A DNA stretch of 64,000 nt. It comes from Kiloniellales bacterium. GTDB taxonomy: Bacteria; Pseudomonadota; Alphaproteobacteria; Kiloniellales; JAKSBE01. Below the pieces are notes generated by a model, which did not search any database, was not told where the DNA came from, and saw only the letters and a list, made by a program, of their open reading frames with translations. Positions 1-64,000 of the stretch are shown piece after piece (within the stretch, counting starts at the first letter, position 1; every line of letters starts with the position of its first letter). The stretch is from the NCBI GenBank assembly GCA_030066685.1, contig JASJBF010000026.1, positions 1 to 64,000 of the forward strand. The letters are read 5' to 3'. A program made the position numbers and the translations under genes.

Positions 1-1311
1 CACGAAGCCGTAGTGGTGCGACTTGTGGCAGTTCCGGTCGACGATCACGATGTCGCCCGGCTTGCACAGGGCCTGGACGACGATCTTGTTCGCCGTCGAG
101 GTGCCGTTGGTCACGAAGTAGCTGTGCTCCGACCCGAAGGCGCGCGCCGTCAACTCATGCGCCTCCTTGATGGTGCTCTTCGGCTCCAGGAGGCTGTCCA
201 GCCCGCCGGCCGTCGTCGAGGTCTCGGCGAGGAACAGGTTGGTGCCGTAGAAGTGGCCCATGTCCCGGATCCAGTGGGACTTGAAGATCGACTTGCCGCG
301 GGCGATCGGCAGGGCGTGGAAGGTGCCGATCGGGCGCCGGCTGAACTTCTGCAAATTCGAGAAGTGGGGCGTCTTGTAGCGCTCGCCGACCCCTTCGAGG
401 ATGCTGAGATGCAGCTCGTTCAGTTCCTCGACGTCGTAGAATATCCGGCGGATATGCGCCGCGGTCGCTTGGGCGGCCAAGGCTTCCACGCGCCGGTCCG
501 TCATCAGGAAGATGTCCAGCTCCGGCCGGATGTTGTAGATCGAATCGGCGAGCGCGGTGCCGTAGCTCTCCGGTGCGAGCGTGTCGGGATCGTGCTCGAC
601 GAAACGATCGATTCGGTCGCGCAGCGTTTGGAAGTCGAAGCGCGACTCGAAGGGGAAGTAGTCGTAGATCACGACCGACTGGGCGTTGTGGTTCATGATC
701 ACGCCGGCGATGGCGTCCTCGAAGCTCGGCACCCAGACCATCTCGTAGATGAAGGGGTCCTCCGGCCGACGAAGCTTCTTCATTTCGTCGCGGATCCGCT
801 GTTGCTGTTGCGGATTGATGTTGTCGTCGACCACCATGACCTCGAAATAGGGCCGCGAGAACTCACGCTGCTCGTAGTATTCCGGCAGGCCCGCCACATC
901 GTCCTGGACGTCCTCGGTGAGGTTCCAGGCCGCCGTGCCCCGGCGGTAGCTGCCGGTCATCAGGTTGCGGGTGATGCGATCCACCGCCTGCGCGAAGGCC
1001 GCGAAGTCGCCCTCCTTGAAGAGATTGACGATGTCGGTGTAGAGGGCCGCGCCGGGGTAGGCCCAGAAGGTCTCGAAGGCCTCTCGAAGGGCCAGCAGGT
1101 CCTTGACCCTGTCCTCCAGCTCCTTGGTGTCGCGGCCGCTCGCCTTCGCATGGCTCAACCTCACGGCCGCGTTGTTCAGATCGTTCCAGCTGTCCAAGCG
1201 GTTTGTCGCGACATTGAAGAAGTCCAGAACCGACATGCCGGCTTTGCTCTTGGCAGGCGCTTTGCGAGCGACGGTTTGAGGCCTTCTCTGAGCGCTTACT
1301 TTCGTTGCCAC
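1..1311 (-). CDS. Orn/Lys/Arg decarboxylase family protein, 5' part (runs off the window)
   Basis: PLP-dependent basic amino acid decarboxylase that would make a polyamine or diamine. The 437 visible codons give the N-terminal region and the start of the PLP (aminotransferase-like) domain, with the family motifs VTNGTSTANKIV and DRNCHKSHHYG near the window edge. The active-site lysine lies beyond position 1. The start is GTG at 1311-1309 with GGGAG about 8 nt upstream. The first 25 residues are Lys/Arg/Ala-rich and precede a helical stretch rather than a signal peptide. The substrate (ornithine, lysine or arginine) cannot be decided from the part seen. It is separated from the anthranilate operon by about 450 bp and is probably its own transcription unit. 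Confidence 0.88.
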   Translation of the reverse strand, partial: MATKVSAQRRPQTVARKAPAKSKAGMSVLDFFNVATNRLDSWNDLNNAAVRLSHAKASGRDTKELEDRVKDLLALREAFETFWAYPGAALYTDIVNLFKEGDFAAFAQAVDRITRNLMTGSYRRGTAAWNLTEDVQDDVAGLPEYYEQREFSRPYFEVMVVDDNINPQQQQRIRDEMKKLRRPEDPFIYEMVWVPSFEDAIAGVIMNHNAQSVVIYDYFPFESRFDFQTLRDRIDRFVEHDPDTLAPESYGTALADSIYNIRPELDIFLMTDRRVEALAAQATAAHIRRIFYDVEELNELHLSILEGVGERYKTPHFSNLQKFSRRPIGTFHALPIARGKSIFKSHWIRDMGHFYGTNLFLAETSTTAGGLDSLLEPKSTIKEAHELTARAFGSEHSYFVTNGTSTANKIVVQALCKPGDIVIVDRNCHKSHHYGFV

Positions 1312-1767
1312 GATTGTTCTCCCTATGGGCCTAGTGGTGAGGGGCTTGTTTCGTTCGAAGAGGACCGGCCTGTGCGGCGCCGGGATACAACGGCGGAAAT
1401 GCCCGTCGGCGATCCGGGTCCTGCAGGCGTCTTCGCGATCGACGGGGTGTTCGAGGTCTGCCGACGCCGACCCTGCCATCGAAGTCCGAGCCCGCTCGGC
1501 AATCCCTTCAACTGGAGGAACGCTACGGCAGCCCGACCGCCGTTAATTGCCAACAGGTGCCAGATACGAGGCGAAGCGTGGCAAGCGTCCACGGCCGGCC
1601 TTCGCGATCGAAATGCGGCGGGCTGCGTGCCATTCGGCGACTGCGCTCTGCAGGATCATCTGGCTCTCGGCGCCGGATGCCGATCCGCCCCTGGCAGCCC
1701 GGTCGAAATCAGCGCGACGAAGCCCTGATAAGGCGGGATTCAGATATGAGGTCGATCCGACCTCGTA
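1312..1767. other. Intergenic region, about 456 bp
   Basis: No convincing gene; short open frames here lack ribosome binding sites and family resemblance. It should hold the promoter of the decarboxylase, but no clear -35/-10 pair is visible. Its right end (1733-1777) carries a degenerate copy of the palindromic repeat family described below. Confidence 0.5.
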
Positions 1768-1777
1768 TCATCGTGTT
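1733..1777. repeat. Degenerate single-hairpin copy of the CTAG palindromic element
   Basis: Imperfect palindrome whose arms match the hairpins of the 117-bp elements at 29718, 31750 and 51599 (core ATATGAGGTCGATCCGACCT). It overlaps the 3' end of the ridA-like gene: the TGA stop at 1770-1768 and the last two codons lie in the repeat, so insertion has probably rewritten the C-terminus. Confidence 0.75.
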
Positions 1778-2178
1778 CCGGCGTCCTTGGGCAGGACCGC
1801 TGTGGCCTCGATCTCGACCTTCGCCTGGTCTTCGACCAGGGCGCCGACCTGGACCAGGGTCATGGCCGGGTAGTGGCGGCCCATGACCCGCCGGTAGGCG
1901 GCACCGAGCTCCTTGAGGCAGCCCAGGTACTCCCGCTTGTCGAGGACGTACCAGGTCAGGCGGACGACGTGCTCCGGCCCGGCGCCGGCCTCGGATATGA
2001 TCTCGACGATGTTCCTGAGCGCCTGCTCGGCCTGGCCGACGAAGTCCTTGGCCTCGAAGACCTGGTCGCCGGTCCAGCCGACCTGGCCGCCGACGTGGAT
2101 GCTCGGCCCCTCGGCCAGGATGCCGTTGGCATAGCCGCTGGCCGGCTTCCAGTGTGCGGGATGAAGCAATCGATGCAT
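1768..2178 (-). CDS. RidA/YjgF-family imine/enamine deaminase
   Basis: 136-aa RidA-superfamily protein. The family hydrolyses reactive enamines and imines to ketones plus ammonia, usually as a trimer. The frame stays open 70 codons further upstream, but ATG 2178 has a clear AGGAG 8 nt upstream and the family homology starts there (MHRLLHPAHW). The C-terminal TR and the stop codon come from a palindromic repeat. It is the last gene of the anthranilate/liv operon, 115 bp after livF. Since the monooxygenase/reductase step of this pathway yields a 2-amino-oxo-cyclohexene carboxyl-CoA (an enamine), a role in removing the amino group is an attractive inference, not proven. Confidence 0.85.
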   Translation of the reverse strand: MHRLLHPAHWKPASGYANGILAEGPSIHVGGQVGWTGDQVFEAKDFVGQAEQALRNIVEIISEAGAGPEHVVRLTWYVLDKREYLGCLKELGAAYRRVMGRHYPAMTLVQVGALVEDQAKVEIEATAVLPKDAGTR

Positions 2179-2293
2179 GGGCGTTCGCTCCTGGCTCAGG
2201 CGCCCGGAAGGAAGGGGCGGAGGGTTGAAAGGGCGTATGCGGGCAGGCCTCGTGCCTTGCCGCTGACGCCGTCGGTCTCGAAGGCAGCCACGT

Positions 2294-2980
2294 TCAGACT
2301 CCCAAATAGCGGTTCTGCAGGCCGACGTCGGCCAGCAGCGCCGCAGGAGCGCCGTGCCAGACGCTGCGGCCCTTCTCCAGAATGACACAGCGGTCGGCCA
2401 GGGGCGCCAGCTCCTTCAGGTTCTTGTCGACGATCAGGGTCGAAAGGCCCTGGGCCTTGAGGCCGGCGATGACCGCCCAAATCTCCTGGCGGATGATCGG
2501 CGCCAGGCCTTCGGTCGCCTCGTCGAGGATCAGAAGCTTCGGGTTGGTCATCAGGGCGCGGCCGATGGCGAGCATCTGCTGCTCGCCGCCGGAGAGCGTG
2601 CGGGCCGACTGCTCGGCGCGCTCCTTCAAGCGGGGAAAGAGCGCGTAGACCGTCTCCAGGTTCCAGCCGCCGCCCCGCGCCGTCGCCACCAGGTTCTCCC
2701 AGACGCTGAGGTTGGCGAAGCAGCGCCGGCCCTCGGGCACCAGGCCGATCCCCAGGCGCGCCACGCGAAAGCCGGGCAGCCCCGCCAGGCGCCGCCCTTC
2801 GAAGACGACCTCGCCCCGGCGCGGCGGGGTCAGGCCGCAGATCGAACGCAGGGTGGTGGTCTTGCCCATGCCGTTGCGGCCCAGCAGCGCCACCATCTCG
2901 CCCTCGCCAAGCGCCAGCTCGACCCCGAAGAGCGCCTGGGAGGGACCGTAGAAGGTCTCGAGTCCGCTGACCCTCAGCAT
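2294..2980 (-). CDS. livF: Branched-chain amino acid type ABC transporter, ATP-binding protein LivF
   Basis: 228-aa ABC ATPase energising the LivHM permease. Walker A is GRNGMGKT, the signature is LSGGEQQ and Walker B is LLILDEATEGLAP; the EGLAP tail after Walker B is typical of LivF. It overlaps the upstream livG by 7 bp, so translation is probably coupled. Given its operon with 2-aminobenzoyl-CoA genes, the importer most likely takes up anthranilate or a related aromatic acid rather than branched-chain amino acids (context inference). Confidence 0.93.
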   Translation of the reverse strand: MLRVSGLETFYGPSQALFGVELALGEGEMVALLGRNGMGKTTTLRSICGLTPPRRGEVVFEGRRLAGLPGFRVARLGIGLVPEGRRCFANLSVWENLVATARGGGWNLETVYALFPRLKERAEQSARTLSGGEQQMLAIGRALMTNPKLLILDEATEGLAPIIRQEIWAVIAGLKAQGLSTLIVDKNLKELAPLADRCVILEKGRSVWHGAPAALLADVGLQNRYLGV

Positions 2981-3726
2981 GCCTCGGCCCCCAGGTAGGC
3001 CTCGCGCACGACCGGCGAGGCGCGCACCTCCTCGACCGTGCCGGAGGCGACGATCCGGCCGTAGACCAGCACCGAGATCCGGTCGGCGAGGGCGAAGACC
3101 GCATCCATGTCATGCTCGACCAGGAGGATCGCGGTTTCTTGTTTCAACTCTTGCAGGAAGCCGGCCAGGCGCTTGGAGCCCTCCGGTCCCAGCCCGGCCA
3201 TGGGCTCGTCGAGAAGGAGCAGCGCCGGCCGCATGGCCAGGGCGATGGCGACCTCAAGCTGCCGGCGTTCGCCGTGGGACAGAGCCTCGGCCGCGACCTC
3301 GGCACGGTCCGCCAGCCCGACCCGGGTCAGCGCCGCCATGGCTTGCTCGACCAGGGCAGCCTCGTCGCGCACCCGGGACCAGAAGCGGAAGCTCGACCCG
3401 CTGCGCGCCTGCACGGCGAGCAGCACGTTGCGCAGGACCGAGAACTCCACCGCCAGGGAGGAGATCTGGAAGGTCCGGCCCAGGCCCAGCAACGCCCGCC
3501 GCGCCACCGAGAGGCCGGTGATGTCCTGACCGCGGAACCTGATCCGGCCGGCATCGGGGCGCAGGGTGCCGGCGATCTGGCCGATCAGGGTCGACTTGCC
3601 GGCGCCGTTCGGGCCGATCAACGCGTGGATCTGGCCGGGCGCGACGGCGAGGGAGACCTCGTCGGTCGCGCGCAGGGCGCCGAAGGCTTTCTGCAAGGCC
3701 TGGAGCTCGAGAAGCGGCTCAGTCAT
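2974..3726 (-). CDS. livG: Branched-chain amino acid type ABC transporter, ATP-binding protein LivG
   Basis: 250-aa ABC ATPase, partner of LivF. Walker A is GPNGAGKS, the signature is the LivG-typical LSHGERRQLE and Walker B is LLLLDEPMAGLGP; the H-loop is VEHDMDAVFALADRI. It overlaps livM by 8 bp upstream and livF by 7 bp downstream. No separate promoter is visible inside the importer genes. Confidence 0.93.
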   Translation of the reverse strand: MTEPLLELQALQKAFGALRATDEVSLAVAPGQIHALIGPNGAGKSTLIGQIAGTLRPDAGRIRFRGQDITGLSVARRALLGLGRTFQISSLAVEFSVLRNVLLAVQARSGSSFRFWSRVRDEAALVEQAMAALTRVGLADRAEVAAEALSHGERRQLEVAIALAMRPALLLLDEPMAGLGPEGSKRLAGFLQELKQETAILLVEHDMDAVFALADRISVLVYGRIVASGTVEEVRASPVVREAYLGAEAC

Positions 3727-4708
3727 GGCGGGCCTTTCCGGCCGCCAGGCCGATCAGTCCGCCGCGCGCGAAGAGCACGACCGCCAGGAGGATCAATCCC
3801 AGGAAGAGCTGCCAGCGATCAGTGAAGCCGCCGATCAGGGTCTCCAACAGGATGAAGAGCGCCGCCCCGGCGACCGGGCCGAAGAGCCGGCCGACCCCGC
3901 CCAGGATGACGAAGATCATGATCTCCCCCGAACGGTGCCAGGACAGCATGGAGGGGCCGACGAAGCCGTTGAGGTCGGCGAAGAGCGCCCCGGCCAGGCC
4001 GGTGATCATGGCCGAGACCACGAAGCCGGTCAGCTTGATCGGATAGGGCGCGATGCCGACCGTGGCCAGGCGCAGTTCGTTCTGCCGGGCGCACTGCAGG
4101 GCCGCGCCGAAGCGCGAGCCGACCAGGCGGGCGCTGGCGAAGAGCGCCAGCATCAAGAGCGCGAAGCAGACCAGAAAGAGCACCAGCGGCCGGCCGCTGT
4201 CGACCACCGGCAGGACGTTGCGCACGTAGATCGGCAGGCCGTCTTCGCCGCCGTAGGTCGGCAGGGAGATCGCCAGGTAGTAGATCATCTGGGCGAAGGC
4301 CAGGGTGATCATGATGAAGTAGACGCCGGAGGTGCGCAGCGAGACGGCGCCGATCGCCGCCGCCGCCAGCCCGGCCAGCAGCATGGCCAGGGGCCAGATC
4401 ACCAGCATCTGGTCCGTGCCGCCGATCTCGACGGGCCAGGTGAGGAAGGCCGAGCCGTCGAAGGCGTGTGTCGCCGCGATGCCGGCGACGTAGCCGCCGA
4501 GGCCGAAGAAGGCCGCGTGGCCGAAGCTGATCATGCCACCGTAGCCCAGAGCCAAGTTCAGGCCGACTCCGGCCAGGGCCAGGATCGCGACCCGCGTGGC
4601 CAAGGAGACGTAGAAGGGCTCGTCCAGGGCGGAGGCGATCAGCGGCGCCGCCAGCAGCAGGGCCGCGATCGCCGCGTTGACCAGGGTCTCCCGGCTCAGG
4701 TCAGGCAT
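3719..4708 (-). CDS. livM: Branched-chain amino acid type ABC transporter, permease LivM
   Basis: 329-aa inner-membrane permease with about nine hydrophobic segments and the LivM landmarks LNLALGYGGMISFGHAAFFG and the late VILGGVGRLFGPVAGA loop that contacts the ATPases. ATG 4708 overlaps the livH stop by 8 bp. Forms the channel with LivH. Confidence 0.93.
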   Translation of the reverse strand: MPDLSRETLVNAAIAALLLAAPLIASALDEPFYVSLATRVAILALAGVGLNLALGYGGMISFGHAAFFGLGGYVAGIAATHAFDGSAFLTWPVEIGGTDQMLVIWPLAMLLAGLAAAAIGAVSLRTSGVYFIMITLAFAQMIYYLAISLPTYGGEDGLPIYVRNVLPVVDSGRPLVLFLVCFALLMLALFASARLVGSRFGAALQCARQNELRLATVGIAPYPIKLTGFVVSAMITGLAGALFADLNGFVGPSMLSWHRSGEIMIFVILGGVGRLFGPVAGAALFILLETLIGGFTDRWQLFLGLILLAVVLFARGGLIGLAAGKARHD

Positions 4709-5621
4709 GGACCGGGAACAGGCCTCTGGGCCGCCAGATCAGCACCAGAGCCATCAGCAGGTAGATCGCCATGGAGGCCAGGGCGGAGCCGACCGCCGTC
4801 GCCTCGGCGCTCGGCAGAAAGAGCGCGAAGGCCTGCGGCAGGAAGACCCGGCCCAGGGTGTCGACCAGCCCGACCAAGACCGCGCCGATCAAGGCGCCCT
4901 TGATCGAGCCGATGCCGCCGACGACGATGACCACGAAGGCCAGGATCAGGACCGGCTCGCCCATGCCGACCTCGACCGATTGCAGGGCGCCGACCAGGGC
5001 CCCGGCGATGCCGGCCATGGCGGCGCCCAGGGCGAAGACCACGGTGTAGAGCGTCTTGATATCGACCCCCAGCGCCCCGATCATCTCGCGGTCGCTCTCG
5101 CCGGCGCGGATGCGCATGCCCAGCCGGGTCCGCGCGATCAGCAGGTAGAGCCCGAGCGCCAGCAGCGTGCCGACCACGATGATCGCCAGGCGATAGACCG
5201 GATAGCCAGCGCCCCCGGGCAGGGTGACCGCGCCCGACAGGGCCTCGGGAATGTCGAGGTAGAGCGGCCGGTCGCCGAAGACCCAGCGGGTCCCCTCGCT
5301 GAAGATCAGGATCAGCGCGAAGGTCGCCAGAACCTGGTCCAGGTGGTCTCGGTCGTAAAGCCGCCGGATCACGACCATTTCCACCACCGCGCCCGCCGCC
5401 GCGGCCGCGACCAGCCCGGCCCCCAGCCCGAGCCAGAAGGACCCGGTCGCCTGCACGACCCAAGCGCAGACGAAGGCGCCGGTCATGTAGAGCGCGCCGT
5501 GGGCCAGGTTGATCAGGCCCATCACGCCGAAAACCAGGGTCAGCCCGGCCGCCATGAGGAACAGCATGACGCCGAACTGCACCCCGTTGAGGATCTGCTC
5601 GATGAGAAAGGCGGCCGACAC
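4701..5621 (-). CDS. livH: Branched-chain amino acid type ABC transporter, permease LivH
   Basis: 306-aa inner-membrane permease with LivH landmarks: VFGVMGLINLAHGALYMTGA near the N-terminus and VVIVVGGIGSIKGALIGA near the C-terminus. The start is GTG at 5621, with only a weak AGGA about 12 nt upstream. About 50 bp separate it from the binding-protein gene. Second gene of the five-gene importer block. Confidence 0.92.
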   Translation of the reverse strand: MSAAFLIEQILNGVQFGVMLFLMAAGLTLVFGVMGLINLAHGALYMTGAFVCAWVVQATGSFWLGLGAGLVAAAAAGAVVEMVVIRRLYDRDHLDQVLATFALILIFSEGTRWVFGDRPLYLDIPEALSGAVTLPGGAGYPVYRLAIIVVGTLLALGLYLLIARTRLGMRIRAGESDREMIGALGVDIKTLYTVVFALGAAMAGIAGALVGALQSVEVGMGEPVLILAFVVIVVGGIGSIKGALIGAVLVGLVDTLGRVFLPQAFALFLPSAEATAVGSALASMAIYLLMALVLIWRPRGLFPVHA

Positions 5622-5673
5622 GGGCTGGCTGTCCTGAAGGTCGGGGCCGCACCGCGTTGCGGCCCTCTACGGC

Positions 5674-6819
5674 TTACAATTTGCAGTCTTCGACGTAGGC
5701 GTTGGAGCGGTCGGCCAGACCGAGGCCGACGATGCGGTTGGTCAAGACCTCGCCCTCTATGACCACTTCGCGGACGTAGATGTCCTGGACCGGATGCTGG
5801 TTGCTGTCGAAGCGGAACTTGCCGCGCACGGAGGCGAACTCGGCGGCCTTGAGCGCGGCCCGGAAGGCGTCCTTGTCGCCGATGCCGCCGGCCGTGTCGA
5901 GGGCGGCCAGGATCAGGTTGGCGGCGTCGTAGCCCTGGGAGGCGTAGAGCGAGGGCAGCCGGCCGTACTCCTCCTGGAAGGCCGCGACGAAGGCCTTGTT
6001 GGCGCGATTGTCCAGGTCCTTGGACCACTGCGAGGTGTTCTTGACGCCCAGCGCGGCTTCGCCGACCGCCTTGAGGATGCCCTGGTCGAAAGAGAAGGCC
6101 GGGCCGAAGACCGGCGCGTCCAGCCCGGACTGGGCGTACTGCTTCATGAAGGCGATCCCCATCCCGCCGGGCAGGAAGAAGAAGACCGAGTCCGGCTTGG
6201 CCTCGCGGATCTGGGCGATCTCGGCGGCGTAGTCCTTCTGCCCCAGCTTGGTGTAGGTCTCACCGGCGAGATCGCCGGTGTAGAAGCGCTTGAAGCCGGT
6301 CAGTGCGTCCTTCCCGGCCGGATAGTTGGGCGCCAGGATGTAGGGCTTTTTGAAACCCTGGGCCTGGACGTAGCCGCCCATCGCCTCGTGCAGGTTGTCG
6401 TTCTGCCAGGCGACGTTGAAGTAGTTCTCGTGGCAGCCCTTGCCGGCCAGGGCCGAGGGCCCGGCGTTGGGCGAGATGTAGAACACGCCTTGGCGCACCG
6501 CTCCCGGCACCACGGCCATGGCCAGGTTCGACCAGATGATGCCGGTCAGGATGTCGACCTTGTCGCGCTGGACGAACTTGTCGGCGATCTGCTTGGCCAG
6601 GTCCGGCTTGCGGGCGTCGTCCTCGACCAGGACCTCCAGGTCCTTGCGGCCGGAACGCTTGACCGCCAGCAGGAAGCCGTCCCGGACGTCGATCCCCAGG
6701 CTGGAGCCGCCGCCCGAGAGCGTCGTGATCATGCCGACCTTCACCGGTTCCGCCGCCGCGGCGCTGACCGCGCCGGCGACCGCCAGAGCAGAACAGATAC
6801 CTTTCAGAATGTTGCGCAT
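5674..6819 (-). CDS. Periplasmic substrate-binding protein of the liv-type transporter
   Basis: 381-aa type-1 periplasmic binding protein (LivJ/LivK-like, Peripla_BP_6) with a Sec signal peptide over roughly residues 1-22 (hydrophobic Ala/Val core, cleavage near AAAAEP). After VKVGMITTLSGGGSSLG the fold continues with the ligand-binding lobes. ATG 6819 has AAGGAGG upstream. The gene is separated from abmG by about 190 bp containing a C-rich inverted repeat, which may let this block be expressed at a different level from the catabolic genes. Likely ligand: 2-aminobenzoate or another aromatic carboxylate, by context. Confidence 0.9.
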   Translation of the reverse strand: MRNILKGICSALAVAGAVSAAAAEPVKVGMITTLSGGGSSLGIDVRDGFLLAVKRSGRKDLEVLVEDDARKPDLAKQIADKFVQRDKVDILTGIIWSNLAMAVVPGAVRQGVFYISPNAGPSALAGKGCHENYFNVAWQNDNLHEAMGGYVQAQGFKKPYILAPNYPAGKDALTGFKRFYTGDLAGETYTKLGQKDYAAEIAQIREAKPDSVFFFLPGGMGIAFMKQYAQSGLDAPVFGPAFSFDQGILKAVGEAALGVKNTSQWSKDLDNRANKAFVAAFQEEYGRLPSLYASQGYDAANLILAALDTAGGIGDKDAFRAALKAAEFASVRGKFRFDSNQHPVQDIYVREVVIEGEVLTNRIVGLGLADRSNAYVEDCKL

Positions 6820-6875
6820 CTAAAAGCCTCCTTGCTTGTGTTTCTTTTTGTACCGGCTGGGGTTGCGGATGGACT

Positions 6876-6976
6876 CACCCCCACCCCAACCCTCCCCCAT
6901 TAAGGGGGAGGGGGTGGCGCGCCGGCCGCACCACGGTTCCCTCCCCCCTTGTGGGGGAGGGTTAGGGTGGGGGGTG
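6876..6976. repeat. C-rich inverted repeat (CCCTCCCCC family), copy 1
   Basis: Two oppositely oriented C-rich blocks around CCCTCCCCCATTAAGGGGGA and CCCTTGTGGGGGAGGG, so the RNA can fold into strong hairpins. Further copies lie at 31892-31995, 37931-37969 and 38021-38061. This one sits between abmG and the binding-protein gene inside the operon and could act as a partial attenuator or RNA-processing site. Confidence 0.8.
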
Positions 6977-7007
6977 TCGCGGGCAATGACTTTGACGTTT
7001 CCTGGCA

Positions 7008-8639
7008 CTAATCCGTTCCCGCCGCTTTCAGCTTGAATCTCTGGATCTTGCCGGTCTGGGTCTTGGGCAGGGCCTCGGTGAAGCGCACCGAGCGCGGGTA
7101 CTTGTAGGGCGCGATGGTCGCCTTGACGTGCTCCTGCAGGCGCTTGACGCAGGCCTCGTCCCCCGCCGCCCCCTCGGCCAGCACCACGTGGGCCTGGACG
7201 ATCTCGCCCCGCTCCGGGTCCGGCGCGCCGACCACGGCGCATTCCGCCACCTCGGGGTGGGAGAGCAGGGCCGCCTCGACCTCCGGCCCGGCGATGTTGT
7301 AGCCGGAGGAGATGATCATGTCGTCGCTGCGCGCGGCGAAGTGGAAGCGGCCCTCGACGTCCACCGAGAAGGCGTCGCCGGTCAGGTTCCAGCCGTCGCG
7401 CACGTAGTCCTTCTGGCGCGCGTCGGCCAGGTAGCGGCAGCCCGTCGGGCCGCGCACCGCCAGCTTGCCGACCTCGCCCGGCGGCAGGACGCGCAGCCGA
7501 TCATCCACCACCCGCGCCTCGTAGCCCGCCACCGGCCGGCCCGTCGACCCCGGCGTAGCGTCCTCGACGCGGTTGCTGATGAAGATGTGCAGCAGCTCGG
7601 TGGCGCCGATGCCGTCCAGGATCGGCACCCCGGTCTTCTCGACCCAGGCCTCGAAGGTCGGCGCCGGCAGGGTCTCGCCGGCCGAGACCACCAGGCGCAG
7701 GCTGGAGAGATCCGCGCCCTCCTCCATGGCCGCCAGCATCGCCCGGTAGGCGGTCGGCGCGGTGAAGCAGATGGTCGCGCGGTAGGTCTCGATGATCTTG
7801 ACCAGGTTGGGCGGAGTCGCGTCCTCTAGCAGGGTGGCCGTGGCGCCGAAGCGCAGCGGGAAGATCGCCAAGCCGCCGAGTCCGAAGGTAAAGGCCAGCG
7901 GCGGCGAGCCGACGAAGACGTCGGCCGGCTTCACCCCCAGCACCGACTTGGCATAGCCGTCGGCGATGATCAGCAGGTCGCGGTGGAAATGCATGGTCGC
8001 CTTGGGCGCGCCGGTGGTGCCCGAGGTGAAGCCGAGCAGCGCGACGTCGTCGCGCCCGGTGTTGACGGCCTCGAAGACGACCGGCTTGGTCAGCGCCTTC
8101 TCGTCCAGCTCGGCCTCGTGGTTGCGCGTGCCGTCGAAGTAGACGACCCGCTCCAGGAACGCGCTGTCCGCGGTGCAGGCCTCGAGCTCCTCGCCCATGC
8201 GGCTGTCGCAGAGCGCCAGGCGGACCTGTGCCTTGTCGACGATCTTGCTCAGCTCGCCGGCGCGCAGCATCGGCATGGTGTTGACCACCACCGCGCCGGC
8301 CTTGGTCGCCGCCAGCCAGGCCGCGACCATGGCGGGGTTGTTGCCGGAGCGGATCATCACCCGGTTGCCCGGGACGATGCCGTAGTCCTCGACCAGCACG
8401 TGGGCCAGGCGGTTGGACCAGTCGGTCAGCTCCTTGTAGGTACGCACCCGGCCGTTGCCGATCAGGGCGATGTGATCGCCGAAGCCCCGCTCGACCATGC
8501 GGTCGGTCAGCTCGACCGCGGCGTTGAGGTGCTCCGGGTACTGGAACTCCGGCCGCTCCAGCAGCAGGTCGGGCCAAAGCTCCGCGGGCGGCAGGGAGTC
8601 CCGCGCGAAAGTGTCGACATGTGCGCTCGGTCCCAGCAT
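7008..8639 (-). CDS. abmG: 2-aminobenzoate-CoA ligase (benzoate-CoA ligase family)
   Basis: 543-aa AMP-forming acyl-CoA synthetase that activates anthranilate to 2-aminobenzoyl-CoA with ATP and CoA. P-loop LGFTSGTTGAPKATMHFHRD, adenylation core YLADARQKDYVRDGWNLTGD, and the C-terminal catalytic lysine region LPKTQTGKIQRFKLK are all present. The overall sequence is of the benzoate/2-aminobenzoate ligase type. ATG 8639 has AGGAG upstream and lies 1 nt after the stop of the acyl-CoA dehydrogenase gene. Aminobenzoate rather than benzoate specificity is inferred from the fused monooxygenase/reductase in the same operon. Confidence 0.88.
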   Translation of the reverse strand: MLGPSAHVDTFARDSLPPAELWPDLLLERPEFQYPEHLNAAVELTDRMVERGFGDHIALIGNGRVRTYKELTDWSNRLAHVLVEDYGIVPGNRVMIRSGNNPAMVAAWLAATKAGAVVVNTMPMLRAGELSKIVDKAQVRLALCDSRMGEELEACTADSAFLERVVYFDGTRNHEAELDEKALTKPVVFEAVNTGRDDVALLGFTSGTTGAPKATMHFHRDLLIIADGYAKSVLGVKPADVFVGSPPLAFTFGLGGLAIFPLRFGATATLLEDATPPNLVKIIETYRATICFTAPTAYRAMLAAMEEGADLSSLRLVVSAGETLPAPTFEAWVEKTGVPILDGIGATELLHIFISNRVEDATPGSTGRPVAGYEARVVDDRLRVLPPGEVGKLAVRGPTGCRYLADARQKDYVRDGWNLTGDAFSVDVEGRFHFAARSDDMIISSGYNIAGPEVEAALLSHPEVAECAVVGAPDPERGEIVQAHVVLAEGAAGDEACVKRLQEHVKATIAPYKYPRSVRFTEALPKTQTGKIQRFKLKAAGTD

Positions 8640-8640
8640 G

Positions 8641-9819
<1,179 letters not shown>

Positions 9820-9823
9820 CGTC

Positions 9824-9983
9824 GGGGCTGCTCAGGAAATATTGATGCGTTTGGTCCGAGTGAAATCGGCCCGCTGCCGCGTCGCTCGTCGTTGAATATG
9901 CTTTGGCATGTCCTGCCTCCTCGCTCCTAACTGCAGGCCGATTTCACTCGGACCAAACGCATCAATATTTCCTGAGCAGCCCC
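9824..9983. repeat. Perfect 48-nt inverted repeat within the anthranilate operon
   Basis: Left arm 9824-9871 and right arm 9936-9983 are exact reverse complements over 48 nt (I compared every base), separated by a 64-nt loop. The right arm begins directly after the enoyl-CoA hydratase stop codon, and the left arm ends 4 nt before the acyl-CoA dehydrogenase ATG. The transcript could form a very stable hairpin. No T-tract follows, so it is not a classical terminator. The loop carries the ribosome binding site and start of a 25-codon ORF. Confidence 0.95.
9832..9909 (-). CDS. Possible 25-aa basic leader peptide
   Basis: ATG at 9909-9907 is preceded by GGAGCGAGGAGGCAGGAC, a strong Shine-Dalgarno, and opens a 25-codon frame (begins [13 protein letters not shown], rich in Arg/Lys) ending TGA at 9834-9832. 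Its second half is encoded by the inverted-repeat arm. Its stop is 12 nt before the acyl-CoA dehydrogenase start, which has no ribosome binding site of its own, so a role in translational coupling or hairpin melting is plausible. I know of no family for it; it could also be a chance frame. Confidence 0.4.
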
Positions 9984-10796
9984 TTAGTTGCCCTCGAAGA
10001 CCGGCTTTTCCTTGGCCACGAAGGCCCGGTAGGCGCGCTCGAAATCGGCGGTCTGCATGCAGATTGCCTGGGCCTGGGCCTCCGCCTCGATGGCCTGCTC
10101 CAGGCCCATGGCCCATTCCTGGTTGAGCATGGTTTTGGTGATGCCGTGGGCGAAGTTGGGGCCCTCGGCCAGGCGCTGCGCCAGCGCGACCGCCTCGGTC
10201 TCCAACTCCGATGCCGCGACCAGCCGGTTGAAGAAGCCCCAGCGCTCGCCTTCCTCGGCGCTCATGGAGCGGCCGGTGAACAGCAGCTCGGCGGCGCGGC
10301 CCTGGCCGATAACCCGGGGCAGTAGGGCGCAGGCGCCCATGTCGCAGCCGGCCAGGCCGACCCGGGTGAAGAGGAACGCGGTCTTGGCCTCGGGCGTGCC
10401 CAGGCGCAGGTCGGCGGCCAGGGCGATCATGGCCCCGGCGCCGACGCAGACCCCGTCGACCGCCGCGATCACCGGCTGCGGGCAGGCGCGGATCGCCTTG
10501 ACAAGGTCGCCGGTCATGCGTGTGAAGGCCAGCAGGCCCTTCATGTCGCGCTCGACCAGCGGGCCGATGATCTCGTGCACGTCCCCGCCCGAGCAGAAGT
10601 TGCCGCCCTTGGGGGCGAAGACCACTGCCGAGACGTCCTCGGCGTAGACCAGGGCGCGGAAGGTGTCGCGCAGCTCGGCATAGGACTCGAAGGTCAGGGG
10701 GTTCTTGCGCTCCGGCCGCGCCAGGGAGACGAGGGCGACCTCGCCGTCCATCCGCCAGTCGAAGTGCCGGGGCTTGAGGGTCTTCATCGCAGTCAT
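9984..10796 (-). CDS. Enoyl-CoA hydratase/isomerase family protein
   Basis: 270-aa crotonase-fold protein with oxyanion-hole segments [13 protein letters not shown] and [20 protein letters not shown], and the [19 protein letters not shown] region. It would hydrate or hydrolyse a cyclic enoyl-CoA in the beta-oxidation-like stage of 2-aminobenzoyl-CoA breakdown. ATG 10796 lies 3 nt after the MarR gene. A second ATG three codons in (MKTLKP) is possible. It is followed directly by the long inverted repeat. Confidence 0.9.
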
Positions 10797-10799
10797 GGC

Positions 10800-11276
10800 T
10801 CAGGCCGTCCCGTTGCCTCTGGGAAGCCGCTCCAGAAGGGAGATCAGCTTGTCGGTGTCGCCGGGGGAGACGGCGGCGAGGATCTCGTCGACCCAGCCTT
10901 CGTGGGTCTCCGCCATCTCCTCGAAGAAGGCGCGGCCCTTGGCGGTCAGGCGTACGAAGGTCGCGCGGCGGTCCTGCTCGTCGGGCACGCGCACCACGTG
11001 GCCGTCCCGGACCAGGCGGTCGACGATGCCGGTGACGTTGCCGTTGGAGACCATCAGCAGGCGCGACAGCTCGGTCATGGTCATCCCGGCCTCGAAGCGG
11101 AACAGCGCGGCCAGGACGTCGAAGCGCGGCAGGGTCACGCCGTAGCCGACCCGCAGGCGCTCGCGCAGCTCGCCCTCCATGAATCGCGTGCTGCGCAGCA
11201 GCCGAAGCCAGAGCCGCAGGCGCTGCTTGCTGGGACGGTTCTCCGCCACCCGGCGCTGGCTGCCGGCACGGGGCAT
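10800..11276 (-). CDS. MarR-family transcriptional regulator
   Basis: 158-aa winged-helix regulator: TMTELSRLLMVSNGNVTGIVDRLVRDGHV is the recognition-helix region and DRRATFVRLTAKG the wing. It lies inside the catabolic operon with a 1-bp TGATG overlap with the SDR gene. MarR proteins in aromatic-CoA clusters (BadR, CouR, GenR types) usually bind the CoA thioester and derepress their operon. The palindrome at 14358-14399 in front of abmA is the obvious candidate operator. Confidence 0.9.
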   Translation of the reverse strand: MPRAGSQRRVAENRPSKQRLRLWLRLLRSTRFMEGELRERLRVGYGVTLPRFDVLAALFRFEAGMTMTELSRLLMVSNGNVTGIVDRLVRDGHVVRVPDEQDRRATFVRLTAKGRAFFEEMAETHEGWVDEILAAVSPGDTDKLISLLERLPRGNGTA

Positions 11277-12043
11277 CAGACCTCGCCTCCGGCGATCGCG
11301 ATGGCCTGGCCGGTGACGGCGGCCGCACCGATCGAGCAGAGCCAGAGCACGGCCTCGGCGACCTCCTCGGGCCGGACGAAGCGGCCCTGGGGGTTGCTGG
11401 CCTGCAGGCGGCGCCGCGCCTCGGCCTCGCTGCGGCCCGTGGCCTCGGCGATGACCCGGATCGAGTCGTCCAGCAGCGGCGTCTCGGCGAAGCCCGGGCA
11501 GACCGCGTTCACGGTGATGCCGCTCCTGGCGGTTTCCTGGGCCAGGGCCCGGGTCAAGCCGACCACGCCGTGCTTGGCCGCGCAGTAGGGCGCGACATAG
11601 GCGTAGCCCTTGAGGCCGGCGGTCGAGGCGACGAAGACGATGCGCCCGTCGCCGCGCGCCTGCATCTCGGCCAGGGCGCCGCGGGCGCAGAGGAAGGCGC
11701 CGGTCAGGTTGACCGCCAGCATCCGCTGCCAGAGCGCCAGGTCCGTCTTGCCGAGCGGCGCGCTCTCCGCCGCGCCGGCGTTGGACACCAGGATGTCGAG
11801 CGGCCCGAAGGCGGCGCGGGCGGCCTCGAACATCGCCGCCACGCCGGCCTCGTCGGTCACGTCCGCCGGCACGGCCGCGGCCCTGGGCAGCGCGGCCGCG
11901 ACCGCCTGCAGCGGCTCTTGCCGCCGCCCGACCAGGGTGACCGCGCAGCCCCGGGCCGCCAGAGCGCGGGCGATGGCGGCGCCGAGGCCGCTGCCGCCGC
12001 CGGTCACCAGGGCATGCTTGTCGCGCAGCTCGGCCAAGGTCAC
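11276..12043 (-). CDS. Short-chain dehydrogenase (3-hydroxyacyl-CoA dehydrogenase type)
   Basis: 255-aa classical SDR: NAD-binding [12 protein letters not shown] near residue 12, NAG in VSNAGA, catalytic Ser in VASTAG and YCAAK. The frame remains open far upstream, but GTG 12043 overlaps the abmA stop (GTGTGA) and puts the nucleotide-binding strand at the usual position. By context it oxidises a hydroxyacyl-CoA intermediate after the enoyl-CoA hydratase. Confidence 0.9.
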
Positions 12044-14337
12044 ACCTTCATCGTCCCGGTCTCGCCGCGGGCCGCCAGGCGCTGCAGCTGGTCGCGTCCG
12101 GCCAGATAGGGTTTGGGCCAGACCGCGTCCGCCTGGCCCAGGGCCGCCGCCGCGTGCAGGGTCCAGTAGGGATCGGCCAGGTGCGGCCGGGCCAGGCAGC
12201 AGAGGTCGGCGCGCCCGGCCATGAGGATCGAGTTCACGTGGTCCGGCTCGTAGATGTTGCCGACGGCCATGGTCGCCAGCCCGGTCTCGTTGCGGATCCG
12301 GTCCGAGAAGGGCGTCTGGAACATGCGGCCGTAGACCGGCTGGGCCCGGGTCGAGGTCTGCCCGGCCGAGACGTCGATGATGTCGACCCCGGCTTCGCCC
12401 AGCCTGCGCGCGATGGCCACGGCCTCCTCCAGCGTGACGCCTTCGTCGCCGACCCAGTCGTGGGCCGAGATGCGGATCGAGATCGGCTTCTCCGCCGGCC
12501 AGACCGCGCGCACCGCCTCGAAGACCTCCAGCGGGAAGCGCAGGCGGTTGTCCAGCGAGCCGCCGTAGGCGTCGCCGCGCCGGTTGGTGAGCGGCGTGAT
12601 GAAGGCCGAGAGCAGGTAGCCGTGGGCGCAGTGCAGCTCCAGCAGGTCGAATCCGCAGCGCAGCGCCATCTCGGCCGAAGCGACGAACTGGTCGCGGACC
12701 AGGTCCATGTCCGCCTTGGTCATCTCCCTCGGCACCTGGTTGGCCTCGGACCAGGGCACCGGCGAAGGCCCCATGACCTCCCAGTTGCCGGTCTCGAGCG
12801 GCGCGTCCATCTCCTCCCAGCCGAGCTGGGTCGAGCCCTTGGGTCCGGAGTGGCCAAGCTGGATCGCCACCTTTGCCGGCGTCTCGGCACGGATGAAATC
12901 GACGATCCGGGTCCAGGCGGCCTCGTGCTCGGGCGCGTAGAGGCCGGTGCAGCCGGGGCTGATCCGGCCCTCCGGCGAGACGCAGGTCATCTCGGTATAG
13001 ACAAGCCCGGCGCCGCCCTTGGCCCGCTCGCCGTAGTGGATCAGGTGCCAGTCCGTCGGGTTGCCTTCGACCGCCTTGTACTGCGCCATGGGCGAGACCA
13101 CGACCCGGTTGGCCAGCTCCAGACCGCGCAGGCGGAAGGGCACGAACATCGGCGGCCGGGCCCGGTTCGGCGTCTGGCCCGTCGCCTGGGTCTCGAACCA
13201 GGACTCTGCGCCCTCCAGCCAGCCGCCGTCGCGCAGGCGCAGGTTCTCGTGGCTGATCCGCTGCGAGCGGGTCAGCAGGGAGTAAGTGAACTGCACCGGG
13301 TCCAGGTGCAGGTAGCGCTCGACCTGCTCGAACCATTCGGTCGAGTTGCGCGCCGCCGATTGCAGGCGCAGCACCTCGGTTCGCCGCTCGTCTTCGTAGC
13401 GGGCGAAGGCGGCCGGCATGTCCGGCTCGGACTGCAGGTAGTCGGCCAGAGCGATGGCGCTCTCCAGGGCCAGCTTGGTGCCCGAGCCGACCGAGAAGTG
13501 CGCGGTCGCGGCGGCGTCGCCCATCAGGACGATCTTGCCGTGGGACCACTTCTCGCAGAGCACCCGTGGGAAGTTCAGCCAGGCCGAGCCGCGCAGGTGC
13601 TTGGCGTTGGACATCAGCTCGTGGCCGCCCAGGTAGCCGGCGAAGAGCTCTTCGCAGCGCGCGATGGTCTCAGCCTGGCTCATCCGGTCGAAGCCGAGGT
13701 TGCGCCAGGTGTCCTCGGCGCACTCCACGATGAAGGTCGCGGTGTCCGCGTCGAACTGATAGGCGTGGACCCAGATCCAGCCGTGTTCGGTCTCCTCGAA
13801 GATGAAGGTGAAGGCGTCGTCGAACTTCTGGTGGGTGCCGAGCCAGATGTACTTGCAGGCCCGGACGTCGACGTCGGGCTTGAAGACCGCGGCGTGCTCG
13901 CTGCGGATCTTCGAGTTCAGCCCGTCGGAGGCGACGATCAGGTCGTGGTCGTCGAAGTCCGCGGTCGAGGCGATCTCGGTCTCGAAGCGCAGCTCGATGC
14001 CCAGCTCCTGCGCCCGGTCCTGCAGGATGTTGAGCAGCTTGCGCCGCCCGATGCCGCAGAAGCCGTGCCCGGAAGAGACCGTCCGGCTGCCCCGGTAGTG
14101 GACCGCGATGTCGTCCCAGTAGGCGAAGTGCCGGCGGATGACCTCGGCGCTGACGGGGTCGTTGGCGGCGAGGTTGTCCAGGGTCTCGTCGGAGAGCACC
14201 ACGCCCCAGCCGAAGGTGTCGTGAGGTCTGTTGCGCTCGACGACGACCACGTCGTGGGCGGGATCGCGCAGCTTGGCGCTGATCGCGAAGTAGAGCCCCG
14301 CCGGGCCGCCGCCGAGGCAGGCGATACGCTTGGCCAT
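12040..14337 (-). CDS. abmA: 2-aminobenzoyl-CoA monooxygenase/reductase (bifunctional salicylyl-CoA 5-hydroxylase/oxidoreductase type)
   Basis: 765-aa two-domain flavoenzyme. Residues 1 to about 390 are an FAD aromatic hydroxylase (GGGPAG at 9-14, [20 protein letters not shown] near 275). From about 395 it is an Old-Yellow-Enzyme FMN barrel ([33 protein letters not shown]). This fusion is the signature enzyme of aerobic anthranilate breakdown: it hydroxylates C5 and reduces the ring, dearomatising 2-aminobenzoyl-CoA. The start ATG 14337 has GAGGAG upstream. It is the first gene of the 12-gene minus-strand operon, with a palindrome-rich promoter region immediately upstream. Confidence 0.93.
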
Positions 14338-14357
14338 CTCTCGCGGCTCCTCAAGTG

Positions 14358-14399
14358 CTTCAAGCCTAAAATTTTAGATATAAAATTTCAAGCTTGAAG
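14358..14399. promoter_or_regulatory. abmA: AT-rich inverted repeat, probable MarR operator/promoter of the abm operon
   Basis: A 42-bp imperfect inverted repeat ends 21 bp before the abmA start. It contains a perfect 12-bp palindrome TTCAAGCTTGAA at 14387-14398 and a related copy TTCAAGCCTAAA at 14359-14370, with an AT-only centre. In such GC-rich DNA this AT island is the best promoter candidate, and MarR dimers bind palindromes of this size. No experimental support. Confidence 0.6.
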
Positions 14400-14474
14400 T
14401 TATGAGTCGCCACAGGCCCACGTTCTTGCCGAGGAAATCGTTCGTTACTCCGGCCAGGCCGCCGGGGTTGCCGC

Positions 14475-15770
14475 CTAGACGCCGTCGCGGGCGATGAAGG
14501 AGAGGCCGTCCATTTTCACCGAGTTGAGCGGCAGCAGGTTCTCGTCCTGGTCGACGACCACGATGGTGATCAGGGTGCGGCCGGCCTCGGCTGCGACGAC
14601 GGCCGGGATCTGCATCGTCTTGGTGACGTTCATGTAGATCTTGATCGGCTTCATCTGCGGCCGGACGCGGCGATCGAACTTCTCCCGCGCCGGCGGCAGG
14701 GCGCAGTGGCCGTCTTCGCCGTAGCACATGGACTTGCCCAGCAGGATCCGAGACCCGGCGTAGTGATCGTTGCCCTCGGTCGGGGTGTCCGCGTCGGCGT
14801 CGGGCTGGTTGATGAAGACGCGCAGCTCCCGGGTGCCCTCGAGCGGATGGCCGACGTTGTGGAACTCGATGATCGCCGACTCGAAGCCGTCGGCGAGGTC
14901 GGCCACCGAGAACTGCGTCGGCGAGGCGTTGAAGGCCGCCAGGCCCGCCGCGACGTCCTTGCGGTCGAAGGACTCGAAGCACTCGTTGGCGATGTAGTCG
15001 TAGCCCAGGCTCATGCGGTGATTGACCGTCGTGCCCACGGTCATGTCGACGCCGGGCAGCGAGAAGTCGAGGCGCGGCACCACCGCGCCGTCGTGGCTCC
15101 GCTGCCAGCGCGCCCACTGGCGGTCGACGTTGGCATGGTGGATCCAGAAGATCGGGTCGTAGCCGGCGTAGTCGAAGGCGCCCATGTCGCCGCCGACCCG
15201 GACGTGAAGGCCGCCGTGCGGACCGTTGATCTCGCCCTGGAAGGGCAGGAACTCGTCCTCCTCGAAGGCGCTCTCCACTTCCTGTTTGAGTCGCGCGTAG
15301 CTCGGCGTCGTTCGGTTGCCGCGCCGGCTCATCCGGTCCACGAGGGTCCCGTCGGGTTCCCGGTAGTAGATCGGTCCGGCGAAGAGTGGGTTGTCGCTGC
15401 CGTCGGCCAAGGTCGCGTCGCGGCAGGGCGCGGGCAGGTCGTTGGAGGCGAGGGTCGCGGCCCCGCTCCAGTTCCAATAGGCCAGGGTCACGTCGGGGCT
15501 GTGGAACTGCATCGCCTTCTCGAGCCCGTAGAGGTAGGCGCGGTGCCAGGGCAGGAAGAGGCGGCCGTGATCGCAGTCCGCTTCGGGGCGGCCGTGCTTG
15601 CCGGCCCAGTACTGATAGCCGCGATTGTCATCCCGGTTTCGGATGCCGTAGACTGCGCCATAGGCGGCACGCAGCGTGTCGATCTCGCTGTCTGAGAAGT
15701 TGTTGATGTTCTTGCGATGCCGAACGTCTCCGAGCGCCGCCCGCTTTGCGTTGATGTCGAACTGCGACAT
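14475..15770 (-). CDS. Tyrosinase-family type-3 copper protein
   Basis: 431-aa protein with both dinuclear-copper sites: CuA His59, His68, His76 (in HGRLFLPWHRAYL) and CuB His185, His189, His212 (PHGGLHVRV and DPIFWIHHANVDRQW). The family oxidises phenols or o-diphenols to quinones. A C-terminal region of about 170 residues after the CuB site is probably a beta-sandwich lid domain as in plant-type polyphenol oxidases. No signal peptide is evident. ATG 15770 has GAGGAGG upstream. It is followed by the abm promoter region, but nothing links it to that operon. Confidence 0.9.
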   Translation of the reverse strand: MSQFDINAKRAALGDVRHRKNINNFSDSEIDTLRAAYGAVYGIRNRDDNRGYQYWAGKHGRPEADCDHGRLFLPWHRAYLYGLEKAMQFHSPDVTLAYWNWSGAATLASNDLPAPCRDATLADGSDNPLFAGPIYYREPDGTLVDRMSRRGNRTTPSYARLKQEVESAFEEDEFLPFQGEINGPHGGLHVRVGGDMGAFDYAGYDPIFWIHHANVDRQWARWQRSHDGAVVPRLDFSLPGVDMTVGTTVNHRMSLGYDYIANECFESFDRKDVAAGLAAFNASPTQFSVADLADGFESAIIEFHNVGHPLEGTRELRVFINQPDADADTPTEGNDHYAGSRILLGKSMCYGEDGHCALPPAREKFDRRVRPQMKPIKIYMNVTKTMQIPAVVAAEAGRTLITIVVVDQDENLLPLNSVKMDGLSFIARDGV

Positions 15771-15887
15771 GGCACAGCCTCCTCACGGCTCTTGTGTTTG
15801 CTTTGCGCCGCCGCCCTGGCGGCCGCTTGCCTCGGTGTCACCGAAGGGTCTCGCCGGGCCGAAGGCCAGGAGGCAGGGGTAGACCGC

Positions 15888-16235
15888 ATGCCCGGCGAGA
15901 AAACGAGCTATTCGCCCCAGGACCTTATGGGTGCCTGGAAGCACGCCCACGAAGAAGATGATCCGAAGGACTCCTTGCGGCAGGTCTACCGACCGGGCAG
16001 CGGGGCCTTCAAACCCTCCCGCGGCCGCGAAGCCTTCGAACTGAAGGAGGAAAACCGCGCCACTTTCGACGAGATCGCGCCGGCCGACGGGTCGATCCCG
16101 ACCGAAGCGCGCTGGCGGCTGGAGTCCGGCAACCTGCTGGTCATCGAGCAGCCGGACGGCCGGGTCCGGCGCTGGCAGGTCGAGGAGGCCGCGCCGGACC
16201 GCCTGGTCCTGCGGGAGATACTCGACTCCCCCTGA
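15888..16235 (+). CDS. Hypothetical protein, small beta-rich domain
   Basis: 115-aa reading from ATG 15888 (AGGAGGCAGGGG upstream). The composition looks genuinely coding, and residues from about LMGAWKHAHEEDDPKDSLRQ onward resemble a lipocalin-like META/DUF fold; I recognise no specific family. The frame is open back to 15717, and that extension contains a signal-peptide-like stretch (RLLCLLCAAALAAACLG), so a secreted form with an upstream start overlapping the divergent tyrosinase gene is possible. Function unknown. Confidence 0.6.
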   Translation: MPGEKTSYSPQDLMGAWKHAHEEDDPKDSLRQVYRPGSGAFKPSRGREAFELKEENRATFDEIAPADGSIPTEARWRLESGNLLVIEQPDGRVRRWQVEEAAPDRLVLREILDSP

Positions 16236-16333
16236 GCCGCAGATCGCGCGTCGGAACACCTGCCGACCCTCCGCGTCGAAGCGCCCTCGATCGCCGGCCT
16301 CGCCCCTGCCGAGGCCGGCGCCGGGGACCGGGC

Positions 16334-17224
16334 TCAGAGCTCTCGCTGGACCCGGGTGCAGGCCTTGTAGAGCCCGGGATCCGATTCCTCGTTCTGCAGG
16401 ACCTCGGGCCTGAAGGTTCCGATCATGTCCTTCATGCGGGCGACCTGCTGGTCGGTGAACCTGTCCATCCAGTCGTCGTCCACGTAGTTCATGTAGTTCT
16501 GGACGGGCGCGGCGTCGCCGGGATTGCAGGCGTTGTGCCGCAGCCCGACCTCGGGCTTTCCGAAGTTCGGCCCGCTGTGCGGGACGGTGTCGCCGACATG
16601 GTCGCCGGTCGCGCTGCAGCCGCCCTGGAAGGTGTGGTAGAGGCCGAGCCAGTGGCCGACCTCGTGGGTCGCCGTCTGCCCGAGGTTGTAGGGCGGCGGC
16701 CCGATCTCCGGCAGCGAGCTGAAGAGCACGACGACGCCGTCCATCACCGGGTCTCCGGCCAGGTCCCAGGGGAAGGTGGCCCAGCCCAGAAGACCGCCGC
16801 CGTTGGTCGTGTAGAAGTTCAGCGTCGTTTCGGGGTCGGTCTGTAGGGCGGTCTTGGCCGCGCGCTCGGCGGCGGAGTCGTGCCCCATCCGGAACCAGTC
16901 GGCATTGTTCACCTCCTCGACGTCGGCCTCGCTGTGGGTGAAGACGATTCCGTGCAGCCGGTAGGCCGTGTTCAGCACGCGGACCTGGTCCTCGCGCTGC
17001 TGCGCGTTCACAACGCCCGCGGCGCCGTCGGTCAGGTGGATGAACTTGATCGGGATGTGGATGTTGCCGGTCGTGTCCCGGAAGGCGGCGTTGGCGCTGC
17101 GGAATTCCCGCAGCTTGGCGTCGACCTGGTTCCGCTTGACGTAGCTCGGCCGCGAACACCCGCAGCGCCGTCCGAAGGACTCGAAGTCGTCGTAGTCATA
17201 ACCGCCGATGTTGTAGGTCTGCAT
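16334..17224 (-). CDS. M43-type (pappalysin/cytophagalysin-like) zinc metalloprotease
   Basis: 296-aa metzincin. The extended zinc motif HEVGHWLGLYH is at 187-197 (three His ligands plus catalytic Glu188) and the Met-turn is in NYMNYVDDDW (Met245), as in M43 proteases. Cysteines around 203 and 233 fit the conserved disulphide of the family. No Sec signal peptide is visible at the N-terminus (MQTYNIGGYDYDDF), which is unusual, as most relatives are secreted. It could be exported by another route or start elsewhere. It stands alone between the small hypothetical gene and a 450-bp gap. Confidence 0.87.
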   Translation of the reverse strand: MQTYNIGGYDYDDFESFGRRCGCSRPSYVKRNQVDAKLREFRSANAAFRDTTGNIHIPIKFIHLTDGAAGVVNAQQREDQVRVLNTAYRLHGIVFTHSEADVEEVNNADWFRMGHDSAAERAAKTALQTDPETTLNFYTTNGGGLLGWATFPWDLAGDPVMDGVVVLFSSLPEIGPPPYNLGQTATHEVGHWLGLYHTFQGGCSATGDHVGDTVPHSGPNFGKPEVGLRHNACNPGDAAPVQNYMNYVDDDWMDRFTDQQVARMKDMIGTFRPEVLQNEESDPGLYKACTRVQREL

Positions 17225-17676
17225 GGCTTTTCTCCCAGTTCAACGTCGGGCGCTTACGTCGCCCGGATCGGAAGCTCCGCGTCGGTCGCCGGCTTTCCGG
17301 TCGGCCGGTGCCGAACCGGGCCGAGCGGCCGCTCCGCCGCCGGCCGGACCGCTGCCGAGCAAGCCCTAGGAACGGCCCCCGCGGCGCCGTCCCTCGGCTC
17401 GATTGAGTGGGTCGCTATACTGGCGCAGCCCTCCGCACGACCTGCTCAGCCGCCGATGAAGACTTGCCGTCCGATCTCGAGGGTCTTGCTTTAGGTCAAA
17501 GTTCGTAGACCTCTTGTCGGGGACGCTAGCGCGGCGGCGGCCCGGGAACTGTGGCAATTGCCACGGCCGCCGATCGCGAGGCCGGACCTCGACGTGCTAT
17601 GCCGCTTTGCCGGGGCCTGGACCCGCCGCCGGCGGGTGGGCCCGCTCGCTCGGGCCGCCCGCCTCCACGGTTCCCT
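17225..17676. other. Intergenic region, about 450 bp
   Basis: No supported gene. It contains the promoter side of the M43 protease, a perfect 14-bp palindrome GTGGCAATTGCCAC at 17551-17564 that could be a regulator site, and the hairpins at 17621-17656 behind the hydrolase gene. Confidence 0.5.
17621..17656 (-). terminator. Tandem GC hairpins downstream of the 3-hydroxybutyrate-oligomer hydrolase gene
   Basis: Two adjacent stems, ACCCGCC/GGCGGGT (17621-17637) and GGCCCG/CGGGCC (17639-17656), begin about 20 bp after the stop codon of the minus-strand gene. There is no T-tract, so termination is only a suggestion. Confidence 0.35.
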
Positions 17677-19857
17677 CTAGTCGGGGATCCTGAGGATCCC
17701 GCCGCTGAACACGATCAGGTCCCCGGCGTCGGGGCTGGGGTCGATCGCCGGAAGGTTGACCGCCTCTTTGAGCGGCGGCACCGCCTCGAGCGGTCCGCCG
17801 GTCCCGCCGCGCGGGACGGCCCGCACCACCTGGCTCGGCGGCAGCGGCGTCCCGTTCTTCAGGTGGTCGAACATGATGTCGAGCGCCTGGAAGAGGTAAT
17901 GGTGCAGCGGGATCAGCTTGTCCGAGAACAGCGGCGTGTTGAAGGCCACGTCCAGGATGGTCAGGGCGTCCAGGTGATGGGCGTTCAGGACCTCGTAGTA
18001 GCGCAGCCCGGTCCCCGCGCCCTCGACCAGGCGGTTGAGCCCGACGTAGGCCCGCGATGTGTGGTTGGGGGCCAGGATGGCGTCCTGGCGCCCGGTCACG
18101 AAGACCGCCGGCTTGCCGCGCAGGTCGCCCTTGGCCCGGACCTTCGAGATCCCCCTGGCGATCCGCAAAGCATCGACCCGATCCCGGCCGCGGAGCTTCT
18201 TGCCGGTCTCGGGATCGCGGCCGGTCGCGAGAGCGCGCAGGCAGAGCGCGCCGTCGAGGTTCTGGTCGGCGCTGCCGTTCGAGGGGGAGATCGAGGTCTG
18301 GTCCCGCTTCGGGCCCAGGAGGGAATCGTTGTTGATGACGTTGACCTCCGCGGTCGGCGGGATGCCGTTCCCGGCCCCGAAGAGCGCCTGCTCGTCGGCC
18401 GGGTCAAGCTCGGCCGGGTTGTCTTCGCCGTCCGTCGCGCCGAAGCTGTAGCCGCAGAGGTTCCGGACCACGGAGAAGCGGCCGTAGGCGTTGGCATAGG
18501 TGATGCCGATCGCCTGGGGCACGAAGAGGCCGTAGTTGGAGGGCTGGGTGACGTTCTGCTCCGGCAGGATGCCGGCGGCGTTGATGATCCTCTGCGCGTC
18601 CTCGGCCCGCTCGTCGGTGTTCGCGCCGCTCACCAGGCCCTTCTCGAAGAGCGAGGTGCAGCGTGCCTCGCTGCCGCCGACATTGAAGGGCGCGCCGGCG
18701 TTGCTCGGCGCCAGGTTGGCGCAGCCCTGGTAGACGCTGAGGATCGTCGTGTAGTCGTAGAGGCTGCGGCTGTGGGCGAAGAGCACCTCGCCCTCGCCCT
18801 GCTGGATGCCGAAGGCGCCGCCCGGCTTCGGGTTGACGTTGGGCTCCGAGACCGCGATGCCGTCGATCAGGCCCTTCTTGTCCTGCTCCGCGGCGAGGAC
18901 CGAAGAACCGCCGCCGTTCGACACGCTTGAAGCGATGACGATGGTGTTCTCCGGCGTGATCCCGCAGCCCTCGTCGTCGCCGTCATCGTCATCGTCCCCG
19001 CCGAAGCGCGCCAGGCTTTCGCCGTCGAAATCGTCGTCGGCGCAGAGCCCGTTGACGACCGCGAAGGCGAACTCGATCGACTCCAGGACGTTGCGGCCCC
19101 AGTCGGCCTCGGGGTTGAGCTGCGAATGGGCGTGCTTGTAGGCGAGTCGGTCCGGCGTCTTGGCGTTGAAGGCGGCCAGGGCCGCGTCGCTCAGCCGGGC
19201 CCGGAAGGCGGCGTCGCGGCCGGCGACCTTCGCATCCTCGCGCTGGCCCTGGATCAGGTTGACCGTGTCGCGCTGCAGGTTGTGGGCGCCGTTGCCGGTC
19301 CCCTTGTCGGTGTAGGCGACGGCGCAGCCGTTCCTGAGGCCCCACTCGCCGGCGGTGCCGATCGCGCCATAGACGCCGCGCGAGCCCGAGGAAGGCGCGG
19401 TCACGATGCAGGGCGCCTCGAAATCGAAGCTCTCGGGCACCTGGACCATGAGGGTCACGTTCTCCCGGCCCTTGGCCCGGCCGGCGTAGGCCAGGCATTC
19501 CAGGCCGGCGATCTTGCCCTCGGTTCCGGTGTCCTCGCCCTGGGCGTCGATGTTGGGGCCGAAGAGGGTGCCGTAGCCGCCGCCGGGGTCGATCGGCACC
19601 AGGGCCCGGTAGTTGCTGAAGATCGCCAGGCTGCGCAGCTCCGCGGTCGTCGGCGGGTCCGACAAAGTCGGCGCCGTGCCGAGGAGACCCAGGCCCGAGG
19701 CGCCGAGGCCGCCGGTCAAGAGGTCGTCGGTCGCGCCGTCGTACTGGGTGCAGATCACATCGCTTCGGATGAAGCGCGGCGGCTTCGCCTCGGCGCTCTG
19801 GAAACCAAAGGCCGCCGCCATCGCCAAGGCGGCGGCCGTCGTTATCGCAGGCTTCAT
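17677..19857 (-). CDS. D-(-)-3-hydroxybutyrate oligomer hydrolase
   Basis: 726-aa exported hydrolase of the 3HB-oligomer hydrolase family, which cleaves PHB-derived oligomers to 3-hydroxybutyrate. Signal peptide from residue 1 to about 24 (AFGFQSAEA). ATG 19857 is chosen because GGAGG lies 8 nt upstream; an in-frame start 10 codons earlier lacks this. The SVSNGGGSS segment places the nucleophile at about Ser313, preceded by an alpha/beta-hydrolase core. A VYGAIGTAGEW/YTDKGTGNGAH region is typical of the family. Odd feature: an Asp-rich acidic run at about 288-296 (GGDDDDDGDDEG), perhaps a metal-binding or surface loop. Confidence 0.85.
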   Translation of the reverse strand: MKPAITTAAALAMAAAFGFQSAEAKPPRFIRSDVICTQYDGATDDLLTGGLGASGLGLLGTAPTLSDPPTTAELRSLAIFSNYRALVPIDPGGGYGTLFGPNIDAQGEDTGTEGKIAGLECLAYAGRAKGRENVTLMVQVPESFDFEAPCIVTAPSSGSRGVYGAIGTAGEWGLRNGCAVAYTDKGTGNGAHNLQRDTVNLIQGQREDAKVAGRDAAFRARLSDAALAAFNAKTPDRLAYKHAHSQLNPEADWGRNVLESIEFAFAVVNGLCADDDFDGESLARFGGDDDDDGDDEGCGITPENTIVIASSVSNGGGSSVLAAEQDKKGLIDGIAVSEPNVNPKPGGAFGIQQGEGEVLFAHSRSLYDYTTILSVYQGCANLAPSNAGAPFNVGGSEARCTSLFEKGLVSGANTDERAEDAQRIINAAGILPEQNVTQPSNYGLFVPQAIGITYANAYGRFSVVRNLCGYSFGATDGEDNPAELDPADEQALFGAGNGIPPTAEVNVINNDSLLGPKRDQTSISPSNGSADQNLDGALCLRALATGRDPETGKKLRGRDRVDALRIARGISKVRAKGDLRGKPAVFVTGRQDAILAPNHTSRAYVGLNRLVEGAGTGLRYYEVLNAHHLDALTILDVAFNTPLFSDKLIPLHHYLFQALDIMFDHLKNGTPLPPSQVVRAVPRGGTGGPLEAVPPLKEAVNLPAIDPSPDAGDLIVFSGGILRIPD

Positions 19858-19980
19858 AGGCTTTTCCTCCCAGGTGTTTCGCCGCACCCATAGAACACGT
19901 TTTGCACGCGCCGCGCGAGCGCCGGCCCTGTGGAAAACCCTGGCGAGGAAGGATCCGAAGGCGGGAAGCCTGGCCTGGCC

Positions 19981-20793
19981 CTACTGGCTGGCGGTGATTC
20001 CACCGTCGACGTAGAGGATCTGGCCGGTCACAAAGTCCGAGGCCGGCGCGCAGAAGAACAGGCCGGCGCCGGCCACGTCCTTGGGATCGCCGATCCGGCC
20101 GAGCGGAATCCGCGCGAGCAGTTCGCGCCGGAAGTCGTCGTTCTCCATCACATGGCGGATCAGCTCGGTGTAGATGAAGGTCGGCGCGATGCCGTTCACA
20201 GTGATCCCGTGGGGCGCCAGCTCCATGGCGTGCTGCTTGACCAGCATGACCAGCCCGCCCTTGGTCGCGCAGTAGGCGGAGTAGCCGCGTGCCCGCAGAC
20301 CGAGCCGGGCGCGGACCGACAGCAGGTGCACCTGCCTGCCGCCCGCGCCGATCTCGATCTGCCGGGCGGCCACGCTTTGGCCCAGGAACATGGCCGACTT
20401 CAGGTTGGTCCGGTAAACCTCGTCGAAGGCCGCCTCGGTGACCTCCAGCAGCGGTTCCTCGCGCTGGATGCCGACGCAGTTGAACAGGATGTCGATGCGT
20501 TTGTGACGTGAGAACACGGCCTCGACTCCCTCGCGGATCGCCTCCACCTCCGCGCAGTCGATCGCCAGGCCGTCGGCGGCGAGGCCGGCGTCGTTCAGGT
20601 TTCGGGCGAGTTCGGCCGCCTTGTCGGCGTCGCGGCCCACGACCACGACCGTGGCGCCGGCCAGGGCCAGGGCCCAGGCGACGGCCTCACCGATGCCGCC
20701 GTAGCCGCCGGGCAGGAAGGCGACCTTGCCGTCCAGCCGGTAGAGGCCGGGCAGCGTGGCCTCGAAGTCGACGCGGGGTGTGATCGGGTCCAT
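19981..20793 (-). CDS. Short-chain dehydrogenase/reductase
   Basis: 270-aa classical SDR with GGYGGIGEAVA (cofactor), NCVGIQ, catalytic Ser in LLSVRARLG and YCATK. It belongs to the broad polyol/3-oxoacyl dehydrogenase group and has the usual C-terminal FVTGQILYVDGG. Last gene of the second liv-type operon (17 bp after the extra ATPase gene), so it probably acts on the imported compound. The substrate is not evident. Confidence 0.88.
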   Translation of the reverse strand: MDPITPRVDFEATLPGLYRLDGKVAFLPGGYGGIGEAVAWALALAGATVVVVGRDADKAAELARNLNDAGLAADGLAIDCAEVEAIREGVEAVFSRHKRIDILFNCVGIQREEPLLEVTEAAFDEVYRTNLKSAMFLGQSVAARQIEIGAGGRQVHLLSVRARLGLRARGYSAYCATKGGLVMLVKQHAMELAPHGITVNGIAPTFIYTELIRHVMENDDFRRELLARIPLGRIGDPKDVAGAGLFFCAPASDFVTGQILYVDGGITASQ

Positions 20794-20809
20794 GCTCCGG
20801 CTCCCTGTG

Positions 20810-21436
20810 TCAGGCTTCGGCGAGCTTGCCGAGGTAGGCGACGGCGGCCGGGTTCTCGAGCAGCGCCTCGAAGCTCGGCGCTCGGCTCAGCCGGCCGTCC
20901 TTGACGAAGATGTACTCCTCACAGATCTCGCGCAGGATCCGGACCTGAAAGGGCTCGTTCGGGTGAACGCAGAGGAACACCAGCCGGCCGCGGGCCCGCA
21001 GCGCGCGGAAGAACTCGAGCATGAAGCCGATGTAGCCGTCCTGGGTGTTGAACTGCGGCTCGTCGAAGAGGTGGACCATGGGATAGTCGGTCGTGGCGTG
21101 CTGCAAGAGGACCGAGGGCAGGCGCTTGGCGAAGCGCCGGACCTGGTAGGACTGGTGGTAGTGGATCGCCAGGCGGTCGCGCTCGCGGTACTTCACCCTG
21201 TGCACGTCCTGGCCGCAGCAGAGGACCGCGCCGGCGCTCGGCCGGTTGGAGCCGGTGATCAGCTCGAAGAGGGTGGTCTTGCCCGAGCCGTTCGGCCCCA
21301 TGACGCCGACCACCCGGGGCGTGGCGATCGTGAAGGCCGCTTCCAGACGGAAGGTCTCCTGCGGGGCGAGCCAGCCCCGGGTATAGACCTTGGCCAGGCC
21401 GCGGACGTCGAGGATCGGCGGGTCGCTCCCGGTCAT
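20810..21436 (-). CDS. Non-canonical ABC ATPase lacking the LSGGQ signature
   Basis: 208-aa protein with an ABC-type Walker A (GPNGSGKT, 47-54), a plausible Q-loop (YHQSYQ) and Walker B (MVHLFDEP, 120-127), but no LSGGQ-like signature before Walker B and an unusual segment QFNTQDGYIGFML after it. The H-loop region reads LCVHPNEPFQ. ATG 21436 overlaps the stop of livF2 (ATGA). As a third nucleotide-binding protein in a liv operon it may be regulatory or form an asymmetric ATPase pair. Such an arrangement is not part of the textbook Liv transporter. Confidence 0.8.
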   Translation of the reverse strand: MTGSDPPILDVRGLAKVYTRGWLAPQETFRLEAAFTIATPRVVGVMGPNGSGKTTLFELITGSNRPSAGAVLCCGQDVHRVKYRERDRLAIHYHQSYQVRRFAKRLPSVLLQHATTDYPMVHLFDEPQFNTQDGYIGFMLEFFRALRARGRLVFLCVHPNEPFQVRILREICEEYIFVKDGRLSRAPSFEALLENPAAVAYLGKLAEA

Positions 21437-22128
21437 GTCCCCAGCAGCTCCTTGCGCAGGCTCTCCTCGGCCAGCAGGGCCGCTGAGGCGCCTTCGTGCA
21501 CGACTTGGCCCTGCCTCAGGACGTAGACCCGGTCGGTCACCTTGAGGGCCGAGGCGGCGTTCTGCTCGACCACCAGGACCGAGACCCCGTGGTCCTTCAT
21601 CCGCGCGATCACCGACATGACGTCCTGCACCAGCTTGGGCGCCAGGCCCTGGGAGGGCTCGTCGAGCAGGATCAGCCCGGGCGAGCCCAGCAGCGCGCGG
21701 GAGATCGCAACCATCTGCATCTCGCCGCCCGAAAGGTTCTCGCAGTCCCGCTCCATCAGGTACTCCAGCGCCGAGAAGACCTGGAAGCAATCGTCCAGCG
21801 ACCAGGCCTTGAAGCCGCTCCGCTTCCGGCCCAAGGCCAGGTTGGTCTTGACCATGAGGGCCGGGAAGATCCGCCGGTCGTCCGGCACCCAGGCGATGCC
21901 GGCGCGGGCGATTTCGTGGGTCGGTCGCCGGGTGATGTCGCGTTCGGCGAAGCGGATCTCGCCGCGCCGGGCCGGTGTCAGGCCGAGCACCGAGCGCAAC
22001 ACCGTGGTCTTCCCGGCGCCGCTGGCGCCAAGCAGGGCGACCGCCTCGCCCGCGCCGACTTCCAGGGAGACCCCGAAGAGCGCCTGGGTCTCGCCGTAGA
22101 AGGTGTCGATGCCCGCCACTCGCAGCAT
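21433..22128 (-). CDS. livF: ABC transporter ATP-binding protein, LivF type (second operon)
   Basis: 231-aa ABC ATPase: Walker A GASGAGKT, signature LSGGEMQ, Walker B LILLDEPSQGLAP. The start ATG 22128 shares one base with the livG2 stop (TGATG); the frame stays open upstream but only because it shadows livG2. Coupled to the signature-less ATPase downstream. Confidence 0.92.
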   Translation of the reverse strand: MLRVAGIDTFYGETQALFGVSLEVGAGEAVALLGASGAGKTTVLRSVLGLTPARRGEIRFAERDITRRPTHEIARAGIAWVPDDRRIFPALMVKTNLALGRKRSGFKAWSLDDCFQVFSALEYLMERDCENLSGGEMQMVAISRALLGSPGLILLDEPSQGLAPKLVQDVMSVIARMKDHGVSVLVVEQNAASALKVTDRVYVLRQGQVVHEGASAALLAEESLRKELLGT

Positions 22129-22871
22129 CACGGCGCCTTTCCCAGCTCGGAGGCGCGGACCCAGTTGTTGGCTCGCAGGGCCTCGGGCGTGCCCTCGGCG
22201 ATCACCTGGCCCCAGTGGATCACCGAGATCCGGTCCGCCAGGCCGAAGAGGAAGCCCATGTCGTGCTCGATGACGACCAGGGTGTAGCTGCGCCGCAGCT
22301 CCCGGATCAGCTCGGTCAGACGGGCCTGGCCCTCGGCGCCCAGGCCCTGGGTCGGCTCGTCCAGGAAGACGATCCGAGGCCGCGCGGCCAGGGCCACGGC
22401 GATCTCGAGCGCCCGCCGCTCGCCGTAGGGCAGGGCCGCCGCCGGCGTGTCCGCCCGGCCCTCCAGGCCGACCTGTGCCAGCACGCCGCGGGCCTCCGCG
22501 ACGACGGCGTCGTCGCCCCGGGGCTGCCAGAAGATCCGGCCGAGGCCGCGGCGGACACCGGGCAGGGCGACCAGGATGTTCTCCAGCGCGGTGAACTCGT
22601 CGAAGAGGGTCATGATCTGGAAGGAGCGGGAGACGCCGCGCCGGGTGATCTCGTCCGGGGCGAGCCCGGTGATGTCCTCGCCGTCGAAGGTCACCCGGCC
22701 CCGGTCCGGCCGGTGCAGTCCGGTCAGGACGTTGAAGCAGGTCGACTTGCCGGCGCCGTTGGGCCCCATGATCCCGCTGACCGCGCCGGCCTCGAAGGAC
22801 AGCGAGACGTCCTCCAGCACGACCTGGTCGCCGAAGCGCTTGTGCAGGTGCTCCGCGGCGAAGAGGCTCAT
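22128..22871 (-). CDS. livG: ABC transporter ATP-binding protein, LivG type (second operon)
   Basis: 247-aa ABC ATPase: Walker A GPNGAGKS, signature LPYGERRALE (LivG-like variant), Walker B IVFLDEPTQGLG, H-loop IEHDMGFLFGLADRI. ATG 22871 overlaps the livM2 stop (ATGA), so all importer genes are translationally coupled. Confidence 0.92.
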   Translation of the reverse strand: MSLFAAEHLHKRFGDQVVLEDVSLSFEAGAVSGIMGPNGAGKSTCFNVLTGLHRPDRGRVTFDGEDITGLAPDEITRRGVSRSFQIMTLFDEFTALENILVALPGVRRGLGRIFWQPRGDDAVVAEARGVLAQVGLEGRADTPAAALPYGERRALEIAVALAARPRIVFLDEPTQGLGAEGQARLTELIRELRRSYTLVVIEHDMGFLFGLADRISVIHWGQVIAEGTPEALRANNWVRASELGKAP

Positions 22872-23884
22872 GTCGAGGCCTCCTTGCCGGCTGCCGGCGC
22901 GGCGACCTTCTGGGACTTGAGGCGCGCGACGATCCGGCCCCAGGCGCCGGCAATGCCTTCCGGCTCGAACAGCATCACCACCATGAACAGCAGGCCGTAC
23001 CACAGCAGCCAGGCCTCGGTGACCGAGCCCAATAGATCCCGTGCCAGGAAGAACACGATCGCGCCGACCACCGGCCCCCAGAAGGACACGAAGCCGCCGC
23101 CGATCAGGGTCATCATGACCACAAAGCCCGAGGCGTGCAGGCTCATGACGTCGGGATAGGCGCTTTCCTGGGTCAGGCAGAACAGCCCGCCGGCCAGTCC
23201 GGCGAAGGCGCCCGAGAGGGTGAAGACCGTCCACTTGATCAGCCAGACCCGGTAGCCGACGAAGCGCGCCCGGGTCTCGTTCATGCGGATGGCCTGGATG
23301 GCCGCGCCGAAGGGCGAGTGCAGAACACGCCAGAGCACGACGACGATCACTGCCAGCAGGGCGGCGGCGAAGTAGTAGAGCGTCGCGTTCGACTTCAGGC
23401 TGACCGAGGCGACGCCGAGGCCGAGCTCGGGCCGGAGCACGTTCAAGAGGCCGTCCTCGCCGCCGGTCAGGCCGTGCCACTTGATCGCGACGAACCAGAA
23501 AATCTGCCCGAAGGCGATGGTCATCAGCGCGAAGTAGATCCCCCGGCGGTGCGACAGGAAGCAGGCGACCACCCCGGCCGCGACGGTCGCCGCGCAGACC
23601 GCCAGCACAAGGCCGCCCCAGACGCTGTCGAAAAGGTTGAGCTGGCTGAGGCCGTAGGCGTAGGCGCCGATGCCCAGGAAGGCGCCGTGCCCAAAGGAAG
23701 GCAGGCCGGTGTAGCCCAGCAGTAGGTTGTAGCCCAATGCGTAGATGATCCAGATCGCGATCTCGACCCCGATGTAGTCGTAGAGCCCGACCGCCGGCGC
23801 CCAAAGCGGATAGCTGAACAGCAGCGCGAAGAAGACCAGCATCTGCGGCGTGATCGGCGGGACCTTTCTCCGGGCGGTCAGCAT
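22868..23884 (-). CDS. livM: ABC transporter permease, LivM type (second operon)
   Basis: 338-aa membrane permease. Landmarks are LGYNLLLGYTGLPSFGHGAF and the coupling loop LIGGGFVSFWGPVVGA; several hydrophobic helices; Lys-rich cytoplasmic C-terminus (RLKSQKVAAPAAGKE). It starts 4 bp after the livH2 stop. Confidence 0.92.
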   Translation of the reverse strand: MLTARRKVPPITPQMLVFFALLFSYPLWAPAVGLYDYIGVEIAIWIIYALGYNLLLGYTGLPSFGHGAFLGIGAYAYGLSQLNLFDSVWGGLVLAVCAATVAAGVVACFLSHRRGIYFALMTIAFGQIFWFVAIKWHGLTGGEDGLLNVLRPELGLGVASVSLKSNATLYYFAAALLAVIVVVLWRVLHSPFGAAIQAIRMNETRARFVGYRVWLIKWTVFTLSGAFAGLAGGLFCLTQESAYPDVMSLHASGFVVMMTLIGGGFVSFWGPVVGAIVFFLARDLLGSVTEAWLLWYGLLFMVVMLFEPEGIAGAWGRIVARLKSQKVAAPAAGKEAST

Positions 23885-23888
23885 CGCA

Positions 23889-24818
23889 TTACGTTTCCAG
23901 CACGGTCTTCTTGCCGAAGAGGCCCCGGGCCCGGACCGAGAGCACCAGGATCAGCAGCAAGTACATGGACAGGATCGACCAGTCGGTGGCGTAGGCGCCG
24001 GTGATGCCGACCGCGAGCCCGACCAGCAGCCCGCCGACAACCGCGCCCCAGAAGCTGCCGATCCCGCCGAGCACGATGATCAGGAAGGCGGGGATTACGG
24101 CGTCGACCCCGACGTGCGGGCGCAGCCCCCAGATCGGCGCCAGGATGATGCCGGCGATTCCGGCCAGCGCGGCACCGAAGCCGAAGACCAGCAGTTGAAG
24201 GCGCGACAGGTTGATCCCCAGGGCGCGGACCATCTCGCTGTCGTGCGCCCCGGCCTTGATGATCGCGCCGTAGGGCGTCTTGTCGAGGAAGAGCCAGACC
24301 AGGCCGATCGCGCAGAGTCCAAAGACCGCGGCGAACACCCGGTACTTGGAATAGATCATGTCGCCGGCGAGGAAGGCGCCGGTCACCGCCTCGGGCGTCG
24401 GCAGCACCTGCTCGGCCGGCCCCCAGGTCAGGCGGATCGCCTCCTCGATGACCAGCGCCGCGCCGAAGGTCAGCAGCAGGCCGTACTCCTTCTTCTTGCC
24501 GTAGGTCCGGCGCAGGCAGACCTCGAGGCCGAAGCCGACGACGGCCACGGCGAGCGGCGCGACGACCAGCGCGACGGCATAGCGCGCGCCCAGCGGCAGC
24601 GCGGCGTAGGCCTCGCCGAGCGGGCCCAGGGCCGAGAGGTCTGGGCTGATCACCAGCAGCGCGATGTAGGCGCCCAGAGCGAAGAGCGAGCCGTGCGCCA
24701 GGTTGATCACCTCCATCACGCTGACGATCAGGGTGAAGCCGAGGGCGATCAGGGCGAAAAGCAGGCCCAGCGCCAAGCCGTTGAGCACGTGGGGCAGCAG
24801 TCCGTTGAGGAAATCCAT
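23889..24818 (-). CDS. livH: ABC transporter permease, LivH type (second operon)
   Basis: 309-aa membrane permease with LIVSVMEVINLAHGSLFALG and IIVLGGIGSFWGAVVGG motifs of LivH. It lies about 130 bp downstream of the binding-protein gene, with a strong hairpin in the gap. Confidence 0.92.
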   Translation of the reverse strand: MDFLNGLLPHVLNGLALGLLFALIALGFTLIVSVMEVINLAHGSLFALGAYIALLVISPDLSALGPLGEAYAALPLGARYAVALVVAPLAVAVVGFGLEVCLRRTYGKKKEYGLLLTFGAALVIEEAIRLTWGPAEQVLPTPEAVTGAFLAGDMIYSKYRVFAAVFGLCAIGLVWLFLDKTPYGAIIKAGAHDSEMVRALGINLSRLQLLVFGFGAALAGIAGIILAPIWGLRPHVGVDAVIPAFLIIVLGGIGSFWGAVVGGLLVGLAVGITGAYATDWSILSMYLLLILVLSVRARGLFGKKTVLET

Positions 24819-24867
24819 GACCGCTCCGCGCTGCTGTTCTCAGACGACCCTGCAGCCTGGCGGACGC

Positions 24868-24916
24868 GGATGCGGCCGGCGCGACCCGTCACGCGAGCGG
24901 GCCGGCGGCCGCATCC
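24868..24916 (-). promoter_or_regulatory. Intercistronic hairpin between binding-protein and permease genes
   Basis: Arms GGATGCGGCCGGC (24868-24880) and GCCGGCGGCCGCATCC (24901-24916) pair with a 3-nt bulge around a 20-nt loop. Such hairpins after a periplasmic binding-protein gene commonly protect the upstream mRNA or reduce read-through, so that more binding protein than permease is made. Role here inferred. Confidence 0.55.
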
Positions 24917-24949
24917 GGGCCGTCCCCCCGATACGGCCCCCGAAACGGC

Positions 24950-26209
24950 TCAGGGCTCGTAGACCGGCGTGTCCGCGAAGGACTCCAGCTTGCAGGCTTC
25001 CTCGGCGCCGCGGTCTGCGATCGCCTCCGGCGCCGATCGGCTCACGATCTTGAAGAGATCGTTCGGATCGTCGCTTCCGAGGTTGGCGGTGGCCAGGTAG
25101 ATCGTCTGCTGCATCTGGTGGGTCTCGGCGTTCATATAGGCGTCGTGATGCTGCATGCGGACCTCGGCCGGGATGCGCAGCTGCTCGAGCCGCTTGATGA
25201 CGGCGTGGTTGTTGGTGGTGCCGGCCTTCTCGACGGCCTCCAGCAGCGAACGCGTCGCCCAGTAGCCGTTGTAGAAGACGTTGCCCGGGACCCGCATCTT
25301 GGTGTCCGGGTACATGGCCTGGTAGCGCTTGACGAAGTCCTCCACCCCCGGCAGGTCGAGCTTGTAGTACCAGGTGGTCCCGAAGACGCCGAAGAGGTTC
25401 TCCTTCGGCAGGCCGTAGACGTCCGGCCAGTCCTGCTGGTTGTTGATCCAAGCGTACTTGGCGCCCATGCCGAGGTCGGCGACCTGGGTGCGCATGGCCT
25501 TCTGATCGTCGCCGCCGACCGCCGCCGCGATCACCTTGGGATTGATCTGCTGGGTTTTCAGCAGGATCGACGAGAAGTCGCGGGTGCCCTGCGGGACCAG
25601 GATCTCGTCCATGATGGTCGCGCCGTTGGCCTCGGCCAGCTTGCGGGTCGCCGCCGAGGTGTTGTGGCCCCAGACGTAGTCGTTGGTCAGCAACAGCCAG
25701 TCCTTGCCGTAGGTGGTGATCGCAGCCTTGACCGCGGACTGGGCGAAGTTGGTGCCGTTGCCGTCCCAGACGAACTTGACCCGGTGGCAGTTCTTGCCCG
25801 ACTCGGTCGGCGAGGAGGAGTTGGTGTTGAGGTAGATCACGCCGTGCTTCTGGGCGACCTGGGAGATGGCGTTGGCCACGCCGGAGGAGACCGCGCCGAT
25901 CAGGAAGCCCACCTTCTCCTGGGAGATCATGCGCTCGGCGACCCGCGAGCCGGTCGCCGGGGTGGTCTCGGTGTCGATGTGGACGGTCTCGATCCGGCGG
26001 CCGAGGACGCCGCCCCTGGCGTTGAACTCCTCGATCGCCATCAGCATGCCGCGGCGGTCCGAGGCGCCGGAGTTGGCGTACTGCCCGCTGGCGTCGGAGG
26101 TGAGACCGATCAGCAGCGGCTTGTTCTCCGCGCCGGCCTGCGCGGCCAGACCGCCGGCCAGTGCCAGCGGCGCTGCGGCCAGCAGCAGCCGAGTGAGACG
26201 TCGTTTCAT
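24950..26209 (-). CDS. Periplasmic substrate-binding protein (urea/amide/branched-chain type)
   Basis: 419-aa type-1 binding protein with a signal peptide over roughly residues 1-27 (LLLAAAPLALAGGLAAQAGA). Its ligand lobes include LIGLTSDASGQYANSGASDR and GAVSSGVANAISQVAQ. It heads the second liv-type operon (binding protein, LivH, LivM, LivG, LivF, extra ATPase, SDR). A divergent RpiR-type regulator suggests the ligand or a product is a sugar-phosphate-forming compound, but this is weak evidence. Confidence 0.9.
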   Translation of the reverse strand: MKRRLTRLLLAAAPLALAGGLAAQAGAENKPLLIGLTSDASGQYANSGASDRRGMLMAIEEFNARGGVLGRRIETVHIDTETTPATGSRVAERMISQEKVGFLIGAVSSGVANAISQVAQKHGVIYLNTNSSSPTESGKNCHRVKFVWDGNGTNFAQSAVKAAITTYGKDWLLLTNDYVWGHNTSAATRKLAEANGATIMDEILVPQGTRDFSSILLKTQQINPKVIAAAVGGDDQKAMRTQVADLGMGAKYAWINNQQDWPDVYGLPKENLFGVFGTTWYYKLDLPGVEDFVKRYQAMYPDTKMRVPGNVFYNGYWATRSLLEAVEKAGTTNNHAVIKRLEQLRIPAEVRMQHHDAYMNAETHQMQQTIYLATANLGSDDPNDLFKIVSRSAPEAIADRGAEEACKLESFADTPVYEP

Positions 26210-26339
26210 CCTTGCCTCCCTTTCGCTTCTTTTGGCGCTTCCTCTGCAAGGAGCGGCAGGCCCGCAACAGCCCGTAGCTCTGCGCCTGCCGCGCAGTCCT
26301 GGTGCCAGTCGCGCCGTGCCACGCCCGAAGCCGTGTGTT

Positions 26340-26405
26340 GAATTAATTTTCTGAAATTGTTATATTTGAAAATTCTTTTCATATCAAGATAGAAATTTCT
26401 TTCAA
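26340..26405. promoter_or_regulatory. AT-rich divergent promoter/operator region
   Basis: An AT island in the 272-bp gap between the liv2 operon and the RpiR-type regulator gene, with inverted motifs TTGAAA (26366-26371) and TTTCAA (26400-26405) and a GAAATTTC palindrome (26392-26399). SIS-domain RpiR regulators often bind GAAA/TTTC-containing sites, so autoregulation and control of the divergent operon are likely. Exact promoter elements cannot be fixed. Confidence 0.45.
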
Positions 26406-26481
26406 TGCTGCAGGGGGAATTGACGTTCGATCCCGGGGGCCCGAGGTTGGCGGCACCGGAGCAGGCAGCAGGACGCCCAGC

Positions 26482-27345
26482 ATGACCGACAGCATTCCCG
26501 ACGCCGGAGACACCCTGTCCTTCGACCAGCTGCGCGACGCCATCGACGAGCGCTTCGACAGCCTCAGCCCGCACCTGCAGCGCCTGGCCCGCTACGCCCT
26601 GCACAACCCCAACGGCTTCGCCCTCTCGACCGTGGTCAAGGTCGCCGAGGACAACGACGTCCAGCCCTCCAGCGTGGTCCGCTTCGCCCAGACCTTCGGC
26701 TTCCGGGGCTTCTCCGACCTCCAGAAGGTCTTCCGCCACCGCCTGATCGAGGGCACGCCGGAGCTGCGCAGCGAGATCTATGCGGCGCAGGAGTCGCTGG
26801 AGCAGCTCGCCGAGGACGACCCCTTGCGCCTGCTGCAGGATTTCTCCCAGGCCTCGATCGATGCCCTCAACGGCCTGCGCCGCTCGATCGGCAACGACGA
26901 CCTGAAGCGGGCGCTCGGCATGATGGAGCGCGCCGCCACCTGTTACGTGATCGGGCAGCGCCGTGCCTTCCCGGTCGCCGCCTACATCGCCTACGGCCTG
27001 GCGCGGCTCGAGCTCAAGGCGATGTTCCTCGACTTCGTCGGCGGCATGGTGCCGCAGCAGGTCGCGGCCATGACCGAGCGGGACCTTCTGATCGCGGTCA
27101 GCTTCGCGCCCTACGCCCCCGACGTGGTCAAGACCGTCAAGGACGCGCACATCCGCGGCATCCCGGTGCTCGCGATCACCGACACCGAGCGCAGCCCGCT
27201 CGCGACCCACGCCGCCCTGGCCTTCAAGATCCACGACGACGCCGTGCGCCGCTTCCGGCCGCTGGCGCCCTCCATCGTCCTCGCCCAGTGCCTGATCCTC
27301 GGCCTCAGCTACCTCAAGGACCGCGACACGGCAGCCCGGCGCTGA
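26482..27345 (+). CDS. RpiR/MurR-family transcriptional regulator with SIS domain
   Basis: 287-aa regulator: N-terminal HTH_6 domain (NGFALSTVVKVAEDNDVQPS, SVVRFAQTFGFRGFSDLQK) over about residues 15-90 and a C-terminal SIS sugar-phosphate isomerase-like domain from about 135 (TCYVIGQRRAFPVAAYIAYG, LLIAVSFAPYAPDVVKTVK). SIS domains sense phosphorylated sugars or related ligands. Transcribed divergently from the second liv operon, its likely target. Confidence 0.9.
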   Translation: MTDSIPDAGDTLSFDQLRDAIDERFDSLSPHLQRLARYALHNPNGFALSTVVKVAEDNDVQPSSVVRFAQTFGFRGFSDLQKVFRHRLIEGTPELRSEIYAAQESLEQLAEDDPLRLLQDFSQASIDALNGLRRSIGNDDLKRALGMMERAATCYVIGQRRAFPVAAYIAYGLARLELKAMFLDFVGGMVPQQVAAMTERDLLIAVSFAPYAPDVVKTVKDAHIRGIPVLAITDTERSPLATHAALAFKIHDDAVRRFRPLAPSIVLAQCLILGLSYLKDRDTAARR

Positions 27346-27386
27346 TCCCTACGGATAGTACCGAGCATCGCGAGCACTTGCCGGAG

Positions 27387-27495
27387 GTCATGCTTCGACA
27401 GGCTCAGCATGAGGAGAAACTCTTCATGATGCTCACCCTCACCCGCGCGTACGCGCCGCGCTTCGCGCCCTGTCGAAGGGCGAGGGTGGCCGCTT
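27387..27495. repeat. Dispersed intergenic repeat (TTCGACAGGCTCAGCATGAG family)
   Basis: Contains the palindromic tract ATGCTTCGACAGGCTCAGCA and a CCCTGTCGAAGGGCGAGGGT block. A diverged relative with CATGCTTCGAGAAGCTCAGC lies at 54046-54070. Repeats of this type are common between genes in many alphaproteobacteria. It sits between two convergent genes and may help termination. Confidence 0.65.
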
Positions 27496-27531
27496 GCGTG
27501 CTCTATCAGCCTGCGTTGGATAGCAACGACG

Positions 27532-28572
27532 TCACGTGGCGGCACCGAGGAAGCCATGGAGCGCGGACTTGAGGTTGGCGCCCAGCGCCGCGCTGACGTA
27601 GCCGCCTTCCTGGACGATCACGCTGGGCAGCTTGAGGGCGGCGATCCGCTCGGTGATTTTCCGAAAGCCTTCGGTCGTGATCGCGAGCCCCTGGAAGGGA
27701 TCGCTCTCGTGGGCGTCGAGGCCGAGCGCGACGACCAGGGCGCCCGGCGCGAAGTCGGCGATCCGCGCGAGCGCGCTCTCCAGGGCCGCCAGGTAGGCCT
27801 CGTCCGCGGTGCCGCGCGGCAGCGGCAGGTTCAGATTGCAGCCCTCGCCTGCGCCGGTGCCGGTCTCCGCGGCGTAGCCCCAGAAGAAGGGATAGAAGCG
27901 CACCGGGTCGGCGTGGAGCGAGATCGTCAGCACGTCGCCGCGGCCGTAGAAGATCTGCTGGGTGCCGTTGCCGTGGTGCACGTCGACGTCGAGCACCGCG
28001 ACCCGCGCGTGCCGCGTCCGCAGCCGCTCGGCGGCGATGGCGGCGTTGTTCAGGAAGCAGAAGCCGCCGGCCATGTCGGCGGTGGCGTGGTGGCCCGGCG
28101 GCCGGCAGAGCGCATAGGCCAGGGCCTCGCCGCCGAGCACAAGGTCGGCGGCGCGGACCGCGCTCTGGGCGCCGGCGTAGGCGCTGGTCCAGGTCTCGGC
28201 GTTGATCGGCGCCGCCCCGTCCATGACGTGGTAGCCGACCTGCCCGACCGCCGAAGCCGGATAGCCGCCCGCCGCCTCGCCCCGGCGCGCGACCGGGTGG
28301 ACGTTGGGCACGACCTCGTCCGGCGCGCCCGCGATCCGGCACCAGCGCGGATAGATGCCCTGCAGGAAGGTCAGGTAGCGCTCTTCGTGCACCGCGGCGA
28401 CGGCGGCCAGCCCGGAATCCGGCGGCGCCTCGACGGCCAGGCCCAGCTCTTCCACGGCGCGCAGAAGGATCGCCGCGCGCTCGGGCGTCTCCGGGCTTTG
28501 CTGCCAGGCGCCGCTGACCAGGAAGCGCTTAGGCGCGTGCGCCTTTTGCGCGGGGTCGAAGACCGCCTTCAT
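27532..28572 (-). CDS. Histone-deacetylase-family protein, acetylpolyamine amidohydrolase type
   Basis: 346-aa zinc amidohydrolase of the HDAC/AphA superfamily, which removes acetyl groups from acetylated polyamines or acyl-lysine. Motifs: CRPPGHHATADMAGGFCFLN (proton-relay His pair), DVDVHHGNGTQQIFYGR (zinc ligands Asp and His) and ALGLDAHESDP (third ligand Asp). The N-terminal MKAVFDPAQKAHAPK is typical of acetylpolyamine amidohydrolases. No direct operon partner; convergent with the RpiR-type gene. A link to the polyamine-type decarboxylase at 1-1311 is possible but distant. Confidence 0.88.
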   Translation of the reverse strand: MKAVFDPAQKAHAPKRFLVSGAWQQSPETPERAAILLRAVEELGLAVEAPPDSGLAAVAAVHEERYLTFLQGIYPRWCRIAGAPDEVVPNVHPVARRGEAAGGYPASAVGQVGYHVMDGAAPINAETWTSAYAGAQSAVRAADLVLGGEALAYALCRPPGHHATADMAGGFCFLNNAAIAAERLRTRHARVAVLDVDVHHGNGTQQIFYGRGDVLTISLHADPVRFYPFFWGYAAETGTGAGEGCNLNLPLPRGTADEAYLAALESALARIADFAPGALVVALGLDAHESDPFQGLAITTEGFRKITERIAALKLPSVIVQEGGYVSAALGANLKSALHGFLGAAT

Positions 28573-28896
28573 GGAGGAGACTCCTCTGTCGAGGTCAATC
28601 TCCGACTCTGTGCAGAAGGCCTTCCCGGGTCAACGCGTCGGCGCAGTCCGCCAGGATCCGGCGCGCGCAGACGATCGGGCCGTGCCGTATGGCGAGGCGG
28701 GCGACCCGCGGGGACATGTCGCGGCTGAGGTCGTCGAGCGCGCGCCGCGCCAGTCGGCCCAAAGGAATTTCGGCCCGCTTCCCGTGATTGCACTGGCCGA
28801 AAGTGACCGATAGGCACGCGGTTTATCGAGCCCAAGGTTCAAAACACTCCGCGCTTGATATAGCCTCCCTGGCCTATTTTCGATCGGGAGGATTCA
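28573..28896. other. Intergenic region, about 324 bp, divergent promoters
   Basis: No gene supported. It separates the divergent amidohydrolase and EEP-family genes and must hold both promoters. The last 40 bp are less GC-rich and end in GGGAGG, the ribosome binding site of the following gene. No other structure seen. Confidence 0.5.
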
Positions 28897-29721
28897 ATGG
28901 CGAAGGCGTTTTCCGTCTTGTCCTGGAACGTCGAACACTTCGGCGCCACCGACAAGAAAAAGAAGAAGTTCCTCAAGAATCCGAAGCCGATCATCGAAAA
29001 GATCGCCGAACAGAATGCGGACGTCGTCGCCATCTTTGAAGTGAGAAGCGACGTTGTTTTCCGGCCCTTGGTCCAGGAGATGTCCAACTATCATTTTTTC
29101 ATCTCGGAAGGCCCTCAGATGCAGGAAATACTGGTGGGTGTGCGGAAGTCCATCGCCACCTTCACCACGCAGAAGACGGAGTTCAAGGCGGGGCAAAGCA
29201 CCCTGAGGCCGGGCATGGTCGTGACGCCCTACGTCGACGAAAAGTTCTATCCGATCCTCTTCCTCCACGTGAAGAGCATGCGCGACCCCAAGGGCTTCGG
29301 GCTTCGTTACGACATGATGAAGAGGGCTTTCGATTTTCGAAAGGTGCTGAAGAAGGCGGCGAAGGGCGGCGAGCCCAATTACCTCATCGTCGGCGATCTG
29401 AACACCATGGGAATGGACTACTACGGCTCCGACAAGGACGTCTCCGGCAAGCGGGAGGTCTCGGAGCTTGGCAAGGCGGCGCAGCGGCGCGGCATGAGCC
29501 TGCTCGGAAAGACTCAAGCAAACACCTATTGGCATCCGAAGTACGGCGAAAGCGATCTCGATCAGGTGGTCGCGATGGAGCACCTCGAGTTCAGGTCCTT
29601 CGGCGGTAAGCCGGTCCGCGTCACGGGCTGGCCGGACGAGCCGACGGACGACGATAAGGCCGCCTGGGTGGAGACCTTCTCGGATCACGCCCTGCTCTAC
29701 TTCGAGGTTCAGAAGGTCTAG
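28897..29721 (+). CDS. Endonuclease/exonuclease/phosphatase (EEP) superfamily protein
   Basis: 274-aa EEP-fold hydrolase: N-terminal FSVLSWNVEHFG, IFEVRS with the metal-binding Glu, YLIVGDLNTMGMDYYG and the C-terminal SDHALLYFE with the catalytic Asp-His pair. These enzymes cut phosphodiesters in nucleic acids, nucleotides or lipids; the substrate is unknown. No signal peptide. It is unusually Lys-rich (KKKKKFLKNPK) with lower GC than its neighbours, which suggests acquisition by transfer. Its TAG stop is part of the CTAG end of the repeat element that follows. Confidence 0.85.
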   Translation: MAKAFSVLSWNVEHFGATDKKKKKFLKNPKPIIEKIAEQNADVVAIFEVRSDVVFRPLVQEMSNYHFFISEGPQMQEILVGVRKSIATFTTQKTEFKAGQSTLRPGMVVTPYVDEKFYPILFLHVKSMRDPKGFGLRYDMMKRAFDFRKVLKKAAKGGEPNYLIVGDLNTMGMDYYGSDKDVSGKREVSELGKAAQRRGMSLLGKTQANTYWHPKYGESDLDQVVAMEHLEFRSFGGKPVRVTGWPDEPTDDDKAAWVETFSDHALLYFEVQKV

Positions 29722-29834
29722 AGCGGGATGATTTGAAGTCGATTGGACTTCAAATCTGAATCCCGCTCTATTCTACCAGGTTAGAGCACGATTCAGATAT
29801 GAGGTTGGTTCAACCTCATATCATCGTGCTCTAG
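29718..29834 (-). mobile_element. 117-bp CTAG-bounded double-hairpin element, copy 1
   Basis: Starts and ends with CTAG. It consists of two palindromes (GCGGGAT...ATCCCGC and GCACGAT...ATCGTGC arms) joined by about 11 bp. Read on the minus strand its layout matches the copies at 31750 and 51599, so it is in the opposite orientation. Its left CTAG contains the stop codon of the EEP-family gene. Non-coding and MITE-like; a fold-back RNA could also end transcription. Confidence 0.88.
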
Positions 29835-29993
29835 GGGCGCGGAGGTCTTCCCGCGGGTTTCACCTTCGGCCGCCGTCGAGGGCCCGGCTGAGCCTCCGGT
29901 CCCCGCGGACGCCTTGCCTGCCCGCCCCGCTTGCCGCACACTTTCCACGGCAGGGCCCGCCGTGCCGTCCGGACCACGACAGCCGTTCAGGGA

Positions 29994-30839
29994 ATGCATG
30001 AAGAGCCAGATGTCGTCTGCTTCGGGGCGGCCCACTGGGACGTGATCGCCCGCGCGCAAGCCGAGGCACCCGGTCCCGACACCCCCGGCCGGGTCGAGCG
30101 GCGCCCCGGCGGCGTCGCGCTCAACGTCGCCCGGGCGCTGGCCGCGGCGGGCTGCCGGGCGACCTTGGTCGCGCCGCTCGGGGACGACGAGGATGGGCGG
30201 CGCTTGCGCTCGGTCCTGGCGGCGGAGGACATCGAAGCCGAAGCCTCGCTCGGCGAAGGACAGGCGCCGACCGGCTGCTACGTCGCGGTCGAGCGGGCGG
30301 ACGGAGAGCTCCTGACCGCGGTCGCCGACGCCGCCGCCCTCGACGCGCTGACGCCCGCGGACCTGCCCCTCGACCGATTGTCGGGCGCGCAGGCCTGGTT
30401 TTTCGAGACCAATCTGCCCAGGCCGGTGATCGAGGCGTTGGCCGGCCGGGCCGGGCGCCCCGCCCTGATCGCCGATGCCGTGTCGCCGGCCAAGGCGCCG
30501 AAGCTGGGCCCGGTCCTGGGCCGCCTGGCGACGCTCTACTGCAACCGCGCCGAGGCCGAAGCGATCTGCGCGAAGGATCTCGCGACGGCCGAGGCGGCGG
30601 CGCGCGCGCTGCTCGAGCTCGGCGTCGGGCGCGCGGTGGTGACCGACGGCCCGGGTGCGGCCGCCGACGCGGGACGCCACGGCGTGACCGTCCTGCACCC
30701 GGAGGGCGACGGCCTCCGCTCGGTGACCGGTGCCGGGGACGCGCTCATCGCCGCGCACCTGGCCACGACCTTGAAGGGCGGTGACCCCGAAGCGGCGCTG
30801 GCCGCCGGCCTCGCCGCCGCCCGCCGGCTGGCCGCATGA
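29994..30839 (+). CDS. psuK: Pseudouridine kinase (PfkB family)
   Basis: 281-aa PfkB-type carbohydrate kinase that phosphorylates pseudouridine to pseudouridine 5'-phosphate. Substrate-binding GGVALNVARALAAAGC near the N-terminus and the catalytic SVTGAGDALIAAHLA near the C-terminus. ATG 29994 (CAGGGA upstream) is preferred over in-frame upstream starts, which lack homology. It overlaps psuG by 4 bp (ATGA), the standard kinase-glycosidase pair for pseudouridine salvage. Confidence 0.87.
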   Translation: MHEEPDVVCFGAAHWDVIARAQAEAPGPDTPGRVERRPGGVALNVARALAAAGCRATLVAPLGDDEDGRRLRSVLAAEDIEAEASLGEGQAPTGCYVAVERADGELLTAVADAAALDALTPADLPLDRLSGAQAWFFETNLPRPVIEALAGRAGRPALIADAVSPAKAPKLGPVLGRLATLYCNRAEAEAICAKDLATAEAAARALLELGVGRAVVTDGPGAAADAGRHGVTVLHPEGDGLRSVTGAGDALIAAHLATTLKGGDPEAALAAGLAAARRLAA

Positions 30840-31753
30840 GCGTGGTCGTCAAGAGCCCCGAGGTGGCCGCCGCCCAGGCCGAAGGCCGGCCGGTGGTCGC
30901 GCTGGAGAGCACCATCGTGACCCACGGCCTGCCCTGGCCGCGCAACCTCGAGACCGCCCGCGCGGTGGAGGCGGCGGTGCGGACCGAGGGCGCCGTCCCC
31001 GCCACCGTCGCCGTGCGGGGCGGGCGGCTGCGGGTCGGGTTGGACGCGAAGGAGCTGGAGTCCCTGGCCCGCGCGACTGGGGTCGCCAAGCTCTCCCGTG
31101 CCGACCTGGCGGCTCGGATGGCCCTGGGCGGCGAGGGCTCGACCACCGTCGCGGCGACCATGATCGCCGCCCGCCTCGCCGGGATCGAGTGCTTCGCCAC
31201 CGGCGGGGTCGGCGGCGTGCACCGCGGCGCCGAGGGCAGCTTCGACGTCTCCGCCGACCTCGACGAGCTGGCGAAGACCGCCGTGACCGTGGTCTGCGCC
31301 GGGGCCAAGGCCATCCTCGACCTGCCCAAGACCCTGGAAGCCCTGGAGACCCGCGGCGTGCCGGTGATCGGCTGGCGGACCGAGGCCTTCCCCGCCTTCT
31401 GGTCGCGCGACAGCGGCCTGGCCTGTCCGCTCACCATGGACCGCGAGGACCAGGTCGCGCGGGCCCACCGCCTGCGCGCGGCCCTCGGCATCGCCGGCGG
31501 CCAGCTGGTCGCGAACCCCATCCCCGAAGCCTCGGAAATTCCCTACGCCGAGATCGCGCCGCTGATCGACGCCGCGGTGGCGCAGGCCGAGGCTGCGGGA
31601 GTCTCTGGCAAGGAGGTCACGCCCTTCCTGCTGGCCCGGGTGCTCGACGCGACCCAGGGCCGCAGCCTCGAGGCCAACGTCGCCCTGGTCGAGAACAACG
31701 CCCGCCTCGCCGCCCGCATCGCCCTGGCACTGACGCGCGAGCCGCGGACCTAG
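30836..31753 (+). CDS. psuG: Pseudouridine-5'-phosphate glycosidase
   Basis: 305-aa PsuG that splits the C-glycosidic bond of pseudouridine 5'-phosphate into uracil and ribose 5-phosphate. Family motifs ALESTIVTHGLPWPRNLE, AKLSRADLAARMALGGEGST and FATGGVGGVHRG, and the C-terminal ANVALVENNARLAA, are intact; length is normal. Overlaps psuK. Its TAG stop is the left CTAG of a 117-bp repeat element. Confidence 0.95.
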   Translation: MSVVVKSPEVAAAQAEGRPVVALESTIVTHGLPWPRNLETARAVEAAVRTEGAVPATVAVRGGRLRVGLDAKELESLARATGVAKLSRADLAARMALGGEGSTTVAATMIAARLAGIECFATGGVGGVHRGAEGSFDVSADLDELAKTAVTVVCAGAKAILDLPKTLEALETRGVPVIGWRTEAFPAFWSRDSGLACPLTMDREDQVARAHRLRAALGIAGGQLVANPIPEASEIPYAEIAPLIDAAVAQAEAAGVSGKEVTPFLLARVLDATQGRSLEANVALVENNARLAARIALALTREPRT

Positions 31754-31866
31754 AGCACGATGATATGAGGTTGAAGCAACCTCATATCTGAATCGTGCTC
31801 TAAACTGTTAAAGTAGAGCGGGATTCAGACATGAAGCCGGATTGGCTTAATGTCATCCCGCTCTAG
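31750..31866 (+). mobile_element. 117-bp CTAG-bounded double-hairpin element, copy 2
   Basis: Exactly 117 bp from CTAG to CTAG. First palindrome 31753-31802 (core GATATGAGGTTGAAGCAACC), linker AAACTGTTAAAGTAG, second palindrome to 31863. It differs from the copy at 51599 by a single base, so the two are recent relatives. The left CTAG supplies the psuG stop codon. Confidence 0.92.
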
Positions 31867-31891
31867 GGCCGGGTGTTGTGATCTTCGATTT

Positions 31892-31995
31892 CACCCCCAC
31901 CCCAACCCTCCCCCATCGAGGGGGAGGGGGAAGAGTCGCCGCCGCAATCAAGGTCAGCCCTCCCCCTCGATGGGGGAGGGTTGGGGTGGGGGTGG
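31892..31995. repeat. C-rich inverted repeat (CCCTCCCCC family), copy 2
   Basis: Two facing copies, one around CCCTCCCCCATCGAGGGGGA and the other around CCTCGATGGGGGAGGG, separated by about 30 bp; together a long inverted repeat. With the preceding 117-bp element it fills the 354-bp gap between the convergent psuG and qhpR genes. Confidence 0.85.
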
Positions 31996-32107
31996 CTCTC
32001 CGAATTACGCAGATCAGCGCACTCAGGCGGCGGCACGGGTGCCTCCCGCCGGCCCTGCCCTTCGAGAGACGCTCGGCGATCGCGCCTGGCCTCAGTGCTC
32101 CGCCCGC

Positions 32108-33130
32108 TCAGGCCTTCGACGCGCGGTGCCGCTGCCGGTACTCCCCCGGGCTCAGGCCGGCCTGGCGCTTGAAGGCGCGGGCGAAGGCGCTCTGGTCCGA
32201 GTAGCCGAGCTCCAGGGCGATCTGGCTGAGGGCTTCGTCGCTATGGACCAGGCGGTGCTGGGCCAGGCGCTGGCGGCAGTCCTGCAGGATGCGGGCGAAG
32301 CCGGTGCCCTCGGCCTCCAGCTTGCGGTGCAGGGAGCGGCGGGACAGGCCCAGGCCGCCGGCGATGCCTTCCTGGTCGACCGGCCCCTCGCCAAGGCCGG
32401 CAAGCACGGCGCTGGCCACGCGGTCGGCGACCGCACGGGCGCGGTTGCGATGGCGCATCGCCCGGTGCAGCGCCCGCGAGCGCTGCGACCAGGCCCGATC
32501 GTCGCGCGCCGGCATGGGCTGGTCCAGAGTCGCCAGCGGCAGGAGGACCGCGTTCTCGGCCTGGCAGAACCGGCAGCGCGGCCCCACCTCCCGCTGCCAA
32601 GCTTGTTCCGGGCGCGTCGCGGCGTGCTCGAAGCCGATCGCCTTGGGTCGCCAGTCGCGTCCGAGGCAGGCGCGGATCAGGCTGACGAAGATCGACAGCG
32701 AGAACTCGGCGTCCTGCTGGCGCGGCCAGATGTCGGGATCGAGGATCCGGTAGCTCAGCCGGGCCTCGTGGCCCTCGACTTCGAAGCGCAGCTCCGAGGT
32801 GCTCTGCACCAGGCGCAAGTAGCCGGCGAAGGTCGAAAGCGCGCTGCCCAGGTCGGGCGCCGCCAGGACCGTCTCGCCCAGGGCGCCCAGCGCCGCCAGG
32901 TCGAAGTCGCGTCCGGCGTCCCAGCCGAAGGCCTGGTCGCCGCTGGCGCTGGCGCCGCGCTGCAGCAGGCGGACGAAGGCGGCGAGGGGCAGCTCGAGGA
33001 GATCGTCGTGCCAAGCCCGTGGAGGGATCTCGCAGGCGCGGGCCAAAGCGTAGGGATCCAGCCCGCGCGCGGCCAGTCGATCATCGAAACCCGATAGGAC
33101 GCTGGAGGATATCGTGGCCCCGCTGGTCAC
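32108..33130 (-). CDS. qhpR: AraC-family transcriptional regulator, probable activator QhpR
   Basis: 340-aa AraC-type protein with an N-terminal arabinose-binding-like domain of the OruR/ArgR group and a C-terminal double HTH (LSRRSLHRKLEAEGTGF, LSQIALELGYSDQSAFARAF). GTG 33130 has GGGAG 8 nt upstream. Divergent from qhpA, as expected for the amine-responsive activator of the quinohemoprotein amine dehydrogenase genes. The 222-bp gap holds both promoters. Confidence 0.85.
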   Translation of the reverse strand: MTSGATISSSVLSGFDDRLAARGLDPYALARACEIPPRAWHDDLLELPLAAFVRLLQRGASASGDQAFGWDAGRDFDLAALGALGETVLAAPDLGSALSTFAGYLRLVQSTSELRFEVEGHEARLSYRILDPDIWPRQQDAEFSLSIFVSLIRACLGRDWRPKAIGFEHAATRPEQAWQREVGPRCRFCQAENAVLLPLATLDQPMPARDDRAWSQRSRALHRAMRHRNRARAVADRVASAVLAGLGEGPVDQEGIAGGLGLSRRSLHRKLEAEGTGFARILQDCRQRLAQHRLVHSDEALSQIALELGYSDQSAFARAFKRQAGLSPGEYRQRHRASKA

Positions 33131-33352
33131 GACGCGTCTCCCACGCTGCCTCCCGAAGACCGGTCTACCGCCGGTTGTCGTCGAAAGTATGCGGCAGGCG
33201 CTTCCGCGCTGTCAAAAACGGCGCCGCCGGGCGGCGCGAACTGGCCGAAAATGTCAAGACGAAGCGCCGGCCCCGGTCCTTTCATGGTGCAGGGACGCGC
33301 GAGGCGTGGTTTCTCGCCTGCGCGGATAAGGAAGAGCAAAAGGGGAGAGACG

Positions 33353-34948
33353 ATGCGCGCCATCGCGAGACCTGCATCCTTTTTCGCTGTTCTGGCCTGC
33401 GGGCTTCTGCCGCTCGCGCCCCTGGGCGCCGCGGCGCAGAGCGACCGGGAGCTGCTGAACGCCCGCTGCGTCGCCTGCCACGCGGCGCGCGACGACGGCA
33501 CCTTGGAACGCGTCCACGACGCCCGCAAGACGCCCGAGGCCTGGGACATGACCCTGGTCCGGATGGTCAACCTGCACGGCGTCGAGCTCGCCGCCGGCGA
33601 ACGGCGCCGCCTGGTCAAGCACCTCTCCGACACGCTGGGCCTGGCGCCGGCCGAGACCGCCGGCTACCGCTACGTGCTGGAGAAGACGCCGGGTGTGACC
33701 GATACCGGGCCGAACGACGACCTGACCCAGATCTGCGGCCGCTGCCACACCTTCGCCCGGGTCGCCCTGCAGCGCAGGGATGAGGCCGAGTGGCTGAAGC
33801 TCGTGCATTTCCACCTCGGCCAGTTCCCGACCACCGAGTACCAGGCCCTGGGCCGCGACCGCGACTGGTGGGGCATCGCCAGCGGCCAGATGCCCAAGGC
33901 CCTGGCCGAGCTCTATCCGCTCAAGACCGAGGCCTGGGAGGCCTGGAAGGCCCGCCCTGCACCCGACCTCTCGGGCAGCTGGCGCCTGGTCGGCCGCCAG
34001 CCGGGCAAGGGCGCCTACGACGGCACCCTGACCATCGCCGCCGAGGGCGACGATAGCTACGGTGTCGAGAGCGTCCTGACCTACGCGGACGGCGAGACGG
34101 TCACGCGCAAGGGCAAGGCGATCCTCTACAGCGGCCATGAATGGCGCGCCGGCACCAAGGGCCCCGACGGCCGGATCCGGCAGGTCGCCACACTCTCGGA
34201 GGACGGCGGCAGCCTGACCGGCCGCTGGTTCCTCGCCGACAACGACGTGGTCGGCGGCCGCTTTACAGCCCTGCGCGTCGAGGGCGCGGCACCCAAGATC
34301 CTCTCGGTGGCGCCGGGTCACCTGAAGCGCGGTGCCTCCGCCGAGGTCGTGGTCAGCGGTGTCGGCCTATCTGGCGTCCTCGACTTCGGGCCGGGCGTCA
34401 ACGTCAAGGTCCTCGGCTCCGCGCCGGAACGGGTGGTCGCCGAGCTTTCCGCCCTGGACGGCGCGGCGACCGGCGCACGTGACGCCAGGATCGGCGATGC
34501 CAGCCTGGCCGGGGCCCTGGTCGTCTACGACAGGGTCGACCGCATCGCGGTGGTGCCCGAGCAGACCTACGCCCGGGTCGGCGGCAACGGCGGCCCCATC
34601 GCCCCGGTGCCGGCGCAGTTCGAGGCGGTCGCCTACATGGCCGGTGCCGACGGCGAGGCGGGCAGCGAGGACGACGTGCGCATCGGCGTCCTGCCGGCGT
34701 CCTGGTCGGTCGACAACTTCGACGAGGCCGCCGCGGCGCTGGAGGACGCCAAGTTCGCCGGTACGATCGGCCCCGACGGGCTCTTCTCGCCGGCCGGCGC
34801 CGGGCCCAACCCGGCGCGCAAGATGGGCACCAACAACGCCGGCAACCTGACGGTGATCGGCGTGGTCGATGATGGCGGCCGCAAGGTCGAGGGACGGGCG
34901 CAGCTCTTCGTCACCGTGCAGCGCTTCGTCGATCCGCCGATCCGCTGA
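33353..34948 (+). CDS. qhpA: Quinohemoprotein amine dehydrogenase, diheme alpha subunit
   Basis: 531-aa periplasmic subunit. Signal peptide about 1-28 (LACGLLPLAPLGAAAQ), then a diheme cytochrome c domain with CVACH (39-43) and CGRCH (128-132), followed by beta-barrel domains. It passes electrons from the CTQ-bearing gamma subunit to an external acceptor when primary amines are oxidised. ATG 33353 is chosen for AAGGGGAGAGACG upstream; 34 extra in-frame codons upstream break the signal peptide logic. First gene of qhpADCB-FE. Confidence 0.93.
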   Translation: MRAIARPASFFAVLACGLLPLAPLGAAAQSDRELLNARCVACHAARDDGTLERVHDARKTPEAWDMTLVRMVNLHGVELAAGERRRLVKHLSDTLGLAPAETAGYRYVLEKTPGVTDTGPNDDLTQICGRCHTFARVALQRRDEAEWLKLVHFHLGQFPTTEYQALGRDRDWWGIASGQMPKALAELYPLKTEAWEAWKARPAPDLSGSWRLVGRQPGKGAYDGTLTIAAEGDDSYGVESVLTYADGETVTRKGKAILYSGHEWRAGTKGPDGRIRQVATLSEDGGSLTGRWFLADNDVVGGRFTALRVEGAAPKILSVAPGHLKRGASAEVVVSGVGLSGVLDFGPGVNVKVLGSAPERVVAELSALDGAATGARDARIGDASLAGALVVYDRVDRIAVVPEQTYARVGGNGGPIAPVPAQFEAVAYMAGADGEAGSEDDVRIGVLPASWSVDNFDEAAAALEDAKFAGTIGPDGLFSPAGAGPNPARKMGTNNAGNLTVIGVVDDGGRKVEGRAQLFVTVQRFVDPPIR

Positions 34949-34959
34949 GGGAGCCGGCC

Positions 34960-36393
34960 ATGACCGCCTTGAGCCTGGTTGCCCACAACGTTCACGACGT
35001 CTCGGTCCTGGGCCGGCGCCTGCTGTTCCACGTCCCGACCACCAGCCTCTTCGAGATGGACGAGGTCAGCGCCGCGGTGCTCGACGTCTTCCGAGGCCGG
35101 CCCGAGGTGACGGCCGAGGACATGCAGACCGCCTTCGACGCGCGCTTCGCGCCCGAGGCCCTGGCCGAGACCGTCGAGGGCTTCCGCCGGCTGGACATCC
35201 TGCGCGACAGCCGCCACCCCGAGGCCGGCCCCGCGCCGGTCAAGGTCGAGAACTTCCCGCTCAGCACCATCGTCCTCAACGTCAACACCGGCTGCAACCT
35301 CTCCTGCAGCTACTGCTACAAGGAGGACCTGACCTCGCCGGACAAGGGCGAGCGCATGGCCTTCGAGACCGCGGTGAAGTCCTTCGAGCTGCTGCTCGAG
35401 CAGGCCCGCGACCGCGACCGGGTGAACCTGGTCTTCTTCGGCGGCGAGCCCCTGACCAACCTGCCGCTGATCCGCCGGATGGTCGCCTACGCCGAGGCGC
35501 GGGGCCGGGAGGTCGGCAAGGCCGTCGACTTCAGCCTGACCACCAACGCGACGCTCCTGAGCGAGGCGATCATCGACTGGCTCGACGCCCATCGCTTCGG
35601 CATCACGGTCTCCATGGACGGCCCCAAGGCCCTGCACGACCGGAACCGCAAGACGGTCGGCGGCAAGGGCACCTACGACGTGGTCGCGGCCAAGACCCGG
35701 ATGCTGATCGAGCGCTACCGCTCGCGGCCGGTCGGCGCCCGGGTCACCCTGACCGCCGGGGTGACCGATATCCTGGCGATCCACGCGCACCTGCGCGACG
35801 AGATCGGTTTCTTCGAGGTCGGTTTCTCGCCGGCGACCTCCGGCGACATGGCCGCCTTCAACCTCAACGAAGCCGAGCTCGCCGGGGTCTTCCGCGACAT
35901 GAAGACCCTGGGCCGGCGCTATGTCGAAGCCGCGCTTGAAGACCGGAACATCGGCTTCGCCAACATGCACCAGCTGATGACCGACCTGGCGGAGGGCACC
36001 AAGAAGGCCGTGCCCTGCGGCGCCGGCATCGGCATGCTGGCGGTCGACAAGGACGGCGCGCTCAACCTTTGCCACCGCTTCACCGGCTCCAAGCTGCCGA
36101 CCTTCGGCAACGTGGAGACCGGCATCGACGAGGAGAGCCTCGGCCACTTCATCGAGCAGGCCCAGGACAAGTCGGCCCGTGCCTGTGGCAGCTGCCGGAT
36201 CCGCAACCTCTGCGCCGGCGGCTGCTACCACGAGTCCTACGCCCGCTACGAGGACCCGCACTCGCCGGTCTGGCACTACTGCGAGCTGATGCGGGACTGG
36301 GTCGACTTCGGCATCGAGGCCTACACGACCATCCTACAGCACAACCCCGGCTTCTTCAGACGCCACGTCGAACCACGGAGGGCGACGCCATGA
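34960..36393 (+). CDS. qhpD: Radical SAM/SPASM maturase of the amine dehydrogenase gamma subunit
   Basis: 477-aa radical SAM enzyme with CNLSCSYC (Cys112, 116, 119) for the SAM cluster and a C-terminal Cys-rich SPASM region ([38 protein letters not shown]). It builds the intrapeptidyl Cys-to-Asp/Glu thioether cross-links in QhpC. It overlaps qhpC by 4 bp (ATGA), matching a maturase made together with its substrate. Confidence 0.94.
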
Positions 36394-36731
36394 AGCACCA
36401 GAAACCCCTAGGTCACTTGAAGCCAATGAACGCCAAGGCGCAGCAGCTGACCGAAGCGGTCGAGGACGGCCGCGAGGAGGAGGTCCGGCTGATGCAGACC
36501 ATGGTCGGCTGCACGGCGACCCTGGATCCGGGCTGGGAGGTCGACGCCTTCGGCGGCGTCGCCGCGCTCTGCCAGCCCATGGAGGCCGACCTCTACGGCT
36601 GTTCCGATCCCTGCTGGTGGCCGGCGCAGGTCGCCGACACCCTGAACAGCTATCCGAACTGGAACGCCGAGGCCCCGGCGGCGCAGCGCGACTGGCGCAA
36701 GCTGCAGTCGGTGTTTCCGGAAGACACCTGA
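36390..36731 (+). CDS. qhpC: Quinohemoprotein amine dehydrogenase gamma subunit precursor
   Basis: 113-aa peptide carrying the CTQ cofactor. All residues cross-linked in the known enzyme are present at the exact spacing: Cys41-Glu50, Cys61-Asp67 and Cys75-Asp83 thioethers, and Cys71-Trp77 for cysteine tryptophylquinone (precursor numbering; mature number = precursor minus 34). The N-terminal leader of about 30 residues is the part cut by QhpE. It has no Sec signal, consistent with export by QhpF. Start ATG 36390 with GGAGGGCGACGCC upstream. Confidence 0.95.
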
Positions 36732-36752
36732 TCGGCTCGGGGAGGACGCGCG

Positions 36753-37850
36753 ATGAAGACGCTCTCGACGGCTGCCGCCCTGACCCTGGCCGCAGGCTTC
36801 GCCCTCGGCGGCAACCAGGACGCGCTGGCCAAGGACTACCTGCTGACCGGCGTGAAGCCCGACAAGCTGGTCGTGGTCGACACCGCGGCCCGCCAGGTCC
36901 ACAAGGTCCACACCATCCCGCGGGCGGCGCCCGGCCCGGTGACCATCACGCCCTCGCCGGACGGCAAGACCGCCTACGTCATCGTCAACCGCTGGGAAAG
37001 CGTCTCGGGCATCGACCTGGACAGCGGGGAGGAGGTCTTCCGCGCCGACCTCTCCAGCGAGCGGGAGCGGGCCAAGATCATCTTCGGCATGGACCTCTCG
37101 CCCGACGGCAAGACGCTCGCGGTCTACGAGTCGCCGGTCAAGCTGCACCTTGGCGAGTACGAGGTCCAGCCGACCCGGATCTCCTTCTTCGACACCGCGG
37201 CCGGCAAGGGCGCCCAGCGCCTGCGCTCGATCCCGGCGCCGCGCCAGATTACGGTCATGATGTATTCCAAGGACGGCTCCAAGCTCTACGGCCTGGGCCG
37301 GGCGCTCCACGTCATCGATCCCGCGACCGGCGCCACCCTTGGCGAGCACAAGACCCAGGGCTGGGACCGGCCCGAGTTCTACCCGCCGGACATCCTCTCG
37401 GTCTGGAGCCAGTGGGAGCAGGCCGGCGTCTTTTCGACGCCCTATTACACGGCGCGCTCGGACATGAGCCTCGAGGACCCGGCGGCCTATTGGACCGGGC
37501 TCCTGACCCTCGACCTAGACAGCGGCGACTTCAGGATCAAGGAGGTCGAGAACACCGACATCTTCTATTTCTCGACCGTGGTCAGCCCGACCAACCCGGA
37601 CTTGCTCTACGGCGTCTACAACAACCTCAGCAAGCTGGACGCCGCCCAGGGCAAGGCGCTCGGCCGGGTCGAGCTCGACCACAGCTACTACGCGGTCAAC
37701 ATCTCCAGCGACGGCAAGGAGGTCTACATCGGCGGCACCATGTCGGACATCGCCGTCTACGACGCCGAGACCCTGAAGAAGCTGGGCAGCATCGAAATGC
37801 CGGGCGGCGCCAACCAGGCCCTGGCGACGCTCCGCATCGTCCGCCGCTGA
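36753..37850 (+). CDS. qhpB: Quinohemoprotein amine dehydrogenase beta subunit
   Basis: 365-aa seven-bladed beta-propeller subunit with a signal peptide (about 1-26, ending ALAKDY). Repeats of the type ITPSPDGKTAYVI, LSPDGKTLAVYE and ISSDGKEVYIGG mark the blades. It contacts the gamma subunit and helps form the active site in the periplasm. Confidence 0.93.
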   Translation: MKTLSTAAALTLAAGFALGGNQDALAKDYLLTGVKPDKLVVVDTAARQVHKVHTIPRAAPGPVTITPSPDGKTAYVIVNRWESVSGIDLDSGEEVFRADLSSERERAKIIFGMDLSPDGKTLAVYESPVKLHLGEYEVQPTRISFFDTAAGKGAQRLRSIPAPRQITVMMYSKDGSKLYGLGRALHVIDPATGATLGEHKTQGWDRPEFYPPDILSVWSQWEQAGVFSTPYYTARSDMSLEDPAAYWTGLLTLDLDSGDFRIKEVENTDIFYFSTVVSPTNPDLLYGVYNNLSKLDAAQGKALGRVELDHSYYAVNISSDGKEVYIGGTMSDIAVYDAETLKKLGSIEMPGGANQALATLRIVRR

Positions 37851-37930
37851 AGCGTGGTGGCGACGAGGCTCCGCGAGGACAGCACTCGCTATGGACCCTG
37901 TCGATCGCGCGACAGCCAAGAAGCACCTAA

Positions 37931-38061
37931 CTCCCTCCCCCCTTGTGGGGGAGGGAAGGGTGGGGGGTGCTGTATGCCAAAGCCTCGATGGCACTGAACC
38001 GTCTTGCGGCCTCACGGCCGCCACCCCCTCCTCAATCCTCCCCCATCAAGGGGGAGGAGGC
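37931..38061. repeat. C-rich inverted repeats (CCCTCCCCC family), copies 3 and 4
   Basis: Block 37931-37969 (CCCTTGTGGGGGAGGGAAGG) and block 38021-38061 (CCTCCCCCATCAAGGGGGAG) lie in the 217-bp gap between qhpB and qhpF. The end of the second block, GGGGGAGGAGG, forms the ribosome binding site of qhpF, so the repeat has been recruited for translation or sets the level of qhpF. Confidence 0.8.
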
Positions 38062-38067
38062 GTTTAG

Positions 38068-39839
<1,772 letters not shown>

Positions 39840-39843
<4 letters not shown>

Positions 39844-40529
39844 CCGGCGCCCTGCGCATCGGCGTGCTCGACAGCGGAGTCACCGGCGCCGCGCAACCGG
39901 GACTTCGAGGCCGGCGCTTCCTGGCCGACGGGGAGGGCGGCGTCGGGCTGCGCGAGGGCGTCGACGATCGCCTGGGCCACGGCAGCGCGGTCACCCGCCT
40001 AATCCTGGCCGCGGCCCCCGAGGCCGAGCTGATCCACGCTCAGGTCTTCGACGAGCGCTTCACGACCAGCCCGGCGCTGGTCGCCGCCGGACTCGACTGG
40101 CTGCGAGAGGAGGGGGTCGCGCTGGTCAACATGAGCTTCGGGCTGCGCGCCGACCGCGCGGTCCTCAGGATGGCCTGCCGGGCCGCGGCCGAGCACGGCA
40201 TCCTGCTGGTCGCGGCGGCGCCGGCCCAGGGGCCGCCCTGCTTTCCCGCCGCCTATGCCGAGGTGCTCGCGGTCACCGGCGATGCGCGCTGCGCCCCGGG
40301 CGAGGTCTCCGACCTGCAGGGCCGCCAGGCCGACTTCGGGACCTGGTGCGCCTCGCCCGAGCGGGGCGGCGGCGCGATCGCCGGGGCCAGCGCGGCCGCG
40401 GCCCACTTCACCGGCCTGGCGGCTCGCCTCCTCCTGGCGCAGCCCGGCCTGGCACCGGCCGCGGTCTCGGACCACTTCCGCGCCCAGGCGATCCGTCGTG
40501 GGCCCGAGCGCCGGGCGCCGATGGCCTGA
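39840..40529 (+). CDS. qhpE: Subtilisin-like protease processing the gamma subunit
   Basis: 229-aa S8-family serine protease: Asp11 (VLDSG), His47 (GHGSAV) and Ser184 (GASAAAAHF). It cleaves the QhpC leader after cross-linking. The oxyanion-hole segment usually written AAGN-G reads AAAPAQG here, so the usual Asn is missing at that place. No signal peptide: a cytoplasmic protease, as expected. The frame is open far upstream only as a shadow of qhpF. Confidence 0.87.
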
Positions 40530-40759
40530 AACGCCGGGGACGCCTGGCCCCGCGGCTTGCAAGGGCGACCCGGGCCCATAGGCCGGAGGATCGTTCGTAC
40601 AGGTTCCGACGAACCCGCTGTTCTGGGGGACCGGCCAGGCGTCCACCAGGATCGAAGACTCCCCCCGCGACGTGGCGCAGGACGGAGCACCCGCCGTGGC
40701 TGAGGTCGCTGGCTTCCGCTACCTCTTCGCGGCGGCCTTCGCTCTTTTCGCGGGCGGAG

Positions 40760-42199
40760 TCAGGACGGCGGCGCCTCGACCTGACGGAGCGCCGCGGTCT
40801 GCAGCCGCACCTCTGTGCCGGTCGCCAGCAGACGCCGCGCCCGCAGCCAGTCCAGCGCCGTCGCCAGCTGGCGCTCCGTGACCGACAGGCGCCCGGCCAG
40901 TTCGCCGGCGCAGTCGGCGAGGCGCAGGCCCTGGCGGTCGCGCAGGAGGTCCAGCAGCTCGGCCAGCGGCGTTTCGTCGACCCGCCAGATGCCGCGCGGC
41001 TGGTCCGGGGTGACGACGACCCGGCGCTCGACGATCAGGCCGGTCTCGACGACCGGGCGCGGCTCGACGACCAAGTCGCCCTCGCCGGCCGGGCGGTGCG
41101 CCGCTTCCGGGTCCGGCCAGGCCGCGCGGGCCTGCCAGAAGGGCCGTTCCGGCCAGCGGCGTTCCAGGGCGTAGAAGTCGCGGCCGATCCGGCAGGCGCG
41201 CAGGAAGCCGGACCTGGCCCGCTCCTCGTGGAAGCGCCGGGCCAGGGCGCGGCGCTCGGGCCGGGCGATAAGGGTGTTGACCACCGCCGCGGCGGCCAGG
41301 GCCGAGCCCAGGGCCTCGAAGACGCCGTGGCCGGACAGCGGATCGACCGCCAGGGCCGCGTCGCCGATCCGCAGGCTGGCGTGGGTCGTCAGGTCCCGGC
41401 TCAGGTAGGGCGTTGCGTTGCGGGTCGTCACCGCGCCGGCCGTCCGTCCGGCGCCGATCACGCCGGCGATCAGCGTCAGCTGCGCCGCCGCGCGCTCGAA
41501 GACGGCCGGCAGCGCCGCCCGCTTGGGCAGGCCGTCGCGGCTGTCGAGGAAGATCTGCAGGAAGGCATCCGCCCCGTCGGCGACGTACCAGGCCCAGCCG
41601 TCCGGGAAGCTCTCCAGCGCCGTGCCGGCGCGCGCGTCGCCCCCGGCGATCCGACGCGTGATCGCGGTGGTCTCCGGGCCGCGGATCTGGCGAGCCTTGG
41701 GGCCGGGCGCGGCGCGGCCCCGGGCCTCGACGAAGATCTCCGGCCGGATCCGATGGCGCTCGCCGTCCGGCCCGGTGATGTCGAGACCGGCGCCCGCCGC
41801 ATCTTCTTCCAGGGTCAGCCGGCGCACCTCCTGAACGTGGACTCCCGCAACTTCGGCGTCCTGGCGCAGGGCCGCGTCGAAGGCCTCCCGGGGCGTGACG
41901 TGCTCGAGGTTGCGGGCCCCGGCCTCGCCGTTCCAGAGCACCTCGCGGCGCACCGACGGCCCGACCGCGGCCGCGGCGCGGTCCAGGCCCTGGCGCTTCA
42001 GGACCTCGACCACCCGCTGCGACAGGCCCTCGATCCGCGGCCGCCGTCGGCCGCCGGCCAGAAGCAGCACCTCCCGGCCCAGGCGGGTGAGGAGGATCGC
42101 GGTCAGGACCCCGGCCGGGCCGGCGCCGGCGACGACGACCTCCGGCTGCAGGCCGGCCAATCGGCGGCGCCGTCCCGTCGGGCTCTGCGGCTCGGGCAT
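40760..42199 (-). CDS. qhpG: FAD-dependent monooxygenase for CTQ formation
   Basis: 479-aa flavoprotein with VVVAGAGPAGVLTAILLTRLG (FAD, near residue 22), a central GRAAPGPKAR stretch and the second FAD motif LRIGDAALAVDPLSGHGVFE. It corresponds to QhpG, the enzyme that hydroxylates the gamma-subunit tryptophan during CTQ biogenesis. The C-terminal ~100 residues (LLDLLRDRQGLRLADCAGEL region) look like a small winged-helix-type add-on. It is convergent with qhpE and completes the eight-gene set. Confidence 0.87.
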   Translation of the reverse strand: MPEPQSPTGRRRRLAGLQPEVVVAGAGPAGVLTAILLTRLGREVLLLAGGRRRPRIEGLSQRVVEVLKRQGLDRAAAAVGPSVRREVLWNGEAGARNLEHVTPREAFDAALRQDAEVAGVHVQEVRRLTLEEDAAGAGLDITGPDGERHRIRPEIFVEARGRAAPGPKARQIRGPETTAITRRIAGGDARAGTALESFPDGWAWYVADGADAFLQIFLDSRDGLPKRAALPAVFERAAAQLTLIAGVIGAGRTAGAVTTRNATPYLSRDLTTHASLRIGDAALAVDPLSGHGVFEALGSALAAAAVVNTLIARPERRALARRFHEERARSGFLRACRIGRDFYALERRWPERPFWQARAAWPDPEAAHRPAGEGDLVVEPRPVVETGLIVERRVVVTPDQPRGIWRVDETPLAELLDLLRDRQGLRLADCAGELAGRLSVTERQLATALDWLRARRLLATGTEVRLQTAALRQVEAPPS

Positions 42200-42207
42200 C
42201 CTGGCTC

Positions 42208-42286
42208 CTGGAGCATGATCGTGTCACACCGACGTGGTGTGACACGTAAATCATGCTCTAACTTGTTAAAATAGATCAAGATTCAC
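42208..42286. repeat. Truncated copy of the CTAG double-hairpin element
   Basis: A palindrome with arms GAGCATGAT...ATCATGCTC and inner arms GTGTCACACC/GGTGTGACAC, followed by TAACTTGTTAAAATAGATCA, which matches the linker of the complete copies. The second hairpin is lost after GATTCA. It starts 8 bp upstream of the qhpG start codon, so it lies in the qhpG promoter or leader region. Confidence 0.75.
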
Positions 42287-42362
42287 GGCCAATACCAGGG
42301 GGCGCTGCGGGAGCTCAGGTTAGCGCCCAGCTCGCGAGGACTGAACGTTTTCGGGCTGCGCT

Positions 42363-43637
42363 TCAGCGGCGCTGGTGCTGGCGTCGTCGGGCGGCGGGGA
42401 CCAGGGGTGCTGTCTGCGGCGCGAGCGGTTTGGCCGTGGGCTCCGGCTTGGCTGCATCGGCGACCGGCTCGCCGGCCTGGATCGGCGCCGGCGCGACCTG
42501 AAGGCGCGGCGGCTGCGGCCGGGCGCGGTGCCAGGGCGCCGACTTGAAGAAGCCGACGGTGTAGGCCACCGCGATCAGCAGGGCGAAGCCGACCAGGTGG
42601 ACGACCAGGAAGTCCAGCGGGTCCCGGCCCATCGCGTCCAGGACCATGCCGGCGACCTGCGCCGCCACCATGGAGGTGACGAAGACCGCCAGGGCCTGCT
42701 GGCCGACCTTGACGATCGGCTTGAAGACGGCGGCCCTGAGCAGCCGCTCCCGGCCGGAGAGCAGGCAGAGCACCAGGTAGGCCAGGGCAAGGAAGTGGAC
42801 CCAGCGGAGCATGCCGAAGTCGGTCTTCTGGAAGCCCCAGAGCAGGTTGTAGCTGATGGTGTTGATGACCTCGACGTTCTTCCAGATCGGCCCGTATTTC
42901 ATCGGGATCATGGACAGCACGAAGACCAGCGCCAGGCCGATCAGCCACTTGTTGGGCGCCGGCGGCTTGATCCAGCCGGAGGCGAAGGCGAAGCCGGTGA
43001 AGAAGATCAGCTGCCAGCCGAAGGGATTGAAGAACCAGGGCCGGTCCGACCACCACTCCGCCGGCAGGCCGAAGCTGAAGGTCATGTTCACCGCCCAGAG
43101 CGCCAGGGAGAAGCCGATCGCCAGGCCGACATGAACCCGGCTCAGCGCCATCATGATCGGGATCATCATCAGCACGCCGAAATACATCGGCAGGATGTCG
43201 AAGTAGTTCGGCACGTAGGTCAGGGTCAGCAGGTGGACGATGCCGCTGGCCGGATCGTCGAAGAAGGGATGCAGGTTGAGCCGGCCGACGTAGTCCTTGA
43301 TCCCGATGAACTCGGTGCCCAGGACGACGACGCTCGCGGTCATCAGGAAGAGGCAGATGTGCGCCCAGTAGATCTGCCAGGCGCGGTAGACGATGCGCGC
43401 CGCGCCCAGGAAGAAACCCTTCTTGATGAAGATGCTGCCGAAGGCCAGGGCCGAGGCGAAGCCGGAGCAGAAGACGAAGATCTCGGTCGCGTCGGAGGGG
43501 CCGAACTTGGCCGGGATGTAGCGGCCCCAGGGATTGGCCGGGATGTGGGCGATGAAGATGATGAACATCGCCAAGCCGCGGAAGAAGTCCAGGCGGACGT
43601 CCCGCTCGCTCCTCTCGCGGCTTGGCGGGTTGCTCAT
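42363..43637 (-). CDS. opgC: OpgC protein, glucan succinyltransferase
   Basis: 424-aa membrane protein with about ten helices, of the OpgC/acyltransferase-3-like group (RDVRLDFFRGLAMFIIFIAH near the N-terminus). It adds succinyl groups to osmoregulated periplasmic glucans. ATG 43637 overlaps the opgH stop (ATGA). The cytoplasmic C-terminus is Pro/Ala-rich and basic (ARRRQHQRR). Only the start and the neighbour make the pairing clear; no opgG is present nearby. Confidence 0.88.
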   Translation of the reverse strand: MSNPPSRERSERDVRLDFFRGLAMFIIFIAHIPANPWGRYIPAKFGPSDATEIFVFCSGFASALAFGSIFIKKGFFLGAARIVYRAWQIYWAHICLFLMTASVVVLGTEFIGIKDYVGRLNLHPFFDDPASGIVHLLTLTYVPNYFDILPMYFGVLMMIPIMMALSRVHVGLAIGFSLALWAVNMTFSFGLPAEWWSDRPWFFNPFGWQLIFFTGFAFASGWIKPPAPNKWLIGLALVFVLSMIPMKYGPIWKNVEVINTISYNLLWGFQKTDFGMLRWVHFLALAYLVLCLLSGRERLLRAAVFKPIVKVGQQALAVFVTSMVAAQVAGMVLDAMGRDPLDFLVVHLVGFALLIAVAYTVGFFKSAPWHRARPQPPRLQVAPAPIQAGEPVADAAKPEPTAKPLAPQTAPLVPAARRRQHQRR

Positions 43638-45544
43638 AACCAGCGTCCGTCCGCGCTGCGCTCCTGCGCCCGCGCCAGGGCGGCGGCCTGCGCCTGCCGG
43701 TTCGGCTCGGCGACGATCGGCACCGCTTCGGCGGCCGGGCCCGCCAGGGTCGGCCGGGCCTGGCCGAAGACGATCCGCTTGCTCTGCATCAGCTCCTCGG
43801 GCATGGGGCAGAGCTGCACGCGGGCGAGCAGCCGGCCGAAATCCATGCGAGAAGTGATCAGGGCAAATGGTATCGCGAAGGTCAAGGGGATCAGAATCGG
43901 CGAGGCGAAGGGCAGCACGCTGGGCGCCGACAGGGCCAGCCCGGCGGTCCAGCCCAGGCCGCCCAGAGTCTGGGGCCAGAAGGCCGTAGCGGCCTCGCGC
44001 AGGCCGATCTGGTGGCCGACCCGGTCCTGGGCCTCCCAGGTGACGCAGCGCCCGAACACCAGTCCGATGATGAAGATGCTGTGGACCACCGCCATGATCG
44101 GGGCGATCAGCACCGAGAAGACGAACTCCACCAGGGCGCTGATCAGCAGGCGACCACTGCCGCCGTAGCTGCGGCGTTTGGCACGTTGGGCCGCGATCTC
44201 GACGATGCCCAGCAGCTTGGGCATGAAGGTCATGCCCATCATCACGACGAAGAAGGCCAGGCCCGCCCCGGCATCGATGCTGCCCCAGTACGTTCCGACC
44301 AGGGGCGCGATCTCGCCCGGGTCGGCGCCCAGGCCGAAGACGATCGCCTGGCCCAGGCTCAGGGTCAAAAAGCCCAGCCAGAACAGCGAGGAGGCGTACA
44401 TCAGGATCGCCAGGACCAGCTGCAAGCGGCCCATCGGCAGCAGGCCCGGCATCTTCAGCAGCTTGAAGTACTGCATGTTGCCCTGGCACCAGCGCAGGTC
44501 GCGCTTGATGAAGTCCAGGATCGTCGGCGGGTTCTCCTCGTAGCTGCCCAGCTCGGCGGGCAGGACCCGGACCTCGTAGCCGCCGCGGCGGATCATCGCC
44601 GCCTCAACCTGGTCGTGGCTCAGGATCCGGCCGCCCAACGGCGCGCGCCCGGGCAGGATCGGCAGCTCGCAGTGGGCGATGAAGGGGGCCACGCGGATGA
44701 TCGCGTTGTGCCCCCAGTAGGGGCCGTCCTCGCCCAGCCACCAGGCGCTGCCCATGGTGTAGGTCCGCATGCCCTGGCGCATCCCGAACTGGAAGATCCG
44801 GGCGAAGGCGCTGCGCGCCGGCAGGCCGGCGATCAGGGTCTGCAGGATGCCGAGCCGGGCATTGGCCTGCATGACCCGGACCATGTGCAGGATGGTTCCG
44901 CCGGTCATGATGCTGTCGGCGTCGAGCACCACCATGAAGTCGAAGTCCGCGCCCCAGCGCTCGCAGAAGTCCCGGACGTTGCCGGCCTTCTGGCCGAGGT
45001 TGTCGCGGCGCCGTCGGTAGTGTAGGCGTCCCGGACGCGGGTCGCGGGCGGAGAGCTCGGCAAAGCGCCGCTCCTCTTCGGCGGCGATCTCCGGCTTGTT
45101 GGTGTCGCTCAGCAGGAAGAAGTCGAAGTGGCGGGCTTCGCCGGTGTCGTCCAGCGAGCCGAGGATCCGCTCGATGTGGTCGAAGACCCGGGCCGGGTCT
45201 TCGTTGTAGACCGGCATGATCAGGGCGGTCCGAGTCCGGATCGGCGCCCGGTCGTCGACCCGCGCCATGAAGGGGCTGGTCTTCTCGACGCCCCGGCCGC
45301 CCAGGGCCAGGGTCACGCCGATGACCGAGTTCCAGAAGCCGATCGCGATCCAGGGGATGGTCATGACGAAGCAGGCCAGAATCCCGGCTTCGAAGAGGTT
45401 GAGGCCATCGCCCAGGAGGATCCGGGCCATGACGAAGACCGCCGCGCCGACGGTCAGGCCGACCAGCAGGGCGAAGAGGAGGCGGCGCCGTCGGACGGTC
45501 AGGGACCAGGCACGATCGAGCGCGTCAGGCAAGGGAGCAATCAT
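43634..45544 (-). CDS. opgH: Glucans biosynthesis glucosyltransferase H
   Basis: 636-aa GT2 membrane glucosyltransferase that makes the beta-glucan backbone from UDP-glucose. Motifs: MPVYNEDPARVF, VVLDADSIMTG (DxD), GHNAIIR, and KRDLRWCQGNMQY (Q/RxxRW). Three or more helices precede and follow the catalytic domain. ATG 45544 is the likely start; an in-frame TTG three codons upstream is an alternative, and neither has a strong Shine-Dalgarno. Operon with opgC; the usual periplasmic partner OpgG is absent from the window. Confidence 0.92.
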   Translation of the reverse strand: MIAPLPDALDRAWSLTVRRRRLLFALLVGLTVGAAVFVMARILLGDGLNLFEAGILACFVMTIPWIAIGFWNSVIGVTLALGGRGVEKTSPFMARVDDRAPIRTRTALIMPVYNEDPARVFDHIERILGSLDDTGEARHFDFFLLSDTNKPEIAAEEERRFAELSARDPRPGRLHYRRRRDNLGQKAGNVRDFCERWGADFDFMVVLDADSIMTGGTILHMVRVMQANARLGILQTLIAGLPARSAFARIFQFGMRQGMRTYTMGSAWWLGEDGPYWGHNAIIRVAPFIAHCELPILPGRAPLGGRILSHDQVEAAMIRRGGYEVRVLPAELGSYEENPPTILDFIKRDLRWCQGNMQYFKLLKMPGLLPMGRLQLVLAILMYASSLFWLGFLTLSLGQAIVFGLGADPGEIAPLVGTYWGSIDAGAGLAFFVVMMGMTFMPKLLGIVEIAAQRAKRRSYGGSGRLLISALVEFVFSVLIAPIMAVVHSIFIIGLVFGRCVTWEAQDRVGHQIGLREAATAFWPQTLGGLGWTAGLALSAPSVLPFASPILIPLTFAIPFALITSRMDFGRLLARVQLCPMPEELMQSKRIVFGQARPTLAGPAAEAVPIVAEPNRQAQAAALARAQERSADGRWL

Positions 45545-46027
45545 GGCACGCAATGCAGTTCAACCAGTATCAGTTAGGAGATCCGTAGCGTCCAAACGCA
45601 CGACGCAACCAACATCATGCATTTGCACGACGGAAAAACTGGCCGTTGTGCAGCGCAACGAGAAGAAACAGTTTTGTGGCAATATTTAGCGAAGTCTTCA
45701 CGGCAGGCATCCTCCCACGGCATATCACTAATCCGTCTCCCCCGACGGGCCGAACCTGGCGACGCCGCAGGAAAAGTTCTGCGGCCCGTGATACGAGCCT
45801 TTCGCCCGGCCTCATCCCCGCCTTGTCTCGGCGGCCCCGGCTGGCCGGGCCCGAGCCCGTATCTCGCCAATCGACATAGAGCCTTTCGGGGCCCTACGCC
45901 AGGGGTGGCCACGGTTTCGTGACCATTGTTGTTCACGCCCCGAAGCGGGTCCGGGCGGCACGGAATAGACCGGGACCGCCCGGCGTTACATAAGCTACCG
46001 CCCTGACTAACACCTCAGGGGACAGAA
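45545..46027. other. Intergenic region, about 480 bp, divergent promoters
   Basis: No supported gene. It lies between the divergent opgH and the CDP-alcohol transferase fusion gene. It contains a 7-bp stem hairpin GCCGCAG/CTGCGGC at 45764-45785 and, just before the fusion gene, a small hairpin CCTGACTAACACCTCAGG whose 3' side merges into the ribosome binding site CAGGGGACAGAA. The latter could tune translation. Confidence 0.45.
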
Positions 46028-47428
46028 ATGATCCCGAGACCAAGAAGGTCCAGCCTGCCGAGCGCCCCCGCCCCCAGCGTCCTCTTGAGCTTGCTCGGCG
46101 CCACCACCCTGCTGACCGGGCTCACCGCCGGCATCGCCGCGGGCATGGACCTGGGGCTGCCCTACTACCTGACCTCGCTCTGCCTGGGGGGCCTGGTCGT
46201 GCTCGGGGTCCTGGTCGCGGCCAGCCGCTTCCTGCCCGGCGATCGCTTCGGCTGCGCCAACGGGGTCACCCTGGCGCGGGCGATGCTGATCTGTCCCCTG
46301 GCCGGGGCCTTGGTCCTGGCGGCGCTTGACGCGCGCCTGGCCTGGATCTTCTTCGTGCTCGCCCTGGTCGCCTTCCTGCTCGACGGGGTCGACGGCTGGG
46401 TCGCCCGCAGGCGCCGGGAATGCTCCCACTTCGGCGCCCGCTTCGACATGGAAACCGACGCCCTCTTCGTCCTGGTCCTGTCGCTGCTGGTCCTGAACGC
46501 CGGCAAGGCGGGCCCCTGGATCCTGCTCTCCGGACTGCTGCGCTACCTCTTCGTCCTCGCCGGCCTGGCCTGGGCGCCGCTGCGCGCGCCCCTGGCGCCC
46601 AGCTTGCGCCGCAAGGCAATCTGCGCTCTACAAGTCGGCGCTCTGGTCATATGCTTGGCACCCATCGTGCCGGCGACTTGGAGTGCCTGGCTTGCGGCAA
46701 TCGCCCTGAGCGCGCTCATCGCGTCATTCGTCCGCGATGTCTCCGGGCTGGTCCGCCGGGCTTGGGAGAGGAGGCAAGAGACCTTGACGAGAGAGTCCAG
46801 ATGGCTGGCCTTCGGCCAGCGCGCGACCTGGCTGATGCCCTGGCTGGCGGTCGTCGCCGTGCTCGGCGGCGGCCTGACTCCGGCCCCGCCGGCGCAGGCG
46901 GCGGCGGCCCGCTACGAGATCGATCCGGCCCATTTCAGCGTCGGCTTCCTGGTCCATCACATCGGCTATGCCGATACCCTGGGCATGTTCCTCGAGGGCA
47001 GCGGCAGCTTCACTTTCGACGAGACGGCGCCCGCGGTCTCCGACATCGAGGTGACGATCCAGGCCGACAGCGTCTTCACCAACCACGACCGCCGCGACAA
47101 GCACGTCAAGGGCGGCGATTTCCTCGACGTCGACGACCATCCCGAGATCCGCTTCGTCGGCCGCGAGGCCCGTCAGACCGGGGAGAACACGGGCGAGGTG
47201 ACCGGCGACCTGACCATCCTGGGCGTCACCCGGCCGGTCACCCTGCAGGTCACCAAGAACAAGATCGGCGACTACCCTTTCGGCGCCGGGCCGCCCTACG
47301 TCGTCGGGGTCTCGGTGCGCGGCACGGTGAAGCGCAGCGAGTTCGGCATGACCTACGCCGTGGAGAACGGCTGGGTCGGCGACGAGGTCGAGCTGATCAT
47401 CGAGTTCGAGGCGATCCGGCAGGACTGA
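46028..47428 (+). CDS. Fusion: CDP-alcohol phosphatidyltransferase domain + YceI lipid-binding domain
   Basis: 466-aa membrane protein. Residues about 15-240 form a CDP-alcohol phosphatidyltransferase with the exact catalytic pattern D119-x2-D122-G-x2-A126-R-x8-G136-x3-D140-x3-D144 and several helices. A hydrophobic, signal-like stretch (about 266-293, ending AQAAAA) leads into a YceI domain (295-466; RYEIDPAHFSVGFLVHHIGY, KGGDFLDVDDHPEIRF, VTGDLTILGVTRPVTLQV). YceI domains bind isoprenoid or long-chain lipids in the periplasm. The fusion suggests synthesis of a lipid with a polar head group and its capture on the outer face. It starts the gene block with methyltransferases, a GT4 and pterin-type enzymes. 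The fusion is intact, without a frameshift. Confidence 0.88.
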   Translation: MIPRPRRSSLPSAPAPSVLLSLLGATTLLTGLTAGIAAGMDLGLPYYLTSLCLGGLVVLGVLVAASRFLPGDRFGCANGVTLARAMLICPLAGALVLAALDARLAWIFFVLALVAFLLDGVDGWVARRRRECSHFGARFDMETDALFVLVLSLLVLNAGKAGPWILLSGLLRYLFVLAGLAWAPLRAPLAPSLRRKAICALQVGALVICLAPIVPATWSAWLAAIALSALIASFVRDVSGLVRRAWERRQETLTRESRWLAFGQRATWLMPWLAVVAVLGGGLTPAPPAQAAAARYEIDPAHFSVGFLVHHIGYADTLGMFLEGSGSFTFDETAPAVSDIEVTIQADSVFTNHDRRDKHVKGGDFLDVDDHPEIRFVGREARQTGENTGEVTGDLTILGVTRPVTLQVTKNKIGDYPFGAGPPYVVGVSVRGTVKRSEFGMTYAVENGWVGDEVELIIEFEAIRQD

Positions 47429-47488
47429 GCATGGTTCCGCGCCGCCGCTCCGGCCGGGGGCGCCAAGACTGGGAGGATACGACAGGTC

Positions 47489-48241
47489 ATGATCGCCCTC
47501 AGCGAGCTCCGCGGGCTCGCCCGTTCAGTCTCGATTTACTATGGGAACCCGCTGCGCAGCCGCGCGCACCGGAGCTTCTACCGGCAGTTCATCGAGCCCG
47601 GCGACCTTTGCTTCGACGTCGGGGCGCACGTCGGCAACCACGTCCGGACCATGCTCAAGCTCGGCGCCCGGGTGGTCGCGGTCGAGCCGCAGCCGCGCTT
47701 CCAGTGGCTGCTGCGCCGGCTCTACGGCGACAACCCCGAGGTCACTCTGGTCGACAAGGCTCTGGGCGCCGCGTTCGGCGAGGCCGAGCTCTACGTCAGC
47801 AGCCGCTATCCGACGGTGACCACCCTGTCGCGCGACTGGATCAAGTCGGTCGGGCGCGCCGCGTCCTTCAGCGAGGTTGCCTGGGACGGCCGGGTCACCG
47901 TCGAGGTCACCACCCTCGACAGCCTGATCGCCCGGCACGGCAGGCCCGCCTACTGCAAGATCGACGTCGAGGGCTTCGAGCCCCAGGTCCTGGAGGGCCT
48001 CTCCACCGCCTTGCCGAGCCTGTCCTTCGAGTTCATCCCGGCCGCGCTCGACGGCGCCCACGCCTGCATCGAGCGGCTGCTGGCGCTGGGCGACTACGAG
48101 TTCAACGTCTCCATGGGCGAGCAGATGCGCTTCGAGCTGCCGCAGTGGAGCGACGCCGGCGCCCTGGGCGCCTGGCTCGACAACTTGGCCATCGACGACC
48201 TCTCGGGCGACGTCTACTGCCGTCTCAAGACCCGGGACTGA
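47489..48241 (+). CDS. FkbM-family methyltransferase
   Basis: 250-aa SAM-dependent methyltransferase of the FkbM group: FDVGAHVGNHVRTML (SAM binding), VVAVEPQP, LDSLIARHGRPAYCKIDVEG and FEPQVLEGLS. These enzymes usually O-methylate sugars or polyketides. ATG 47489 follows GGGAGG at a somewhat long distance. It lies 60 bp after the transferase-YceI fusion and 6 bp before the dehydrogenase gene, so it is co-transcribed. Confidence 0.88.
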   Translation: MIALSELRGLARSVSIYYGNPLRSRAHRSFYRQFIEPGDLCFDVGAHVGNHVRTMLKLGARVVAVEPQPRFQWLLRRLYGDNPEVTLVDKALGAAFGEAELYVSSRYPTVTTLSRDWIKSVGRAASFSEVAWDGRVTVEVTTLDSLIARHGRPAYCKIDVEGFEPQVLEGLSTALPSLSFEFIPAALDGAHACIERLLALGDYEFNVSMGEQMRFELPQWSDAGALGAWLDNLAIDDLSGDVYCRLKTRD

Positions 48242-48247
48242 GCCGCC

Positions 48248-49237
48248 GTGACGCCAAGTGCGCCAGGGCCCGCCGAGGCCTTCTGGATCACCGGCGCGCT
48301 AACCGGCGAGATCCGCGCGGCCGGGCTGCCGCCGCCCGGCGACGGCGAGGTCCTGGTCCGGACGCTCTACAGCGGGATCAGCCGCGGCACCGAATGCCTG
48401 GTCTTCGGCGGCGGCGTCCCGGCCAGCCAGTATCGGGCCATGCGCGCGCCCTTCCAGGAGGGCGACTTCCCCTGGCCGGTCAAGTACGGCTACGCCAGTG
48501 TCGGCCTGGTCGAGCAGGGCCCCGACGCGTTGCAGGGCCGGGAGGTCTTCTGCCTCTACCCGCACCAGACCCGCTATCTCGTCCCGGAAGCGGCCGTGCT
48601 GCCGCTGCCGCGGGGCCTGCCGGCCGGCCGGGCCGTGCTCGGCGCCAACATGGAGACCGCGCTCAACGGCCTCTGGGACGCGGCGCCGCGGCCTGGCGAC
48701 CGGATCGCGGTGATCGGCGCCGGGGTCGTCGGCTGCCTGGTCGCGCGCTTGGCGGCGCAGGTGCCGGGCTGCCGGGTCCAGCTCCTCGACATCGACCCGG
48801 ACAAGGCGGCGATCGCCGAGGCGCTCGGCCTGCCCTTCGCCCTGCCCGAGGCGGCGGAAGCCGACTGCGACCTGGTGATCCACGCCAGCGGCGCGCCCGA
48901 GGGCCTGGTCACGGCGCTGGGCCTCGCCGGCTTCGAAGCGACGGTCGTCGAACTGTCCTGGTTCGGCGACCGCGGAGTCACCCTGCCCCTCGGCGAGGCC
49001 TTCCACGCCAGGCGCCTGACCCTCAAGTCGTCCCAGGTCGGCCAGGTAGCGTCGGCCCGGCGGGCGCGCTGGGATCACTGCCGGCGCCTGGCCAAGGCCC
49101 TGGAGCTGCTGGCCGAGCCGCGGCTCGACGCCCTGATCAGCGGCGACTCCGCGTTTCGGGCATTGCCAGAGACCCTGCGCTCGCTATACCAAGCCCCGGC
49201 CGGCGTGCTTTGTCACCGGATCACCTATGAGGACTGA
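48248..49237 (+). CDS. Medium-chain (zinc-type) alcohol dehydrogenase-like protein
   Basis: 329-aa MDR-superfamily oxidoreductase. The N-terminal GroES-like part contains [20 protein letters not shown], similar to BchC/threonine-dehydrogenase-like relatives, and the nucleotide-binding fold has [16 protein letters not shown]. The usual catalytic Cys and GHE zinc motif are absent, so it may not use zinc like classical ADHs. GTG start at 48248. It is tightly packed between the FkbM and PTPS-like genes and probably oxidises or reduces an intermediate of the proposed pathway. Confidence 0.82.
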
Positions 49238-49240
49238 GGA

Positions 49241-49639
49241 ATGTACAGCGTCTGCGTCAGAGACCATTTCATGATCGCGCACAGCTTCCGGGGCGAGGTC
49301 TTCGGACCGGCCCAGAAGCTCCACGGGGCCACCTACGTGGTCGACGTCGAGTTCCGCCGCAAGGAGCTGGACGCGGACGGCATCGTGGTCGACATCGGCC
49401 TGGCCGGCCAGGAGCTGAACAAGACGCTCGGCGCGCTCAACTTCCAGAACCTCGACGAGGTGGCGGAGTTCGAAGGCCAGAACACCACGACCGAGTTCAT
49501 GGCCCGGGTGATCTTCGACCGCTTCGCCGCCGCCATCGCCCGCGGCGACCTGGGCCCCAACGCCTCCGGGCTCACCGCGCTCAAGGTCACCCTGCACGAG
49601 TCCCACGTGGCCTGGGCGGCCTACGAGGGCGCGCTCTAG
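49241..49639 (+). CDS. 6-pyruvoyl-tetrahydropterin synthase/QueD-like protein with altered active site
   Basis: 132-aa T-fold protein clearly related to PTPS/QueD: FMIAHSF (His14), [30 protein letters not shown], and TLHES (Glu120). Of the three zinc histidines, the third is replaced: the normal HGH is HGA (His28-Gly-Ala30). The usual catalytic Cys before it is absent (GPAQK), and the catalytic His of the LDHxxLD motif is Phe68 (LNFQNLD). It therefore cannot work like canonical PTPS. It could be a different lyase/cyclase, or a binding protein for a GTP-derived pterin. Three bp after the dehydrogenase gene. Confidence 0.85.
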
Positions 49640-49660
49640 GCCGGCGGGCCGCGGCGCAAG

Positions 49661-50722
49661 GTGGCGAGGCTCCATTTCGTCCTGCCCGGCGATCCGGCGA
49701 CCCGGACCGGCGGCTTCATCTACGACGCCCGGATCATCGAGGGCCTGCGGGCGCGCGGGATCGAGGTCGCCGTGCACAGCCTGCCCGACGGCTTCCCCGC
49801 GCCCTCGCCGGCGGTCCGGGCGCAGGCGGCGGCGCTCTTCGCCGCCTTGCCCGACGGCGCCCGGGTCGTGGTCGACGGCTTGGCCCTCGGCGTCCTGCCC
49901 GGAGAACTGGCGCCCGAGGCCGGCAGGCTCGAGCTGATCGGCCTGGTCCACCATCCCCTGGCCGCCGAGAGCGGCCTGTCGCCGGAGCGGCGGCAGGCGC
50001 TCTTCGACTCCGAGACGGCGGCGCTGGCGCTGGTCTCGCAGGTCGTCACCACCAGCCGCCACACCGCCGAGGCCCTGGCGCCCTACGGCGTGCCTGCGGA
50101 GCGGATCACCCCGGTGCCGCCCGGGGTCGAGCCGGCGCCCCTGGCCGCCGGCTCGGCCGACGGGACGCTGGCCCTGCTCTGCGTCGCCAACCTGGTGCCC
50201 CGCAAGGGCCACGACCTCCTCCTCGGCGCACTGGCCAGGCTTGAGCACCTGGACTGGCGCCTGACCTGCGGCGGCAGCCCGGCGCGCGATCCGGACTGGA
50301 GCGAGCGCCTGCGCCGCCTCTGCGCCGAGAACGGCCTCGACGACCGTGTGGCCTTTGTGGGCGAAATCGACGACTCCCGGCTGGAAGACCTCTATCATGG
50401 GGCCGATCTTTTCGTGCTGGCCTCCCACTACGAGGGCTACGGCATGGTCTTTCCCGAGGCGGTCGCCCACGGCATTCCGGTGCTCGCGACCCGGACCGGC
50501 GGGATCCCCGAGGCGGCGCCCGCCGAGGCCTCGATCCTGGTGCCGCCTGGCGATCTCGACGCCCTGACCGCGGCCCTGCGGCGCCTGCTCGCCGAGCCGG
50601 CCGCCTACGCCGAGCTGCGCGCCGCGGCGCGCGGCGCGCGCGCGGGCCTGCGGCGCTGGTCGGACAGCGCCGCGCTCTTCGCCGCTGCGCTCGGCTACGG
50701 CGCGGAGGGGGCGGGGCGGTGA
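49661..50722 (+). CDS. Family-4 glycosyltransferase
   Basis: 353-aa GT-B retaining glycosyltransferase: N-terminal acceptor domain with TRTGGFIYDARIIEGLRARG, then CVANLVPRKGHDLLLGALA and the nucleotide-sugar region SHYEGYGMVFPEAVAHGIPV (ExxxxxxxE). The start is GTG 49661, 21 bp after the PTPS-like gene. It would add a sugar to the pathway product. Overlaps the next gene by 4 bp (GTGA). Confidence 0.9.
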   Translation: MARLHFVLPGDPATRTGGFIYDARIIEGLRARGIEVAVHSLPDGFPAPSPAVRAQAAALFAALPDGARVVVDGLALGVLPGELAPEAGRLELIGLVHHPLAAESGLSPERRQALFDSETAALALVSQVVTTSRHTAEALAPYGVPAERITPVPPGVEPAPLAAGSADGTLALLCVANLVPRKGHDLLLGALARLEHLDWRLTCGGSPARDPDWSERLRRLCAENGLDDRVAFVGEIDDSRLEDLYHGADLFVLASHYEGYGMVFPEAVAHGIPVLATRTGGIPEAAPAEASILVPPGDLDALTAALRRLLAEPAAYAELRAAARGARAGLRRWSDSAALFAAALGYGAEGAGR

Positions 50723-51528
50723 GCGGCTTCTCCGCCGACTGGCTGGCGCTGCGCGAGCCGGCCGACGCCCGCGCCCGGGCCCCCGATCTGACCAAGCGAA
50801 TGGCCGCTTTCTGCGCCGGCCGGGAGCGGCTCAAGGTCCTCGACCTGGGCAGCGGGACCGGATCCAACCTCCGCTTCCTGGCGCCCCGGTTGAAGCTGGT
50901 GCAGAGCTGGACCCTGGTCGATCACGACGAGGACCTGCTGGAGCTCGCCGCCGAGGCCGGCAAGTCGCTGTCCGGAGTCGACGTGGAGTGCCGCCGGCTC
51001 GATCTGGCCAAGGACCTGGGCCGCCTGGACCTCTCCGATGTCGATCTGGTGACCGCTTCGGCGCTGATGGACCTGGTCTCGGCGGCCTGGTTCGACCGCC
51101 TGGCCGCGGCCTGCCGGGCGGCCGGCTGCGCGGTCTTCTTTGTCCTGACCTACGACGGGGTCATGGAGTGGCGGCCCTCGGACCGTCTGGACCCCCTGAT
51201 CCGCGAGCTCTTCAACCTGCATCAAGGCGAGGACAAGGGCTTCGGCCCGGCGCTCGGTCCCGAGGCCCCCAAGCACATGGCCCGGGCCCTGATCTCCAAG
51301 GGCTACCGGGTCGAGACCGGGCCCAGCGATTGGATCATCGAGGGCGGCGAGCGGGAGCTGCACCTGGCCCTGCTCGAGGGCTTCCTGGCCGCCGCCGAGG
51401 AGATCGGCCCGGCCCGCGCCGAGGAGCTCCGCGACTGGGCGGCCCGTCGCCGCCGCCTCGCGGCCCGGCCCGAGGCCCGCCTCCGGGTCGGCCACGAGGA
51501 CCTCTTCGCCTTCCCGGCCGAGAGCTGA
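50719..51528 (+). CDS. Class I SAM-dependent methyltransferase
   Basis: 269-aa methyltransferase: motif I VLDLGSGTGSNLRFLA, then TLVDHDEDLLELA and VDLVTASALMDLVSAAWF. The GTG start 50719 overlaps the glycosyltransferase stop, so the two are coupled. Last gene of the plus-strand run beginning at 46028. It would methylate the sugar or the heterocycle; the substrate is unknown. Confidence 0.88.
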   Translation: MSGFSADWLALREPADARARAPDLTKRMAAFCAGRERLKVLDLGSGTGSNLRFLAPRLKLVQSWTLVDHDEDLLELAAEAGKSLSGVDVECRRLDLAKDLGRLDLSDVDLVTASALMDLVSAAWFDRLAAACRAAGCAVFFVLTYDGVMEWRPSDRLDPLIRELFNLHQGEDKGFGPALGPEAPKHMARALISKGYRVETGPSDWIIEGGERELHLALLEGFLAAAEEIGPARAEELRDWAARRRRLAARPEARLRVGHEDLFAFPAES

Positions 51529-51540
51529 AAAGAGATATGC

Positions 51541-51742
51541 CCCTCACCCTCCCACAGCGAGAGGGATGTGAAGGCTTGGCGAGGCGGTCAGCCGAGCCCT
51601 AGAGCACGATGATATGAGGTTGAAGCAACCTCATATCTGAATCGTGCTCTAAACTGTTGAAGTAGAGCGGGATTCAGACATGAAGCCGGATTGGCTTAAT
51701 GTCATCCCGCTCTAGCCGGAGCTGGGTGAGGGGACCTCTCCC
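51541..51742. repeat. Dispersed repeat interrupted by the 117-bp element (filled site)
   Basis: The left part ends GCCGAGCC and the right part starts CCGGAGCTGGGTGAGGGG. Joined together at one CTAG they reproduce the uninterrupted repeat at 55082-55151. The interruption is exactly the 117-bp element with a second CTAG. The right part also encodes the C-terminal residues and stop codon of the RibD-like gene. Confidence 0.88.
51599..51715 (+). mobile_element. 117-bp CTAG-bounded double-hairpin element, copy 3 (nested insertion)
   Basis: CTAG at 51599-51602 and 51712-51715 bound a sequence identical to the copy at 31750 except for one base in the linker (TTGAAG for TTAAAG). Comparison with the empty site at 55121-55124 shows that it entered a CTAG and left CTAG on both sides. 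Its right CTAG gives the TAG stop of the minus-strand RibD-like gene. Confidence 0.93.
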
Positions 51743-52644
51743 CGCAGGTCGAAGTCGAAGAGCACGTCCTCGCCCATCTCGAAGCGGCGGCAGGGCGGGC
51801 GCCGCGCCTCGGCCAGTCTGCCGACCGGCGGCAGGGTGAAGGCCGGGCGCCCGGAGCCGATGATCAGCGGCGCGACCGCGACCTGCAGCCGGTCCAGCAC
51901 CCCGGCGGCGAGGAAGCGCGAGACCGTGACCCCGCCGCCTTCCACGAAGAGGCTGTGCAGGCCCTCGGCGCGCAGCGCGGCGACGATCGCGGCCGGCGGG
52001 ATCTGCATGTCCTCGGCCTCGATCTCCAGGCTCCGGACGGGCGCGGGCAACGGCGTCGTTCCGGCGCCGGCACGGCTGACCAGGAGAGTCGGCGCCGCGC
52101 CGTCGGTGAAGACCTTGTAGCGCGCCTCTAGGCGACGCTCGGTGTCGATCACCACGCGCACCGGGTTCTCTCCCGGTGCCCGGCGCGTGGTCAGCTGCGG
52201 ATCGTCGTGCTTGACCGTCCCCGCGCCGACGATCACCGCATCGCTCAGCGCCCGCAGGCGGTGCAGGTGGAGGATGTTTGCCGCGCCGGTGACGTAATAG
52301 GAATCACCGCCCTCGGTCGCGATGCGGCCGTCCAGGCTCTGGCCCAGGTGGGCCAGGGTCAGGGGTCGGCTCTCCGAGCCCAGCGCCACCGGCAAGTAAA
52401 GGTCGAAGAGTTGTCCAACCTCCTGAGAAAGCTCGACGAAGCAGCGCCAGCCGCCATCGCGGTTGACCGCGAGCAGCGCGTCTGCTTCGGTTGCGGCCAC
52501 GAAGCCGGGCGACCCGCTCGGGTCGCTGCGCAAGCCGAGGCCGTCGAAAGGAAAGCCGTCACTGCGAACCCTTTGCCGGACCGCGAGGATCAGCTGCCAC
52601 GCCTCCTCGGGAACAATTTCCTTGTTTTGTTGTTCATGAGGCAA
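51712..52644 (-). CDS. Stand-alone RibD reductase-domain protein
   Basis: 310-aa protein. From about residue 93 to the end it is a RibD C-terminal (dihydrofolate-reductase-like) domain: PLTLAHLGQSLDGRIATEGG, DAVIVGAGTVKHDDPQLTTR and LHSLFVEGGGVTVSRFL. The deaminase domain of bifunctional RibD is missing; the first ~90 residues match nothing I recognise. It would reduce the ribosyl chain of a GTP-cyclohydrolase II product with NADPH. TTG 52644 is the likely start (TTGGAG 9 nt upstream; no in-frame ATG nearby). The C-terminal EVPSPSSG and stop are encoded by inserted repeat DNA. Divergent from the GTP cyclohydrolase II gene with 92 bp between. Confidence 0.85.
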   Translation of the reverse strand: MPHEQQNKEIVPEEAWQLILAVRQRVRSDGFPFDGLGLRSDPSGSPGFVAATEADALLAVNRDGGWRCFVELSQEVGQLFDLYLPVALGSESRPLTLAHLGQSLDGRIATEGGDSYYVTGAANILHLHRLRALSDAVIVGAGTVKHDDPQLTTRRAPGENPVRVVIDTERRLEARYKVFTDGAAPTLLVSRAGAGTTPLPAPVRSLEIEAEDMQIPPAAIVAALRAEGLHSLFVEGGGVTVSRFLAAGVLDRLQVAVAPLIIGSGRPAFTLPPVGRLAEARRPPCRRFEMGEDVLFDFDLRGEVPSPSSG

Positions 52645-52736
52645 GGCAGGACTCCAAGATCTCAGGCCAAAAAAGCCACAGGTCTGTAAGACTTTTGTCC
52701 CTTGTTCAAGATCTGAAGCAAACTAACATCAGAGCC
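52645..52736. promoter_or_regulatory. Short divergent promoter region between RibD-like and GTP cyclohydrolase II genes
   Basis: 92 bp of relatively AT-rich DNA shared by two divergent genes. The octamer CAAGATCT occurs twice as a direct repeat (52654-52661 and 52708-52715), each containing the AGATCT palindrome, about five helical turns apart. This is a plausible binding site for a common regulator; no clear promoter hexamers. Confidence 0.4.
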
Positions 52737-53927
52737 GTGCGAGCAAACAAAGAGTCTTTCCTACCCAGCATTCAATCGACCCAAAAGCAGTCTGAAGCGG
52801 ACTTTACGTCGATCATCGGAGATACCGAGACGGTCTTCGTCGATCGGACGCTGGCGGAACTGCGATGCGGACGAGTGGTGCGACTGAGCGGCGGACAGCG
52901 ATCCTGGCTGATCGTGGCCCTGGAGTGCTGTCCCGCCCGGACCCTGGAGGAGCTTCAACGCCTCTCCGCGGGGCAGCTCGAGCTGATCCTCAGCGCCGAG
53001 CGGGCCGAGGCCCTGGGGCTGGACCCTGGCACGGACGGCGCCGTGGCCCTGCGCCTACCGCCGGGCTGGAGTCGCGAGTGGCTGCATCAGCTGGTCGCGA
53101 CGCCCGTGGATCCGGACCGGCAGCCGGCCGAGGCCCGGGGGCTGGACACCCTGGCCGCCTCGAGCGGCGCCCGGACCGCCTTGACCATGGTCAAGCTGGC
53201 CCACCTCGTGCCCGCGGTGCTGGTCTGGGAGCTGCGCGGCGCCGCGGCGACCGAGGTCAGCAAGCAGGTCGCCCTGGGCGAAATCCTCATGGTCACACTG
53301 CCCCAGGTCCAGGCCTACGTCGAGGCGACGGCGACCAAGCTGCTCCGCGTCGGCGAGGCCAAGGTGCCGCTGAGCGACAGCGAGGACACCCGCTTCGTCA
53401 TCTTCCGGGCCGCGAGCAGCGGCATCGATCACGTCGCGATCGTCATCGGCCAGATCGACACCGGGACCCCGGTGCTGGTCCGGCTCCATTCGGCCTGCCT
53501 GACCGGCGACCTTTTCGGCAGCCTGCGCTGCGACTGCGGCGAGCAGCTGCGGACCTCGGTCCAGGCCATCGCCGAGGCCGGCGGCGGGATCATCCTCTAC
53601 CTGGCCCAGGAAGGCCGCGGCATCGGCCTGACCAACAAGCTGCGCGCCTACTGGCTCCAGGACCGGGGCTTCGACACCCTGGACGCCAACAACCAGCTCG
53701 GCTTTAAGGACGACGAGCGCCGCTACGAGGTCGCCGCCGAGATCCTCAAGCTGCTCGACATCGAGCGGGTCACGCTGATGACCAACAACCCGGCCAAGAT
53801 CAACGCCCTGGAAAGCGCGGGCATCGCGATCGAAAGCCGCAAGGGCGTCCCGGCGACGATCAACCCGCACAACGAGCGCTACATGACGGTGCGCGCGGAA
53901 AAGATCGGCCACATCCTGGACGAGTAG
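52737..53927 (+). CDS. ribA: GTP cyclohydrolase II with degenerate N-terminal domain
   Basis: 396 aa from GTG 52737 (weak ribosome binding site; a TTG at 52695 is an alternative). The C-terminal ~200 residues are a complete GTP cyclohydrolase II: zinc site CLTGDLFGSLRCDCGEQL, catalytic region AQEGRGIGLTNKLRAYWLQD and ANNQLGFKDDERRYEVAAEI. It opens GTP to 2,5-diamino-6-ribosylamino-4(3H)-pyrimidinone 5'-phosphate, releasing formate and pyrophosphate. The N-terminal ~190 residues resemble a degenerate RibB-like domain without its active-site motif. Its position next to a RibD reductase, PTPS-like protein and modifying enzymes suggests a specialised pathway copy rather than the housekeeping riboflavin enzyme. 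Confidence 0.88.
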   Translation: MRANKESFLPSIQSTQKQSEADFTSIIGDTETVFVDRTLAELRCGRVVRLSGGQRSWLIVALECCPARTLEELQRLSAGQLELILSAERAEALGLDPGTDGAVALRLPPGWSREWLHQLVATPVDPDRQPAEARGLDTLAASSGARTALTMVKLAHLVPAVLVWELRGAAATEVSKQVALGEILMVTLPQVQAYVEATATKLLRVGEAKVPLSDSEDTRFVIFRAASSGIDHVAIVIGQIDTGTPVLVRLHSACLTGDLFGSLRCDCGEQLRTSVQAIAEAGGGIILYLAQEGRGIGLTNKLRAYWLQDRGFDTLDANNQLGFKDDERRYEVAAEILKLLDIERVTLMTNNPAKINALESAGIAIESRKGVPATINPHNERYMTVRAEKIGHILDE

Positions 53928-54045
53928 CTGCGTGGCGGGAGCCGCTTTCCCGACATCGGAGATCCATGCTCACACGTCCCCGCCGAGGGAAAGGGTGAGC
54001 GCGGTCGCCGATCACCCGCGTGAAGCGCGCTTCGCTGGCGCGCTC

Positions 54046-54110
54046 ATGCTTCGAGAAGCTCAGCATGAGGGTGCCCTTTAACTCGCCCTGAGCTTGCCTA
54101 AAGGGGAGGT
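54046..54110. repeat. Dispersed intergenic repeat remnant
   Basis: CATGCTTCGAGAAGCTCAGC followed by a CGCCCTGAGCTTGCCTAAAG block, related to the repeat at 27387. It lies between the convergent GTP cyclohydrolase II and creatininase-family genes. Confidence 0.5.
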
Positions 54111-54160
54111 CGGCTCCGCTTGAAGTGCGGCGCTCGAATTCATGTGTTCGCTGGTTAGGG

Positions 54161-54964
54161 TCAGTCCCGCTCCTTGAGCAGGGACAGCGGCGCGCGCCTG
54201 AGGTCGCGCAGGACCGCGACCAGGCGCTCGGCGGCGTGGTCGAGGAGCTGCCGGCCCTTTTCCGGGTCGGCCTGGGAGGCGTCGCCGGCGGCGCCCGAGG
54301 GGTGCAGGTCCTGGCTCGCCCAGGCGAAGCCGGCAGGGCCTTCGGGCCGCAGGATCTCGTAGTCGCCTTCCATGTCGAGGGAGAGCGGCCGGAAGTCCGC
54401 CGCCCGCTCCTTGCGGACCAGCTCGGGGTGTAGTGCCAGCATCATCGAGGTCTCGACCGCCCCGCCGTGGATCCCGTGGGCCAGCTCCTCGGCTCCGAAG
54501 ATCCCCTCCGGCGTGCCGAAGTGGAAGTAGGTCGCGCGCACCACCAGCATGCCGAAGTCCATGCGCAGGCGCTGGGCGACGATGTCGACGACCTGGGTCT
54601 GGCCGCCGTGGCTGTTGAAGATCACCAGCTTGCGCAGCCCGGCGCGGGCGACCGAGGCGCCGATCTCGGTCCAGAGCCCGATCAGCAGCTCGGCCGGCAG
54701 CGACAGGGTGCCGGGAAAGTCGCCGTGCTCCTCGCTGTCGCCGACCGGCAGGGTCGGCAGGACCAGAAGCGTCAAGTCCTCCGGGACCCGCGCCAGGGCC
54801 CGGTCGACGATGCCGCGGTTGATCGCGGTGTCGGTCGCAAGCGGCAGGTGCGGGCCGTGCTGCTCGGTCGCGCCGACCGGCAGCACAGCGATCACCGCCT
54901 CCGGATCGACCGTCTCCAGATCGGTCGTGGCGAGGTCTTCCCAATAGCCGCTATTCAGGCCCAT
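54161..54964 (-). CDS. Creatininase-family amidohydrolase
   Basis: 267-aa creatininase-superfamily protein with the metal motif GATEQHGPHLPLATD (Glu34, His36, His39, Asp45), EEHGDFPGT, FNSHGGQTQVVD and the HGGAVETSMML segment. ATG 54964 is taken as start; the open frame upstream has no family resemblance. The family includes creatininase, MftE and the archaeal ArfB formamide hydrolase that acts on a GTP-derived pyrimidine. With GTP cyclohydrolase II as convergent neighbour, a role on a related pyrimidine amide is possible, but general amidohydrolase is the safe call. Confidence 0.87.
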   Translation of the reverse strand: MGLNSGYWEDLATTDLETVDPEAVIAVLPVGATEQHGPHLPLATDTAINRGIVDRALARVPEDLTLLVLPTLPVGDSEEHGDFPGTLSLPAELLIGLWTEIGASVARAGLRKLVIFNSHGGQTQVVDIVAQRLRMDFGMLVVRATYFHFGTPEGIFGAEELAHGIHGGAVETSMMLALHPELVRKERAADFRPLSLDMEGDYEILRPEGPAGFAWASQDLHPSGAAGDASQADPEKGRQLLDHAAERLVAVLRDLRRAPLSLLKERD

Positions 54965-55081
54965 CGCGCCGTTCCGTTCTTCCGCTCCCTGGCGGGAGCA
55001 TAGGCCAAATCCGCCCCGGGGGAAGGGCCTTCGGGTGAGGCCCCTCACCCGCTCGCCGCGCTCGCCGCCCTCTCCCTTGGG

Positions 55082-55151
55082 GAGAGGGCTGTGGAGGCTT
55101 GGCGAGGCGCCAGCCGAGCCCTAGCCGGAGCTGGGTGAGGGGATCTCTCCC
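55082..55151. repeat. Dispersed repeat, uninterrupted copy (empty CTAG site)
   Basis: Contains GGCTTGGCGAGGCGCCAGCC, then GAGCC-CTAG-CCGGAGCTGGGTGAGGGG. The CTAG is at 55121-55124. The same sequence at 51541-51742 is split at this CTAG by the 117-bp element. Preceded by a C-rich CCCTCTCCCTTGGGGAGAGG hairpin at 55068-55088. Confidence 0.85.
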
Positions 55152-55169
55152 AGTGCCAGCGGCCGCCCG

Positions 55170-56594
55170 CTAACTTCGCCCGTAGTCGTCCGCGATGCGT
55201 TCGATGTCGTCTTCCTCCAGGTAGCTGCCGCACTGCACCTCGATGACGTGCAGCGGCGCCGCACCCGGGTTGCGCAGGCGGTGCAGGCTGCCCTGGGGGA
55301 TGAAGGTCGACTGGCCGGCCGCCAGGGCGAAGACCTCCTCGCCGCGGGTGACCTCGGCGCGGCCGCGAACCACCACCCAGTGCTCGCTGCGGTGGCGGTG
55401 GCGCTGCAGCGAGATTCTGGCCCCGGGCTTCAGCATCAGGTGCTTGGACTGGAAGCCTTCGCCCTTCTGCAGGCTGGTGAAGCTGCCCCAGGGCCGCTGC
55501 ACCGTGTTCGCCCGGCCGTGTTCGGAGCGGCCCTCGGCGGCCAGGCGTTCGGCGATGCCACGGACCTCCTGGGCGCGGTCGCGCGGGCAGACCAGGACCG
55601 CGTCCTCCTGGACCACGACCACCAGGTCGCGCAGCCCGACGGCCACCAGCAGCGCCGCGTCGCTGCGCAGGTAGGAACCATGGCTGTCCTCAACCAGAAC
55701 CTCGCCGAGCAGGACGTTGCCGTCGGCGTCCTGCGCCGAGGCCCGCCAGAGCGACTCCCAGGAGCCGACGTCGCTCCAGCCCATGTCGACCGGGACCACC
55801 CCGGCGCGCTCGGTTTTCTCCATCAGGGCGTAGTCGATCGAGATCCGGGGTGCGGTCGCAAAGGCGGCCGCCTCGAGGCGGGTGAAGTCGAGGTCCGGGG
55901 TCGCGCCCTCGACCGCGGCGCGGGCCGCTTGCAGCACCTCCGGCGCCCGGGCTTCCAGTTCGGCGAGCAGGCCGGCCCGAGAGAAAAGGAAGATGCCGCT
56001 GTTCCATAAGTGCCGGCCGCCGGCGAGATAGGCCTCGGCGGTTGCCCGGTCCGGCTTCTCGACGAAGCGGGCGATCCGCCGGCAGCCGGCCAGGTCGGGC
56101 AGGGCCTCGCCCCGCTCGATGTAGCCGTAGCCGGTCTCCGGATGGTCCGGCGTCACGCCGAAGGTCATCAGCCAGCCGGCCGCGGCCGCCGGGGCGGCGG
56201 CGTCGACCGCCGCCAGGAAGCGCTCGGGCTTTTCGATCACGTGGTCGGAGGGCAGGACCAGCAGCAGCTCGCCCGGATCCGCCACGGCGGCCAGGGCCGC
56301 GGCGGCGATGGCCGGAGCGGTGTTGCGCCCGGCCGGCTCCAGGATCAGCGCCGCGGCCGGGCGACCGGCGGCGCGCAGCTGCTCGGCGGCCAGGAAGCGC
56401 TGGGCCTCGTTGCAGACCACGATCGGCGGGGCGAAGCGCGCCGGGTCGCCGACCCGCTCCAGGGTCTTGCGGAACAGGCTGGTCCCGCCCAGCAGATCGG
56501 CGAAGGGCTTGCCGGCCGTGGCGCGCGAGACCGGCCAGAGGCGGCTGCCGATTCCGCCACAGAGGATGACTGGCTGAATGGGGGCTTGGGTCAC
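55170..56594 (-). CDS. manC: Mannose-1-phosphate guanylyltransferase / mannose-6-phosphate isomerase
   Basis: 474-aa type-II bifunctional enzyme making GDP-mannose. The N-terminal nucleotidyltransferase has PVILCGGIGSRLWPVSR, VLPSDHVIEKPERF and FVEKPDRATAE. The C-terminal cupin isomerase begins at RPWGSFTSLQKGEGFQ and has HRHRSEHWVVVRG and FIPQGSLHRLRNPG. GTG 56594 gives the usual length; the 20 in-frame upstream codons are not conserved-looking. It feeds exopolysaccharide or glycosylation, perhaps including the GT4 in the neighbouring block. Confidence 0.93.
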   Translation of the reverse strand: MTQAPIQPVILCGGIGSRLWPVSRATAGKPFADLLGGTSLFRKTLERVGDPARFAPPIVVCNEAQRFLAAEQLRAAGRPAAALILEPAGRNTAPAIAAAALAAVADPGELLLVLPSDHVIEKPERFLAAVDAAAPAAAAGWLMTFGVTPDHPETGYGYIERGEALPDLAGCRRIARFVEKPDRATAEAYLAGGRHLWNSGIFLFSRAGLLAELEARAPEVLQAARAAVEGATPDLDFTRLEAAAFATAPRISIDYALMEKTERAGVVPVDMGWSDVGSWESLWRASAQDADGNVLLGEVLVEDSHGSYLRSDAALLVAVGLRDLVVVVQEDAVLVCPRDRAQEVRGIAERLAAEGRSEHGRANTVQRPWGSFTSLQKGEGFQSKHLMLKPGARISLQRHRHRSEHWVVVRGRAEVTRGEEVFALAAGQSTFIPQGSLHRLRNPGAAPLHVIEVQCGSYLEEDDIERIADDYGRS

Positions 56595-56821
56595 GCTGTC
56601 CGGAGGCTCTGGGATGGCTCCGCGGATTAGACAGGATCGGCCCCGAGCCGGCAATTCCCTTGCCGCGTCGAAGGGCGGGGCAAGGCTGTGCCTTTCCTGG
56701 GGCAGGGTGCCGACGCAGCGGGCGGATTTCGCGCCTCGATCCCGATCTAGGGGATGCCGGACGCGGCAACCGGGAGTATAGAGTCCGCCTCGACGCCTTT
56801 CTCACGCCACGGGGAGACCCC

Positions 56822-57781
56822 ATGCGCAGAATCCTGGTGACCGGCGCCCTGGGCCAGATCGGCTCCGAACTGGTTCCGGCGCTCCGCGCGCGCTACGGCC
56901 GCGACCGGGTCATCGCCTCCGACATCCGCATGATGCCGGCCGGGGAGCAGGCCGAGGAGGGACCCTACGAGCACGCCGACTGCACCCAGGCCCACCAGGT
57001 CCTCGAAGTGGTCCGGCGCTATGACATCGGACGGATCTACCACATGGCGGCGCTGCTCTCCGCCGTGGCCGAGGACAAGCCGCAGGTTGCCTGGACGGTC
57101 AACATGAGCGGGCTCTACAACACGCTCGAGGTCGCCCGGCAGTACGACTGCGCGGTCTTCTTCCCCAGCTCGATCGGCGCCTTCGGGCCGACCACCCCGC
57201 GCGACCAGACGCCGCAGGACACGATCCAGCGCCCGACCACCATGTACGGGGTCAGCAAGGTCGCGGGCGAGATGCTTTGCGACTACTACGCCCTGCGCTT
57301 CGGGATCGACACCCGCGGGGTCCGGCTACCGGGGCTGATCTCCTACGTCGCGCCGCCGGGCGGCGGCACCACCGACTATGCCGTGGACATCTTTTATCAC
57401 GCCCTGCGCTACGGCCGGTACACCTGCTTCCTCAAGCCCGACACCTGCCTCGACATGATGTACATGCCCGACGCGATCCGGGCCATGATCGAAGTGATGG
57501 AGGCCGATCCGGCGCGCCTGGTCCACCGCAACGCCTTCAACATCACCGCCATGAGCTTCACCCCGCAGGTCCTGGCCGAGGCGATCCGCAAGCACCTGCC
57601 CGGCTTCACGATCGACTACGAGGTCGATCCGGTGCGCCAGGCCATCGCCGATTCCTGGCCGCGCTCCCTGGACGACTCCGCGGCGCGCGAGGAATGGGAC
57701 TGGGCGCCGGCCTACGACCTGCCGGCCATGACCGGGGACATGCTGAGCAAGCTGGACGCCAAGCTCAAGGCCGCCAGATAG
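56822..57781 (+). CDS. tdh: L-threonine 3-dehydrogenase (epimerase-type, NAD-dependent)
   Basis: 319-aa extended SDR: VTGALGQIGSELVPALR (NAD), FFPSSIGAFGPTTPRDQTPQ, catalytic YGVSK, and CFLKPDTCLDMMYMPDAIRA, which are typical of the UDP-glucose-epimerase-like threonine dehydrogenases. It oxidises threonine to 2-amino-3-oxobutanoate. ATG 56822 has GGGGAGACC upstream. 25 bp before kbl, forming the two-enzyme threonine-to-glycine operon. Confidence 0.93.
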   Translation: MRRILVTGALGQIGSELVPALRARYGRDRVIASDIRMMPAGEQAEEGPYEHADCTQAHQVLEVVRRYDIGRIYHMAALLSAVAEDKPQVAWTVNMSGLYNTLEVARQYDCAVFFPSSIGAFGPTTPRDQTPQDTIQRPTTMYGVSKVAGEMLCDYYALRFGIDTRGVRLPGLISYVAPPGGGTTDYAVDIFYHALRYGRYTCFLKPDTCLDMMYMPDAIRAMIEVMEADPARLVHRNAFNITAMSFTPQVLAEAIRKHLPGFTIDYEVDPVRQAIADSWPRSLDDSAAREEWDWAPAYDLPAMTGDMLSKLDAKLKAAR

Positions 57782-57806
57782 GCCAAACGAGAGGAGACGG
57801 ACCGCC

Positions 57807-59033
57807 ATGCCCCACGATCGACTGGAGAAGCTGCTGGCCGCGCAGGTCGCGGACCTCGACCGGTCCGGGCCCCTCAAGGGACGGGAGGCCGTGATCCTCG
57901 GCGTGGTCCCGCCGCGGGACGGCAAGGGCCCGCGCTACCTGCTGCAGGGCCAGGGCGATCGGCCCTTCCTGCGCATGAACGCCAACAGCTATCTTGGCCT
58001 GACCTTCCACGAAGAGGTCATGGCCGCCGAGGAGGCCGCGGTCCGGCGCTACGGCACCGGGCCCGGGGCGGTGCGCTTCATCAGCGGCACCTGGGAGCCC
58101 CACGTCGCGCTCGAGGCTCGCCTCGCCGCCTTCCACGGCCGCGAGGCGGCGATGATCTTCAGCTCCGCCTACGCCACCATCCTGGGCGTGCTGACGCCCC
58201 TGATCACCAAGGAGACCGCGGTGATCAGCGACGAGCTCAACCACAACTGCATCATCAACGCGATCCGCATGTCGCAGCCGGCGGAAAAGCACATCTACCG
58301 CCACCTCGACATGGCGGAGCTGGACCTGAGCCTCAAGGCGGCGAGCCGGGCCTGCCGCCGCGCCATCGTCGTGACCGACGGCATCTTCTCCATGCGCGGC
58401 GATCACGCCCCGCTGGAGCGGATCATGGAGCTGGCCCGGGCGCACGACGCCGACTTCGCGGAGAACGTCCTGGTCGTGGTCGACGACTCCCACGGCGTCG
58501 GCGCCTTCGGCGAGACCGGCCGCGGCACCGAGGAGCACACCGCCTGCCGGCCCGCCGACCTGCTGGTCGCGACCCTGGGCAAGGCCTTCGGGGTCAACGG
58601 CGGCTACGTCGCTGCCGGCCGGGCGGTGATCGACTACCTGCGCGAGACCTCGCCCTGCTACATCTATTCCAACCCGATCACACCGGGCGAGGCGGCCGCC
58701 GCCAAGGTCGCGGTCGACATCGTCGACAGCCCGGCCGGCCGCGCGCTGCTCGACCGATTGCGGGCCATGACCCGACGCTTCGATGCCGGCCTCAACGCGC
58801 TCGGCTTCGAGACCATCCCCGGCGAGCATCCCGTGGTGCCGCTGATGGTGCGCGACACCGCGCGCACCTCGGCCCTGGTCACCCACCTGCGGAACCACGG
58901 GGTCCTGGCGACCGGCCTCAACTATCCCGTCGTGCCCCGCGGCGACGAGGAGATCCGCTTCCAGATCTCCGCCGACCACACCGAGGCCGACATCGACGAG
59001 GCCCTGGAGGTACTGCGGCAATTCCCCGGCTGA
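57807..59033 (+). CDS. kbl: Glycine C-acetyltransferase (2-amino-3-ketobutyrate CoA ligase)
   Basis: 408-aa PLP enzyme of the alpha-oxoamine synthase family that cleaves 2-amino-3-oxobutanoate with CoA to glycine and acetyl-CoA. NSYLGLTFHEEV, VVDDSHGVGAFGETGRGTEE, and the PLP-lysine in TLGKAFGVNGGYVAAG. ATG 57807 with GAGAGGAGAC upstream. Its last 57 bp have a diverged second copy at 60310-60366. Confidence 0.94.
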   Translation: MPHDRLEKLLAAQVADLDRSGPLKGREAVILGVVPPRDGKGPRYLLQGQGDRPFLRMNANSYLGLTFHEEVMAAEEAAVRRYGTGPGAVRFISGTWEPHVALEARLAAFHGREAAMIFSSAYATILGVLTPLITKETAVISDELNHNCIINAIRMSQPAEKHIYRHLDMAELDLSLKAASRACRRAIVVTDGIFSMRGDHAPLERIMELARAHDADFAENVLVVVDDSHGVGAFGETGRGTEEHTACRPADLLVATLGKAFGVNGGYVAAGRAVIDYLRETSPCYIYSNPITPGEAAAAKVAVDIVDSPAGRALLDRLRAMTRRFDAGLNALGFETIPGEHPVVPLMVRDTARTSALVTHLRNHGVLATGLNYPVVPRGDEEIRFQISADHTEADIDEALEVLRQFPG

Positions 59034-59334
59034 GCGGCCGGAACCGGCTTCAAGCAGATCGAACAAGGCCTTCGTGGCGGAAGAGAAGGGGCGGCAACAA
59101 GCCGCGCCGTGGCGCGTCTGGGTGGTCTTTTATTTCTCCGACTTCTACATTTTTGGCTCGACGGTGATTTATTATTTACAATATCAAAATGTATATAACT
59201 TCTTTGTGAATTGGTCTCTTTGTTAATCAGTATATCTTCAAAGTTTATTTGGGCGCGAGCGGTGCGATCTTGCCGCCCGGCGTTCACGCGACCGAATCGG
59301 GTGGCGGATAAGTCGAGCTGATTGGAGGACGATC
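59034..59334. other. AT-rich intergenic island, about 300 bp
   Basis: Positions about 59125-59250 are strikingly AT-rich for this genome (stretch around GATTTATTATTTACAATATC), with no gene. It may hold the promoter of the PilJ-domain gene or be foreign DNA. It lies inside a segment flanked by direct repeats of the kbl 3' end. Confidence 0.5.
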
Positions 59335-60300
59335 ATGGCCAGGGCAGCGGGGGCCCCAAAGTTGATCAGCCTAGCGCTTGCGGGGATTGTCTCAGCGAAC
59401 CTTGCCTGCAGCACCCCAGGCCTCGGCCACGCCGGGCAAGTGGTCCCCTTGGCACCGGCGGACATCGAGGGCCAGGCCCGGGACGGCCTGAAGGTCGCCA
59501 GCGAACTGAACATCGCGCGGAACCTGCGGGCGCTCGAAATGGCGAGCGCGCTGCAAGCGCTGTCTCAGACCATGACCATCCGTTCGCTCCTCGCGGCTCT
59601 GTCGATCGACAAGGAGCCCAACATCTCGGCCTTGGCGGCGGAGCACGACCGTTTCGACCGGATCATCAAAGGCATGCGCCACGGCGATTTGGAGCTGGGG
59701 CTCGGAAGGGCCGTAAACCCGGAGATCCTCAAGAAACTCGCGCGGCTGGAGAAGGAGTGGTCGATCTTCGGCCCCGTGGCGCGCAAGATCGTCAAGAACG
59801 GCAAGGTCTCGAAGCGAAATGTCGCGATCGTGGCCGAATGCATCAAACCCCTGGCGGAGGGGACGCGGGAATTGATCGAGGTCGTCCAGTACTACGTCAC
59901 CGGCGGCCGAACCTTCTCGCTCCTGACTTCGATGATCAGCGCGACCGAAGCGCAGCACGCGCTGGTCAGCGAGATGGCCGCCGGCTATCTGCTGATCGCC
60001 TACGGCCACAAGCCCGCGTACTACCGGGGCCTGCTTCGGGATCAGATGGCGCATTTCGACCAAACCCTGAACGGACTGCTGGTCGGCGACAGCGGCCTCC
60101 AGCTTCTGCCCGCGCCGACCTCGACTCTCGCGCGGCGATTCCGCGGCGCCATCAGGCTCTGGAGAGCGCATCGCCCTGTGCTGCGCGCGGTGGCCGAAGG
60201 CGGCGAGGTCGATCGCGAGACCATCCCCGATTTCATGCGGTTGAACGACGCTCTGGCCGCCGAGATCGACAAGGCCAGCGAACTCTACAAGAGCATCTGA
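59335..60300 (+). CDS. PilJ-type (chemotaxis-transducer N-terminal-like) domain protein, exported
   Basis: 321-aa protein with a signal-peptide-like N-terminus (LISLALAGIVSANLACSTPG, cleavage near GHA). Two helical repeats with the type-IV-pili methyl-accepting transducer N-terminal pattern (NIARNLRALEMASALQALSQ; HDRFDRIIKGMRHGDLELGL; NPEILKKLARLEKEWSIFGP) suggest a stand-alone periplasmic sensory domain. No HAMP or signalling domain follows. ATG 59335 has GGAGG upstream. It lies between the AT island and the kbl fragment, so it may have been brought in with a duplication. Confidence 0.75.
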   Translation: MARAAGAPKLISLALAGIVSANLACSTPGLGHAGQVVPLAPADIEGQARDGLKVASELNIARNLRALEMASALQALSQTMTIRSLLAALSIDKEPNISALAAEHDRFDRIIKGMRHGDLELGLGRAVNPEILKKLARLEKEWSIFGPVARKIVKNGKVSKRNVAIVAECIKPLAEGTRELIEVVQYYVTGGRTFSLLTSMISATEAQHALVSEMAAGYLLIAYGHKPAYYRGLLRDQMAHFDQTLNGLLVGDSGLQLLPAPTSTLARRFRGAIRLWRAHRPVLRAVAEGGEVDRETIPDFMRLNDALAAEIDKASELYKSI

Positions 60301-60309
60301 CCGCGCCCG

Positions 60310-60366
60310 GATCTCCGCCGACCACAGGGACGCCGACATCGACGAGGCCCTGGAGGCGCTGCGGCA
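60310..60366 (+). pseudogene. Duplicated 3'-end fragment of kbl
   Basis: 57 bp matching the kbl 3' end at 58964-59020 in 52 of 57 positions. In frame it would read like the Kbl C-terminus (ISADHRDADIDEALEALR). It has no upstream gene body and is a relic. The two copies form direct repeats around the AT island and the PilJ-domain gene. Confidence 0.85.
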
Positions 60367-60403
60367 TCCCTTGGAAAAAGTCCGGTGCGCGTTCTCTTCG
60401 ACG

Positions 60404-60976
60404 TCAGTCGTCGAAATCGTCCCGATCGTCATCGGACGCGCCGAGGGCAAAGACCTGGCCGCGGACTTCGCCGGCCGGATTCGCCTCGGCGTGGACGTTC
60501 AGATAGATGAGCCCGTCCAGAACGGCGGCGAACAGGGACGCGATGTTGTTGATCGCCACGCCGCAGTTTGGATTTGCCGCGAAGTCAACGGGTTCGATGT
60601 CGAGGTTGCCGAGCCGACCGCGGGCCAGAAGGCCGTCCACGTCGATGCCACCCGGACCGCCGACGGGCGCGACGTTGAACAGGAAAGCGACGACCGGGCC
60701 GTTGACGCCGGCCCGCGCGCAGTGCAGATGCGCCTGCGTGATCTTTTCACCGTCGAAAACCCGCAGCTTGAAGCGCAGCGACGAGAGGTCTTCGGCGAAG
60801 TCGAGCTTCAAGGTGGCGCTCGTGTCGGTCAAGACGCCGCCGGGCGGCTGGATTTCCTGAGCGCCGCTAGCGACGGTCTTGAATCTGAACGCGCTGCGGT
60901 CGTCACGATCTGCAACTGCGGCCGTCGAGAAGGCGACGGCGGCGGCGAGGACGACCAGGCTTGCTCGGAGTCCCAT
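60404..60976 (-). CDS. CHRD-domain exported protein
   Basis: 190-aa protein with a signal peptide (about 1-22, SLVVLAAAVAFSTAAVA) and a CHRD (chordin-type) beta domain: FRFKTVASGAQEIQPP, ITQAHLHCARAGVNGPVVAF and GLIYLNVHAEANPAGEVRGQ. Bacterial CHRD proteins are secreted or periplasmic, of unknown function. The C-terminus is very acidic (ASDDDRDDFDD). Convergent with the PilJ-domain gene. Confidence 0.88.
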   Translation of the reverse strand: MGLRASLVVLAAAVAFSTAAVADRDDRSAFRFKTVASGAQEIQPPGGVLTDTSATLKLDFAEDLSSLRFKLRVFDGEKITQAHLHCARAGVNGPVVAFLFNVAPVGGPGGIDVDGLLARGRLGNLDIEPVDFAANPNCGVAINNIASLFAAVLDGLIYLNVHAEANPAGEVRGQVFALGASDDDRDDFDD

Positions 60977-61323
60977 CGGTGTTCCTCCCTCGTGTCGGAA
61001 CAGGTTTCTTGCGCGCGCCGAGAAGGGCTTCCACTTCAGATCCGAAAATCATGTCCGAAGCATGCTCGGCACACGATACACGGGATGGTTGTCGCCTCGG
61101 CCTCGCTGCGCAAGTCACTTTTCCGTGTCCATCGCCACGGTCCGATCGAGCATCCCGCGGCCCAGCGCGACGGGCCCGCGCTTCGGTCCCGGTCACCCGC
61201 CTCCGGACCGACGGCGTCCCGGCGGCCGGCCCCTGTCGATTGTCGCACAGACCCGATCCCTGCGCGGTGCTAGGCTCTCGATCCCGGTCGTCGATGATCG
61301 CGGGACAAGAGGAGGGGAACGCC
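60977..61323. other. Intergenic region, about 350 bp, divergent promoters
   Basis: No supported gene between the CHRD gene (minus) and the molybdopterin-oxidoreductase-like gene (plus). The right end contains the strong ribosome binding site AGAGGAGGGGAACGCC. No other structure recognised. Confidence 0.5.
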
Positions 61324-61881
61324 ATGCTGTCGCGCTTGGCGCTGATTGCAGCGCTTTGTGTCTGCTTGGTCGCATCCCATGATCGGGCCAAGGCCGCCGA
61401 GGAAGACGGCGCCGTCCTGGTCACGGTGACGGGAAAGCTGGGCAAGACCAACAGGGGTGCCGCGGATCCCTTCCTCGATGCCTTCTTCGCCTACCACGAG
61501 GTCTCCTTCGAGGCGGCCTATGCCTTCGACCGCAGCGAGCTGGCCGCCCTTGGCATGGAGGAGCTGACCCTGAGCTACCCGAGCTGGCCGAAGGCTCCGG
61601 TCACGCTGCGCGGGCCGTCTCTCGCTGCGGTCCTGGACCGGGTGCAGGCGCAGGGCAAGTCGGTGAAGATCCAGGCCCTGGATGGCTACGCCGTCCAGTT
61701 CGAGATCGAGACCCTGCGCAAGGGGCGCTTCATCCTCGCCATCGAAGGCGACGGCCGGCCCCTGGCCATCGGCGGGCGCGGCCCGGCCTGGCTCGCCTTT
61801 CCCCCGGGCAGCTATCCGGACCAGCCAAAGGACAGCGACAAGAAACTCGTCTGGTCGGTCTTCCACATCGCCGTCGAATAG
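61324..61881 (+). CDS. Molybdopterin-dependent-oxidoreductase-like exported protein
   Basis: 185-aa exported protein (signal peptide about 1-24, ALCVCLVASHDRAKA). The mature part matches the short oxidoreductase molybdopterin-binding-like proteins: VTVTGKLGKTN, FDRSELAALGMEELTLSYPS, LRGPSLAAVLDRVQ, ALDGYAVQFEIE and GRGPAWLAFPPGS. The Mo-coordinating Cys of sulfite oxidases is not obvious, so catalysis is uncertain. ATG 61324 is fixed by AGGAGGGG upstream. Confidence 0.78.
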   Translation: MLSRLALIAALCVCLVASHDRAKAAEEDGAVLVTVTGKLGKTNRGAADPFLDAFFAYHEVSFEAAYAFDRSELAALGMEELTLSYPSWPKAPVTLRGPSLAAVLDRVQAQGKSVKIQALDGYAVQFEIETLRKGRFILAIEGDGRPLAIGGRGPAWLAFPPGSYPDQPKDSDKKLVWSVFHIAVE

Positions 61882-61915
61882 GCGCGAGCCGTGTTCGGCT
61901 GGCAGGACTGCCGGC

Positions 61916-62311
61916 TCAGCCGGCGGTCACCGCCGTCAGGTTCATGAGCACCAAGAACCCCGGCTTCGGGAGTTCGCGCGCGCCGATGACGGTCCGGGCC
62001 GGGCGATGCTCGCCCATGACCGAGACATAGGCCTCGTTCATCCTCTCGAAGTCGCGCATCTCCTTCAGGAACACCTGGATATGGACGACGTGAGCCAAAT
62101 CGGAGCCGACCGATTTCAACATCGAATCGAAGGAGTTCAGGATCCTGACGGTCTGGGAGAACACGTCGTCTCCCGCCAGCCGGCCCGTGTCCGGCTCGAC
62201 GCCGCCGACGCCTCCGATCGTGATGAAATCGCCGACCTTCGCAACATGGCTATAGGGCCCGATCAGCGGGGGGCTATCGGGCGGCGTCAGCGTCTCGACC
62301 TTCGGCGCCAT
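61916..62311 (-). CDS. RidA/YjgF-family protein (second copy in the window)
   Basis: 131-aa RidA-type protein: PPLIGPYSHVAKVGDFITIG, DVFSQTVRILNSFDSMLKSV, HVVHIQVFLKEMRDFERMNE and the terminal RPARTVIGARELPKPGFLV with the conserved Arg. The ATG at 62311 is preferred; a TTG two codons upstream is possible. It stands alone, convergent with the preceding gene. General enamine/imine deaminase role. Confidence 0.88.
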   Translation of the reverse strand: MAPKVETLTPPDSPPLIGPYSHVAKVGDFITIGGVGGVEPDTGRLAGDDVFSQTVRILNSFDSMLKSVGSDLAHVVHIQVFLKEMRDFERMNEAYVSVMGEHRPARTVIGARELPKPGFLVLMNLTAVTAG

Positions 62312-62436
62312 CTCCAACCTCGCAAAAGAGTCCGCAGATTGCTATCCCGAACAAGACGGATGTGACAGAAGGCCGGGAATTGCCGAGGGTTCCTGCCTCT
62401 ATGGGAAGGTTCGCTTCGGATGCGATGGGCCGACTC

Positions 62437-63210
62437 CTAGCCCACCGGCTCGCCTTCGCCCTTCGCCAGGGCGGTCAGTCTGGCCGGGTCGGACAGCAGG
62501 ATGTGACGGGGGTCGGCCATCTCGATCAGGCCGCGGTCCTTCAGGGCCGTGAAGGCGCGGCTCACCGATTCCACCGTAAGGCCGAGGTACTGGGCGATCA
62601 CCTCGCGGTCCATGGCGAGGTCGACGCGCGCGGCCTTCTCCCCGGCCGCGCCCTGATGGTCTCGGATCTCCAGAAGGAAGGCGGCCAAGCGCTCCAGCTT
62701 TGACTTGGCCAGGATCACCAACAGGTGCGCCCGCATCCGCGCCATGCTCCGCTCGGCCAGGTCGAGCAGGCAGCGGTGAACCTCGGGCTGGGCCTGCGCG
62801 AAGCGGTCCAGCGATTCCCACGGCAGGGTCCAGAGCGTCGAGGGCACCAGGGTCCGCGCGGTCACCGGCGAGCGCCCCTCCTCGGTCGATGCGGCCAGCA
62901 GGTCGCCGGGAAAGCACCAGCCAACCATCTGCTCGCCCTGGCCCGGCTTGGATTGGTAGAGCGCGACCAGCCCGCGCTCGAGGATCATCAACTCAGGCAG
63001 GACGTCGCCTTCCCGGGCGAGGGCGCAGCCGACGGGTGCCTGCTTCCCCTGCAACAACGCGCCCAAGCGCGCCGCCGCGGGCTCGCCGAGGTGCGTGCCG
63101 AAGAGCCGCAGGCCGGACTCGCAGGCGCCGGGCCCGCTAACGGCCCCGACCTTCGCGGCCCCTTTCGTTCGGTCCTCCAATGACTCCGGTCCCACAGCGG
63201 CAGCCCCCAT
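62437..63210 (-). CDS. Crp/Fnr-family transcriptional regulator
   Basis: 257-aa regulator: cyclic-nucleotide-binding-like beta roll (REGDVLPELMILERGLVALY, GWCFPGDLLAAS) and C-terminal HTH DREVIAQYLGLTVESVSRAF, whose ESVSR recognition helix is of the FNR class that reads TTGAT half-sites. The N-terminal Cys cluster of oxygen-sensing FNR is not present (only isolated Cys), so it is more like FixK/DNR. A perfect FNR box lies 43 bp upstream, pointing to autoregulation. Confidence 0.9.
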   Translation of the reverse strand: MGAAAVGPESLEDRTKGAAKVGAVSGPGACESGLRLFGTHLGEPAAARLGALLQGKQAPVGCALAREGDVLPELMILERGLVALYQSKPGQGEQMVGWCFPGDLLAASTEEGRSPVTARTLVPSTLWTLPWESLDRFAQAQPEVHRCLLDLAERSMARMRAHLLVILAKSKLERLAAFLLEIRDHQGAAGEKAARVDLAMDREVIAQYLGLTVESVSRAFTALKDRGLIEMADPRHILLSDPARLTALAKGEGEPVG

Positions 63211-63251
63211 GACAGGGAGCCTAGACCCTAATGCCTTCCGGGGCGCGGCGA

Positions 63252-63267
63252 CTTGATTTGCGTCAAG
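63252..63267. promoter_or_regulatory. FNR/FixK-type box
   Basis: CTTGATTTGCGTCAAG at 63252-63267 is the consensus TTGAT-N4-GTCAA palindrome of FNR/FixK/DNR regulators. It lies 43 bp upstream of the Crp/Fnr-family gene and about 250 bp upstream of the divergent binding-protein gene. Autoregulation is the most likely role. Confidence 0.8.
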
Positions 63268-63517
63268 TATGGGCCCTTCCTGGCGGGCCCCCGGCGCTAC
63301 AACCTAAGGCGCATGCGACTCGGCTTGACCCCGAAAACCGGCGCTCTAACATGACTTGGCGCCGCGGAATCCCGACCGGACGGTCGCTCGAAACAACGCC
63401 GGGTTGCGGTGCCGCGCCGGCCCCGGGAGAGGGCCGAAGCCGGATCGCGCCGTCGCGGCCAGGACAAGAACCGGACCAAGCAAGAACCAGAACAAGATCG
63501 AGAGGGAGGCAAGACAG

Positions 63518-64000
63518 ATGATTCGCAAGGCTTTGCTGGCCGGGGGCTTGGCCCTCGGCACGATCTCGCTCGGCGCCGTGGGCGCGGCGGGCGCCGGCGA
63601 CTACGACGGCGTGACGGTTAACGTCATGACCTTCACCGGCCCGCAGATCGCCGAGCCCCTGCAGCGCCGCGCGCCCGACTTCGAGAAGCTGACCGGCGCC
63701 AAGATCAACGTCATCACGGTGCCCTTCTCGGACCTCTACACCAAGCTGCTGACCGACTGGGCGACCGGCACCAACTCCGTCGACGCCGCGGTCTTCGCCC
63801 CGCAGTGGATGGTCGACTACGTGGGCCCCGGCTACCTGGAGGACCTCACCGACAAGGTCGCGGCCGACTCCGCGCTGGCGGTCGACGACATCGCGCCCTT
63901 CTTCCGCGAGTTCTCGCAGCAGTTCAACGGCCGGACCTACCTGATCACCCTGGATGGCGATTTCCAGATGGTCTACTACCGCAGCGACCTCTTCCAGGAG
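63518..64000 (+). CDS. ABC transporter extracellular solute-binding protein (sugar type), 5' part
   Basis: The first 161 residues of a family-1 extracellular solute-binding protein. Signal peptide about 1-27 (LLAGGLALGTISLGAVGAAG), then VTVNVMTFTGPQIAEPLQRR, FEKLTGAKINVITVPFSDLY, and GRTYLITLDGDFQMVYYRSD, which is typical of carbohydrate or polyol binding proteins. ATG 63518 with GAGAGGGAGGCAAGACAG upstream. The gene continues past the window, so the transporter genes should follow. Confidence 0.9.
   Translation, partial: MIRKALLAGGLALGTISLGAVGAAGAGDYDGVTVNVMTFTGPQIAEPLQRRAPDFEKLTGAKINVITVPFSDLYTKLLTDWATGTNSVDAAVFAPQWMVDYVGPGYLEDLTDKVAADSALAVDDIAPFFREFSQQFNGRTYLITLDGDFQMVYYRSDLFQE

Follow-up and report, generated by a model that had tools for sequence, protein, structure and literature searches.

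A conserved gene cluster of many bacteria and some archaea that may build a modified, lipid-attached pterin-like compound from GTP

Organization of the gene cluster

The genes at positions 46028 to 54964 of the window, by which we mean the whole 64,000-nucleotide stretch of DNA analyzed here, form a functional unit that is conserved across many bacteria and partly also in certain archaea. Judging from the families to which their products belong, we propose a dedicated, patchily widespread pathway in which GTP would be turned into a pterin-like core and then into a methylated, glycosylated, phospholipid-attached and exported product, a reading to which we assign a probability of about 0.55. The features are:

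43634 to 45553, minus strand: OpgH/MdoH glucosyltransferase, divergent neighbour and possible associate (homolog within 3 kb in 15 of 80 loci)
46028 to 47428, plus strand: CDP-alcohol phosphatidyltransferase-YceI fusion, 466 amino acids (CDP-alcohol transferase residues 76-225, YceI 296-462; Pfam)
47489 to 48241, plus strand: FkbM-family methyltransferase, accessory (Pfam/NCBIfam)
48248 to 49237, plus strand: MDR dehydrogenase with a polyol-dehydrogenase-like fold, core (Pfam/NCBIfam, co-occurrence, structure model)
49241 to 49639, plus strand: PTPS-IV of the T-fold family, ortholog of S. coelicolor SCO6650, core (profile, FGPAQ signature; PMC5445326)
49661 to 50722, plus strand: GT4 glycosyltransferase (Pfam/NCBIfam)
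50719 to 51528, plus strand: class I SAM methyltransferase, core (Pfam, structure model)
51712 to 52644, minus strand: stand-alone RibD_C reductase without deaminase (Pfam/NCBIfam)
52695 to 53927, plus strand: GTP cyclohydrolase II with a degenerate RibB-like N-terminus (start TTG at 52695 or GTG at 52737)
54161 to 54964, minus strand: creatininase-family protein, probable formylaminopyrimidine (AFRPP) deformylase (PF02633; precedent BrbF, PMC9478397)

An earlier, sequence-only reading had described tight packing of the six plus-strand frames between 46028 and 51528, and both the spacing (60, 6, 3 and 21 bp, then a 4-bp overlap) and the gene identities were reproduced from the open reading frame coordinates, Pfam and NCBIfam. 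Pfam likewise found both domains of the divergent pair, RibD_C on the minus strand and GTP_cyclohydro2 on the plus strand, and placed the creatininase-family protein beyond the cyclohydrolase (PF02633, 253.2 bits).

Conservation of the set

We collected 80 loci as the best 80 of 558 relatives of the MDR gene, a sample that by design contains the MDR gene and is biased towards close relatives. In the 51 long loci of this MDR-selected sample (at least 20.8 kb), PTPS was present in 51, GT4 in 50, the methyltransferase in 49, RibD_C in 46, the CDP-alcohol transferase in 45, GTP cyclohydrolase II in 34 and creatininase in 29; across all of the best 80, GT4 was found in 74, the class I methyltransferase in 69, creatininase in 35 and the FkbM methyltransferase in 15. 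The unit is kept in alpha-, beta- and gammaproteobacteria, in actinobacteria and in metagenome-assembled genomes titled Acidobacteria, Gemmatimonadota and Polyangiaceae; in Lentzea and Saccharothrix the gene order is rearranged and the set retained. We also annotated 18 plasmid loci; two were found through the MDR gene, and the others cover 16 of the 27 plasmid records in which PTPS was matched. The MDR-PTPS core occurs on haloarchaeal plasmids. In the Streptomyces plasmid loci L088 and L107 no other cluster gene was found within 12 kb of PTPS-IV.

A survey of the bacterium's class gave a second line of evidence: 290 genomes were sampled, and 39 of them have PTPS-IV. The MDR gene was found in all 39 of these against none of 29 comparison genomes without PTPS-IV, a non-random group made up of 20 listed non-matching genomes and nine of ten weakly PTPS-matching ones, with 221 other non-matching genomes outside it. 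In 37 of the 39 the MDR gene lies within 3 kb of PTPS-IV; the two exceptions are G281, where it is broken in two and the pieces are 6-7 kb away from PTPS, and G052, where it is on a different contig. A second RibD_C copy (at least 100 bits) was present in 36 of the 39 genomes and in none of the 29 others, and RibD_C was not within 6 kb of PTPS in seven of the 39. Only 15 of the 39 had GTP cyclohydrolase II at 6 kb or less from PTPS, and 17 at 15 kb or less, distances that were partly tabulated and otherwise judged by eye for a shared contig, in draft genomes whose contig ends partly lower such counts. Fisher values for these genome counts, and for the comparisons among the long loci, take no account of relatedness. 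Recurrence of the set across phyla, together with the co-occurrence of MDR, RibD_C and PTPS-IV, rules out a chance neighbourhood. The conserved-neighbourhood comparison that the sequence-only reading had proposed thus found the genes together in other genomes, in support of its claim that they form one functional unit.

GTP ring opening as the probable entry step

The GTP cyclohydrolase II of the window scores 215.8 bits against TIGR00505 (cut-off 205.85) and retains the three cysteines and the equivalent of Tyr105; Pfam found no RibB domain in it. In four of nine haloarchaeal loci the enzyme is replaced by one of a different family, GTP cyclohydrolase III (272-293 bits), whose gene shares 8 or 4 bp with the MDR gene. 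Since one cyclohydrolase thus stands in for another, the pathway very probably begins by opening the GTP ring, and the GTP origin proposed earlier for the product is supported. This first step, which is well supported by the genomic comparison, would yield 2,5-diamino-6-ribosylamino-pyrimidinone 5'-phosphate through GTP cyclohydrolase II here and, elsewhere, through a variant cyclohydrolase or the archaeal GTP cyclohydrolase III acting with a creatininase-family deformylase.

Creatininase was present in 11 of 11 loci whose cyclohydrolase is without the Tyr105 equivalent, compared to 16 of 34 with the tyrosine (45 of 46 loci among the best 80 of 558 MDR relatives; L044, with two cyclohydrolase pieces, was omitted), a correlation that stems from one actinobacterial group. 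SCO6655 is reportedly such a variant, with methionine, in which the formyl group is retained. The creatininase-family protein of the window scores 19.5 bits against the ArfB profile (cut-off 180), and a bacterial creatininase-type deformylase, the formamidase BrbF, has been described (PMC9478397); by this analogy it is a probable AFRPP deformylase. The archaeal GTP cyclohydrolase III/ArfB route and BrbF similarly open GTP to a formylamino intermediate that is then deformylated; those enzymes serve riboflavin synthesis, whereas the present cluster ties such enzymes to MDR, PTPS-IV and modifying enzymes.

A reductase apart from riboflavin synthesis

The RibD_C protein of the window (128.1 bits, cut-off 24.1) has no deaminase domain detectable by Pfam, and its TIGR00326 score of 105.2 bits is below the cut-off of 156.35. 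In the second step, for which genomic support is moderate, it would reduce the ribose without prior deamination to give a 2-amino ribityl compound that is not made in normal bacterial riboflavin synthesis. RibD_C was found in none of the nine haloarchaeal stretches (two bacterial queries, E 1e-4), compared to 46 of the 51 long bacterial loci. In the archaeal riboflavin route reduction of the diamino compound comes first, and NCBIfam TIGR01508 names the archaeal enzyme as catalyzing it; the lack of a cluster RibD_C in haloarchaea is thus expected if archaea already reduce this compound.

GTP cyclohydrolase II and the RibD reductase domain are the entry enzymes of riboflavin synthesis, which raises the possibility of a second riboflavin or secreted-flavin branch. 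We know of no riboflavin role for MDR, PTPS, GT4 or the methyltransferase, and Pfam found no deaminase, RibB, lumazine synthase (RibH) or riboflavin synthase (RibE) in the ten cluster-region proteins scanned; the cluster product would keep the 2-amino group. Furthermore, separate housekeeping riboflavin genes, for which the earlier reading had suggested a search, are present as an operon on another contig: ribD with its deaminase, ribE (Lum_binding), ribBA and the only lumazine synthase of the genome. Neither of the two outcomes that would have counted against the earlier reading, genes that do not co-occur or a sole GTP cyclohydrolase II serving riboflavin synthesis, was thus observed. Despite the precedent of S. 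meliloti, in which flavin branches are separate and a formamidase of the creatininase family occurs (PMC9478397), a flavin branch is therefore rejected as very unlikely.

PTPS-IV and a proposed pterin-like core

The PTPS protein carries FGPAQ at residues 21-25, each of which is kept in all but one row of an alignment of 76 (the window and 75 of 76 loci; L043, with a PTPS score below 100, was omitted). Placed by motif, Ala24 and Ala30 replace the catalytic cysteine and the last (zinc) histidine of the QueD-type motif in 75 of the 76 rows, Glu120 is kept in all 76, and the TIGR03367 score is 41.9 bits (cut-off 89.25). The CxxxHGH and CxxxxxHGH motifs are missing, so identity with PTPS-I/QueD or PTPS-II, and with it queuosine or biopterin synthesis, was rejected. 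GTP cyclohydrolase I routes (folate, biopterin, queuosine) share a pterin-type ring and a PTPS relative with the proposed pathway, whereas the cluster enters by another cyclohydrolase and its PTPS-IV is without either motif. S. coelicolor SCO6650 (PDB 3d7j) is a full-length ortholog (183.8 bits). To our knowledge, its function has not been solved.

FGPAQ is the signature of PTPS-IV (COG0720 subgroup, AGeNNT cluster 62; PMC5445326), and the same 2017 paper noted a neighbourhood with RibD_C (PF01872) and PF00925, which it calls FolE2 and Pfam GTP_cyclohydro2. Both neighbours occur in the window and, respectively, in 46 and 34 of the 51 long loci from the best 80 of 558. The available text of that paper gives these two neighbours and no pathway; added here are MDR, the methyltransferase, GT4, the CDP-alcohol transferase, the flippase, creatininase and the archaeal GTP cyclohydrolase III. 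The earlier statement that no characterised system has this set accordingly needs narrowing: part of the neighbourhood and the structure 3d7j were already known.

PTPS-IV has also been linked to F420/deazaflavin synthesis, as unpublished work in a 2016 review (PMC5041015), and CofH exceeded its cut-off in seven of the 39 PTPS-IV genomes, with one more in part; in G209 and G269 the distance between CofH and PTPS is 9-10 kb. However, CofH was not found in the source genome, which excludes F420 there if nothing is missing from the assembly (estimated to be 100% complete), and no CofH match above 25 bits was obtained in 31 of the 39 genomes. Coenzyme F420 or another deazaflavin is thus an extremely unlikely product.

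In the third step of the proposed GTP-to-pterin pathway, the MDR enzyme would oxidize the side chain, and PTPS-IV would bind the ring and process it, with a pterin as the simplest outcome; if the oxidation took place at C2', the oxidation level would equal that of the GTP cyclohydrolase I route. Since the PTPS-like protein is without the catalytic cysteine and one zinc histidine of QueD, ring closure by it, as first suggested, is only one option. The MDR protein falls below the cut-off for ADH_zinc_N (22.4 bits, cut-off 31.8) and for NCBIfam bchC (44 bits), and its predicted structure ranks polyol dehydrogenases first, an answer at class level only. Arg46 and Tyr82, invariant in 26 bacterial rows matched by eye, occupy what we take to be the places of the catalytic zinc ligands of zinc-dependent MDR alcohol dehydrogenases; the usual Cys and His are missing, and assignment to that group was rejected.

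Proposed tailoring and lipid attachment

The class I enzyme would then add a methyl group and GT4 a sugar. For the methyltransferase model the best structural match was 3mgg (Z 20.2), for which no substrate is stated; N-, O-, S- and C-methyltransferases come next, at Z 16-18, a result that defines its class only. Finally, the CDP-alcohol transferase may couple the product to a phospholipid. Once exported, this lipid, perhaps with a redox role in the membrane or a role at the surface, may be acted on in relatives by YceI and a flippase-like protein, and in some cases also by cytochrome b561 or a sulfatase-like enzyme. The CDP-alcohol phosphatidyltransferase motif, DxxDGxxARx8GxxxDxxxD, is intact in the window and its residues are invariant in 25 rows; the best matches of the profile to solved structures are weak and of choline type. 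The fusion to YceI recurs in L006, L007 and L069, relatives carry separate YceI genes beside the transferase, and in 11 further loci the two are unfused on the same strand, less than 200 bp apart from match to match. Among the best 80 of 558 MDR relatives, a flippase-like gene occurs in 45 loci, and in 25 a sulfatase-like gene lies no more than 3 kb from the cluster; the window gave no match resembling a flippase, a sulfatase or cytochrome b561. Clustering of unassigned open reading frames across loci gave mostly opposite-strand and genus-level matches, besides the sulfatase-like and MdoH families.

MDR-PTPS-methyltransferase(-RibD) cores without the CDP-alcohol transferase and GT4 occur in L110 and L114, indicating that lipid attachment is not universal. 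They favour a soluble methylated and glycosylated pterin or diaminopyrimidine, such as a secreted pteridine glycoside, with the CDP-alcohol transferase forming a small-alcohol phosphodiester or serving something else. Against this stand the high frequencies of the CDP-alcohol transferase and GT4 in the long loci (45 and 50 of 51, from the best 80 of 558) and the flippase-like, YceI and sulfatase-like neighbours, which suggest a membrane; we regard a soluble product as the less probable outcome, to be taken seriously at perhaps one chance in a few. MdoH and OpgC adjoin the cluster in the window, and the lipid head group might instead donate substituents to the periplasmic glucans that the adjacent OpgH makes. 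This is unlikely, as an MdoH homolog lies within 3 kb in 15 of the best 80 of 558 and in none of the other 65, which include all actinobacterial loci.

Implications

The methylated, glycosylated, lipid-attached pterin or pyrimidine of the earlier reading thus stands as to its GTP origin, and we infer in what order the steps occur, that the ring is a pterin and that a lipid is attached. No product of this pathway was found described in openly licensed literature, although the pathway is present in 39 of the 290 sampled class genomes, in other phyla and in haloarchaea. Somewhat tentatively, the product may represent a new class of glycolipid in which a pterin or pterin-like group is anchored in the membrane; its route from GTP would bypass GTP cyclohydrolase I and be common to bacteria and haloarchaea, and the compound might act as a lipid-bound redox carrier with cytochrome b561 and YceI. 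If the proposed pathway is correct, it would constitute a new route from GTP to a pterin-type compound and probably a new lipid class, would give a function to the orphan solved structure of SCO6650, and would explain why there are RibD_C proteins standing alone and additional GTP cyclohydrolases, both resembling riboflavin enzymes.

Gene models in and around the cluster

The recomputed reading frames matched the ORFs, strands, gaps and overlap described by the sequence-only reading, and Pfam and NCBIfam searches confirmed every family of the cluster, the MDR dehydrogenase by sub-threshold matches only, together with its predicted fold. The RibD_C protein and the GTP cyclohydrolase II (hereafter cyclohydrolase) are divergent and have a short upstream region in common.

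52644, minus strand: TTG start of the RibD_C protein
52695 or 52737, plus strand: TTG or GTG start, respectively, of the cyclohydrolase
54964, minus strand: likely ATG start of the creatininase and end coordinate of the cluster

The cluster is adjoined by genes for an OpgC acyltransferase-like protein and an MdoH/OpgH glucosyltransferase (42363-45553, minus strand), and the creatininase is followed by ManC, epimerase-like and Kbl/BioF-like genes (55170-59033); only the two nearest relatives, loci L006 and L007, have all three within 3 kb of the cluster. No relation to the cluster was seen for a FAD-binding monooxygenase-like protein (40760-42199, minus strand) or a PilJ-domain protein (59335-60300, plus strand), and flippase-, sulfatase- and cytochrome b561-like matches were sought in the window without success.

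Conservation of the gene set

We collected loci by a scan with the MDR protein, keeping the best 80 of 558 relatives. Since contig ends cut many of these, the 51 loci of at least 20.8 kb were counted separately.

Genes at loci of the best 80 of 558 MDR relatives (all loci; loci of at least 20.8 kb)
PTPS: 76/80; 51/51
GT4: 74/80; 50/51
Methyltransferase: 69/80; 49/51
RibD_C: 66/80; 46/51
CDP-alcohol transferase: 63/80; 45/51
Cyclohydrolase: 46/80; 34/51
Flippase-like (LPG_synthase_TM): 45/80; 37/51
Creatininase: 35/80; 29/51
YceI: 19/80; 12/51
FkbM: 15/80; 7/51
Cytochrome b561: 4/80; 4/51

Going by record titles, the hosts of the 80 loci include Kiloniellales, Inquilinus, Bradyrhizobium, Rhizobium, Salinicola, Kushneria, Marinobacter, Lentzea, Saccharothrix, Actinoplanes, and MAGs titled Acidobacteria, Gemmatimonadota and Polyangiaceae; Lentzea and its relatives retain the gene set in a rearranged order. 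Of 290 genomes sampled evenly from the class, 39 had a PTPS match above 100 bits. The MDR (E <=1e-30) was present in all 39, within 3 kb of the PTPS in 37, and in none of 29 compared genomes without the cluster PTPS. RibD_C lay within 6 kb of the PTPS in 32 of the 39 and the cyclohydrolase in 15, while a second RibD_C of at least 100 bits was found in 36/39 versus 0/29. The objection that the genes do not co-occur elsewhere thus fails in both the 80 loci and the 39 class genomes. One small genome of 1.6 Mb (G146) may be without a housekeeping RibD, since its sole RibD_C match is the one near the PTPS (contig C3).

Riboflavin and F420 as alternatives

The proposed GTP-derived pyrimidine/pterin pathway also withstood the possibility that the window cyclohydrolase is the only copy and serves riboflavin synthesis. 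The source genome (5.96 Mb, 73 contigs, estimated completeness 100%) has three GTP cyclohydrolase II and two RibD_C domains, and its contig C4 carries an nrdR-like gene, ribD with a deaminase domain, ribE (Lum_binding), a ribBA-like gene (RibB part judged by eye) and the genome's only lumazine synthase match; the window copy is therefore neither the sole one nor part of the riboflavin operon. It is 23% identical to the C4 ribBA and 48% to the third copy, which lies on contig C10 (49283-49774), outside both cluster and operon. Three matches to GTP cyclohydrolase I are on other contigs.

The window PTPS is orthologous to SCO6650 over its full length (PDB 3d7j, 183.8 bits) and carries FGPAQ, the PTPS-IV signature (PMC5445326). 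A 2017 study noted PF00925 and PF01872 near PTPS-IV, calling the PF00925 link new (PMC5445326), and a 2016 review assigned PTPS-IV to F420 on unpublished work (PMC5041015). F420 was ruled out as the product in the source genome, where CofH had no match. CofH exceeded the cut-off in seven of the 39 PTPS-IV genomes and matched in part in an eighth; in two genomes of one genus (G209, contig C10; G269, contig C132) an open frame of ~800 aa containing CofH lies 9-10 kb from PTPS-IV, so a side link to F420 is possible in a few lineages. By computation, then, the cluster is a conserved gene set that is neither for riboflavin nor for F420 in the source genome. On two Streptomyces plasmids (L088, 12001-12423; L107, 12001-12396), PTPS-IV has MBL-fold, cupin and regulator genes as neighbours and no other cluster genes within 12 kb.

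In 75 of 76 PTPS-IV rows, Ala takes the place of both the catalytic Cys of QueD and the final His of HGH; the Glu that is pterin-anchoring in relatives is invariant in the 76. Seven aligned haloarchaeal PTPS (L104-L106, L111, L113-L115) retain His-Ser-His and the first His, and may thus still bind zinc, whereas the bacterial proteins lack His-Ser-His; bacteria may therefore have lost a zinc site.

Nature of the core

Nine haloarchaeal plasmid loci, picked by MDR or PTPS similarity, contain the MDR (9/9), a recognisable PTPS (8/9), the CDP-alcohol transferase (5/9) and creatininase (1/9). Four (three Haloarcula, one Natrarchaeobaculum) encode GTP cyclohydrolase III (272-293 bits to PF05165), a different Pfam family from cyclohydrolase II, in a gene overlapping that of the MDR by 8 or 4 bp; its product is the formylamino intermediate (PMC9478397). 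RibD_C was neither detected nor annotated in the nine stretches. The archaeal reductase profile TIGR01508 (NCBIfam) is named for the diamino compound. The absence of RibD_C from the haloarchaeal loci fits the view that archaea in any case carry out reduction of the diaminopyrimidine ahead of deamination. Bacteria deaminate first, so that retaining the 2-amino group would call for a stand-alone reductase; a pterin-like (2-amino) product is therefore more likely than a lumazine- or flavin-like one. PMC9478397 makes no such distinction of order.

Of 45 readable loci among the best 80 of 558, 34 have Tyr, 10 His and one Met at cyclohydrolase residue 105 (E. coli numbering). All 11 non-Tyr enzymes also carry His for Gln91, and creatininase accompanies 11/11 of them versus 16/34 Tyr loci (Fisher 0.0014, uncorrected for relatedness); their hosts, as given by record titles, are all Lentzea, Saccharothrix, Actinokineospora, Kibdelosporangium or Amycolatopsis, members of one actinobacterial group. 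The Streptomyces plasmid locus L087 likewise combines Met105 with creatininase, and a Met variant reportedly retains the formyl group in work on SCO6655. BrbF, a creatininase-family formamidase (Sinorhizobium and Brucella proteins), deformylates the formylamino intermediate (PMC9478397). Since the window cyclohydrolase has Tyr at the equivalent position, the creatininase of the window may serve as a helper or act on another substrate.

Modifying enzymes

Among the structures ranked near the top for the MDR model (mean pLDDT 89) were 4oh1 (gutB; Z 30.1, 297 aligned at rmsd 2.8) and the L-idonate and xylitol dehydrogenases, while classical ADHs scored Z 28.1-28.6; Arg46 and Tyr82, invariant in 26 bacterial rows, replace the usual zinc ligands. 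The predicted model would fit a polyol dehydrogenase acting on the ribityl chain, for which fold alone is insufficient proof. The methyltransferase model (pLDDT 96.5) had structural matches of many kinds.

The catalytic motif of the CDP-alcohol transferase is intact. Its fusion to YceI recurs in L006, L007 and L069, and in 11 other loci among the best 80 of 558 YceI is a same-strand neighbour within 200 bp, so the fusion joins genes already associated. Within 3 kb of the cluster, a sulfatase-like gene occurs in 25 and MdoH in 15 of the best 80 of 558; such sulfatase-like enzymes could modify a lipid head group outside the cell. Three that adjoin the cluster (L076, 6261-7964; L090, 5516-7141; L030, 6518-8149) are weak Pfam Sulfatase matches. 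Minimal sets occur in Rhodobacteraceae SC52 (L110), with MDR, PTPS, methyltransferase and RibD, and in Halobellus (L114), with the first three. They suggest a core that includes methylation, around which glycosylation and lipid attachment form an outer layer.

Ring opening of GTP is very probably the entry to the pathway; ring closure, the order of modifications, the link to a lipid, its export and a possible redox role are points that we infer. We put the whole route, from GTP to an exported, methylated and glycosylated pterin-like lipid, at a little better than even (about 0.55); the solitary PTPS-IV genes of L088 and L107, several loci without the CDP-alcohol transferase, and the small share of class genomes, 15 of 39, in which the cyclohydrolase is close to the PTPS count against it. 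We consider it highly likely that the cluster encodes a dedicated pathway that starts from GTP and proceeds through a diaminopyrimidine.
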